From positions 1-40,162 of the forward strand of contig CANRHD010000017.1 in the NCBI GenBank assembly GCA_947630285.1: a stretch of DNA of 40,162 nt, read 5' to 3'. Shown here piece by piece: positions 1 to 40,162 of the stretch. The stretch is from an uncultured Clostridia bacterium. Its GTDB lineage: Bacteria; Bacillota; Clostridia; Oscillospirales; Acutalibacteraceae. The notes beneath the pieces are model-generated. The model had not been told where the DNA came from and ran no database searches. It saw only the letters and a program-made list of their open reading frames with translations. Within the stretch, counting starts at the first letter, position 1; each line of letters opens with the position of its first letter. The position numbers were made by a program, and so were the translations under genes.

Positions 1-14
1 TGTTTGGTAATTAC

Positions 15-60
15 ATTATACCATATTTTGAAGTTGCTTCTCTTTTTTATTGGTTCATAT
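15..60 (-). promoter_or_regulatory. Outward-facing promoter with conserved upstream box (left edge)
   Basis: On the minus strand a TATAAT -10 (positions 20-15) is preceded by TGG (extended -10) and, exactly 40 bp upstream, by the box ATATGAACCA (60-51). The same box, spacing and AATATGGTATAATG core occur on the plus strand at the right edge (40106-40151). The promoter points out of the window, so its gene is not visible. The -35 region is poor, which fits an activator-dependent promoter, but that is inference. Confidence 0.5.
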
Positions 61-114
61 CATTTTAACACATACATTTAAATAACTCTTTACGGTTATA
101 AGAACCGATTTTAT

Positions 115-143
115 TTGACAAGTTCGTCTTTTAATAATATAAT
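115..143 (+). promoter_or_regulatory. Sigma-A promoter of the first hybrid kinase
   Basis: Perfect TTGACA (115-120), 17-bp spacer and perfect TATAAT (138-143), about 48 bp upstream of the kinase start at 192. Confidence 0.8.
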
Positions 144-191
144 AATTGAAAAAGATTTGTGCTTTTATTTTCAATGAAAGGTTGAAGCGTT

Positions 192-2315
192 ATGGGACGC
201 AGATTTTGCAATTTAACAACATCTTTATTGCTTATTGTATCAATTCTTTTTATCGGCACGGTACAGCTTTACGCCGCCGGCGCTTCCGACGCTACCGCAC
301 AGGACGCAAAAGCAAAAATCGCTTTTACCGATAAGGAAAAGGAATATATTTCATCGCACAAGTCAGTTAAAATAGGCTATGTTCAGGACAGGATACCTAT
401 TTCATTTAAAGATGAAAACGGTGAATTCAACGGCATTTCAAGATATATTTTTGACCGTGTTTCCGAGCTTTGCGGCATCGACTTTGAATATGCCGCTCTA
501 CCGGGCGGTGAGGTTACCTACGATGTGCTTTTAGACGGCGGTTACGACCTCGTTTCAAGCGTTGAATATAACGAGGAGAACCAAAAGGCCAAGGGAATAC
601 TTATAAGCAATCCCTATCTTTCCAGCAAAAAGGTCGTTGTTGCCCGAAAGGGGTTTATATTAAGCTACAATTCCCCTCTTTCCATTGCAATTTCAACCGG
701 CTCGCAAACTATTAAAAAGGTACTCGGCAAGGCTTACCCGAATTTTAAATTTGTAGACTACCCGTCAATCAACGCCTGCTTTGACGCCGTTAATTCGGGC
801 GAGGCGGATTTGCTTATGCAGAACCAATTTGTAGTTGAGTATTGGAAAGCAAAGCCCATATACGAAAACCTCAAGGTTATCCCGGTTCTCGGTCTGGACG
901 ACAGGCTGTGTTTTTCCGCTGTTGTGGCGTTCGGGGACAAAAAGGGCCCCTCTGCCGCAGACGGGCGCATTTTAATTGACATACTAAACAAGGTAATAGC
1001 CGCCATGCCCGAGGACGAGGTCGGCAACTATACCATACAGGGCGTTATGGAGAACCAGTACAAATATAATTTTTCTGATTTTATGTACCGTTACCGTTTT
1101 GCCGTAAGAACCTTTGCCACGCTCTTTATAGTAATAATGGTGCTGTTGTTCCTGCTTGTAAGGCTGAATTTACGCTATGCCGCAAACAAGGCCGACGCCA
1201 AGGTCAGGGGTCAGTTCCTAAACACTATGAGCCATGAAATCAGAACGCCGTTAAACGGTCTTGTCGGGCTCAATCACCTTATGGAAAACGAGCTTGACAA
1301 CAGCGAAAAGCTGGGTCAGCATATCAGGCAGTCGAATGTCACAGCAAAATACCTGCTTTCGCTTGTGGACGATATGCTCGATATGTCGAGCCTCCAGGAG
1401 GAGAACCTCAAGCTTGACGCCCACCCGATCAACCTAAAGCTTGTTATCGACACGATAAACTCGGTAACGCAGAACACTTTGCAGGAAAAGAAAATCAGGT
1501 ACTCGTTTGACTGCAATATAAATTGGCAATATATTGTTGCGGACGAGGCAAGAATACAGCAGGTTATTTTAAATCTGCTTGACAACGCAAGGAAATTTAC
1601 CCCCAAAGGCGGTATGGTGGATTTCAGCGTTAAACAGGAGCTTAAAAGAAATAACAGGGTGCTTACGACCGTCACCGTTTCCGATACGGGAGTCGGCATA
1701 GGTGAGGAATTTAAAAAGCATATATTTGACACCTTTGCCCGTGAGCTTGACACCGTTTCAAAGGGAAATCAGGGCACGGGTCTGGGGCTTCCCATATGCC
1801 GCCAGCTTGCCAAGCTTATGGGCGGAGATATAAGCTTTGAAAGCGAAAAAGGCAAGGGCAGTATTTTTACCTTTACATTTTACGCCGGGCTGTCGGACGC
1901 TCCGAAGTCCAATACCGATACCGAGACTCCCGAAAAGCCTGCCGCAGACTCCAAACGCATACTTGTCGCCGAGGACAACGAGCTTAACGGCGAAATAATG
2001 CTGGAGCTTCTCCGGGGCGAGGGGTACGAGGCAGAGCTTGCGCAGAACGGAAAAATCGCCGTAAATATGTTTTCACAGTCACAGCCGTATGAGTATTCGG
2101 TAATTCTTATGGACCTGCTTATGCCGGAAATGGACGGCTTTGAGGCGACGGAGAAGATACGGGCTCTTGACCGTCCCGACGCAAAAACGGTACGCATTTT
2201 CGCCTGTACCGCAAACTCCTCCGACTCGGACAAGAAAAGAGCCGCCGCATGCGGTATGAACGATTTTATCACGAAGCCCATTGACATTAAGGAGCTTTTT
2301 GAAAAGCTGAAATAG
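192..2315 (+). CDS. Hybrid sensor histidine kinase with periplasmic-binding-type sensor and receiver domain
   Basis: 707 aa. Order seen: signal peptide/TM (about 1-29), an extracellular family-3 solute-binding-like sensor (about 45-285, opening with VKIGYVQDRIPISF), a TM helix (about 298-325), HisKA with SHEIRTPLNG (phospho-acceptor His348), HATPase with N box LLDNARKF and G boxes DTGVGIG and GTGLGLP, then a C-terminal receiver (about 588-707) with ILMDLLMP (Asp641) and the TKP lysine. The layout resembles BvgS/EvgS, but with a single sensor domain and no HPt domain, so the phosphate should pass to a partner encoded elsewhere. A family-3 sensor usually binds amino acids or similar small ligands; the ligand here is unknown. 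The start at 192 has AAAGG upstream and a strong promoter. It is monocistronic and convergent with the next operon. Confidence 0.93.
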   Translation: MGRRFCNLTTSLLLIVSILFIGTVQLYAAGASDATAQDAKAKIAFTDKEKEYISSHKSVKIGYVQDRIPISFKDENGEFNGISRYIFDRVSELCGIDFEYAALPGGEVTYDVLLDGGYDLVSSVEYNEENQKAKGILISNPYLSSKKVVVARKGFILSYNSPLSIAISTGSQTIKKVLGKAYPNFKFVDYPSINACFDAVNSGEADLLMQNQFVVEYWKAKPIYENLKVIPVLGLDDRLCFSAVVAFGDKKGPSAADGRILIDILNKVIAAMPEDEVGNYTIQGVMENQYKYNFSDFMYRYRFAVRTFATLFIVIMVLLFLLVRLNLRYAANKADAKVRGQFLNTMSHEIRTPLNGLVGLNHLMENELDNSEKLGQHIRQSNVTAKYLLSLVDDMLDMSSLQEENLKLDAHPINLKLVIDTINSVTQNTLQEKKIRYSFDCNINWQYIVADEARIQQVILNLLDNARKFTPKGGMVDFSVKQELKRNNRVLTTVTVSDTGVGIGEEFKKHIFDTFARELDTVSKGNQGTGLGLPICRQLAKLMGGDISFESEKGKGSIFTFTFYAGLSDAPKSNTDTETPEKPAADSKRILVAEDNELNGEIMLELLRGEGYEAELAQNGKIAVNMFSQSQPYEYSVILMDLLMPEMDGFEATEKIRALDRPDAKTVRIFACTANSSDSDKKRAAACGMNDFITKPIDIKELFEKLK

Positions 2316-2337
2316 GCTTACAATTTAACAGAGCAAA

Positions 2338-2376
2338 AAGGTGGGGAAGCCGTTTGGCCGCCCCACCTTAATTTTT
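2338..2376. terminator. Bidirectional terminator between convergent kinase genes
   Basis: Stem AAGGTGGGG/CCCCACCTT (2338-2346 with 2361-2369). It is followed by AATTTTTTATTTT on the plus strand, and on the minus strand by a TTTTT run. It sits between the stops of the two convergent transcription units. Confidence 0.85.
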
Positions 2377-2387
2377 TATTTTGCAAA

Positions 2388-3662
2388 TTATTTAAACGCC
2401 TCTGCGCCCTGCTTTTTGGCCTCCTCTGTTCTGAGGCTGTCCATTATTTTAACACAGCCGGCGGCGTCCGTCTTTTTCCTGAGCAGATTTTCAAGAGCGG
2501 AAGCAACATCTTCCGCACTGTAGCCGACTATCTTTGACGCCGCTGTGGATACCCTTTCCCTTTCGGCTATTGAAGCCGCCGCATCCGTTACCATTTTGGA
2601 CTGTATATTTGCGGTTTCCCTGTTAAAGCACTTAACGGTAGAGATGCCGTCAAATGCGGCGTTGTAGTTTTCGGGCTCGGCGCAGAACTCCAAAAACTCA
2701 CGGGCAAGCTCAAGCTTATCGCCGTTCTTGTTGAGCATCATCATATTCAGGTTGCCGCCCTCGTATGTGCCGCCCTCAACCGTATTGAAGAACACGGGCA
2801 TTACGGCAAAGTCGTCAACGGTATATTTGCCGTCCTTTTCAAAGTCCGTATAGAACCAGGTGTCCCAGATAAATGTCATTACGGCCTTGCCCGAGCTTAA
2901 CGCAGGGCTTATATCAGACCAGCCGGTTTTAAGATAATTTGTCCCGAACCAGCCGTTGTCGGCGGCCTTTTCTATCCAGGCGGCCATATTCCTAACCTGC
3001 GGAATGTCGGAGTATTTTATCTCGTTATTATTGAGCTTTTCAAGCAGCTCCGGCTCGTCGGCAAAAACGGGGTCAAGCCCGAACTGCGCCATCCAGGTAC
3101 AGCCGTCCTGCGCCCAGCAAATAGGCGTCTGACCCATATCCGCAAGTGTTTGGCAGAGGGTGTCAAACTCCGCCTGCGTTGTTGCCGGCTCAAGGCCGAG
3201 ACTGTCAAGCAGGGTTTTGTTGTAATAACAGCCCGAAACGGAGCTTTCCCAAAACGGGAAGCCTATCAGGTTGCCCTGACTGTCAAGGCAGTATGCCTTT
3301 GCGCTGTCGGTAAGCTCCGAAACCCACTTTTCATCGTTAAGGTAATAAAAATTCTTTTCAACATCAAAGCGGTGGAGGTCGGAATTGTTGAAGTGCATAA
3401 GAATATCCGGCACATCGCCGTTTGCGATATTTTGTGAAGCCGTTGCCTCGAACTCAACATCTTCTATGGAAACAACTTTAATCTTATTGCCCGTTTTTTC
3501 CTCATAAAGCTTGAAAACAGCCGTCATATAGCTTTTTTCCATATCGCTTTTTTTGCCCATTATCGTAAGGGTTTTTCCACCCGAACAGGAGGTCAGCAAA
3601 AACGAGACAAGCAAAACAATCGACAAAATTAACGCTGTAATTTTTAAACAGTTTCTGCTCAT
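2388..3662 (-). CDS. ABC-type sugar solute-binding lipoprotein (family 1)
   Basis: 424 aa. The N-terminus is a lipoprotein signal with lipobox LTSC (Cys26), so the protein is tethered outside the membrane. The body has the usual family-1 features, including an N-terminal lobe with KLYEEKTGNKIKVV, a ligand cleft rich in Trp/Tyr, and GKAVMTFIWDTW in the second lobe, which suggests an oligosaccharide ligand. No permease or ATPase gene lies nearby. Its ATG overlaps the TGA of the upstream hybrid kinase (ATGA at 3659-3662), so the two are translationally coupled. This context suggests it presents ligand to the kinase rather than, or as well as, serving transport. Family call is firm; the sensing role is inferred. 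Confidence 0.88.
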   Translation of the reverse strand: MSRNCLKITALILSIVLLVSFLLTSCSGGKTLTIMGKKSDMEKSYMTAVFKLYEEKTGNKIKVVSIEDVEFEATASQNIANGDVPDILMHFNNSDLHRFDVEKNFYYLNDEKWVSELTDSAKAYCLDSQGNLIGFPFWESSVSGCYYNKTLLDSLGLEPATTQAEFDTLCQTLADMGQTPICWAQDGCTWMAQFGLDPVFADEPELLEKLNNNEIKYSDIPQVRNMAAWIEKAADNGWFGTNYLKTGWSDISPALSSGKAVMTFIWDTWFYTDFEKDGKYTVDDFAVMPVFFNTVEGGTYEGGNLNMMMLNKNGDKLELAREFLEFCAEPENYNAAFDGISTVKCFNRETANIQSKMVTDAAASIAERERVSTAASKIVGYSAEDVASALENLLRKKTDAAGCVKIMDSLRTEEAKKQGAEAFK

Positions 3663-6625
3663 TGCTCATTTTCCCCTTCCCCGTTATCCTGCGGTTTTCT
3701 TTTTGACAGAATTTCGCCGACAAGCTCCCTGACCTTGTCCATATTTACAGGCTTGGCGAGATGCCCGTCCATACCGGCGTCAATTGCGTTTCGCTTATCC
3801 TCGGCAAAGGTGTTCGCCGTCATAGCGACAATGGGTATCGTCTTTGCCTCGGGGTGATCGCTTTCACGGATTTGCCTTGTGGCCTCGTAGCCGTTCATTA
3901 CGGGCATTTGAACATCCATAAGTATCATATCGTACCGACCGGGTTCGCTGTTAAGGAACATTTCGACCGCTTTAAGACCGTTTACGGCGACATCGCATTT
4001 TGCGCCCTCCATGTCAAGCAGTTCGGTGAGGATTTCGGAATTTAACTCGTTATCCTCGGCAACAAGGAACAGTCTGCCGTTCATAACGCCCTCAAACGCC
4101 GAAGCGTCCGCCTCTTTCTCCTCGCTCTGTTCGGAAACAAACAGCGGCCTTATTATCTGCCAGAAAGTAGAAACGAAAAACGGCTTTGACATAAAGGCGT
4201 TGATGCCTGCCTCACGGGCCTCCTGCTCAATATCGCTCCAATCATAGGAGGTCAGCACAAGTATAGGTATGTCCATACCCAACTGCTCCCTTATCATACG
4301 GGCGGTTTTAACGCCGTCGCTTCCGGGCATTTTCCAGTCAAGGAGTATGACCTTATAACCGTCGCCCGAATTGTGCGCCCTTACCGCCTCTTTTACCGCC
4401 GACTCGCCGTCGGTGACATAGGAAACGCCCACGCCCGTATCCTTCATCATTTCACGGATACTCAGGCAAACTTCCTCCTCATCGTCGGCAATAAGCATTT
4501 TATTGACATTTTGGCGTATCCATTCCTCCTGCTTGGCGTCGCTGTCGGGCAGAGAGAAGGTAAGTTCAACTGTAAAGGTACTTCCCTTGCCAAGCTCGCT
4601 TTCAACGCTGATAACGCCGCCCATAAGGTCTACAAGGTTCTTTGTTATTGCCATACCGAGACCCGTACCCTGTATCTTGTTGGTTACGGAGTTAATTTCC
4701 CTGCTGAAAGGATTAAACACCTGCTTTTGGAACTCCTCGCTCATACCTATGCCGTTGTCGCAAACGGAGAACCTGAGCTTGGTATATTGGTCGGAGGTTC
4801 GGGGAAGCTCGCTTATTATAAATTCGATTTTTCCGCCCTCGGGCGTGTATTTGATTGCGTTTGAGAGAAGATTTATAAGTATCTGATTAAGCCTCAGCTT
4901 GTCGCCGAGTATCTGTTCGGGCGGTGCGCCCTGAACACGAATTGTAAAGCTTTGCTCCTTAGCCTTTGCCTGCGGAAGCAATATGATATTAAGCTCCTCA
5001 AGTATTGCGGGCAGGCTGAAGCAGTCGATATTAAGCGAGGTTTTTCCGCTTTCTATCTTGCTCATATCAAGAACATCGTTAATAAGGCTGAGCAGATGAT
5101 GGCTTGAAGCCATAATTTTGTGCGTATATTCACGAACCTTTTGAGCGTCGCTTGCGTCCTTTTCCAAAAGCGTGGAAAAGCCGACAATGGCGTTCATGGG
5201 CGTTCTTATATCGTGCGACATATTTGAAAGGAAATTACTCTTAGCCTCGTTTGCGCTTTTGGCGGCGTCAAGAGCCTCCTGCAATTTTTGGTTCATCTGC
5301 TGTTCCACGGTGCGGTCGGACATAACGATAACATACTTAATATCGTCCTGAACACGCATATGGTAAACTGTCATTCTGTACCAGCGGCGTTCGCCCGTGG
5401 TCTGGTGCATATATTCGTATTCCCAATACCTGCTTGAATTAATCGGGATCGCCTCAAGCTCCTCCTTGGGGATAACGCCGTTGTAGTTTAGGGTACACGC
5501 TTCGAGCACTTTGATATTGCTCCTTGCTTCTTCCGCATTAACGCCGATTAAGCGCTCAATATTCGGGCTGATGTAATCGACATGCTGGTCATGGGCGTCA
5601 AGCATCATAAATATATCGTCAACGCTGTTTGAAAGCACATTGAAAAGTATATCCCTGTACTGAAGCTCCAGCCTGTTTTTACGGGTCTGCTTTCTGTTAC
5701 GCAAAATTACAAGCGTAAGTATCGCAATACCTGCCAAAAGGAACACGACAACCAAAACATCAAAGGTTATCTGCTGAATATAAACAAGACCCTCGCTGAC
5801 TGCGCTCTGCGGAACTGCGCTCAAAAGCAAATAGTGCTTATAGCCGACGGGCTGGTACAAAATGCAGTAGCTCTCGCCGCCTATTTTGCATTGAAGCAGA
5901 CCCTCGGCAGAATTTTTCCAATCGTCCCTTATATCGTTAAGCGACTCCTCACTCAAATCCGAGCCTGCTTTTAAATAAGTGAAGAAATTGCCGAACACAC
6001 TGCCGCCCTCGTAGGTTGAGAGCAGAACGCTGCCGTCCGTTCTGAGGACAAAGCATTTGGCCTCGCCCGAAAAGGCGTTCACATTAAGCGAGCTTGACAG
6101 CTCCGCATTGTTGTAGCTGACGGCAAGGTAGCTGTAATCGCTCCCCTTGTATTTACCCTTTGAAACGGGGCGTGCAAATACGGTAATTTCCTGGCCGTTT
6201 GCAAGCTTTTCGCCGGCAATTACTGCCTCCTTTTTATTTGCAAGGCTGTCCCACTCCTCCTCCAAGAGCATTTCGCCCTTTTTGCCGTCAAGGGTGATAT
6301 AGGATTTATCATCGTCGATAAAATAAGCCTGCGAAAAATTCCAATACTGTTTTTTGCTGTCTATATATTCAAAAACGGTTTCGTCGTCACTGCCGACCGC
6401 CGCCATATATTCGTCACAGCCGTCAAGCATACCCCAGTTCCTCTGGACAAAGGAGCTGAAAGTGCGGTTGACCTGACCGTAAATTTCTTTTAGCTGTTTG
6501 GTGCTGTCGTCATAAATCCTGTGGGAGATAAAGTTGAAATAAACCACCGCTATAATTACGGCAGCGATTACAGCCGCAGAAATTAAGAATAGCGGTAATA
6601 TATTTTTAATCCGTTTTTTCAACAA
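3659..6625 (-). CDS. Hybrid histidine kinase with extracellular sensor, PAS and two receiver domains
   Basis: 988 aa. TM1 (about 14-36), an extracellular Cache-like sensor (about 37-290), TM2 (about 291-315), a PAS domain (about 330-445, VDYISPNIERLIG), HisKA with SHDIRTPMNA (His471), HATPase with NLLSNAIKYTPEGG, DNGIGMS and GTGLGMA, then two receivers (first with LLDWKMPG, second with LMDVQMPV), both with phosphorylatable Asp and conserved Lys. No HPt or DNA-binding output is present. The start is TTG (6625), or a second TTG three bases on, with AAGGGGTG upstream. It is the first gene of a two-gene operon with the overlapping solute-binding lipoprotein. The Cache call is from layout only and is weaker than the kinase call. 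Confidence 0.92.
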   Translation of the reverse strand: MLKKRIKNILPLFLISAAVIAAVIIAVVYFNFISHRIYDDSTKQLKEIYGQVNRTFSSFVQRNWGMLDGCDEYMAAVGSDDETVFEYIDSKKQYWNFSQAYFIDDDKSYITLDGKKGEMLLEEEWDSLANKKEAVIAGEKLANGQEITVFARPVSKGKYKGSDYSYLAVSYNNAELSSSLNVNAFSGEAKCFVLRTDGSVLLSTYEGGSVFGNFFTYLKAGSDLSEESLNDIRDDWKNSAEGLLQCKIGGESYCILYQPVGYKHYLLLSAVPQSAVSEGLVYIQQITFDVLVVVFLLAGIAILTLVILRNRKQTRKNRLELQYRDILFNVLSNSVDDIFMMLDAHDQHVDYISPNIERLIGVNAEEARSNIKVLEACTLNYNGVIPKEELEAIPINSSRYWEYEYMHQTTGERRWYRMTVYHMRVQDDIKYVIVMSDRTVEQQMNQKLQEALDAAKSANEAKSNFLSNMSHDIRTPMNAIVGFSTLLEKDASDAQKVREYTHKIMASSHHLLSLINDVLDMSKIESGKTSLNIDCFSLPAILEELNIILLPQAKAKEQSFTIRVQGAPPEQILGDKLRLNQILINLLSNAIKYTPEGGKIEFIISELPRTSDQYTKLRFSVCDNGIGMSEEFQKQVFNPFSREINSVTNKIQGTGLGMAITKNLVDLMGGVISVESELGKGSTFTVELTFSLPDSDAKQEEWIRQNVNKMLIADDEEEVCLSIREMMKDTGVGVSYVTDGESAVKEAVRAHNSGDGYKVILLDWKMPGSDGVKTARMIREQLGMDIPILVLTSYDWSDIEQEAREAGINAFMSKPFFVSTFWQIIRPLFVSEQSEEKEADASAFEGVMNGRLFLVAEDNELNSEILTELLDMEGAKCDVAVNGLKAVEMFLNSEPGRYDMILMDVQMPVMNGYEATRQIRESDHPEAKTIPIVAMTANTFAEDKRNAIDAGMDGHLAKPVNMDKVRELVGEILSKRKPQDNGEGENEQ

Positions 6626-6674
6626 AACACCCCTTATTGCAGTAAATTTTCTTATTATATAACATTACTTGTAT

Positions 6675-6703
6675 ATTCTATCATAAAGGGTCAAATAAAT
6701 CAA
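6675..6703 (-). promoter_or_regulatory. Promoter of hybrid kinase/solute-binding operon
   Basis: On the minus strand TTGATT (6703-6698), 17-bp spacer, then TAGAAT (6680-6675) preceded by TGA (extended -10). It lies about 50 bp before the TTG start at 6625. Confidence 0.65.
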
Positions 6704-6746
6704 TTAAGTTTTTTAAATAAGGATTACTTTTAAAATAAATTTCGGC

Positions 6747-6797
6747 AAAAAAAGAAAACCCCTTGACAGAGACAATCTGCCGAAAGAGGTTTTCTTT
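6747..6797 (-). terminator. Terminator of the surface-protein operon
   Basis: Ten-base arms AAAGAAAACC/GGTTTTCTTT (6751-6760 with 6788-6797) and, reading leftward, a T run (6753-6747). Just upstream in the same transcript lies another 10-bp inverted repeat CTGCTTTTGG/CCAAAAGCAG (6805-6814 with 6834-6843). Both follow the last gene of the eight-gene operon. Confidence 0.75.
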
Positions 6798-6862
6798 TTA
6801 TAATCTGCTTTTGGCATTTTCATAAGAATAAAACCAAAAGCAGGAGGAAAAGCTTAATTAAA

Positions 6863-7981
6863 TCAGCTCTGCGTCTGTTCTTCTTCCTTATCCTTTTTGC
6901 GTTTAAATACAAGCAGGAGTATGAAGAACAAGCTGACAAGCATTATACCTGCCGAAAGCCAAATATTTTCCGCAGTAAGCGCACCCATTACGGGTATTTT
7001 TATTGTGGGAACCTTGGCAGGCTTTTTGCCGCCGTTATCGGTCGGCTTTTTATCATTATTGTTGTTGTCGTTTTGAGTAGGTTTATTATCAACGGGCTTT
7101 TTCCCGTCGTCGGGAGTACCCTGAGTAATATACATACCCGTCTCGTCTTTATCCGTACCGCCCGAACCGTCCGGATCGTCCGTGCTTTCAAAGCCGCCTT
7201 CGGGCGGAATTGTCGGGTCGGTTAAATCGGGGTCAATGTCGGGGATACCGTCGCCGTTTTCATCGACAATTACAAAGTCAAGGTAAACCGTGTCGGTTCC
7301 CATGGGAACAACAACGAGCTGTGTCCCGTCGGGAAGCTGTTGTATGTCAACCTTATCGGCTTCGTCGGAATATTCAACAACAAATTCACAAGTGCCGAGC
7401 TTTTGACCGTCCTTAGTGACGGTAACGCTGTGGCGGCCCTCAGACAAATCATCTACAAAGTATCTGCCGTCTTTATCGGTTTTTGCCGTATAACTGCCAA
7501 AGTCAAAGCTCATATCGGCGTCCTTGACTTTTTCATCGCCGAGATATACGCAACCGCCCATATCGACCTTTAAACAGCTGTCGTTCGGGTCGGAGGCGCA
7601 GTCCTCAAACGCAAACTCGACATAGACATCTGTCGTAACGTCGGTAAGCGTCAAAGAGCCGTTGGCAAACTTGTCGGTGGCATCTTCGCCGTTTACAACG
7701 ATCTTGCTGATATGGTGATTTTTGCCGCAGATAACATCAAGGTCTATATCGCCGAACCTGCTGACAGTAATCTCGGTACCGTCGGGGCAGATTTTGCCGC
7801 CGAACATTATATAGCCGCCGTCGCTGTTATAGTGGACGGTTATTTTGTGCTTGGAGGGTACGCTTGCGGAAATTACCATTCCGCCGCCCTGCGAGCCCGG
7901 TTCGGGATCTGCGCAAAAAGCAGAAATGCTCATTGTCATTACAAGCAAAGCTGTTAAAGCAAAGCATAAAAACCTTTTCAA
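6863..7981 (-). CDS. Secreted, C-terminally membrane-anchored surface protein
   Basis: 372 aa from the TTG at 7981. The tracked GTG at 7990 abuts the Shine-Dalgarno AGAGGGG, whereas the TTG nine bases on has an 8-nt spacing and gives a standard MKR signal peptide ending in AFCA. Seen: a beta-rich N-terminal part (about 30-130), a carboxypeptidase-regulatory-like fold (TDKDGRYFVDDLSEG), an acidic Ca-binding-like stretch (DENGDGIPDIDPD), a Pro/Asp/Asn/Lys-rich linker, then KIPVMGALTAENIW, a TM helix (about 340-359) and a basic tail KRKKDK. The end has the layout of a sortase signal, but IPVMG is not LPxTG. Last gene of the operon; probably the membrane or wall anchor of the secreted proteins encoded upstream. 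Function unknown. Confidence 0.75.
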   Translation of the reverse strand: MKRFLCFALTALLVMTMSISAFCADPEPGSQGGGMVISASVPSKHKITVHYNSDGGYIMFGGKICPDGTEITVSRFGDIDLDVICGKNHHISKIVVNGEDATDKFANGSLTLTDVTTDVYVEFAFEDCASDPNDSCLKVDMGGCVYLGDEKVKDADMSFDFGSYTAKTDKDGRYFVDDLSEGRHSVTVTKDGQKLGTCEFVVEYSDEADKVDIQQLPDGTQLVVVPMGTDTVYLDFVIVDENGDGIPDIDPDLTDPTIPPEGGFESTDDPDGSGGTDKDETGMYITQGTPDDGKKPVDNKPTQNDNNNNDKKPTDNGGKKPAKVPTIKIPVMGALTAENIWLSAGIMLVSLFFILLLVFKRKKDKEEEQTQS

Positions 7982-8029
7982 CGAAATCACCCCTCTTTAC
8001 TAAGTATTTTTTATGCTAAGGGGTAAGCG

Positions 8030-8524
8030 TCAGGGCGCTTTATACTCAACCGTGTAGGTTAAAGTGGTCTGATAAACCGCAACGAGAACCCCTGCGAAGC
8101 TCGGAACCTGTACCGAAACAGTTTTTTCGGCGCCTTTGGGGAGTGCATCGGTATTTATTGCGCCAAATTCAAATGTTTCATCAAGACCCGTGGGCGTATA
8201 TGCAAGCCCTGCCGGCCAGTCTTTATTTTTAAGCCTTTTGGTTGAGTCTTCATCAGTAACCCTAACGGTAATTTTTGCGCCGAGCTGTAACTGTGAAGTG
8301 ACCTTCGGGTTCATATCCTTTTGCTCGGTGTCGCCCCATTCGATTGAAAGGTCTGCCGGGATTTGAACCGAGTAGGTTTCGTCCGAAGTTTTGGTAATGG
8401 TTTGAACAACGACATCCGAATTTTTCGGGTCGGAGTCCTGCGTTATGGGATTATCTGCAAATGCGGTGAGTCCGAGGGAGGCAAGCATAGCAACCGTAAG
8501 GACAACGGATATTAATTTTTTCAT
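8030..8524 (-). CDS. Small secreted protein, paralogue family member 5
   Basis: 164 aa, ATG start with GGAGGT 7 nt upstream. Signal peptide ends at AFA (about residue 23). It carries the family signature: IPADLSIEWGD in the first half, an ITVRVTDED strand mid-way, and terminal strand VYQTTLTYTV. Closest to member 4 (8555-9070), with which it shares VQIPAD, YTPTG and the identical VYQTTLTYTV, so the two look like a recent tandem duplication. No catalytic motif and no cysteine; a predicted beta-sandwich is inference. It lies 30 bp after member 4. The layout recalls a WxL domain whose tryptophan motifs are missing. Confidence 0.72.
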   Translation of the reverse strand: MKKLISVVLTVAMLASLGLTAFADNPITQDSDPKNSDVVVQTITKTSDETYSVQIPADLSIEWGDTEQKDMNPKVTSQLQLGAKITVRVTDEDSTKRLKNKDWPAGLAYTPTGLDETFEFGAINTDALPKGAEKTVSVQVPSFAGVLVAVYQTTLTYTVEYKAP

Positions 8525-8554
8525 CCTTTTACCTCCGTGAAATCAGGAAATCAA

Positions 8555-9070
8555 TTATGCTACAGCTACAGTATATGTAAGTGTGGTCTGATAAACCGAA
8601 ACTGCGATGCCTTCCCAAGCTTCTTTAGCGATTGTAAGAGTAACTGCGGGATCAGCGTTTGCCCAAGATGTAACCTCTGTAGCCGAGTCGCCTACGCCAT
8701 TAACAGCTTCAAAAGTATTTGCTGCAAAGCCTGTGGGTGTGAAAGCGATTGTATCGTCGCCGCCATTTTGGTCGGTCATCTTGTTGGAGTCGCTGTCGGT
8801 AACGGTAACGGTAAGGGTTTTGCCCTCTGCAAGCTGGCTTGCAACCTTATAGTTCATATCAACGGATTCTGTGCCCCAGGCAATATCCTTGTCGGCAGGA
8901 ATCTGAACTACATACCATTCTGCGGCGTCAAGTGAGCTTTCGTCAACCTTAACTACTGCTGTGCCTGATGTTGCTGTTGTAATATCTGTGGGTGAAGCTG
9001 CTGCGAAAACGGGAACACAAATTGCGGAAATCATTAAAACTGCGAGAACAAGTGAAATAATCTTTTTCAT
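8555..9070 (-). CDS. Small secreted protein, paralogue family member 4
   Basis: 171 aa, ATG with AAGGAG upstream. Signal peptide MKKIISLVLAVLM... with cleavage near VFA-A. Signature elements: VQIPADKDIAWGTE, TLTVTVTDSDSNKM, then AWEGIAVSVYQTTLTYTV at the C-terminus. Sister of member 5. Extracellular, with no membrane anchor and no catalytic residues visible. Probably a structural or wall-associated subunit, by analogy with the C-terminal domain of the 1859-aa protein of the same operon; that role is inferred. Confidence 0.72.
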   Translation of the reverse strand: MKKIISLVLAVLMISAICVPVFAAASPTDITTATSGTAVVKVDESSLDAAEWYVVQIPADKDIAWGTESVDMNYKVASQLAEGKTLTVTVTDSDSNKMTDQNGGDDTIAFTPTGFAANTFEAVNGVGDSATEVTSWANADPAVTLTIAKEAWEGIAVSVYQTTLTYTVAVA

Positions 9071-9114
9071 GTATTTACTCCTTATTAAATGATTTTTTTA
9101 ATTAATAAATTTAA

Positions 9115-9600
9115 TTAAGCGCTGACAAGTTGTGATGTAAATGTGAGAGTGTCCTTGTATTCGTCAACGGGAACCTTTGCCCAGTTTTCCGCCGGAATAC
9201 CAATGTTGAGAGTCTTGGTTGTACCTTCTGCGATTACGGGACCGTCCTGAATAGAGGTGTCGCCGGTAAGCGTGTAATCGAGGGTGTAATCATCCTGATT
9301 GTCGGAAGACATTTTGTTGTCTGCGGAAGCAACATCAAGCTTAAGCTGATGGTCCCAAGTAAGCTGAGCCTGAACGGTGTACTCAATATCGGTTGATTCT
9401 TTTTCCCAAGCGATTGTGGTTTCAGCCGGATAAGTAACCGTGTAATTTTCTGCGGAGGTGTGGCCGTCCTCTTTTAAGGTAGAGGTTTTAACTACGGCTT
9501 CGCCGGAAGTTTTGCCTGTGTTAAGTTCATCGGCAAAAGCCATAACGCTCAACGAGAAAACCATGGCTATTGCCAAAACAATGGACAAGAGTTTTTTCAT
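9115..9600 (-). CDS. Small secreted protein, paralogue family member 3
   Basis: 161 aa, ATG with GGGAGGAA upstream. Signal peptide ends at AFA (about residue 23). Signature elements: VTYPAETTIAWEKE, LKLDVASADNKM, and ENWAKVPVDEYKDTLTFT near the C-terminus. Closest to member 2 (9618-10127), sharing YPAxTT, TxxxYTxxxxL and the YxDxLTF end. No other recognised domain. The gene sits 17 bp after member 2 and 44 bp before member 4 in the same operon. Confidence 0.72.
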   Translation of the reverse strand: MKKLLSIVLAIAMVFSLSVMAFADELNTGKTSGEAVVKTSTLKEDGHTSAENYTVTYPAETTIAWEKESTDIEYTVQAQLTWDHQLKLDVASADNKMSSDNQDDYTLDYTLTGDTSIQDGPVIAEGTTKTLNIGIPAENWAKVPVDEYKDTLTFTSQLVSA

Positions 9601-9617
9601 AGTAATTTCCTCCCAAA

Positions 9618-10127
9618 TTAAGATACTGTAGCTTCAAATGTAAGTATGTCGGAATACTGGCCTACGGGCGCTGCGTCCCACTGAGCCTGCGGAATGTCAA
9701 CATAAACAGTCTTTTCCGCACTGGCTATCTCATTAAGAGTGAGGTCAGCAAGCGGAGCCGAGCCTGCCGCATCGTCCTTTAAGGTGTACTCAAGGCCGTA
9801 ATCGGCGTTATCGGCGAGGGTCATTTTTGACTTTTCCGAAGTAACGCTTACGGTAAGCTTACTGCCGACAGACAAATGGGTCTTTGCGGTGTAAGTAATC
9901 TTTGCGTCAGCAACGGTGTCGCCCCAGTTAAATGTTGTTTTGGCAGGGTAATTAACCTCAAAGCTGGCAGCAGAAGTGCCGTCTGATTTTGTTTCGGAGG
10001 TGAGAATCTCTGATGTACCTTTGGTTGCACCGGCGGCGTCGGGTAATTTCTTATCCTCCGCAAATGCAGGTACAGCCAATGAAAGAACCATCGCCAATGC
10101 CAAAACAAGCGCCAAAGTCTTTTTCAC
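9618..10127 (-). CDS. Small secreted protein, paralogue family member 2
   Basis: 169 aa. GTG start at 10127; the upstream AAAGGAA is rather far (about 11 nt). Signal peptide MKKTLALVLALAMVLS... with cleavage after AFA. Signature elements: VNYPAKTTFNWGDT, KLTVSVTSEKSKMT, and AQWDAAPVGQYSDILTFE near the end. No cysteine and no membrane anchor. It follows member 1 by 18 bp. Function unknown; it is a likely extracellular structural protein. Confidence 0.72.
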   Translation of the reverse strand: MKKTLALVLALAMVLSLAVPAFAEDKKLPDAAGATKGTSEILTSETKSDGTSAASFEVNYPAKTTFNWGDTVADAKITYTAKTHLSVGSKLTVSVTSEKSKMTLADNADYGLEYTLKDDAAGSAPLADLTLNEIASAEKTVYVDIPQAQWDAAPVGQYSDILTFEATVS

Positions 10128-10145
10128 AGTTCATTCATTCCTTTC

Positions 10146-10607
10146 TTATTTATTTACATAAGCTAAAGTGAAGGTGAGAGTGTCGTTATACTCACCTGCC
10201 GTGGCCGCTTCCCAATCCGCCTCGGTGACGGAAACCGCAAGCGGAAATACGGAAGTATCGTTTACCCGGGTAAACTCTATTGAGTCCGCACCGCTGAGCG
10301 TGTAGGGAATTTTTCCCCCGTCGCTGACAAGCGCACAGTCATTTTCTGACGCAACGGAAATCGTAACTTTCTTATCTAAGGCGATAATCATCTTGCTTGC
10401 GCTTATTTCGCCCAATGTGAAATTGCTTTCACCGTATGGAATTTCGATATCCGCAGGATAAGCTATTTCAATGAGCTCCGAGCGTTCTGCGCTGATTTCC
10501 ATTGAACCGCTTGTAGTTGCCGGAGAAAGGGTACCGGCGGAAACAGTAAATAAGCAGGAGAGAATTACAACCGTTGCCGCAACAAGTACCGAAATAAATT
10601 TCTTCAT
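10146..10607 (-). CDS. Small secreted protein, paralogue family member 1
   Basis: 153 aa from the ATG at 10607. The first ATG at 10613 lies only one or two bases after AAAGGAG, so the second ATG (7-nt spacing, MKKFIS) is preferred. Signal peptide ends near VSA. Signature: IAYPADIEIPYGES (Tyr in place of Trp), VTISVASEND, and ADWEAATAGEYNDTLTFT at the C-terminus. It follows the 1859-aa gene by about 65 bp. The C-terminal AGEYNDTLTFT also recalls spore-coat-U/fimbrial beta-strand endings, which is suggestive only. Confidence 0.72.
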   Translation of the reverse strand: MKKFISVLVAATVVILSCLFTVSAGTLSPATTSGSMEISAERSELIEIAYPADIEIPYGESNFTLGEISASKMIIALDKKVTISVASENDCALVSDGGKIPYTLSGADSIEFTRVNDTSVFPLAVSVTEADWEAATAGEYNDTLTFTLAYVNK

Positions 10608-10672
10608 TGACATTCTCCTTTACTTTAATATTTATATATACAGGTTAAGGTTTAACCCGTTTATACCGTTTA

Positions 10673-13600
10673 TCAGCCGCTTCCGGGGGTGTATTCCGCC
10701 GTAAAGGTCAGCGTCCTGTCAATATAGCTGTTTACATAGGATTGGTTCCACTGGTTGTCGTCTACCCAAATATTGATGGGATAGTCGTTATTTGTATACG
10801 CCCCGGTGCCGTTTACGGTAACCTTGCTGAAGGCGGTGTAAGTATCCGTATCGCCGTTGCCGACCTTGTATTGTATTGTCGGAAGCGGAGCAGGTGCGGA
10901 AACGCCTCTGGGAAGCTTAGTTGTATCAAGGCTCATGGTGTAGTCGTTATCGCCTGACAAATCAAGGCTTAACGAACCGTCCGTGTAGAGCGCACTTATA
11001 ATATTGACATTCTGGGCCTCCGTCGCCTTGGTCTTAAACGGAACTTCTATGCTTGCAGGGAAGCTGATTGCGAAGTATGTTTCCGACGAGTTAATCATTA
11101 CGGGTATATCCAGCGTTGTTACCGCAACGGGTTCAATATTGTTGCCATCGTAATCGGTAAGCGTGCCTTTGTTATACGCCTCAATATCGTCCGAGTCGAA
11201 AACATCAACGAAGATGTGGCCGAGGAAGGTAGAGCCTATCGGAATATCGGAAGCCGTGCTTTCAAGCCGAACCTCCATATTCTTTAAGTAATTGGTACGG
11301 GCAGGATCTGTTGCGCTGTACCTGTTTGTAAATGTTCCTCCGCCCTCGCCCGTTGTGATGTAATCGCTGTAGTAGAAGTTGTCGGCCTGCATGGTCTTGC
11401 CGTCAAGGAGGTCAACCTTCATTGTGATGGGTTCCGACATCGTAGGGCCGATAATCTGCTGCATTTGAAGGTCGGAACGGACACGAAGCGAAACATTGTG
11501 ATTAAGACGGGTCCAAACATGGGCAAGGTTAATGGTGTGCGTTATGGCAGAGCCTATGTCGCTGAAGACATAACCTCTTGAGGTGACATCTGCCGCACCC
11601 GAAGCGCTTGAAGCGCTCAAACGAACCTCCGCCGAGGGGAACGGCATGAGCATGTGCAGGTATTCGTTATACATGGGATCAATCGCCATGAAACGCTGTT
11701 TAAACGCCTCATACTGACGGATAAGATACTCAATTTCATTGAGCTCATCGGCGGTTAAGTACTGACCCCTGCTTACCTTGTCGGTAATATCCTGGTGCGC
11801 CTCGTGCGTCATATCAACATAATACTTGATACCGCCGGGCAAGCCGGTATAAGTGATTGTTTTATTACCGATCTTGTGCGTCGCCTCGTACTCCTTGCCC
11901 GTGGAGACATCGGTAACATGCCTTGTGCGTGCATTGATGTAAACATTTATCAATGCGTCCGCCATTAAATCCGTTTTGGCGTGTGTGGCGGTCGGAGAAT
12001 TTGAATTGACAAGCATGGTCTTTGCGAATATCGACATGTAGTAATAGTCCAAAATCGCCTGGCCTACGCCGGGATCAAGCTCGTCGGTATAGTGACCGTC
12101 CTCTACAGTATAGGTCTTTAAGGTCTTCATCTGAAGCTCCTTGGGAATATCGTAGCCGTCGAGCGTTTGCGTCTGCGTGGGATAAAGGTCAATAACCTTG
12201 TCGTAGAAGGTCTGGATATTCTCACGGTCGCTTATCAGTTCCTTTATTCTGAGCGCTGTCTTATAGGCGTTGATAAGCTCGGTGTAACGGCCGTCATGCT
12301 CTAATTGATAGGCTCTGCGCTGTGCAAAGCTCAATCTCATATAGCCCTTTTCGTAAGCGTCTATCGCCTTTTGGATATTTTCATCGTCCGGACCGGATAC
12401 GCCGAAGAAATCGTACTTGATGGTTGCGGTGGCGTAATCGTAAACATCTTCGCTTATTCGGTTATCTTGGGTGCATTTATCGCCGGATTTAAACCCTGAG
12501 GGAAGCGCATCGACAGCGCCCTTAAGAGCCATGGTATCGCTGTAAACGGACGCCCAGTCCTCCGTTGTGATTAAGTTGTCGTAATCGCCGTAAAGCTTTA
12601 GGTAATCGTGCGTGGGGTTATAATCGGTTCTGTCCGCATCGTCGTAGCCCTCGGCATAGGCAAGAGCTGCCTTAACATCGGGCAAGGTCTTCTGATAATC
12701 GGAAAGCGCATCATACAGAGCCTTGGCATTGTCGTAATCCGATATAAACTGTGCCTTGCCGGAATGGGCGTCAAGCGAATATACCGCCTGCGCAAACGCC
12801 GTGGCGTCGTCGGTCTGAACGGCAAAGTATTTATCGAGGTCATTAACCTCGGAAACATAGGCGTTGTCGCTTATGAGCTCTGCGCTCGGGTCGGCGGAAG
12901 CTCTGCCGGTAACGGACGGGTCATAGGTAAAGCCCATGCCGTCAACGGTTACGCTCTCGCCGATATTGGTGGTATCGTCAGACCAGAAAGCAACATGCAC
13001 ACGCTTAATTGTCAACTGGTCAAGAACATTGTCAAGCCTGTCGCCTGCGCTGTTGCGGAATTTTGAAAGCGGAATACGCAGGAAGCCCTTGTAGTATTGC
13101 AGGGTGTTCGACATATCCATATCGTTGGGGGCGATTATACTGCAATCGTCGCCGCTGTAGCCTGCGTTGATGGGAACTTCGACCCAGTCGCCGTCATCAT
13201 TTAGCATCCAAATTCTGTCCTGCGAAGCGTTGCCCGTGGCGAAATAGAATACCTCGTCCGTGCCGCCCCTGTCCACGATGAACTGGAGGTTCATGGAAAC
13301 ATCTTTAACATGCGAATAGTCAACATACATTACAAATGAGTTCGCCCAGTTTCCGCCGTAACGGGTGTTGTCGTTGGCGCTGGTGCCGTCCGAGCTCCTG
13401 TCGTTCAACTGAATTGCGGAGAGGTCAAGCCCCGGCAGGTTGGAAAAGCTATCGGCCGTTCTGCCCTGATAGGATACGGAAATAACATTGTAATGGCCTG
13501 TGGGGTCGCCGTCGAAGTTTACGCTTGCGCCCTTAGAGCCGTCGAAGCCGTTTGCGGTAATCTGTGCGCTGACTCTTGAGAAGTAATTGCCGTTAGTAAA

Positions 13601-16252
13601 GTTACCGTAGCTTCCGTCGCCCGTATCCGAAGCCGGGTTATAGGCTCTGGGGAACCAGCCGTTTGCATCGCCCTTTGTGCCTACAATCGCAGCCGCATCT
13701 TCGCCGTAAACCGTAAAGCTGCCTACATTGTTTCTGTCGATGCTCTTTGAGCCGGGGTTCCAAATATTGTTGCCATCGTTATAATATCTGAAAGCAGTTT
13801 CATTCAAATAGTATCTGCTTTCAAAGTTATTGAACGGGATATAGGGATATGCGCCTATGGAGTGTCCGGCCTTTATATCGTTACCGACCATCATGCGGTA
13901 AATCTGTAGGAATTTTGACTCCGAACCGTCGCCGATAAGGTCAAGCTTACCTATGTCGAAGCTCTGGTAAAGTCCCATAAGCTCAATAACCTCGGACTTA
14001 ATGGTATCGGAGGTCATATCAAGGAAATCGGGGTCGGGAAGCAGCTCAACACGCTGTTCAAACAGCAGAGCCGCCTGATAATAGGTTGAACCGTCTGTCG
14101 AACCGAGATACTTACTTAAGAATTCCTTGGCGGCCTTGTACTTGTTATACTCGTCGGGGTACTGCCTGCCGAGCCATTCAAGGTTTTGATCCACCGTATC
14201 ATACGGGAAGCTGTCTTTATATGTATCAACGGCATTATCAATAAATCTGATTGTGTCGTAGTCGAGCAAGGACGGAACATCGCCGAGGTATTCGTCGATG
14301 AAATTCGCTATGGCTACAGGTATCTGCGAGGTTCTGTCGTAGTAGATACCGACCTTGTAGCCACGGTCGTTAGCGAATTTACCGGATTCTGTCGGGAACT
14401 GAACGGGTGCGCTTTCAAGAACCGCACCTGTATCGGTTTCGTAATTGCTGTCCGAGTTGGCGTCCGCCTGTCGCATAAAGATTATGCGGTCAATATCGAA
14501 CGAGTTGTTGACGGAATCTGCGGACCAGCCCTCAACCTCAAAGCCTGCGCCGATAAGGTCTTCTATAGCATATGTAGCCGTATCGTCACGGGTAATATTA
14601 TAGGTCATGGTATTGTCGCCGTTATTGCTGATGCTTGCCTTAGTGCCCTCCTGAAGCATATAACCCATACCGCCGTAACGGTCATTACCGATTGTCGGAC
14701 TGTAAACCGTAAATCTGTTTTGGATAAGCAAACACTTTGTAACGGGAGTGCCTATCTTATTTACGGGAACCTTAAAAACATCTCTTGAATATGTCGGTTC
14801 CTTATACAAATTCCTTGTATTGTCGCCAAATGCTCCGTTTGAAGGAGCGTTAAGGAACAGCATTGTTGCTCTTTCTGCGTCCATTACGCTGCCGTCAGCC
14901 TGTGTTACATGTATAGTGCTTGGCGCAACGCCTGTATTAAGTACATTGGTCTGCAAGAACATATGCTGACCGCAGTATGTCATCTGTCCGCTTTCACTTT
15001 TGGTATAGTTATTAGCGCCCCAATCGTTGTCAGCAGTGATATACTGGGTTTCCTGAGCAACGAAGTATTCAAGCGGAATACGGATAAATCCGCGGTAGCC
15101 GCCGAAATTGAGAAGGCAGCCGTCGGTCATGGTGGTTTCTTCCCAAAGACCTGCTTCGTCCTGAAAATATATACCGCCCTTAACGCCGGCATTTGCGCCG
15201 CCGGCCGCCTTTGTGGAATAGGCTACATGACCGTAATCGGAAAGCGAACCATCGTCCGTATGGTCACGCCAAATCTGACGGTATTTTTCGTTAGCTCTTA
15301 AATTGAAAGATATTTTATCGAATTGAACATCACGGAAGTCTACATAGAACCAAACTTCCTCTGCGCTCTCAAAATTGTAGTGGCCGCGGCTCCATGTGGT
15401 GGTAAAGCTGAACGGAGTTCCCGTAGAATTACCGCTTATCCAGAAGTGCATGGAGTTAGAGTTGTCACAGCCCATTTCGGGGAATTTACCGTCAATGTTA
15501 ATGCCTGCCGTACCGCTTTCTGTTCCGTAATAGTCAGCGCCGTTTCTTAATCCCTTGCCGTCTGTGGAAAGTTCATAACCGGCAACTTTTGTATCCTCGG
15601 TATATCTTTCCTCAAACCTTAACATTTCACGGGCAATCCAGTTTTCATCGGGTGAAAAGTCGCCGGTAAGGTTATAGTAGGGTGTGTCGTTAAGAACCGT
15701 GTGGATAGTCTCACTCGTCCAGTACTCGTTATCCACGGCGGTTACGCCTATATCGTATATGGTGTTTGTCTTGAAGCCGCCGTCCTCTTCGCCCAAATGG
15801 ACAGCTTTTTCAACATCTTCCGCCTTGATCGTAATCTGACGGGCATAGTCGCCCATATCATTCTGTACGACATTTGCAAGAGGATAATACATCTCGAGAA
15901 TGGGGTTCTTGTTGGTTTGACCGTCCTCAATCTCGGTAAGGGTAACTATGTAACCCATCATTTTAACGGGCGTTGCAGGAGTGGACGGGTCGCCGTCTTT
16001 AAAGTCTACGGAGAATGCCCTCGGGAAATAGACATCTATGCTGTTGTCGGCATTAAGTACCGCCGAGAACATTATTTCCTTTGCGTCCTTCTTGGTAGCA
16101 CCGTCAGGGTCCAAAGACCAATAAGGTGTTGGGTCAAATTCGCCCGGTTCAACTATGGCCGCCTGCGTCATCATTATAGGCAGCGAAGTAATTACCATTA
16201 CAAAGGAAAGAAATACCGAAAGCACTCTCTTTGGTATCCTTTTGCTTTTCAT
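10673..16252 (-). CDS. Giant secreted modular surface protein (1859 aa)
   Basis: Signal peptide (about 1-32, ending near TQA). Two similar modules follow: about 230-420 and about 880-1100. Each has a beta-rich carbohydrate-binding-like core with an FYVDF/MYVDY strand and later YRGFIRIPLEYF (near 387) or YKGFLRIPLSKF (near 1057). Between and after them are helical stretches (LSDYQKTLPDVKAALAYAEG, resembling FIVAR-like spacers). The last about 150 residues carry the signature shared with the five small proteins encoded downstream (FPASIEVPFKTK, then NQWNQSYVNSYIDRTLTFT). There is no membrane anchor and no sortase motif, so retention is probably non-covalent through that C-terminal domain. No glycosidase active site was recognised. 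Second gene of the operon, 27 bp after the membrane protein. Role inferred: adhesin or glycan-binding scaffold. Confidence 0.8.
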   Translation of the reverse strand: MKSKRIPKRVLSVFLSFVMVITSLPIMMTQAAIVEPGEFDPTPYWSLDPDGATKKDAKEIMFSAVLNADNSIDVYFPRAFSVDFKDGDPSTPATPVKMMGYIVTLTEIEDGQTNKNPILEMYYPLANVVQNDMGDYARQITIKAEDVEKAVHLGEEDGGFKTNTIYDIGVTAVDNEYWTSETIHTVLNDTPYYNLTGDFSPDENWIAREMLRFEERYTEDTKVAGYELSTDGKGLRNGADYYGTESGTAGINIDGKFPEMGCDNSNSMHFWISGNSTGTPFSFTTTWSRGHYNFESAEEVWFYVDFRDVQFDKISFNLRANEKYRQIWRDHTDDGSLSDYGHVAYSTKAAGGANAGVKGGIYFQDEAGLWEETTMTDGCLLNFGGYRGFIRIPLEYFVAQETQYITADNDWGANNYTKSESGQMTYCGQHMFLQTNVLNTGVAPSTIHVTQADGSVMDAERATMLFLNAPSNGAFGDNTRNLYKEPTYSRDVFKVPVNKIGTPVTKCLLIQNRFTVYSPTIGNDRYGGMGYMLQEGTKASISNNGDNTMTYNITRDDTATYAIEDLIGAGFEVEGWSADSVNNSFDIDRIIFMRQADANSDSNYETDTGAVLESAPVQFPTESGKFANDRGYKVGIYYDRTSQIPVAIANFIDEYLGDVPSLLDYDTIRFIDNAVDTYKDSFPYDTVDQNLEWLGRQYPDEYNKYKAAKEFLSKYLGSTDGSTYYQAALLFEQRVELLPDPDFLDMTSDTIKSEVIELMGLYQSFDIGKLDLIGDGSESKFLQIYRMMVGNDIKAGHSIGAYPYIPFNNFESRYYLNETAFRYYNDGNNIWNPGSKSIDRNNVGSFTVYGEDAAAIVGTKGDANGWFPRAYNPASDTGDGSYGNFTNGNYFSRVSAQITANGFDGSKGASVNFDGDPTGHYNVISVSYQGRTADSFSNLPGLDLSAIQLNDRSSDGTSANDNTRYGGNWANSFVMYVDYSHVKDVSMNLQFIVDRGGTDEVFYFATGNASQDRIWMLNDDGDWVEVPINAGYSGDDCSIIAPNDMDMSNTLQYYKGFLRIPLSKFRNSAGDRLDNVLDQLTIKRVHVAFWSDDTTNIGESVTVDGMGFTYDPSVTGRASADPSAELISDNAYVSEVNDLDKYFAVQTDDATAFAQAVYSLDAHSGKAQFISDYDNAKALYDALSDYQKTLPDVKAALAYAEGYDDADRTDYNPTHDYLKLYGDYDNLITTEDWASVYSDTMALKGAVDALPSGFKSGDKCTQDNRISEDVYDYATATIKYDFFGVSGPDDENIQKAIDAYEKGYMRLSFAQRRAYQLEHDGRYTELINAYKTALRIKELISDRENIQTFYDKVIDLYPTQTQTLDGYDIPKELQMKTLKTYTVEDGHYTDELDPGVGQAILDYYYMSIFAKTMLVNSNSPTATHAKTDLMADALINVYINARTRHVTDVSTGKEYEATHKIGNKTITYTGLPGGIKYYVDMTHEAHQDITDKVSRGQYLTADELNEIEYLIRQYEAFKQRFMAIDPMYNEYLHMLMPFPSAEVRLSASSASGAADVTSRGYVFSDIGSAITHTINLAHVWTRLNHNVSLRVRSDLQMQQIIGPTMSEPITMKVDLLDGKTMQADNFYYSDYITTGEGGGTFTNRYSATDPARTNYLKNMEVRLESTASDIPIGSTFLGHIFVDVFDSDDIEAYNKGTLTDYDGNNIEPVAVTTLDIPVMINSSETYFAISFPASIEVPFKTKATEAQNVNIISALYTDGSLSLDLSGDNDYTMSLDTTKLPRGVSAPAPLPTIQYKVGNGDTDTYTAFSKVTVNGTGAYTNNDYPINIWVDDNQWNQSYVNSYIDRTLTFTAEYTPGSG

Positions 16253-16279
16253 TTTGCCATCACCTTTCCGAAAAAAATC

Positions 16280-17107
16280 TTATTCCGCAATAATTGCAGT
16301 GGATATTACCATATTGTTCAGCGGAGTGCGTGCCTTATCGTAAGTGTAGGGCTGTTCCATAACAAGACCCTTGTATTCGCCGGCGTCAAGCGCACGGTTA
16401 AGGTCGAACTCCGATATCGAATAACCCGGTCTGACCAATCCGGATTTATAAATCTGCTCATCGCCGTCGTCGATTTTTTTATTGTTGTTATTGTCAATAT
16501 ACACCGTGAATTCCATAAAGCATAAGTCGTTGTTTTTGTCGGAATTGGTTAAAATGAAATTCTGATGTACCTGACCTGCCTTTAAGTGCATTTCGGGTAT
16601 GCCGATGATAGTTACATTTTTGGAGGCGACATCGGCCTTTTCGGGTAAATTAAGCTTACCGAAGCCCTCCTCCTGCTCGCCGGCAAGTTCGCCGTAGGGC
16701 TTTGTGGTTTCCGGCTCCTTATCGGCATTGGCCTTTATTGCGTAAGTTATTCCGGCAACAATGCCTGCCAAAGCCAAAAGACCCAATACTATATACAATA
16801 TAATAAGAGCCGTAATATCCTTTTTAACGGCTATGAAAGTGCCGTTTTCAAGCTCGGCATAGCCGATAACCTTTTTATTTGCGGCAGAGCGAACCATATA
16901 TATTGGCTCGCTGACGGAATTGACGGATAAATTGCCGATTATTTCATTATCCTTACCGTGGCCGAGCTGACCCACTACCCTTATGCCGCCGCCCGGGAAC
17001 AGGGATTTCATCTGCTTTGCGGTGTAATAACCCACAGAAAAGCCTGTTTTTGAATTTCGGTAAACCGCCTGATAGTTGTTGTCGTTTTTCAAAATAAAAT
17101 CTGCCAA
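16280..17107 (-). CDS. Single-pass membrane protein heading the surface operon
   Basis: 275 aa, TTG start with AGAGGGTG upstream. No signal peptide: residues 1-97 are a soluble domain expected in the cytoplasm, 99-124 form one TM helix, and 125-275 an extracellular domain containing a Ca-binding-like stretch (DNNNNKKIDDGDE) and an end AGEYKGLVMEQPY...LNNM. The extracellular part resembles single-TM proteins found beside secreted beta-sandwich proteins in other Clostridia, from memory and not verified. First gene of the operon. It may be the inner anchor or the assembly/sensing partner of the secreted proteins. Function unknown. Confidence 0.75.
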   Translation of the reverse strand: MADFILKNDNNYQAVYRNSKTGFSVGYYTAKQMKSLFPGGGIRVVGQLGHGKDNEIIGNLSVNSVSEPIYMVRSAANKKVIGYAELENGTFIAVKKDITALIILYIVLGLLALAGIVAGITYAIKANADKEPETTKPYGELAGEQEEGFGKLNLPEKADVASKNVTIIGIPEMHLKAGQVHQNFILTNSDKNNDLCFMEFTVYIDNNNNKKIDDGDEQIYKSGLVRPGYSISEFDLNRALDAGEYKGLVMEQPYTYDKARTPLNNMVISTAIIAE

Positions 17108-17224
17108 AGAAACACCCTCTTATACCAAAACTTCGGTAAGTAAAGCGCATTTTTGCGTAAAAATCTACCGATTATGCCATATGGCTGTTAAGCGGTAAAA
17201 AATTACCGTAATAATCCAAAGTCT

Positions 17225-17254
17225 ATTATATAACAAGAGGCTAACTATTGTCAA
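17225..17254 (-). promoter_or_regulatory. Surface-operon promoter P3 (proximal)
   Basis: TTGACA (17254-17249), 18-bp spacer, TATAAT (17230-17225). Transcription from here leaves a leader of about 110 nt before the TTG at 17107. The leader contains a hairpin CGGTAA/TTACCG (near 17193-17208). Confidence 0.75.
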
Positions 17255-17393
17255 TAATTAATTCAAAAAAACTTGATATTTTTTATCTACTTTCGCCTAA
17301 AAAGCAAGAACAAAGCGAACATTCCGTGCTATACGCTTCATTCCCGTTTTCCAAGGCGTACCAAAGAAAGGTAAAAATAATCTTAATATCCAT

Positions 17394-17421
17394 TTTATAG
17401 CACAAATTTTTTTATTGTCAA
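17394..17421 (-). promoter_or_regulatory. Surface-operon promoter P2
   Basis: TTGACA (17421-17416), 16-bp spacer, TATAAA (17399-17394) with TGC in front (extended -10). No terminator is evident between it and P3. Confidence 0.6.
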
Positions 17422-17594
17422 TACTTTCAGGGTATATAACCGAGAAATCAGGGTAAAAAACCGAATTTTCGCCCCCATTCGGTGTAAATTTTGCAATTTC
17501 AATGTTCAAAAATGCAAATTCTGCGGTCAAAATTACGGGCTTAATATGTCGGATTTTGCCGATTTTGGCTTTTTTAATGCTTTTTCCTATTAAT

Positions 17595-17622
17595 ATTATA
17601 CACATTTTTCATAAATAGTCAA
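17595..17622 (-). promoter_or_regulatory. Surface-operon promoter P1 (distal)
   Basis: TTGACT (17622-17617), 16-bp spacer, TATAAT (17600-17595), reading toward the surface operon and divergent from the XRE regulator gene. The 17108-17668 stretch otherwise holds only AT-rich leader DNA; a 102-codon ORF inside it (17297-17605) begins upstream of the expected transcript start and is not convincing. Confidence 0.55.
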
Positions 17623-17668
17623 CCACTAAGTACACTACTAATTGATTAATTATATTGCAGGTAGATGA

Positions 17669-17893
17669 ATGGTAAAATTTTTTTGGGTGATTGTTTTGAT
17701 AAAAATGAATGTGCAGAACTTACTCGACGAGCGGCACAAGACGAGGTATTGGCTGGTGAAGCAAATGCAGACAACCTACAAAACGGTTAATAAAATTTGC
17801 GACAACAGCTTGACGGGCTTACAGCTTGATACGATTGAAAAGCTGTGCGGAATACTCGGCTGTACGCCAAACGACCTGTTTATTTTTGAATAA
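17669..17893 (+). CDS. Small XRE/Cro-type DNA-binding regulator
   Basis: 74 aa from 17669, or 62 aa from the in-frame ATG at 17705, which matches the usual N-terminus of the family (MNVQNLLDERHKTRYWLVKQ). The second reading is attractive on homology but has a poorer ribosome site. It is a single HTH_26-like domain: helix 2 around WLVKQMQ, recognition helix around YKTVNKIC, and the closing LDTIEKLCGILGCTPNDLF typical of the family. No effector domain, so it may be a constitutive or partner-controlled repressor. It lies divergent to the surface operon and could control it; the link is by position only. Confidence 0.8.
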   Translation: MVKFFWVIVLIKMNVQNLLDERHKTRYWLVKQMQTTYKTVNKICDNSLTGLQLDTIEKLCGILGCTPNDLFIFE

Positions 17894-18065
17894 ATAAATT
17901 TGTGTAATAAAACGGCGCATCGGCTTTTTGATGAAAAGCGAAAAGGTAAAGAGTGAGAAAGTGAAACTCGGCAGGACTTTTACGAGCCTTGACGAGTTTG
18001 TCTGACTTGCCGACAGCGTATAGAAAAAGTATGTTTCACTTGGCAATATGCGAAAAGGGTAAGTT

Positions 18066-18260
18066 TATGGTGAACCCCCGGCGAGGGTTCCCCACCGCAA
18101 AACAGTCCACCGGACTGTTTTGCGCCCCTCCTGCGCTTTTTGAAGTGTAAGTTTTTCGCAGTCTGCGGACTGCGCCGGGGGCTTTGCCCCTCGACCCCAC
18201 CGCCTTTTTGAAAAAAGACGGACAAAAACTTTTGAAAATTTTGCTATCGCAAAACAGTTT
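18066..18260. repeat. Palindrome-rich intergenic island
   Basis: Several hairpins lie in a row: GCAAAACAGTCC/GGACTGTTTTGC, perfect with a 3-nt loop (18097-18123); CGCAGTC/GACTGCG (18157-18174); GGGG-CTTTG-CCCC (about 18177-18190); a CGCCTTTTTGAAAAAAGACGG hairpin (about 18200-18221); and TTTTGC/GCAAAA (about 18240-18253). No ORF is supported here. It resembles the GC-rich interspersed palindromic elements seen in many gut Clostridia (from memory). The rest of 17894-18473 holds the tRNA-Lys remnants described separately. Confidence 0.6.
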
Positions 18261-18272
18261 ATCGGCACACCG

Positions 18273-18320
18273 ACGGTAAGGCTCACAAGAGCCTTACCGT
18301 TTTTGGTGATCCACCGGAGA
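18273..18320. repeat. Direct repeat copy A: tRNA-Lys 3' end plus terminator
   Basis: These 48 bp match 18443-18490 with one mismatch (18300), offset by exactly 170 bp. The repeat contains the terminator hairpin CGGTAAGGCTC/GAGCCTTACCG and the rc of the tRNA-Lys 3' end including CCA. Beyond it the tRNA identity decays (a degenerate T-arm to about 18330), so this is a tRNA remnant and not a working gene. Confidence 0.85.
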
Positions 18321-18411
18321 CTCGGCTCCGTTTCACTCCGCCGTTTTGCTTCGCAAATTTTATCCTATTTTATGTCCCTTTTGCTCTGCGAGCAAAAGAT
18401 GGACGAGGAGT

Positions 18412-18430
18412 TCGAATCTCCGTTGGCTTG
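18412..18430 (+). pseudogene. Inverted tRNA T-arm remnant
   Basis: GGAGTTCGAATCTCCG followed by TTGG on the plus strand equals the T-arm of the tRNA-Lys, which lies on the minus strand just downstream. No acceptor or anticodon arm can be built around it. Just upstream is another hairpin, CTTTTGCTC/GAGCAAAAG. Confidence 0.5.
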
Positions 18431-18436
18431 ATTTAC

Positions 18437-18469
18437 AAAAAAACGGTAAGGCTCACAAGAGCCTTACCG
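18437..18469 (-). terminator. Rho-independent terminator of the secG/tRNA-Lys transcript
   Basis: Perfect 11-bp stem CGGTAAGGCTC/GAGCCTTACCG (18444-18454 with 18459-18469) followed, reading leftward, by seven T (18443-18437). It begins 4 nt after the tRNA CCA end. The same hairpin is duplicated at 18274-18299. Confidence 0.92.
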
Positions 18470-18473
18470 CTTT

Positions 18474-18549
18474 TGGTGATCCACCGGAGATTCGAACTCC
18501 GGACACCTTGATTAAAAGTCAAGTGCTCTGCCAACTGAGCTAGTGGATC
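18474..18549 (-). tRNA. tRNA-Lys (UUU)
   Basis: 76 nt including encoded CCA. Acceptor GATCCAC pairs with GTGGATC, D-arm TAGCTCAGTTGGCAGAGC, anticodon stem CTTGA/TCAAG with loop CTTTTAA (anticodon TTT), T-arm CCGGAGTTCGAATCTCCGG. It lies 36 bp after secG with no T-rich terminator in between; a hairpin at 18556-18573 could be a processing site. Confidence 0.97.
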
Positions 18550-18585
18550 GTATATAAAGCGAATAATCGCTTTATTTTTTTGCCT

Positions 18586-18837
18586 TTATTTTACGAAAAG
18601 CAGTACTATCGTTGCGACAAGCACAAGAATGAAAAAGAAAGAACCGAAGTACTTTGTAAATCTTTCAAGCTTAGCTTCCTTGGTTCTGCCCTTATTCTTG
18701 CCGAAGAATGTGTCGGCACTGCCTGTGATAGCGCCGGAAAGTCCGCCCTCACGGCTCTCCTGCATAAGAACTACTGCAATAATTACAATCGACGATATGA
18801 TTATTAAAATTCCGAAAATGATTTCAACAGCTGACAT
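18586..18837 (-). CDS. secG: Preprotein translocase subunit SecG
   Basis: 83 aa, the usual SecG length. Two TM helices (about 5-24 and 60-81) flank the conserved loop LMQESREGGLSGAITGSAD, which is diagnostic of the family. SecG is the small subunit of SecYEG and assists SecA-driven export through the membrane. ATG start with GGGAGGA upstream and its own promoter. The gene is followed by tRNA-Lys in the same direction, which suggests a mixed mRNA/tRNA transcript. Confidence 0.96.
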   Translation of the reverse strand: MSAVEIIFGILIIISSIVIIAVVLMQESREGGLSGAITGSADTFFGKNKGRTKEAKLERFTKYFGSFFFILVLVATIVLLFVK

Positions 18838-18883
18838 TACTTAGTTCCTCCCTTTCAGGATTGCATTTTTACAACGCCCAAGT

Positions 18884-18912
18884 ATTCTAACATACAAGCA
18901 TTAAAAATGCAA
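18884..18912 (-). promoter_or_regulatory. secG promoter
   Basis: TTGCAT (18912-18907), 17-bp spacer, TAGAAT (18889-18884) with TGT in front (extended -10), about 40 bp upstream of the secG start. Confidence 0.7.
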
Positions 18913-19048
18913 GTCTTTTTTTGAAAAAAATGTAAAATAAACAATATAATAATTCCGAACAATTTGCAAACAATACTTTCAGCAGAGATTATATAAAAAC
19001 AGCGTTTGCAAAACCTCTGCTCCGCTTGCGGTTTTCCGTAAGCGGTTT

Positions 19049-19861
19049 TTATTTTACCGGACCCGAAAATCCGAGAAAAATATTCCCGATATTCATTTCG
19101 GTAAGCTCGGTTGTGTTGCCCAGGACAAAGCAGACCACGCTCGCTATTATCAGCACTACCGCCGCAGTAAATATAAGAGCGGTAAGCATATTCATATTCT
19201 TTTTGTCCTTAAGCTCCTTTTGCGCTGCCTCTTCATCTTGAAAAGGCTTATAAAGCCTGGCTTTCATTGCGCCTGCATTGTCGGGCTCGGCGTTTTCCCG
19301 TTCGCCGTAATACTCTGCGCCGTCCTCATAATCCTCGGAGTCCTCGGGATAATCCTCTTCGTAGTATTCCCCGTCGGGCGCTGTGCCGTCTCCGTCAAAA
19401 TCCGCCCCGTACTCCTCGTCATAAAGCTCCTGTTCCTGCTCGCCGTCAGGGTAAAAATCCTCCCCGTTGTCTGACGACGGGGTAAAAAGCTTTATGCCGT
19501 CATATTCGTCCCGATAATCAAGCTCCTCGCCGTCATCGGGATAGCTCAGCGAAAAGCCGTCCTCGGAAACGAAAGCCCCATCATCTTCAAAGGCTTCCCC
19601 GTCCTCGCTGTCAAGGGTGTTTTCGTCAAAATCCCGGGACTGTTCGTCAGCGTCAAGGTGTATCTGAGCGTCATATGCGGTTTTGCTTTCCTGTGCGTCT
19701 GCTGTGCTTTTTTTAAAAACCTTATCAATGCTTGAAATGTTATCGTTGTTTCTGTCAATAGGCGCATCGGCCTCCCCCATAAGGGCGATCAGCTGGGAAC
19801 CGCATTCGGGGCAGGCGTCTATTCCGTCGGGATAAATTTTTCTGCATTTCGGGCAAATCAC
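19049..19861 (-). CDS. Zinc-ribbon, acid-rich, single-TM protein of unknown function
   Basis: 270 aa from the GTG at 19861, which has GGAG 8 nt upstream; the longer TTG start (19879) has no such site. In the GTG numbering Cys3, Cys6, Cys17 and Cys20 form a CPxC...CPxC zinc ribbon right at the N-terminus. Residues about 35-200 are strikingly rich in Asp, Glu and Tyr (DGEYYEEDYPEDSEDYEDG) and probably disordered. One TM helix is at about 225-248, with a short tail outside. The ribbon would lie in the cytoplasm. The family is not recognised beyond the generic zinc-ribbon domain. The gene has its own promoter. Confidence 0.75.
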   Translation of the reverse strand: MICPKCRKIYPDGIDACPECGSQLIALMGEADAPIDRNNDNISSIDKVFKKSTADAQESKTAYDAQIHLDADEQSRDFDENTLDSEDGEAFEDDGAFVSEDGFSLSYPDDGEELDYRDEYDGIKLFTPSSDNGEDFYPDGEQEQELYDEEYGADFDGDGTAPDGEYYEEDYPEDSEDYEDGAEYYGERENAEPDNAGAMKARLYKPFQDEEAAQKELKDKKNMNMLTALIFTAAVVLIIASVVCFVLGNTTELTEMNIGNIFLGFSGPVK

Positions 19862-19885
19862 ATAAACCACTCCGTTCAAAGCTTA

Positions 19886-19914
19886 ATTTTAACATTATAG
19901 GTCCGAAAAGTCAA
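19886..19914 (-). promoter_or_regulatory. Promoter of the zinc-ribbon gene
   Basis: TTGACT (19914-19909), 17-bp spacer, TAAAAT (19891-19886) with TGT in front. It lies between the 85-aa gene and the zinc-ribbon gene. Confidence 0.6.
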
Positions 19915-19915
19915 T

Positions 19916-20173
19916 TTATACTCTGCATTTTTTTGCTATACACAGTATTTCCAAAAAAAGAGCGGGAACATAAACTGCGCCGAGCATTTCCTTAAAGCAA
20001 AAAAGCAGGTCGCCCTTAAGGCACAAAAAATAGTCGTAATTCCCGAACCTTCCCATCGACAGACTGCAAAAAACCGCAAGTATAAAAAGCGTAAAGACAA
20101 TTACATTACCTATTTTTATGTAAATTCTCGATATTTTATTTATGTTTTTTATACATTGTAAAAATTCTTTCAT
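19916..20173 (-). CDS. Small two-TM membrane protein
   Basis: 85 aa, ATG with GAGGCGA about 6 nt upstream. A basic N-terminus (MKEFLQCIKNINKISR) precedes two hydrophobic segments (about 21-41 and 62-80). No family recognised. Own promoter about 30 bp upstream. It lies in the same direction as the zinc-ribbon gene, 55 bp apart. Confidence 0.6.
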   Translation of the reverse strand: MKEFLQCIKNINKISRIYIKIGNVIVFTLFILAVFCSLSMGRFGNYDYFLCLKGDLLFCFKEMLGAVYVPALFLEILCIAKKCRV

Positions 20174-20191
20174 ACAAATCGCCTCATAAAA

Positions 20192-20220
20192 ATTTTATTT
20201 GCATATCGGGAATTTTTCAA
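20192..20220 (-). promoter_or_regulatory. Promoter of the 85-aa membrane protein gene
   Basis: TTGAAA (20220-20215), 17-bp spacer, TAAAAT (20197-20192), on the minus strand. Confidence 0.55.
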
Positions 20221-20285
20221 GGTACAAATATTGGAACGGAAATATATGAATGTACGATTATTAGGACATTTTATTTTTAAATCTA

Positions 20286-20313
20286 TTGACAAAACGAAAA
20301 TATGTGCTATGAT
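20286..20313 (+). promoter_or_regulatory. Strong promoter of the SOS-box small ORF
   Basis: TTGACA (20286-20291), 16-bp spacer, TATGAT (20308-20313) with TGC in front (extended -10). The LexA-like palindrome starts 6 bp downstream. Confidence 0.8.
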
Positions 20314-20318
20314 TTAAT

Positions 20319-20332
20319 CGAACATTTGTTCG
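20319..20332. promoter_or_regulatory. LexA (SOS) box
   Basis: CGAACATTTGTTCG fits the Gram-positive LexA/DinR core GAAC-N4-GTTC perfectly and is symmetric out to the flanking C/G. It covers the expected transcription start of the 20286 promoter, the position used for LexA repression. Site identity is from the known Firmicute consensus; binding is inferred. Confidence 0.75.
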
Positions 20333-20362
20333 TGCAAATTTCATTTTGAAAGGAGTACTGCG

Positions 20363-20533
20363 ATGAAATCTGTTTTTTACCAGTCGGTGCTTTTGTCTGT
20401 TGAAGAAATTGCGGAAACAGATGAATTCGTGCTGACTAAATTCACCGAAATTATTGACGGCGCCGTGCGTGTCAGCTTTGAAAAGGGAATCAAGGACGGC
20501 GACGGCGACATAGTTAAATTTATTAAGATATAG
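20363..20533 (+). CDS. SOS-controlled small protein (56 aa), unknown
   Basis: The ORF runs from ATG at 20363 to TAG at 20531-20533, with an ideal AAAGGAG site 6 nt upstream, a consensus promoter and a LexA box. The product starts MKSVFYQSVLLSVEEIAE and ends GDIVKFIKI. It is soluble, acidic in the middle, with no TM helix, signal peptide or LysM domain, so it is not a YneA-type division inhibitor. It could be a DNA-damage-induced inhibitor or adaptor. Family not recognised. A GC-rich hairpin with a T tract follows (20546-20598). Confidence 0.75.
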   Translation: MKSVFYQSVLLSVEEIAETDEFVLTKFTEIIDGAVRVSFEKGIKDGDGDIVKFIKI

Positions 20534-20545
20534 CTTAAACATTAC

Positions 20546-20598
20546 GGGAAGCTGCGGCAGGCATTCCCGGTAGCTTCGCCCTTTTCGCATACTTTTTT
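20546..20598 (+). terminator. Probable terminator of the SOS small ORF
   Basis: GGGAAGCT pairs with AGCTTCGCCC with one bulge (about 20546-20553 with 20571-20581), then TTTTCGCATACTTTTTTT. It is imperfect. Confidence 0.5.
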
Positions 20599-20610
20599 TG
20601 CAAGATAAAT

Positions 20611-20637
20611 GCCCTGAATAAATCAGGGCGTTTTGTT
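20611..20637 (-). terminator. Terminator of the acpS-nnr-lipoprotein operon
   Basis: Stem GCCCTGA/TCAGGGC (20611-20617 with 20623-20629); the lipoprotein stop codon lies in the stem. On the plus strand GTTTTGTT follows, so it may act in both directions. An identical stem terminates the polymer operon at 28530-28547. Confidence 0.7.
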
Positions 20638-21141
20638 CTGCTGTGTTTCCTGCTCAAAGCTCACGGTAAGCTCACCGGCAGGTATGTTAATTGATTTAAG
20701 CTTAGGCAAATCCCTGTATCTCACAGCCTCAAATTTTTTGTCCCCGACGCTTCCGCTTATTACAAGCACATCGTCCTGCCGCTTTGTTTCAAGCTTCGCA
20801 TTTTCGGAAAAAAGCGCCGCAAGGACGGCGTCTATAAGAAATATTGCGCTGTTTCGGGTCAAAATATTCTCTTTTATATCCACATTAAGCCCCGAAAGCA
20901 GTGCCGTGCAGTTATCGCCGTTTTTAATAAGCGTAAGCCCACCGAGCGCCTTTGGCTGTGAATAAATGATTTTTGTCTGCGAGCCGCTGTGTTCGAGCTT
21001 TGCGTTATAGTCTGTGTTTTTATGCCTTATTGTTACATTTTCCGAAAATTCCGATGGCAGAGGCTGTATTTTACTTTCTTTCATTGAACATCCTGTGAAT
21101 ATCAGCAGTATTGCCAAAACTGCGCACAGGATTTTTTTCAT
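20623..21141 (-). CDS. Small lipoprotein of unknown function
   Basis: 172 aa. The lipoprotein signal MKKILCAVLAILLIFTGC has lipobox FTGC (Cys18). The remainder is beta-rich and hydrophilic, with alternating strands (TIRHKNTDYNAKLEH, KIIYSQPKALGG, GELTVSFEQE), similar in feel to LolA-like or sporulation-type lipoproteins, but no family is certain. It is the third gene after acpS and nnr, 15 bp behind nnr. Its tie to cofactor repair is by operon only. Confidence 0.75.
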   Translation of the reverse strand: MKKILCAVLAILLIFTGCSMKESKIQPLPSEFSENVTIRHKNTDYNAKLEHSGSQTKIIYSQPKALGGLTLIKNGDNCTALLSGLNVDIKENILTRNSAIFLIDAVLAALFSENAKLETKRQDDVLVISGSVGDKKFEAVRYRDLPKLKSINIPAGELTVSFEQETQQNKTP

Positions 21142-21156
21142 ATACTACGCTCCCGT

Positions 21157-22695
21157 TTATTTTTCAAAGCTTGAAATTGTTTTTGCAAGCTCGTTTATGA
21201 TTTTTTGAGGCGTTGTTCCGGCCTTGGAATAATTTGACGAGACGCTGTCCCCTGCAAGTCCGTGTAAATAAACGCCGAGTATTGCCGCCTTTTTGGGCGA
21301 TATTCCCTGAGCCGCAAACGAAGCAGTCATACCGGCAAGCACATCTCCGCTTCCGCCGGTCGCCATAGCGCTGCTTCCGGTCATATTAATATAGAAATTT
21401 ACGCCGTTGTCGGTAACAACGGTTCTTGAGCCCTTGAGCACCACTACTGCGCCGGTCAAATCGTACAGCGCCTCAGCCGCTGCAATTCTGTCCTTTTGAA
21501 CGGCGGACGCCGAAGTTTTAAGAAGCCTCGCCGCCTCTCCCGGGTGAGGGGTTATAATTACCCTTGCGCCTGACCGCTTAATTATATCTATGCTGTCTTT
21601 CATAAGGTTTATGCCGTCTGCGTCAAGAATTACGGGTACTTTTGAATTTTCAAGCACAAATTTAACAACATTGAGCGTGTCGTTGTCACAGCCCAAGCCG
21701 CAGCCTATAAGCACGGCGCTGCACTTTTCAAGCTCCGTGTTTATCCTGCTGAGCGACAGCGAAGAAATCCTGCCGTTTTTATTTGTTTCAAGCGGTATTA
21801 ACACCTTTTCGGGACAACTGCTCATCATCACGGGGTATGCCTTGTCGGGAAAAGCGGATTTTACAAGCCCCACTCCGCACTCGACCGCCGAGGCGCAGGA
21901 CATCAGCGCCGCCCCGGGCATCTCGTAACTGCCGGCTATGACAAGCAGAGAGCCGTAATCGCCCTTGCAGGTATTCTCTTCCCTTTTGGGCAGGAGCGTT
22001 TTAATTTCGGACTGCGTCAGGGTAAAGCAACCCGTATAATCATTTATGATGCTTTCGGGTATGCCTATTGAAACTACCTTTACCTCACCGGCATATTCGG
22101 CGGACGGATAATACGCAAGCGCATATTTGTATGCAATCGAAGCGACGGTCAGATCCGCCCTCACCGCCTGGCCTTCTATTTCGCTTGAGTCGGCGCATAG
22201 GCCGCTTGGAATATCCACGCTTACAACATACGCCCTGCTCTGATTTATAAGCTCAAAAATTTCCGCCGTCTTTTCATCGGGCACGCCCTTAAAGCCCGTT
22301 CCGAAAATGCAATCGACGAGTATATCGCAGTCGGAAATTCTGCTTAACTGGTTACTGTTGTTTTTATCAAAAAGCTCTATATCGACGCTTGTGTCGCCGA
22401 GCCTTGCCAACATCTCGCAGGCGGTATCGGCGGAGGGCTTGCCCATGGCGAGTATAACATTGACGCTGTAGCCGTTGTCATTGAGCTTCCTTGCGATTAC
22501 AAAGCCGTCGCCGCCGTTTTTGCCCTTACCGCAAATAACGGTAACTCGGCGCAGAGCGGTTTTGTCAAAGCGGTTTCTTATCACCTTGGCGCAGGCCGAA
22601 CCTGCGTTTTCCATAAGCCTTAAATAGCTTATTCCGCTTTCCGAGGCAGTTTCCTCTATCTGCCTTACCTGTGAACAGGAAAGTATCTTAATCAT
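21157..22695 (-). CDS. nnr: Bifunctional NAD(P)H-hydrate epimerase / dehydratase
   Basis: 512 aa, the normal size for the fused enzyme. The N-terminal half (about 1-215) is the YjeF_N epimerase with CGKGKNGGDGFV and SVDIPSGLCAD. The C-terminal half (about 225-510) is the ribokinase-fold ADP/ATP-dependent dehydratase with TPHPGEAARLL, VVLKGSRTVV and the catalytic GGSGDVLAG. It repairs hydrated NADH/NADPH in the cytoplasm. The gene follows acpS with 3 bp between them, an arrangement common in Firmicutes. Confidence 0.96.
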   Translation of the reverse strand: MIKILSCSQVRQIEETASESGISYLRLMENAGSACAKVIRNRFDKTALRRVTVICGKGKNGGDGFVIARKLNDNGYSVNVILAMGKPSADTACEMLARLGDTSVDIELFDKNNSNQLSRISDCDILVDCIFGTGFKGVPDEKTAEIFELINQSRAYVVSVDIPSGLCADSSEIEGQAVRADLTVASIAYKYALAYYPSAEYAGEVKVVSIGIPESIINDYTGCFTLTQSEIKTLLPKREENTCKGDYGSLLVIAGSYEMPGAALMSCASAVECGVGLVKSAFPDKAYPVMMSSCPEKVLIPLETNKNGRISSLSLSRINTELEKCSAVLIGCGLGCDNDTLNVVKFVLENSKVPVILDADGINLMKDSIDIIKRSGARVIITPHPGEAARLLKTSASAVQKDRIAAAEALYDLTGAVVVLKGSRTVVTDNGVNFYINMTGSSAMATGGSGDVLAGMTASFAAQGISPKKAAILGVYLHGLAGDSVSSNYSKAGTTPQKIINELAKTISSFEK

Positions 22696-22698
22696 GAT

Positions 22699-23061
22699 TT
22701 ATTCCTCCGTGTATGCGGTAACCGCAGCTACTGCGTATTTTTCACAATGCGATATGCTCAGGGAAAATTTTAAGCCCTTTTCCCTTGCGATTTTTTCTGC
22801 GTTGCCCGACAGCATAAAATACGGTGCGCCCGAGCTGTTGTGAAGCACCTGAACCTCGTTTAGCTTAAAGCCGTCAATTCCGCTTCCCAAAGCCTTGGAA
22901 AAGGCCTCCTTGGCGCAAAATGCGGCGGCATAGCTTTCCGGCTTTTTGCTTTCAAGCTCCCTTAATTCCTCTGCCGAGTAAACGAAGCTTTTAAACCCGT
23001 CTTTTTTCAAAGACCTTTCTATTCTTTCAATTTCAACAATGTCAATTCCGTTTGAAATCAT
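22699..23061 (-). CDS. acpS: Holo-[acyl-carrier-protein] synthase
   Basis: 120 aa from the ATG at 23061, preceded by AAAAGGA; the longer tracked start runs through the promoter. It transfers 4'-phosphopantetheine from CoA to ACP. Seen: GIDIVEIERI (Mg-binding Asp) at the N-terminus and AAFCAKEAFSKALG (conserved Glu) mid-way, then LSISHCEKYAVAAV. First gene of the acpS-nnr-lipoprotein operon. A perfect 14-bp palindrome lies at its transcription start. Confidence 0.95.
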   Translation of the reverse strand: MISNGIDIVEIERIERSLKKDGFKSFVYSAEELRELESKKPESYAAAFCAKEAFSKALGSGIDGFKLNEVQVLHNSSGAPYFMLSGNAEKIAREKGLKFSLSISHCEKYAVAAVTAYTEE

Positions 23062-23076
23062 AGGCAATCCTTTTTT

Positions 23077-23090
23077 CAAGATTAATCTTG
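23077..23090. promoter_or_regulatory. Palindromic operator candidate before acpS
   Basis: CAAGATTAATCTTG is a perfect 14-bp palindrome. It begins 6 bp after the acpS -10 and so covers the expected start of transcription. The binding protein is unknown; it does not look like the Bacillus FapR site as I recall it. Confidence 0.45.
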
Positions 23091-23095
23091 TAATC

Positions 23096-23124
23096 AGTAT
23101 AGCACATATTTCCGTTTTGCACAA
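23096..23124 (-). promoter_or_regulatory. acpS operon promoter
   Basis: TTGTGC (23124-23119), 17-bp spacer, TATACT (23101-23096) with TGC in front (extended -10). Confidence 0.65.
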
Positions 23125-23188
23125 ACCATAGTTTTTGCAAAACCAGCTGACTTTTTTGCAAAAATTTTAAAAGTGTTTAATTTTAGGC

Positions 23189-23217
23189 TTGCTAAAAAGG
23201 AAAATATCTGCTATACT
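23189..23217 (+). promoter_or_regulatory. Promoter upstream of tRNA-Arg
   Basis: TTGCTA (23189-23194), 17-bp spacer, TATACT (23212-23217) with TGC in front. It leaves about 100 nt before the tRNA, so a processed leader is implied. Confidence 0.55.
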
Positions 23218-23326
23218 TTTTTAGTATTCAGACCGCTTCGGGAATTTGCGTAATTTAAAATTGCCTTTGGGCGCATTAATTTCGGCTGTTCTCGATATTT
23301 CGGCTGTTAAAATTTAATTTGCACAC

Positions 23327-23401
23327 GCCTCCTTAGTTAAATGGATATAATAAACCCCTCCTAAGGGTTAGTTGTGAGTTCGATTCTCGCAGGGGGTGCC
23401 A
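23327..23401 (+). tRNA. tRNA-Arg (CCU)
   Basis: 75 nt with encoded CCA. Acceptor GCCTCCT pairs with AGGGGGT (including G-U pairs), D-arm GTTAAATGGATATAA, anticodon stem AACCC/GGGTT with loop CTCCTAA (anticodon CCT), T-arm GTGAG-TTCGATT-CTCGC. A terminator follows. Confidence 0.93.
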
Positions 23402-23406
23402 TTCGG

Positions 23407-23440
23407 AAAAAGCCTTGATTTTCAGGGCTTTTTCTGTTTT
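23407..23440 (+). terminator. Terminator of tRNA-Arg
   Basis: 12-bp stem AAAAAGCCTTGA/TCAGGGCTTTTT with a 3-nt loop (23407-23433), then CTGTTTT. Confidence 0.85.
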
Positions 23441-23498
23441 AATATTTAAGTGTATTAAAAAAGTGAAATTAAAATCGCCAAACGGGCGCTGTGTTTCG

Positions 23499-23510
23499 CC
23501 GATTAATCGG
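23499..23510. promoter_or_regulatory. Palindrome upstream of the DUF1349 gene
   Basis: CCGATTAATCGG is a perfect 12-bp palindrome, 34 bp before the start codon. It shares the GATTAATC core with the acpS palindrome. Confidence 0.3.
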
Positions 23511-23543
23511 TTTATTTATTTGAAATTAAAAGGAGCGTTTTAT

Positions 23544-24155
23544 ATGGAGTGGAAAGCAAAGCTTTTAAAGTGGACGAGAGAACCGAAGGATTACAAAACG
23601 GAAGACGGTAAAATTGAAATTATAACAGAACCGCACACAGACCTATGGCAAAGAACCTATTACCGTTTTCGCAACGACAATGCGCCTGTGCTTCAAATCG
23701 AGACGGAGGAAAAATATTTTTCTTTCACCGTTAAAACGGAATTTGAAAGCAAACACCGCTTCGATCAGTGCGGCGTTGCGGTTTATCTGGACAGCGAAAA
23801 CTGGCTTAAAGCCTCCGTCGAGTATGAAAACGAAAAAATACAGCGTTTGGGCGCAGTTGTTACCAATAACGGTTATTCCGACTGGTCCTCAACGGATATT
23901 GACGCTTCAATCAAGACTATGTGGTTCAGGCTGAGCCGAAGAGAGAACGATTTTTGCGTTGAAAATTCAACGGACGGCAAGGAATATAACCAAATGCGTA
24001 TATGTCATATGTTTAACGCCGACGGCGCAGTTTCGTTCGGCATATACGCCTGCAGTCCGGAGGACTCCTCGTTTAAGGCAACATTTAAGAATCCTGAAAT
24101 TACCGAGTGTAAATGGCTTGCCCATAACGGACAGGCGCCGGACGAAGAAGCCTGA
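23544..24155 (+). CDS. DUF1349 domain protein
   Basis: 203 aa from the ATG at 23544, which has AAAGGAG 9 nt upstream; the longer tracked start adds a non-conserved leader. The whole chain matches the DUF1349 concanavalin-like beta-sandwich pattern: DQCGVAVYLDSENWLKASVEY, GAVVTNNGYSDWSS, MWFRLSRRENDFCVENSTDG, and SFGIYACSPEDS. No signal peptide, so cytoplasmic. Such proteins are thought to bind or act on carbohydrates, but no activity is established. Monocistronic between tRNA-Arg and a bidirectional terminator. Confidence 0.85.
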   Translation: MEWKAKLLKWTREPKDYKTEDGKIEIITEPHTDLWQRTYYRFRNDNAPVLQIETEEKYFSFTVKTEFESKHRFDQCGVAVYLDSENWLKASVEYENEKIQRLGAVVTNNGYSDWSSTDIDASIKTMWFRLSRRENDFCVENSTDGKEYNQMRICHMFNADGAVSFGIYACSPEDSSFKATFKNPEITECKWLAHNGQAPDEEA

Positions 24156-24223
24156 GCGCTTTTATCTGCGTGACGGCAGAGCCTTATCAAAACGCAACAA
24201 CGCCTATCTTTCATAAACAGAGC

Positions 24224-24260
24224 AAAACCGCAAACCTTTTCGGGTCTGCGGTTTGTTTTT
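24224..24260. terminator. Bidirectional terminator between DUF1349 gene and asnA
   Basis: AAACCGCAAACC pairs with GGGTCTGCGGTTT (24225-24236 with 24242-24254). T runs follow on the plus strand (GTTTTT) and, more weakly, on the minus strand (TTTTGC). Confidence 0.75.
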
Positions 24261-24287
24261 AGCCTATTATGTTTTTTAACTGATAAA

Positions 24288-25298
24288 TTATAAAAGTATA
24301 ATATTGTTTTCCCTGCATTTTTCCGCCATATCCTCGGGCCAAACGGAAACCTGCACCTCGCCTATATGCGCCTTGCCGAGCATGAGCATACAAATCCTTG
24401 ACTGGCCTATTCCGCCGCCTATTGTTAAGGGCAGAGTGCCGTCGGCAATCATGGAGTGGTATTTGTATTTAAGCCTCTCCTCCGAGCCGCAGATTTCAAG
24501 CTGGCTTTTAAGCGAAGCCCCGTCTACCCTTATACCCATCGAAGATACTTCGAGCGCAGATTTCAGCGTATCGTGCCAGAAAAGCAAATCCCCGTTAAGG
24601 CTCCAGTCGTCATAATCGGGCGCTCTGCCGTCGTGCTTTTCACCGCTCCTGAGCGCCGAACCTATTTTCATTACAAACACCGTGCCGTACTTTTCGCACA
24701 CCTTATGCTCCCTCTGCTTGGGGGTAAGCTGCGGATACATATCCTCCAGCTCCTGCGAATCTATGAAAAAGACATTTTCGTTCAAATGCACACCGAGCTG
24801 CGGATAGCGCATACGAACCTTTCTGTTTGTAAAGACAATAGCCTTTACAATAGATTTTACGGTGCTTTTAAGGTAGTCGATATTTCTGTCTTCCCTTTTG
24901 ATTACCTTTTCCCAATCCCATTGGTCAACAAATATCGAGTGCATATTGTCCACATCGTCGTCCCGCCTTATGGCGTTCATATCCGTGTAAATCCCCTCGC
25001 CCGGTTCATATCCGTAACGGTAGAGCGCCATTCTTTTCCATTTTGCAAGCGACTGCACAACCTCGGCGTGCTCGTCGATTTCCTTAATGGTAAAATCAAC
25101 CTTTCTCTCAACGCCGTTGAGGTCGTCGTTAATGCCGGAGTTTTTTGTAACTATCAGCGGCGCAGTAACCCTGTCAAGCGTTAAGGCAAAGGACAGAGCC
25201 TGCTGAAAAATATCCTTTATGTACTTGATTGCGTGCTGGGTTTCTCTAAGCGACAAGGCAGGGACATAGCCCTCCGGTATAATCAGTGAACGAGCCAT
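24288..25298 (-). CDS. asnA: Aspartate-ammonia ligase (asparagine synthetase A)
   Basis: 336 aa, standard length for AsnA. It makes asparagine from aspartate, ammonia and ATP through an aspartyl-AMP intermediate. It is a class II aminoacyl-tRNA-synthetase-like fold. Recognisable stretches: VTKNSGINDDLNGVERKV, YRYGYEPGEGIYTDMNAIR, IFVDQWDWEKVI, and GGGIGQSRICML near the C-terminus. It follows asnS by 16 bp and shares its T-box leader, so asparagine supply and charging respond together to uncharged tRNA-Asn. Confidence 0.97.
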   Translation of the reverse strand: MARSLIIPEGYVPALSLRETQHAIKYIKDIFQQALSFALTLDRVTAPLIVTKNSGINDDLNGVERKVDFTIKEIDEHAEVVQSLAKWKRMALYRYGYEPGEGIYTDMNAIRRDDDVDNMHSIFVDQWDWEKVIKREDRNIDYLKSTVKSIVKAIVFTNRKVRMRYPQLGVHLNENVFFIDSQELEDMYPQLTPKQREHKVCEKYGTVFVMKIGSALRSGEKHDGRAPDYDDWSLNGDLLFWHDTLKSALEVSSMGIRVDGASLKSQLEICGSEERLKYKYHSMIADGTLPLTIGGGIGQSRICMLMLGKAHIGEVQVSVWPEDMAEKCRENNIILL

Positions 25299-25314
25299 AA
25301 CAAATCCTCCTTAA

Positions 25315-26685
25315 TTACCTTATACTGCCCACCGTTCTCGGGTAAAGCGTTACATCTCTGATATTTGAAACGCCCGTACAATACATCAACAGTCTTTCAA
25401 AGCCGAGGCCGAAGCCGCCGTGCGGTACGGAGCCGAATTTACGCAGGTCAAGATAATCCTTGTAAAGCTCCAAATTCATACCCCTTGCTTTCATTTCGGC
25501 AACAAGCTTGTCATAATCCGCCTCACGCTCACTGCCGCCTATTATCTCACCGACCCCGGGAACAAGCAAATCTGCGGCGGCGACGGTTTTGCCGTCGTCA
25601 TTCTGCTTCATATAAAACGATTTAATCGCCTTGGGATAATCGGTGACGAAGACCGCCTTATTAAATACGGTTTCGGCAATATATCTTTCGTGCTCCGTCT
25701 GCAAATCACAGCCCCACTCGACGGGATACCGGAACTCCATTCCCGATTTTTTCAAAAGCTCTATGGCTTCGGTATAGCTCACTCTGCCGAATTCGTTTGA
25801 AATGAGGGTTTCAAGCTTTTCTATAAGGCCGTTCTCAAAGTGTGCGTCAAAAAATTTCATTTCCTCGGGACACTTACTAAGAACCTCCCCGATAACAAAC
25901 TTAATCATATCTTCCGCTTCCTCAAGAACATCGGGAAGCTCGGCGAATGCAATTTCGGGTTCAACATGCCAAAACTCCGCCAAATGCCTCGGAGTATTGC
26001 TGTTCTCCGCCCTGAAGCTCGGCCCGAAGGTATAGATTTTTCCCAAAGCGGTCGCCGCAACCTCGCCTTCAAGCTGGCCGGAAACGCTCAGTCCCGTCTT
26101 ACAGCCGAAAAAGTCATTCTGATAATATTCGTCCTGATTTTTATATTTGTCGCTGTAGCCTATTGTAGTGACCTGGAACATCTCGCCTGCGCCCTCGCAG
26201 TCGCTTGCGGTAATAAGCGGCGTATTTACATATATGAAATTCCTGCTCTGAAAATGTCTGTGTATGGCGTCCGCCATTACCGAACGAACCCTGAAAACGG
26301 CGTTAAAGGTATTTGTCCTTGTACGCAGATGCGGCATTGTACGCAAAAATTCAAGCGTGTGGCGCTTTTTCTGAAGCGGATATTCAAGCGGACACTCGCC
26401 CAAAACGGTGATTTTTTCGGCGTTTATCTCTATTGTGCCCTGTCTCGATTCAACCGCCTTGCCCTCAACCTTTAAGGAAGTACCGAGCCTTAAAGCGTTA
26501 CCGTACTCAATATCGGAGTTTTTATCTATAACTATCTGTATATGCTTTAAGGTTGTGCCGTCGTTAAGTTCGATAAAGGCTACATTTTTTGAATCCCTTG
26601 CCGTCCTTACCCAACCGCATACGGTAATGTCGGAATTTACAAGGGAAAGGTCGCCTATTACATCTTTAATATCCCGGTGCTTCAT
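25315..26685 (-). CDS. asnS: Asparaginyl-tRNA synthetase
   Basis: 456 aa from the ATG at 26685 (AAAGGAG 8 nt upstream); the tracked TTG start overlaps the ribosome site. N-terminal OB-fold anticodon-binding domain (about 10-100, ITVCGWVRTARDSK), then the class II catalytic core with motif 2 (FRAENSNTPRHLAEFWHVE) and motif 3 (GLGFERLLMY). It charges tRNA-Asn. First gene after the T-box, so transcription is expected to rise when tRNA-Asn is uncharged. Confidence 0.97.
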   Translation of the reverse strand: MKHRDIKDVIGDLSLVNSDITVCGWVRTARDSKNVAFIELNDGTTLKHIQIVIDKNSDIEYGNALRLGTSLKVEGKAVESRQGTIEINAEKITVLGECPLEYPLQKKRHTLEFLRTMPHLRTRTNTFNAVFRVRSVMADAIHRHFQSRNFIYVNTPLITASDCEGAGEMFQVTTIGYSDKYKNQDEYYQNDFFGCKTGLSVSGQLEGEVAATALGKIYTFGPSFRAENSNTPRHLAEFWHVEPEIAFAELPDVLEEAEDMIKFVIGEVLSKCPEEMKFFDAHFENGLIEKLETLISNEFGRVSYTEAIELLKKSGMEFRYPVEWGCDLQTEHERYIAETVFNKAVFVTDYPKAIKSFYMKQNDDGKTVAAADLLVPGVGEIIGGSEREADYDKLVAEMKARGMNLELYKDYLDLRKFGSVPHGGFGLGFERLLMYCTGVSNIRDVTLYPRTVGSIR

Positions 26686-26705
26686 AAAAAATACTCCTTT
26701 CAAAA

Positions 26706-26734
26706 TAAAAAAGCCCGTCCCTAAATAGGACGGG
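26706..26734 (-). terminator. T-box conditional terminator
   Basis: CCCGTCC/GGACGGG stem and T run within the T-box leader, just before the asnS Shine-Dalgarno sequence; alternative to the antiterminator. Confidence 0.9.
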
Positions 26735-26946
26735 AAAATTATACCCGTGGTACCACCTAAATTACCGACGCCCTTGCCGGTCGCTTAAAATCCGCTTAAC
26801 GCACGGTAACGGCGCCCCTACTTGCCAAGCTTTCGGTTTACTGCTCTGGAGTGTTATTCACCAAGGTTCTGTTACGCAGTTCGCACTGTCCTGCGCTCAC
26901 TTAAAACGAATGCCTAAGCTACTTGTCTCCGTCATTGCATTTTATC
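26706..26946 (-). promoter_or_regulatory. T-box leader (asparagine) of asnS-asnA
   Basis: Reading leftward: Stem I start GACGGAGACAAG, a specifier loop GAATAACAC with AAC (26855-26853), the Asn codon, the conserved T-box AGGTGGTACCACGGG (26758-26744), then a terminator stem CCCGTCC/GGACGGG (26734-26714) with a T run (26712-26707). The variable base in TGGT can pair with the G discriminator expected for tRNA-Asn. Uncharged tRNA-Asn should stabilise the antiterminator and switch on both genes. Confidence 0.95.
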
Positions 26947-26952
26947 GTTATA

Positions 26953-26981
26953 ATTATAGCTTTTAAAATTTATGCTGTCAA
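26953..26981 (-). promoter_or_regulatory. asnS-asnA operon promoter
   Basis: Perfect TTGACA (26981-26976), 17-bp spacer, perfect TATAAT (26958-26953). The transcript would begin at the T-box 5' end. The rest of 26982-27239 is AT-rich with no gene. Confidence 0.85.
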
Positions 26982-27176
26982 GAAAAATATGTAACCGCCG
27001 TATGCGGAAAGGCTGAAAAATCAGAAAAACGGATTTAAAAAACAGATTTTGCAAAAACGGGCTTATTACTTGCGCTTATACTATATAAATTTATGCTATT
27101 TTACCATAAATTCAGGAAAAATTTATAGATATTTAGTAAAAAGTTCAAAAAATATCTTTATTTTTTTAATATCTTA

Positions 27177-27185
27177 TGCTATACT
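27177..27185 (+). promoter_or_regulatory. Putative hpf promoter (extended -10)
   Basis: TGC-TATACT, with no clear -35 box, 55 bp before the hpf start. An AAAAGGGGG ribosome site (27226-27234) follows. Confidence 0.45.
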
Positions 27186-27239
27186 GTATATGAAAACAAG
27201 AGCAGAGATGCTTTTGAATATATAAAAGGGGGATGTTTT

Positions 27240-27770
27240 ATGAACATTACCATTATAGGAAGAAAATGCACGCCAAGAGAATCTTTTAAAGAAAGGGCTG
27301 AAACAAAGCTTCAAAAGGTTGAAAAGTTTTTCGGTTCAAATGCCGACGCCAAGGTGACGGCAACGGTCGAAAAGAACGCCAAAGTTGTTGAAATTACACT
27401 CTCAAAGGGTGGTTATATATTCAGAGCCCAGGAACGCTCGCAGGACCTTGAAGAAGCGCTGGATAAGTGCGTTGACTCGCTCATTCGCCAAATCAGAAAA
27501 AATAAGACGAAGCTTCAAAAAAGGCTTTATGAAATCTCGTTTGACGATGTTTTCAATGCGCCCGAGGAGGACGAGGAACAGGAATTTGACATTGTGAGAA
27601 CAAAATCCGTTATAGTTAAACCCGAAAGCGTTGACGAGGCAATTTTGCAGATGAATATGCTCGGCCACGAGTTCTATATGTTCAGAAACGCCGACACGGA
27701 TCTTATCAATGTTGTTTACAAAAGGAACAACGGCGGCTACGGAGTTATTGAGCCGACTGCCGACGATTAA
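27240..27770 (+). CDS. hpf: Ribosome hibernation promoting factor, long form
   Basis: 176 aa. N-terminal S30AE domain (about 1-100: MNITIIGRK, ARAETKLQKVEKFF-like helix, then IRKNKTKLQK) and C-terminal dimerisation domain (about 118-170: VRTKSVIVKPESVDEAILQM, LGHEFYMFRN, VVYKRNNGGYGVI). The long form joins 70S ribosomes into inactive 100S dimers in stationary phase. Monocistronic, with its own extended -10 promoter and a strong terminator. Confidence 0.96.
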   Translation: MNITIIGRKCTPRESFKERAETKLQKVEKFFGSNADAKVTATVEKNAKVVEITLSKGGYIFRAQERSQDLEEALDKCVDSLIRQIRKNKTKLQKRLYEISFDDVFNAPEEDEEQEFDIVRTKSVIVKPESVDEAILQMNMLGHEFYMFRNADTDLINVVYKRNNGGYGVIEPTADD

Positions 27771-27796
27771 AACCGAATAAAGCAAAACGACAATGG

Positions 27797-27821
27797 GCTC
27801 CCCTTTTCGGGGAGCTTTTTT
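27797..27821 (+). terminator. hpf terminator
   Basis: GCTCCCC/GGGGAGC stem (27797-27803 with 27809-27815) and six T. Confidence 0.95.
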
Positions 27822-27853
27822 CTTGAATTTTTTGTTTTTAGCAGGCAAATTCT

Positions 27854-27879
27854 TCTGTAAAGCTTATATGCTTTACAGA
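27854..27879. repeat. 10-bp-arm hairpin after spoVT
   Basis: TCTGTAAAGC/GCTTTACAGA with a 6-nt spacer lies 20 bp past the spoVT stop. There is no T run on the spoVT side, so a weak terminator or an mRNA 3' stabiliser is possible. Confidence 0.45.
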
Positions 27880-27898
27880 CACTAAATTTCCCGTATTA

Positions 27899-28438
27899 TC
27901 AAGCCTCGGTCTGCTTCCCTAAAAACGAAGCCGCAACCTGGACAAGCTTAACATCGGTTTCGTTGGGCAGGTCGTTTGTATCGTTCATCATTATTACAAC
28001 TGCGCCCGAAACATCGCCGCTGCCTATAATCGGAGAAGCTATTGCCGCTTCCCAATCGTTATTTAATATGGGTTTCAGGCTCGGTTCGTCGGCAGAGGCT
28101 ACATAATTTGACCTTGAGTCCATAAGCTCCTCAAGCTCCGCCGAAATTCTGTGGTCAAGCAATTCCCTCTTAAGACTGCCGCAAGCGGAAATTACATGGT
28201 CACGGTCAGAGATAAATACCGTCATATTTGTTGCCCTGTAGAGGACCTCGGAATACTGATGCGCAAACTCGGTAAACTCGCCTATCGGAGAATACTTTTT
28301 AAAAATAACTTCTCCGTCGGCGGCGGTGAATATTTCCAACGGGTCGCCCTCTCTTATTCTCAATGTACGGCGGATTTCTTTAGGGATAACCACTCTGCCC
28401 AAATCGTCTATTCTTCTCACAATTCCTGTGGCCTTCAT
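27899..28438 (-). CDS. spoVT: Stage V sporulation protein T
   Basis: 179 aa (178 in Bacillus subtilis). The N-terminal AbrB-type swapped-hairpin domain (about 1-52) is nearly identical to the family: MKATGIVRRIDDLGRVVIPK and IRRTLRIREGDPLEIF. The C-terminal part (about 56-178) is the GAF-like domain. SpoVT is a forespore regulator that modulates sigma-G genes, so this organism or a recent ancestor forms endospores. ATG preceded by AAGGAG. I did not find a convincing sigma-G promoter. Confidence 0.96.
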   Translation of the reverse strand: MKATGIVRRIDDLGRVVIPKEIRRTLRIREGDPLEIFTAADGEVIFKKYSPIGEFTEFAHQYSEVLYRATNMTVFISDRDHVISACGSLKRELLDHRISAELEELMDSRSNYVASADEPSLKPILNNDWEAAIASPIIGSGDVSGAVVIMMNDTNDLPNETDVKLVQVAASFLGKQTEA

Positions 28439-28523
28439 ATATTAAAACTCCTTCTTTCAGTAATTAAAAATATTGTTCGCAAAAAAGGGGGTTTTATGTG
28501 TATTTTTAAAAATTTTCACAAAT

Positions 28524-28547
28524 AAAAACGCCCTGAAAAATCAGGGC
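28524..28547 (-). terminator. Terminator of the polymer operon
   Basis: GCCCTGA/TCAGGGC stem (28530-28536 with 28541-28547), then, leftward, GTTTTTATTT. It follows rfbB, the last gene of the operon. Confidence 0.9.
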
Positions 28548-28558
28548 ATTTGGTTTGG

Positions 28559-29578
28559 TTATCTGTTTGCGTACATTTTTTCGTAATAATTTTGATACTC
28601 GCCGGAAATGATTGTCTCCCACCATTCCCTGTTATTAAGGTACCATTCGATGGTTTTCTTAATTCCGTCGGCAAATTTTGTTTCGGGAAGCCAACCCAGC
28701 TCGTTATGGATTTTAGTCGGGTCTATGGCGTAGCGCATATCGTGTCCCTTACGGTCCGCAACATAGGTTATAAGGCTTTCGGGCTTGTTAAGCTCCTTAC
28801 AGATAATCTTAACAATGTCGATATTTCTCATTTCGTTGTGTCCGCCGATATTGTAAACCTCGCCGACCCTGCCTTTGTGGATAATAAGGTCAATCGCCTT
28901 GCAGTGATCCTCAACATAAAGCCAGTCCCGAACATTAAGTCCCTCGCCGTAAACGGGAAGCGGTTTATCGTTAAGCGCATTTGCTATCATAAGCGGTATG
29001 AGCTTTTCGGGGAAATGATACGGTCCGTAATTGTTTGAACAGCGGCTGACGGTTACCGGCAGACCGTAGGTTCTGTAATATGCGAGGACAAGCAAATCCG
29101 CCGCAGCCTTTGAACTTGAATAAGGGCTTGAAGTGTGAATAGGCGTTTCCTCTGTAAAGAAAAGGTCGGGACGGTCGAGCGGCAGGTCGCCGTAAACCTC
29201 GTCGGTAGATACCTGATGATACCTCTTTATACCGTATTTTCTGCAAGCGTCCATAAGCGTGGCCGTACCGATTATATTGGTCTGAAGAAAGACGCCCGGA
29301 TCTTCTATAGAGCGGTCTACATGGCTTTCCGCCGCAAAGTTCACCAAGATGTCCGGCTTTTCCTCCTCAAAAAGCTTGTAAACAGCCTCCCTGTCGCAAA
29401 TGTCGGCCTTTACGAACCTGAAATTTTTATTATCCATTACGGATTTAAGCGTTGAGAGATTGCCGGCATATGTGAGCTTGTCAAGGCAAATTATACGGTA
29501 ATCGGGGTATTTTTCAAGCATATGGAAAATAAAGTTTGAGCCTATAAATCCGGCTCCGCCGGTAACTATAATTGTCAT
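28559..29578 (-). CDS. rfbB: dTDP-glucose 4,6-dehydratase
   Basis: 339 aa, standard length. Extended SDR with GGAGFIGSN NAD motif, AESHVDRS, the STDEVYGDL signature and catalytic YSSSK. It converts dTDP-glucose to dTDP-4-keto-6-deoxyglucose. It follows rfbA by 12 bp. RfbC and RfbD, needed for dTDP-rhamnose, are not in the window. The 4-keto product could instead feed the DegT aminotransferase encoded upstream in the same operon (inference). Confidence 0.96.
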   Translation of the reverse strand: MTIIVTGGAGFIGSNFIFHMLEKYPDYRIICLDKLTYAGNLSTLKSVMDNKNFRFVKADICDREAVYKLFEEEKPDILVNFAAESHVDRSIEDPGVFLQTNIIGTATLMDACRKYGIKRYHQVSTDEVYGDLPLDRPDLFFTEETPIHTSSPYSSSKAAADLLVLAYYRTYGLPVTVSRCSNNYGPYHFPEKLIPLMIANALNDKPLPVYGEGLNVRDWLYVEDHCKAIDLIIHKGRVGEVYNIGGHNEMRNIDIVKIICKELNKPESLITYVADRKGHDMRYAIDPTKIHNELGWLPETKFADGIKKTIEWYLNNREWWETIISGEYQNYYEKMYANR

Positions 29579-29590
29579 ATCAAATTCTCC

Positions 29591-30472
29591 TTATACAAAT
29601 TTATCATAGGCAACATGCTCAAGATGCTCGCCATAGGGCGATTTTCCGTAAAGCTTTGCCGATTCGAGCAATTCGTTCTTGTTAATCCAACCCTTACGGT
29701 ATGCAATTTCCTCCGGTGCAGAGATAACGACGCCCTGTCTGTTCTGGACGGTTTGGACAAAGGTGGAGGCCTCCATAAGGCTGTCCATTGTGCCTGTATC
29801 CATCCATGCAAATCCCCTGCCGAGTATCTGAACCTTTAAGCTCTGAGCCTCAAGGTAGAGGTTGTTAAGGCTTGTTATTTCAAGCTCCCCTCTTGCCGAC
29901 GGGGTTACCTTTTTTGCCATTTCAACAACCCGTTTGTCGTAGAAATAAAGGCCCGTAACGCAGTAATTTGACTTTGGCTGTTTGGGCTTTTCCTCTATGG
30001 AAAGAACCTTTAAATCGTGGTCAAACTCCACTATTCCGAAGCGCTCCGGGTCATTGACATAATATCCGAAAATAGTCGCCTTACCGTTCTGAGCGTCCAC
30101 TACGGCGTCGGCAAGCTGCCTTGAAAAATAACTGCCGTAGAATATATTGTCGCCGAGCACCATGGCGCACGGTTCATCGCCGATAAAGTCCTCGCCGATA
30201 AGGAAAGCCTGTGCAAGCCCCTCGGGCTTCGGCTGTACGGCATAGGAAAGCTCCACTCCGAACTGATGCCCGTCGCCCAAAAGGTTTTTAAAACGGGGCG
30301 TGTCCTCCGGCGTAGAAATAACAAGAATGTCACGAATACCTGCAAGCATAAGGGTTGAAAGCGGATAATAAATCATAGGTTTATCATAGATAGGCAAAAG
30401 CTGTTTTGATGTGACCTTGGTTAAGGGATAAAGTCTTGTTCCCGAACCGCCGGCCAATATAATACCTTTCAT
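29591..30472 (-). CDS. rfbA: Glucose-1-phosphate thymidylyltransferase
   Basis: 293 aa, standard length. [45 protein letters not shown] and [11 protein letters not shown] are characteristic of RmlA. It makes dTDP-glucose from Glc-1-P and dTTP, the first step before RfbB. Confidence 0.97.
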
Positions 30473-30498
30473 ATTTTCGCACCACCGAATAAACGGTA

Positions 30499-31476
30499 TT
30501 ACTCCTCTCCTATTGTTAATTTTTCTTCTTGTATATATGCCTGTCTTTCTTCCAAAGACATTTTATCGACAATTCCCATAAGCCTCTGTATGCGCTGTGT
30601 TTCGGTTTCGTTTTGAGGAATTTCATAATCGAACTCCTCGGGGCTTATCTTCTCTTTAATTCCTATTCTCCAAGCCACCATGAACCTTTCGGAAATTTCA
30701 TTTATTTCCTCCATGCTCCCGGGAAGTTTTCTTTTTTCCTTCGGGGTAAAAAGAAATGCGCTGTAGGCGTTGCAGATTTCGTATGTAGGGCCGAACGCTA
30801 TCTGTTTGCCGTGGTCGAGCCAAAGGCATTTGTTGCACAAATCCCTGACCTGCTGAACGGAATGGGAAACGAGTATGCCCGTTACGCCCGAAGCCAAAAT
30901 GCCCTTTATCTTCCTTGCGCTTTTTTCCTTAAAGCCCTCGTCGCCTACGGACAAGACCTCGTCGAGTATTATTATATCGGGATTTACAAGGCAGGCTATG
31001 GAAAAGGCAAGTCTTGATTTCATACCGCTTGAAAGCTGTTTAAACATATATTCCTGAAAGTCCTCAAGCTCGGCAAATTTGATTATTTCATCGTATTTCC
31101 TATCCATAAACTCCCTTGTATAGCCCAAGAGAGCGCCTCTGAGATAGGTGTTTTCCCTTACGGTAAGCTCGGGGTCAAAGCCCGAAGCAAGCTCCAAAAG
31201 CGCCGCAATATTGCCCTTTGTGCTGACCGAGCCCTCGGTGGGGATCATAATCCCAGTTACCGCCTTTAAAAGCGTGGATTTTCCTGCGCCGTTCTCACCG
31301 ATTATGCCAAGCATATCGCCCTTTTCAAGGGTAAAGCTGACATTTTTATCCGCCCAAAACTCGGTAACCTTGTAATTGCCTTTGATCTTTTGGATAATAT
31401 AGTCTTTAAGCCCGACCGAGGTCAAATCGCCGACCTTGTAACGAATTGAAACATTTTTACAATCTATTACCGCCAT
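30499..31476 (-). CDS. Polysaccharide/teichoic acid export ABC transporter, ATP-binding protein
   Basis: 325 aa. Walker [10 protein letters not shown] (60-68), signature [14 protein letters not shown] (the TagH/Wzt-type variant), Walker [13 protein letters not shown] and switch His in LVSHS. An extra C-terminal part of about 80 residues follows the nucleotide-binding domain; it is shorter than the carbohydrate-binding domain of classic Wzt, so substrate recognition may lie elsewhere. It pairs with the permease encoded just upstream and powers flipping of the finished lipid-linked polymer. Confidence 0.93.
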
Positions 31477-31487
31477 AATTTTACCTC

Positions 31488-32255
31488 TTATACATAATAC
31501 AAAAATTCTTTATTGTATTTCCAGTAAATAAAGCAACCTATCGCCAAAAACAAAACGGCATAAAACGCACACAGGGCGTGTATCTGCCATGAGGGAACAA
31601 AGCCGTCTATCGCAACGATCCTGAAAAACTTTATGTAGACATAAAGCGGATTGAGATAAAACAGCTTTTGGAATTTTTCCGGCACAATGGTTACGGGATA
31701 GAATATCGCCGACACATAGTTTAACAAAGTGAGGAATACGCTGTAAAGATATTCTATATCCTTGAAAAATACATACAGGGCGGACAAAATCATACCTATT
31801 CCCACGCACAGCCCGAGACTTGTAACCATAGGATAAACAAGCGAAAGCATATGCGGGCCGAACTTAATGCCGTCGAACAGGCAAAACGCAAAATACAAAA
31901 TAAGCGTTAAAGCGAAATTTATAAAAGCCTGTATCGCCTTTGAAAAAAGGAAAAGGTATTTCGGTACATTGATTTTGGTGAATATAGACGCATTCGCCAT
32001 AAGCGCACGCATACAGCCCTGCGTACATTCGGTGTAAAAGGAGAACATAACGGTACCGCTGAAAATATAGATTATAAAGTGGTCCTGCGTTCTGCCGAAT
32101 AAGTGTTTAAATATAACAAGAAGAATAAGAACATTCAAAAGCGGCGCCAACAAGCTCCAAAGCATACCGAGTACCGTTCTTTTGTATTTCTTCTTAAAAT
32201 CCCTTTTTACAAGCTCTTCAAAAAGAAACTGATATTTTTTTGCCTTAGTTAGCAT
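31488..32255 (-). CDS. Polysaccharide/teichoic acid export ABC transporter, permease
   Basis: 255 aa with six hydrophobic segments, ABC-2 type. The N-terminal RDFKKKYKRTVLGMLWSLL amphipathic stretch and the later NPLYVYIKFFR are typical of TagG/Wzm. Partner of the ATPase whose gene follows by 11 bp. Confidence 0.93.
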   Translation of the reverse strand: MLTKAKKYQFLFEELVKRDFKKKYKRTVLGMLWSLLAPLLNVLILLVIFKHLFGRTQDHFIIYIFSGTVMFSFYTECTQGCMRALMANASIFTKINVPKYLFLFSKAIQAFINFALTLILYFAFCLFDGIKFGPHMLSLVYPMVTSLGLCVGIGMILSALYVFFKDIEYLYSVFLTLLNYVSAIFYPVTIVPEKFQKLFYLNPLYVYIKFFRIVAIDGFVPSWQIHALCAFYAVLFLAIGCFIYWKYNKEFLYYV

Positions 32256-32270
32256 ATTGTTTTTCCTTTC

Positions 32271-33563
32271 TTACTGCCTTTCGTCAATTAACGCTTCAAC
32301 GGCGTCCACGCCCAGGCAAACCGTGCCGTATGCCTCGCTCATAGCCTTGCGTTCCGCAAAGGAGTCGTCGATAAACAGGGCTTTTGCGGAGGGCCTGACA
32401 TTGTCGATTTTTCTCTGACTTCTCGCAATACAAATAATCTCGTCAAACATTTCGGGGGAAAGTCTTTTTGCCCTGAGGTCGGATATAATATCCGTTTCGT
32501 GCCTTGTCAAAAGCACGACCCTTTTCCCCTGTTCGATACATTGATAAATAAATCTAAGCGCCGTGAAGTTTACGCGGTCGTGTACTACCAAGGTATCGTC
32601 AAAATCCATATACACTTCATCGTAATCCAAATCGAGCTTAAACACATTGCAAAGCGCCCTGTCAACCGTCACCGAGCTTAAAGGCTTTGGTATGTTCAGT
32701 TCATAACCGAGGGCGTCAAACACGGTAAGCAACGCAAGGTTTACGCCGGCGGCCCTTTCAACGCACATTGTGCCGGCAACACGGGTGGCACATTCAAGCA
32801 GTCGGTACTCGCCCCTTACATTTCTTTTCAGTTGAAAGAACCAAACGCCCCTGAATTTAATTTTGCTGTTAATAATCTCGGCAATTTCAAAAATCCTTTT
32901 TTCGGGTTTTTGGAGCGTGGAATTTACGCTTATACCGTTTTTAATTCTGTTGCGGTTTCTTGAGGAAACATAGCGAACCCTGCCGTCCTTATCGGTAAAG
33001 CAATCAATGGTATATTCTTCCCCGGGGAGATATTCGCAGATAACCTGTTCTTCCTGCCTTGAGGAAAGCTCGTATCTGAGCGCCTGCTCGTCCTTAACTA
33101 TCATAAAGCCCTGAGAGCCCTGCGACTCGGCAGGCTTTATTATTACGGGGTAATCCTTTACTTCGTCCGCAGACTTGTAAATGCCGGGCAGGAAATCGCA
33201 ACCGTCCAGACGGCTGTATGTTTTCGATTTGCTTCTGCAAACCTGAACTGCGTCGTCGGGGCTTGTCAAAAGCTCTGCGTGAAGCTCGTCCCTGTGCCTG
33301 CTCAAAAACGCAATAACATTGTCGAGGGCAGGGAAAATATAATCAATATGATTTTCGTCAATACATTCGTTGAATTTTCGGATAAAATCGTCTGCGGTGA
33401 TAAAAGGCATCGAGCCTATATAATTTTTATAGACCCATACGCCGTGGTCATCGACGCTTGAAGCGCCGAACAGGTTTATAAACCTTATGTCCTTTAAGGA
33501 GCGGTGCAGTTCAAGCCCTATTTCGGAACCGCAGGGAAAAACCATAATATTGATTTGTTCCAT
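32271..33563 (-). CDS. ATP-grasp ligase fused to HAD-type phosphatase
   Basis: 430 aa. About 1-300 is ATP-grasp: a pre-ATP-grasp N-terminus, YPVIIKPAESQGSQGF (ATP-binding Lys and glycine-rich loop), VICEYLPGEEYTID, and LLECATRVAGTM in the metal-binding position. About 310-430 is a HAD domain with all four motifs: VYMDFDDTLV, LLTRHE, the Lys of SQRKID, and ALFIDDS. The pair suggests carboxylate-amine (or similar) ligation and a linked phosphatase in making one sugar or side group. Substrates unknown. Fifth upstream gene from the 3' end in the polymer operon. Confidence 0.85.
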   Translation of the reverse strand: MEQINIMVFPCGSEIGLELHRSLKDIRFINLFGASSVDDHGVWVYKNYIGSMPFITADDFIRKFNECIDENHIDYIFPALDNVIAFLSRHRDELHAELLTSPDDAVQVCRSKSKTYSRLDGCDFLPGIYKSADEVKDYPVIIKPAESQGSQGFMIVKDEQALRYELSSRQEEQVICEYLPGEEYTIDCFTDKDGRVRYVSSRNRNRIKNGISVNSTLQKPEKRIFEIAEIINSKIKFRGVWFFQLKRNVRGEYRLLECATRVAGTMCVERAAGVNLALLTVFDALGYELNIPKPLSSVTVDRALCNVFKLDLDYDEVYMDFDDTLVVHDRVNFTALRFIYQCIEQGKRVVLLTRHETDIISDLRAKRLSPEMFDEIICIARSQRKIDNVRPSAKALFIDDSFAERKAMSEAYGTVCLGVDAVEALIDERQ

Positions 33564-33575
33564 AAAAAATCCTCT

Positions 33576-36071
33576 TTATTCTAAATTTATGCGCTTTTTG
33601 ATTTCTTCAACTATTCTTTCCGAATTATCCGGTCCGTTTACCGCTTCGTCAAAGAAATATTTTATTTTCTCCCTGCGAAGCTCGGAATCCTTTTCGGGAT
33701 TTTTGACATATTTTTTGACTTCCTCAATAGTTTCGCTCCAGTTTGCGGTCATGGGGCCGGGAATAACGGAGGGAAAATCGAGATTAAAGCCTGCCTCGTT
33801 CTTCACGAACCAGTCATAATCGGCACAGTGGAAAACGGTAGGTCTGTCAAGCTGTGCAAAATCAAGCGCAATGCTTGAATAATCCGAAATCATAACGGAA
33901 AAAGTGCCGAGCTGCCGATACACATCTTTGCTGTCATCGAGTAAAATTCTGTCAAAGCTTTTAATTCTGTTGACAATTTTATTCATATAATTCCGCCATG
34001 TGTGCGGATGAAGCCGTATATAGAACTCGCCGTCAATTTCCTCCATCGCCCTCTGAATATCCCCTGCGGCGTCAAGAATTTCGTTAATCATCGCAGTTTC
34101 GTGTTCAAAGTCAAATCTGTAAGTCGGCGCATACATAATTTTAACGGGATTTTTCTGCCTTTGGGCGTTATATACTGGCAGGTTCCTCGGATGGCCGGCC
34201 ATAAAGCAATTATCCATGGGTATGTGCCATATTTTCGCTATCATGTCAATTCTCTCTTGACCGGGACAAACGAAAAGGAAATACTTTTCAAATTTTTCTC
34301 TAACGGGAGCAACAAAGAAATATTTAATCTTTTTAAAGAATTTCTTTATTGCCGAATCGTTCTCACCCGGCAGAATATCGTCCGAGTATATAACGCCCCG
34401 TTCGGTGGTGTTTTTTACCTGTGAACTGCCGTCGCCCATGGCCTTAAAGCCTACGCCGTGCCAGAGCTGAACGACTTTGGTTTTATCGTTAAATCCGTTT
34501 TTCGGGTTATAATCCGTCATTTTAAAATGGTCGGTTACGGCTATTTCCGCCCTTGACATAAGCTGTTTTGCGCTCTTTGTTCCGATCATTTCAACGGGCT
34601 TGTTTTCCTGCTTAAGCTGTTCAAAAATTTCCTCGTCATTTGTAAACCAAACGGCGTTTATCTCGGGGTGATTATTAACTACATACTCGTAAAAATACAT
34701 AGTATTATCCATATAGCCGCTGTTTCTGAAGCCTGTAAAGGCCCATAAATTTTTCTGCTTTTTCGGGATAGTGTAATGCCAGTAGCAGAAAAAGTCTATA
34801 ATATTTTGTATCAGCCTGTAAACCGCCTTTGCCGCATCAATGGCCTTTACCTTTAAGAAATCGAACGCCTTTAAGAACCAAACATAGGGCCTTAATCCCT
34901 GGCGGTAAAAGCGATGCCTTGCTATAAGCACAAAGCCGCTCCAGGTGCAGGTCCTTGTAAGAGCCTGAGCGTCGCTGTAGCTTGAAAGATAAGTATTAAG
35001 CGACATACTTGCCGCCTGCAGATATTCGTCAAAAAAATTCTTGATAAGCTCGTTATCCCCGAGGTCCAATGCGCTTCTGAAATAGTTTGCCGTCTCATGC
35101 TTTACCCTGTTCTGGAACGGTATGCGAGGATATTTTTCCAAATTATCCTCATACCAGTCAAGCATTCCCATCATCCAGCGTATATGGTCAATTCGTGTTT
35201 TGAGAAAATGCTCCTCCATATTATCGCTCATATAGACGCCGACATTGCTCCTCCTGTAAACGGACATAACATCGTCGAGCATATGCGCCTTGCCCTCGCC
35301 GAGCTGCATAAGGAAAAGCGGATGGTCGCCGATTATTCCGGTGTAGTACCAATCGGGTATATCGACATCGTAATTCCAGCGGTAAAAAACGGTGGCAGTC
35401 TGCGCCGGGAACACCCATACGCAGTCGGAGCTTGTTACCGTATTGCGGTTACGCTTTTTTTTGTAGGAGGGTTCGCAGTCGGGGAAAATCATTTTTCCGT
35501 TTTTGTCCTTTTTGAACCAGTCGATTAAGAACCAATCGTCGGGTGCGCTTATTTCAGCCCTGTTGTAGCAAATTCTTATATCCCTGTTTTGCTGCATATA
35601 ATCAAACTGCTTTTGAAGCTTGTATTCGTCCACCCAGTAATCGTCGCCCTCGCAGAAAGCGATATACGGGCTGTTGGCGTGATTGCACAGGTCGATAAGG
35701 TTCCTCTGTGCGCCCATATTCTTTTCCCTGATAAACGGGACTATTATATCCGGGTATTTTTCGGCGTACTCCCTCACTATATCCGCAGTACCGTCCGGTC
35801 CGCAGTCCTCGCCGACAAACACCTTGAATTTAAAATTCGTCTTTTGCATTAAAAAGCCGTCAAGCGCACTTCTGATGTAATCCTCATGCTTATATGTAAT
35901 ACAGCACACGGTCACGGCGCAGTCGTCGGTATTCAGGTCAAATCTCTTTTGAGTTTCGGGACCCATAACAAGATTTTCGACGCTGCCGTCGGTGCAGTAT
36001 TCCCCTGTCTCGGTATCATACAGCTTTGCGTATTCAAAATCCGCTTTACCTATCATTACTTTTTTCCCCAC
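33576..36071 (-). CDS. GT2 glycosyltransferase fused to CDP-glycerol glycerophosphotransferase-like domain
   Basis: 831 aa. Residues about 50-330 form a GT-A/GT2 domain (VTVCCITYKHEDYIR, FCEGDDYWVDEYK, the DxD-like EGDD). After a helical linker, about 440-825 is a TagB/TagF-type domain: LWHGVGFKAMG (HGxxxK), MYAPTYR, YIRLHPH and ISDYSSIALDF. The second half transfers glycerol- or ribitol-phosphate from a CDP-polyol; the first adds a sugar. The product is therefore likely a sugar-polyol-phosphate repeat. Its ATG sits 3 bp after the SDR stop. Confidence 0.9.
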   Translation of the reverse strand: MGKKVMIGKADFEYAKLYDTETGEYCTDGSVENLVMGPETQKRFDLNTDDCAVTVCCITYKHEDYIRSALDGFLMQKTNFKFKVFVGEDCGPDGTADIVREYAEKYPDIIVPFIREKNMGAQRNLIDLCNHANSPYIAFCEGDDYWVDEYKLQKQFDYMQQNRDIRICYNRAEISAPDDWFLIDWFKKDKNGKMIFPDCEPSYKKKRNRNTVTSSDCVWVFPAQTATVFYRWNYDVDIPDWYYTGIIGDHPLFLMQLGEGKAHMLDDVMSVYRRSNVGVYMSDNMEEHFLKTRIDHIRWMMGMLDWYEDNLEKYPRIPFQNRVKHETANYFRSALDLGDNELIKNFFDEYLQAASMSLNTYLSSYSDAQALTRTCTWSGFVLIARHRFYRQGLRPYVWFLKAFDFLKVKAIDAAKAVYRLIQNIIDFFCYWHYTIPKKQKNLWAFTGFRNSGYMDNTMYFYEYVVNNHPEINAVWFTNDEEIFEQLKQENKPVEMIGTKSAKQLMSRAEIAVTDHFKMTDYNPKNGFNDKTKVVQLWHGVGFKAMGDGSSQVKNTTERGVIYSDDILPGENDSAIKKFFKKIKYFFVAPVREKFEKYFLFVCPGQERIDMIAKIWHIPMDNCFMAGHPRNLPVYNAQRQKNPVKIMYAPTYRFDFEHETAMINEILDAAGDIQRAMEEIDGEFYIRLHPHTWRNYMNKIVNRIKSFDRILLDDSKDVYRQLGTFSVMISDYSSIALDFAQLDRPTVFHCADYDWFVKNEAGFNLDFPSVIPGPMTANWSETIEEVKKYVKNPEKDSELRREKIKYFFDEAVNGPDNSERIVEEIKKRINLE

Positions 36072-36074
36072 ATC

Positions 36075-37124
36075 CTATTTATTGGTTAATACATCTATTG
36101 TACTTTTTAAACCGTCTTTAACGCTGTAGAGAGCCCTCCAGCCGAGGCCCTGTATTTTTTTGCTGTCGAGCACGGCGTATGAAATATTTGTCTGCTGTGC
36201 GAGGTCGTTTTCATCGGGCAGGTCAAAAATGACCTCCCTGCCCGTAAGCTCCGCAACCTCCCGGGCAAACTGCGCTATCGTCACCCTTGCCGCTTCGTTG
36301 GCTATATTATAAGCTTCCCCTGTTTTGCCGCTTGTTAAAACGGAAAGCAGAGCCGAGGCGCAGTCGGCAACATAGCAATAAGACCTCATTTGAAGCCCCT
36401 TGCTTTTCATGATAATGTTTTCGCCCGAAAGCGCACTGTTTACAAACTGGGCGTTCGCCCTGTTGTCGCTTCCCGTTACCGTCGGCCCGTAGGTGTGGCA
36501 GGGTCTTACTATAACCGTATCCAGATTAAACTGTTTCGTGTAAGATACGCACAGGGTTTCCGCCGCCCTCTTTGAGACGGGATAGCAGGACCTTGAAAGC
36601 ACGGGGTCAACATAGCCGCTGTAGCTTTCGCAATAAGCCTCCATACCCTTTTCCCCCTCGCCGTAAACCTCTCCGGAAGAGACGAAAAGGAAGCGCTGTG
36701 CATTATGCCGTGAAGCGTATTTTAACAGATTGTCCGTACCTATGATGTTGCCCGTAATCGTTCCCACCGGGTCGTTTGCAAAAACGGCGGGATAAGCGTT
36801 GCTTGCGGCGTTTATTATATAGTCAATATCAAAATCAAAATCCGGCGTATTGCAAATATCGTATTCAACATAGTGCAGATTTTTGCTGTTTGCCGGGTCA
36901 AACCTCTTTTTAAGCCTTGAAAGACTTCTGCCCACCGCATATATCTCGATACCGGCGTCCTCGTTTTTATTCAGATAAAGAAGCATATCTGCGACAAACG
37001 AACCTATTAAGCCGGAAGCGCCGCTAATCATAATCCTTTTGTTAAACAGCTTTTCCCTGTTCAAGGTTGCGCCAACGGCTTTTTCTATATCGCTTATATA
37101 GGTTTTGCTGTCATAAACGCTCAT
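36075..37124 (-). CDS. NAD-dependent epimerase/dehydratase (extended SDR)
   Basis: 349 aa. An N-terminal extension of about 30 residues precedes ISGASGLIGSFVADML (GxxGxxG). Later FVSSGEVYGEGEKG and catalytic CYPVSKRAAE (Tyr/Lys), then IVRPCHTYGP. It acts on a nucleotide-sugar or CDP-polyol precursor. It lies directly after the IspD-type gene, which fits a CDP-activated substrate, but the exact reaction cannot be read from sequence. Confidence 0.9.
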   Translation of the reverse strand: MSVYDSKTYISDIEKAVGATLNREKLFNKRIMISGASGLIGSFVADMLLYLNKNEDAGIEIYAVGRSLSRLKKRFDPANSKNLHYVEYDICNTPDFDFDIDYIINAASNAYPAVFANDPVGTITGNIIGTDNLLKYASRHNAQRFLFVSSGEVYGEGEKGMEAYCESYSGYVDPVLSRSCYPVSKRAAETLCVSYTKQFNLDTVIVRPCHTYGPTVTGSDNRANAQFVNSALSGENIIMKSKGLQMRSYCYVADCASALLSVLTSGKTGEAYNIANEAARVTIAQFAREVAELTGREVIFDLPDENDLAQQTNISYAVLDSKKIQGLGWRALYSVKDGLKSTIDVLTNK

Positions 37125-37138
37125 ACGAAAACCCTTCC

Positions 37139-37852
37139 TTATGATTTAAACCAATCCGAACGCCTGACATTGAGCAATGCCTTGAATATATCAATATCAT
37201 CTACGGTTGTAAGCTTAATATTCTTTTCCGAGCCTACGGAAAAATAAACCTTTTCGCCCATCTCTATCATAAGAGATACCGAAGCTACGGAGTTTGTAAT
37301 TCCTGCCTCAAGCGCACGCCTGTGCAAATCGCATATTTTGCCGATTTTAAAGCCCTGCGGAGTCTGAGTTCGCTTTAACTCGTCCCTCGGATAGCATTTG
37401 TCGGAGGTTTCTCCGTCGTCGGTAATTACCATTGCCTCGGCGCACGGAATAACGGCTATGGCACAGCCGTGCTTTTTGGTCTTAACTATGCAGTCGGAGA
37501 TAATTTCGGGCGAAACCATGGGGCGTATGGCGTCATGAATAAGCACAACATCGTCCGGTGAATAATGCTTTTCAAGCTCATAAACGCCGTTCCTGATAGA
37601 GTCCTGCCCGTTCTTGCCGCCGGGTATGATGTGTTTAAGCTTGGTAATATTAAACTGGCTTGCGTATGCGCTTAAAACATTTTCCCAGCCCTCGATGCAA
37701 ACCACGGCAATGGCGTCAATATCGGGGTGATTTTGGAACGCTTCAAGAGTATAAACTATAACGGGTCTTTCGTCAACAGTTAAAAACTGCTTGGGAATAC
37801 TTTGGTGCATTCTTGCGCCCACTCCGCCGGCAATAATAAGAGCAATATTCAT
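37139..37852 (-). CDS. IspD/TarI-family cytidylyltransferase
   Basis: 237 aa. MNIALIIAGGVGARMHQSIP followed by KQFLTVDERPVIVYTL (CTP site), VLIHDAIRPMVS and the RTQTPQGFK signature. Either housekeeping MEP cytidylyltransferase (ispD) or, more likely in this operon, a polyol-5-phosphate cytidylyltransferase such as TarI. The downstream polyol-phosphate transferase domain needs a CDP-polyol, which supports the second reading. Without the rest of the genome I cannot exclude ispD. Confidence 0.9.
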   Translation of the reverse strand: MNIALIIAGGVGARMHQSIPKQFLTVDERPVIVYTLEAFQNHPDIDAIAVVCIEGWENVLSAYASQFNITKLKHIIPGGKNGQDSIRNGVYELEKHYSPDDVVLIHDAIRPMVSPEIISDCIVKTKKHGCAIAVIPCAEAMVITDDGETSDKCYPRDELKRTQTPQGFKIGKICDLHRRALEAGITNSVASVSLMIEMGEKVYFSVGSEKNIKLTTVDDIDIFKALLNVRRSDWFKS

Positions 37853-37867
37853 TTCTTTTCTCCTTTG

Positions 37868-38971
37868 TTATAAAGATTTTATAACGCCGCAAATGCGGTC
37901 AACCGTATCGTTTGAAAGTCCTTCGTAAAGGGGCAGGCAGAGAACCCTTTGCGCAATTTTATTTGCAACAGGAGTTTCGCTTGCGCTGTACGCTCCGCCG
38001 AATTCTTTATTCTGACTTGTAAGGGGATAAAAATATTTCCTTGCGACAATATTATTTTCTGCAAGCGCCGTAAATATGTCGTCCCTTGTTTTTCCGAATT
38101 TTTCGGGATCGACTACTATCGGGAAATAGGCATAATTGCTTTTTACATTTTCCCTTTCGGCGTTGAGCCTGATACCGTTTACATTTTCAAGGTTTTCACG
38201 GTACCTTAAAACCGCCTGCTTCCTTGAGCTTACGGACTGCCCGATATGCCTTAAATTACAAATGCCCATTGCCGCCGAAAACTCGTTCATCTTGATATTA
38301 CTGCCGGCAAATTCTATTTCTCCGTCCGCACCGAGGCCGAAATTTTTATATTCATTGAGCTTATCGTAAAATGCTCTGTCCTTAAAAATTGCACAGCCGC
38401 CCTCGATAGTGTGGAAAACCTTTGTTGCGTGGAAGCTGAACATTGAAGCGTCGCCCAATGAGCCTGCGCCCACCGAGTCAACCGTAACGCCGAAAGCGTG
38501 CGCCGCATCATAAATTACCTTTAGGCCGTACTTGTCAGCAATTTTTTGGATTTTTTCATACTGACATATATTTCCGTAAACATGCACGGGAATAATAGCC
38601 GAGGTTTTTTCGGTAATCAAAGGCTCGATTTTATCTGCGTCAATGGTAAAATCGTCTTCCCTGATGTCGCAAAAAACAGGCTTTAAGCCCTTTCTGACTA
38701 TGGAATTTGTGGTTGAAGTAAAAGTAAACGGGGTGGTTACAGCCTCGCCCTTTAGGCCCATGACCTCGATAATCGCCTCCAAAGCCTGGTGGCCGTTTAC
38801 GCAGAGATTAAGGTTTTCCACCTTTAAGTATCTGCAAAGATTCTCTTCAAGCTCCCTGTGCTTAACGCCCGAGTTTGTAAGCCATCTTGTCTCCCACAGG
38901 GATTTTATCTCCCGGGTGTATTCTTCAAAGTCCGGCATTGAAGAACGGGTTACCATTACTTTTTCGTCCAT
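37868..38971 (-). CDS. DegT/DnrJ/EryC1-family PLP aminotransferase
   Basis: 367 aa. PTTPFTFTSTTNS-like region, YDAAHAFGV (PLP-binding Asp), FSFHATKVFHTIEGG with the Schiff-base Lys184, and LPLYEGLSND near the end. These enzymes put an amino group on a keto-sugar nucleotide. Together with RfbA/RfbB the likely product is a dTDP-4-amino-4,6-dideoxyhexose (inference). The gene is second in the operon. Confidence 0.93.
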   Translation of the reverse strand: MDEKVMVTRSSMPDFEEYTREIKSLWETRWLTNSGVKHRELEENLCRYLKVENLNLCVNGHQALEAIIEVMGLKGEAVTTPFTFTSTTNSIVRKGLKPVFCDIREDDFTIDADKIEPLITEKTSAIIPVHVYGNICQYEKIQKIADKYGLKVIYDAAHAFGVTVDSVGAGSLGDASMFSFHATKVFHTIEGGCAIFKDRAFYDKLNEYKNFGLGADGEIEFAGSNIKMNEFSAAMGICNLRHIGQSVSSRKQAVLRYRENLENVNGIRLNAERENVKSNYAYFPIVVDPEKFGKTRDDIFTALAENNIVARKYFYPLTSQNKEFGGAYSASETPVANKIAQRVLCLPLYEGLSNDTVDRICGVIKSL

Positions 38972-38990
38972 GATATTTCCTTCTTTTTCG

Positions 38991-39986
38991 CTATTTTAAA
39001 AGAGTTTTTTTCATTAAGTCCCAAATTTTATTTGCCCTCTTTCCGAAAACGGAAAACAGTAAAAGAAACACCCTGAATACTGCCCCCTGTTTAAAGGAAA
39101 GAGTTTTAATATATTTTCTTGCCATATCCGCCGAAGATTTGTCAAGATTTTTTCTGTATTCCGTAAACCAAAGGTGTGCGAAATGATAGTTTATCTCATT
39201 TTCATATTTTCCGTCGGAATAGCGGTTAAATTCATTGAGCCATGCGGTTTCGTTGCGAACATGATTAAAATCCGTTTTCTCTTTTACGCTGTCTGTCCAT
39301 GAGCCTGACGAGCCGAACCTGTAGCAGGCCATTATCCTGTCGAAATAATGCACCCTGCCCCTGAATGAGGACAAGATCTGACGGGGATAATCGTAAACAT
39401 CTGCCATGCTTCTGAATTCGGGCCATTGGGTAAATATTTCCGCCCTTATGACAAGCGAAGCCGAGGGGCAGAACATTCCTCCCCTTTTGATAATCAGACC
39501 GCACGGAACATCGGTATCCTCCTTTAAGGGCCTGTACGGCATAGAGCTGCCGTCGGGATTTAACTGGTTTACGGCGTGGAAGGTCATGGCGCAGTCAGGA
39601 TTTTTTTCCATATACCCAACCTGAAGGCTGAGCTTTGAGGGGTCGCTCCAAAAATCGTCGCCCTCGCACACCGCAACGAATTTGCCCCTGATAAGCGGAC
39701 AGATATATTCCTTTTCTATATTAACGCTCTTCATCTTGTTTTCGCTCTGAAGAACGGGTCTGATAATTTCGGGATAGCGCTGTGCATAGTCCCTGATAAT
39801 ATCCTGTGTGCCGTCGGTTGAGGCGTCGTCGTGTACTATTATCTCAAAGGGAAAGTCCGTTTTTTGAGAAAGCATCGACTCAAGCGCCTGCGCCACCGTC
39901 TTTTCGTGATTATAGGTAAGACAGCAAACGGAAACGCAGGGGGTTTTAGCAGGCGTCAAATTTTCGTTTTGTTGAGTATTAATCAT
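38991..39986 (-). CDS. GT2 family glycosyltransferase
   Basis: 331 aa. GT-A fold: VCCLTYNHEKTVAQAL, HDDASTDGTQDIIRDYA, VAVCEGDDFWSD. Resembles the N-terminal half of the 831-aa fusion (the same CxxTYxHE, EGDDxW and KxxxQxxYM spacing), so the two probably share an origin. Lacks TM helices except a weak C-terminal hydrophobic stretch. First gene of the polymer operon, weak GGTAAG ribosome site. Confidence 0.93.
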   Translation of the reverse strand: MINTQQNENLTPAKTPCVSVCCLTYNHEKTVAQALESMLSQKTDFPFEIIVHDDASTDGTQDIIRDYAQRYPEIIRPVLQSENKMKSVNIEKEYICPLIRGKFVAVCEGDDFWSDPSKLSLQVGYMEKNPDCAMTFHAVNQLNPDGSSMPYRPLKEDTDVPCGLIIKRGGMFCPSASLVIRAEIFTQWPEFRSMADVYDYPRQILSSFRGRVHYFDRIMACYRFGSSGSWTDSVKEKTDFNHVRNETAWLNEFNRYSDGKYENEINYHFAHLWFTEYRKNLDKSSADMARKYIKTLSFKQGAVFRVFLLLFSVFGKRANKIWDLMKKTLLK

Positions 39987-40031
39987 AAAAACTTACCGCT
40001 GACAAAAAATAATTAATTTTAAATTCTGATA

Positions 40032-40060
40032 ATTATATCATATACAGTAAATTAAATCAA
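40032..40060 (-). promoter_or_regulatory. Promoter of the polymer operon
   Basis: TTGATT (40060-40055), 17-bp spacer, perfect TATAAT (40037-40032) with TGA in front (extended -10). It leaves a leader of about 40 nt before the GT2 start at 39986. Confidence 0.8.
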
Positions 40061-40105
40061 CTAAAACAGTTCTATCTGTTCGCTTTAAGTCTGCGTTGTA
40101 AATAG

Positions 40106-40151
40106 ATATGAACCATTTAGAGTAAAAATAAAAGCAACAATATGGTATAAT
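40106..40151 (+). promoter_or_regulatory. Outward-facing promoter with conserved upstream box (right edge)
   Basis: Plus strand: ATATGAACCA (40106-40115), then, 40 bp from box start, TATAAT (40146-40151) with TGG in front. Same box, spacing and core as the minus-strand promoter at 15-60. It points out of the window; the gene is not visible. Confidence 0.5.
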
Positions 40152-40162
40152 GATTTTCCCGC

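Follow-up and report, generated by a model that had tools for sequence, protein, structure and literature searches.

An operon of repeated secreted domains with a predicted pilin-like fold in an uncultured gut Clostridia bacterium

Layout of the operon

The window, i.e., the whole stretch of 40,162 nucleotides that was analysed, comes from an uncultured gut Clostridia bacterium and carries on its minus strand an operon whose products are one giant and several small secreted proteins together with two proteins anchored in the membrane (genes, protein regions and the promoter are all given on this strand). The open reading frames were confirmed at the coordinates listed in the initial annotation, which had counted a single transmembrane-anchored protein; two were found, one at the start of the operon (16280..17107) and one at its end (6863..7990), the former, the first gene, having been overlooked. 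The order of anchor, giant, small copies and second anchor is kept across the genus Candidatus Fimenecus, where complete operons hold 5–10 small copies. A promoter scan returned 26 promoter-like sites against 19.2 expected by shuffling, and the sole 12-of-12 match, of the sigma-70 type (TTGACA, 18 nt, TATAAT), lies at 17225..17254, upstream of the first gene. Spacing within the operon is tight, with several secreted copies downstream of this strong match. A downstream histidine kinase was rejected as part of the system, since it adjoins the operon in the nearest relative only (G001, i.e., L046 and L063), and a phage origin was dismissed, the sole phage record matched covering tRNA-Lys and its flank. 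None of the literature matches listed, including papers naming Fimenecus, was a paper on this operon, as judged by the listing.

The anchor protein (16280..17107, 275 aa) consists of an N-terminal part, one transmembrane helix and an Ig-like ectodomain; transmembrane helices and signal peptides of both anchored proteins were judged by eye. The giant (10673..16252, 1859 aa) has two large N-terminal regions, at 14273..15715 (about residues 180–660) and 12908..13885 (about residues 790–1115), a middle part that appears helical by eye, and a C-terminal copy of the domain shared with the small proteins (10685..11158, residues 1699–1856). At the level of the family, a conserved motif block is common to both N-terminal regions (hhalign E 8.9e-11, 43 columns); the score of region against region is weak within single giants (z 0.2–5.4 across 16 giants, with 1.0 for the giant of this operon). 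A recombination tract at 14439..15691 (giant residues about 187–604) shows at least 95% identity in 150-nt windows to the sister species locus L046, although the operon is otherwise much more diverged from it. A second tract near-identical to L046, at 8797..9578, spans small proteins 3 and 4.

Five small proteins follow, numbered from the giant: protein 1 (10146..10613, 155 aa), which adjoins it, proteins 2 (9618..10127, 169 aa) and 3 (9115..9600, 161 aa), both of the middle class, protein 4 (8555..9070, 171 aa), and protein 5 (8030..8524, 164 aa) in the last position. Their sequences stop at the last strand and bear no sorting signals. The copy in the giant-adjacent position forms one clade in 17/17 operons, and the subunit classes are specific to position.

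The second anchored protein (6863..7990, 375 aa) comprises a signal peptide, beta domains with a CarboxypepD_reg match below the cut-off (E 1.4e-5), a low-complexity linker and a C-terminal transmembrane helix. Its C-terminal end bears a degenerate sortase-like signal, IPVMGA, and the signals of the genus are likewise degenerate, which disfavours sortase anchoring and makes membrane anchoring likelier; at this end, four relatives from beyond the genus have signals resembling QTGD, QTGE or ETGD. Three sortases were found in the genome, all on another contig (C15).

One domain in six copies

The proposal of the initial annotation that one secreted domain occurs six times in the operon was borne out by pairwise alignment and by a profile built from relatives: a homologous domain is common to the five small proteins (8030–10613, minus strand) and to residues ~1699–1856 of the giant (1859 aa). 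Mature sequences were compared by Smith-Waterman with 300 shuffles per pair; the ten pairs of small proteins scored z 7.8–24.8, and for no pair did any of the 300 shuffles score as high. The giant C-terminus reached z 10.8 against small protein 1 (0/300 shuffles as high) and was weaker against the proteins starting at 8030, 8555, 9115 and 9618 (z 4.2, 3.0, 4.9 and 1.7, matched by 1, 1, 0 and 27 of 300 shuffles, respectively). Among giants of the genus, 17 had their 3′ end on a fetched contig, and the profile detected the C-terminal copy in every one of them; 15 had helped to build the profile, and L057 and L059, from outside its training, still matched at E about 1e-25. Because the profile A1 had also matched other secreted proteins of the genome through their signal peptide, mature sequences were used in later searches.

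The pairs first picked out as closest, 8030/8555 and 9115/9618, are indeed the top two (z 24.8 and 22.8), which supports successive tandem duplication, and the duplications appear old because both members of each pair are also present in sister species. The proposed signature stood in part: a conserved N-terminal motif exists, and is better written Y-x-V-[TS]-[IYF]-P-A-x(3)-[IV]-x-W. In the domain alignment (A4, 104 of 117 domain copies), its P is kept in 102/104 sequences and its W in 99/104. With regard to a free N-terminal donor strand, which in chaperone-usher pili fills the groove of the following subunit, the motif shows alternating conservation but also sits internally in the giant.

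Outside the genus, what recurs is a core of two genes, the anchor and then the shared domain. At many of these loci the anchor has just one domain copy next to it (co-occurrence was assessed in 44 fetched loci, a subset of all profile matches), and fusions of the domain to RCC1, GLUG and beta-helix regions occur there. The anchor alignment (A7) comprises 23 of 28 anchor rows.

Predicted folds and family searches

Small protein 3 was modelled with AlphaFold2 (pLDDT 97), and a Foldseek search with the model returned chaperone-usher pilins in 11/11 of the best rows, with modest scores; the small proteins are thus predicted to carry the pilin fold, a feature of chaperone-usher subunits. Among the best predicted fold matches of the anchor ectodomain were PapD-like domains, beside other Ig-like folds.

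As the initial annotation had anticipated, the shared domain has no convincing match to any described sequence family. SCPU, one of the families it had suggested, gave weak matches only (2/101 members with E no higher than 0.01, the best being 2.9e-4) and was for that reason kept as a lead: in the same search DUF4245 matched 4 members and DUF1616 had a best E equal to that of SCPU. SCPU matched the genus consensus at E 0.0073 and the wider consensus at 0.067, there ranked behind FixG_C (5.2e-5), and did not match the subunit-1 consensus. Another lead is the fimbrial model StkG of NCBIfam, which matched one of 51 hand-chosen members (set A6) at E 1.3e-4. Nothing significant emerged when PDB sequences were searched with the profiles of the domain, the anchor and the giant; weak rows for CsuE (E 1.3) and FimC (E 0.83) are hints only.

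The initial annotation had favoured a self-assembling surface layer or a general cell-wall-binding domain, and an operon with tight spacing and several secreted copies, preceded by a strong promoter match, would suit such a role. We consider it very unlikely: at the thresholds used, Pfam searches with the operon proteins gave no SLH or other wall-binding family and no comparable anchoring domain, nor did those with 16 giants (E up to 0.1), and in most of the other domain-bearing genomes in the order sample the domain matches once. What the predicted fold indicates instead is pilin-like subunits.

The fold searches also bear on a secreted scaffold for polysaccharide capture, in which glycans from plants or mucus would be bound by the N-terminal regions of the giant, the small domains being carbohydrate-binding or cohesin-like modules. 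The two block-sharing regions resemble binding beta domains (a function suggested by eye), GbpA and a porphyran-binding module are among the anchor's top VIA-align rows, and the Foldseek rows ranked 12, 14, 15, 17 and 18 are cohesin modules (probability 0.33–0.54); however, these five alignments have an rmsd of 17–19 and TM-scores of about 0.2, and no CBM, cohesin or dockerin family was among the Pfam matches, so that the scaffold is an unlikely explanation.

A possible adhesive surface complex

The layout was initially said to mirror WxL gene clusters, and four parts do correspond one by one. The csc/WxL cluster, as described in the available text of PMC1534035, combines a membrane-anchored DUF916 protein, small WxL proteins numbering 1–4, a large protein that carries a WxL domain at its C-terminus, and a small protein with LPxTG (CscA to CscD), and the operon can be likened to it part for part. 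CscA, with DUF916-DUF3324, is the WxLIP. Both have an anchored Ig-like protein with a further anchored protein, and several small one-domain secreted proteins with a large protein ending in the same domain; in both domains the last strand is of the kind Y-x-x-x-[IL]-x-[WFY]-[TS]. The same text, of 2006, states that csc genes are absent from clostridia. WxL membership was ruled out here, in agreement with the initial annotation: PF13731 (the WxL domain, with two W-x-L motifs) had no match in the genome (a Lactococcus lactis control was positive) and, up to an E of 5, was missing from the Pfam results for the operon proteins, and hhalign of the domain against the WxL profile gave non-significant E-values of 0.1 and 0.019, in the last strand only (control, domain against anchor family, E 0.043). 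The anchor had no Pfam match to DUF916 (WxLIP_PGBD, PF06030; hhalign E 0.22). Composition is thus alike and sequence is not; further, the anchor helix precedes the ectodomain here and follows it in csc, and complete operons here hold 5–10 small copies.

This likeness leaves room for a display platform without polymerisation, in which the small proteins and the giant would be attached in a one-to-one manner, either to the anchored proteins or to the cell wall, while the small copies would diversify the surface. The shared composition, the loci outside the genus that pair an anchor with a single domain copy, the domain fusions found there and the prediction that WxLIP completes the WxL sandwich with a strand (available text of PMC10599100) all speak for it, but a sequence relation to WxL or DUF916 is undetectable, the best predicted fold matches are pilins, and position-specific subunit classes in so many copies suit an ordered assembly better. 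We regard such a platform as possible though rather doubtful.

The reading that we prefer, and to which we give about an even chance, is a complex or short fibre for adhesion at the cell surface. Its pilin-fold subunits would be the five small proteins and its adhesin the giant, with N-terminal regions that would bind the ligand and a C-terminal domain of the same pilin-like fold that would dock it onto the subunits beside subunit 1, a position-specific adaptor. The protein at 16280–17107 would be a single Ig domain of PapD-like kind, tethered to the membrane, which would take over subunits once secreted and hold or chaperone them through strand complementation, and 6863–7990 would be a second, envelope-anchored base. 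Contact between subunit and anchor, strand complementation or exchange, polymerisation and ligand binding are the inferred steps of this scheme.

Archaic chaperone-usher pili such as Csu (CsuA/B, CsuE, chaperone CsuC) are alike in the predicted pilin fold, in an adhesin-like protein with a C-terminal pilin-like domain and in a second, chaperone-resembling Ig-like protein. They differ in that neither the outer-membrane usher (PF00577) nor the PapD-type chaperone (PF00345, PapD_N) had a sequence match in this genome (E. coli controls were positive for both), and in that the chaperone-like protein here is membrane-tethered and single-domain, its likeness to PapD being the fold of one Ig domain only. 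The host differs as well, Clostridia being monoderm. The TasA/TapA and camelysin fibres of Bacillus likewise combine Gram-positive beta-sandwich subunits with an Ig-like assembly partner, and strand complementation is the mechanism shown for them (available text of PMC10151520); in contrast, no TasA/camelysin family was among the Pfam matches of the five small proteins (E up to 5) or of 101 subunits (E up to 0.01), and the giant adhesin-like protein and position-specific subunit classes are present here. Sortase-assembled pili differ in that the small proteins here lack sorting signals and the cluster has no pilus sortase.

The predicted pilin-like fold of the repeated domain thus hints at an undescribed route to an adhesive surface structure in a Gram-positive cell. 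More tentatively, it may represent a chaperone-pilin pathway of monoderm Clostridia that lacks both usher and sortase, in which the tethered PapD-like protein would feed subunits straight into a strand-exchanged fibre with the giant as tip adhesin, and of which a minimal two-gene form, tethered chaperone and one subunit, would occur across the order to which the genus belongs (relatives in Oscillospiraceae and Ruminococcaceae) as well as in a few further lineages within the phylum. To our knowledge, adhesin display by monoderm gut Clostridia is poorly known beyond sortase pili, S-layers and type IV pili. The L046 tracts suggest that the putative binding region of the giant, the proposed adhesin, is being exchanged between species. 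If the two-gene core with pilin-like and PapD-like folds holds, assembly by strand complementation would extend beyond TasA/TapA of Bacillus and the Gram-negative bacteria, and a named, testable partner pair would be at hand in a gut bacterial group.

The operon and its surroundings

The window, contig C17 of 40,162 bases, belongs to a genome of 2.03 Mb (completeness 99%) and carries a minus-strand operon that is preceded by a perfect match to a sigma-70-type promoter (17254–17225) and opens with the gene of a 275-aa membrane protein with an Ig-like ectodomain, here termed the anchor (16280–17107). This is followed by the gene of a secreted protein of 1859 aa, the giant (10673–16252), by five genes for small secreted proteins of 155–171 aa each (copies 1 to 5: 10146–10613, 9618–10127, 9115–9600, 8555–9070 and 8030–8524), and by that of a second anchored protein of 375 aa (6863–7990), with intergenic gaps of 17–59 bases. 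The next gene downstream, 237 bases off, encodes a hybrid histidine kinase (3659–6625), which among the relatives' loci compared adjoins the operon in the nearest relative only; the extracellular solute-binding protein of the window was not found beside the operon in these relatives.

Besides the solute-binding protein, the flank at 192–6625 encodes two hybrid histidine kinases that carry receiver domains. Elsewhere in the window, a minus-strand tRNA-Lys (18474–18549) and its flank are matched at 78% by a 5.1 kb faecal phage record that carries no annotation, and a T-box leader (26723–26944), probably asparagine-responsive, precedes a D/K/N-type class II tRNA-synthetase gene (25315–26703) and that for the aspartate–ammonia ligase AsnA (24288–25298).

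Within Candidatus Fimenecus, the giant was found in the window's own genome and in 17 of 35 congeners; it was found in none of 23 genomes of the order's other families, and the sample covered the giant's own family by this genus alone. Among named genomes, a scan yielded 19 loci, including those of Candidatus Fimenecus excrementigallinarum and Ca. F. excrementavium and of metagenome assemblies with titles that name the caecum of yak and water deer. All named records that carry the operon stem from metagenome bins or uncultured isolates, and no published experiment on it was found in the part of the literature listings inspected. When the window was compared with 17 loci of relatives, the anchor gene stood upstream of the giant wherever the contig reached that far (16/16), and the second anchored protein was encoded last in 15 of 16 loci, the exception being L054 (G016:C53), where ten small copies are followed by a different gene. 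The 327-aa protein that it encodes resembles, as judged by eye, a family 26 glycoside hydrolase.

One domain in six proteins

The proposal of the initial annotation that one domain is common to the five small proteins and the C-terminus of the giant (residues ~1699–1856) was upheld by shuffle z scores and profile matches. The small proteins are homologous to one another (pairwise z 7.8–24.8, with 0 of 300 shuffles as high), and copy 1 is a clear homologue of the giant's C-terminus (z 10.8); pairwise likeness of this C-terminus to the other four is weak (z 1.7–4.9). Profile search found the C-terminal copy in all 17 giants with the 3′ end on the contig, and a weak penultimate copy in some (E 1.2e-6 in L059, 7e-5 in L050). 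The two closest pairs, 8030/8555 and 9115/9618, had been correctly recognized, and in a tree of 117 domain copies the clade of each also holds sister-species copies, so that both duplications are old.

The 17 operons hold 102 small copies in total, which fall into classes by position. The copy beside the giant lies on one side of a branch in 17/17 operons (ultrafast bootstrap 97, SH-aLRT 80, from a tree of few columns with bootstrap values that are rough per the tool); 11 of 17 last copies form one clade together with four middle copies, and the middle copies multiply within lineages.

Against the sister species, dN/dS was 0.13–0.26 in seven of the eight genes and 0.55 for 8555–9070, values that are rough because synonymous change is high: in most genes about half or more of the synonymous sites differ from the sister-species locus L046 (0.47–0.68 per gene outside two tracts). 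These tracts, 14439–15691 on the giant gene (residues ~187–604) and 8797–9578 in small proteins 3–4, are 95–100% identical in 150-base windows and reflect recent between-species recombination of the giant's putative binding region and the middle subunits. Such exchange is common for surface antigens.

A two-gene core outside the genus

Beyond Candidatus Fimenecus, the order sample has 294 genomes, 16 of them with a match to the domain and 45 with one to the anchor ectodomain; in the phylum sample the domain was detected in 11 of 397 other genomes. Of 24 loci selected by the domain, an anchor gene adjoins in 16, with the domain gene downstream of it in 15 and upstream in one (L114); no anchor gene was seen in the remaining eight, some of them truncated at contig ends. 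In 20 loci selected by the anchor only, a set that is not fully blind, as two of the genomes had domain matches elsewhere, the domain gene lies downstream in nine (marginally so in L208, and after an intervening ORF in L201). Among the 11 strongest anchors this holds for 9/11; for the nine weaker ones, profile search found no downstream domain gene, which points either to diverged partners or to a broader anchor family.

In other genomes (L112, L111, L114) the domain is fused to RCC1 propeller repeats, GLUG motifs or beta-helix repeats, a display pattern in which the docking domain is constant and the business end variable. At three further loci (L205, L209, L210; genomes G043 and G203), remote anchor-family genes adjoin one for a secreted protein with the motif GTGS[IV]TGNVTINGSI, at the latter two loci also close to genes of ParA/ParB-like type (gene names by eye); this is possibly a mobile-element version of the two-gene pair.

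Known systems and a proposed mechanism

The likeness to the csc/WxL cell-surface clusters, seen in the initial annotation, holds at the level of composition, and the layout equals part for part that given in PMC1534035, in which csc genes were reported in 2006 to be absent from clostridia. With chaperone–usher pilins the likeness is one of predicted subunit fold. Common descent with csc/WxL received no support from any sequence test run, and the usher and PapD_N families were absent in a search of the genome; the operon is therefore filed under neither system.

The genes, the homology of the domain copies, the gene order, the positional classes and the co-occurrence of anchor and domain are established by the sequence comparisons. 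The folds of subunit and anchor are predicted from two single-protein models with modest fold scores. The contacts that we infer between the parts, and the polymer itself, would be as follows. Most likely, the anchor takes in the subunits at the membrane after their export by Sec and lends a strand that completes or stabilises their sandwich, a role predicted for WxLIP towards WxL (PMC10599100) and played by TapA towards TasA (PMC10151520). The subunits would next enter an ordered complex or fibre, with the giant at its outer end, copy 1 as an adaptor, the middle copies as the shaft and the second anchored protein as the base. The tail of this last family is degenerate sortase-like in the genus and takes a clearer TG-type form in four relatives from outside the genus; the three sortase genes of the genome stand close together on a different contig (C15:47500–50788). 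The operon would work like a csc cluster and possibly like an usherless pilus.
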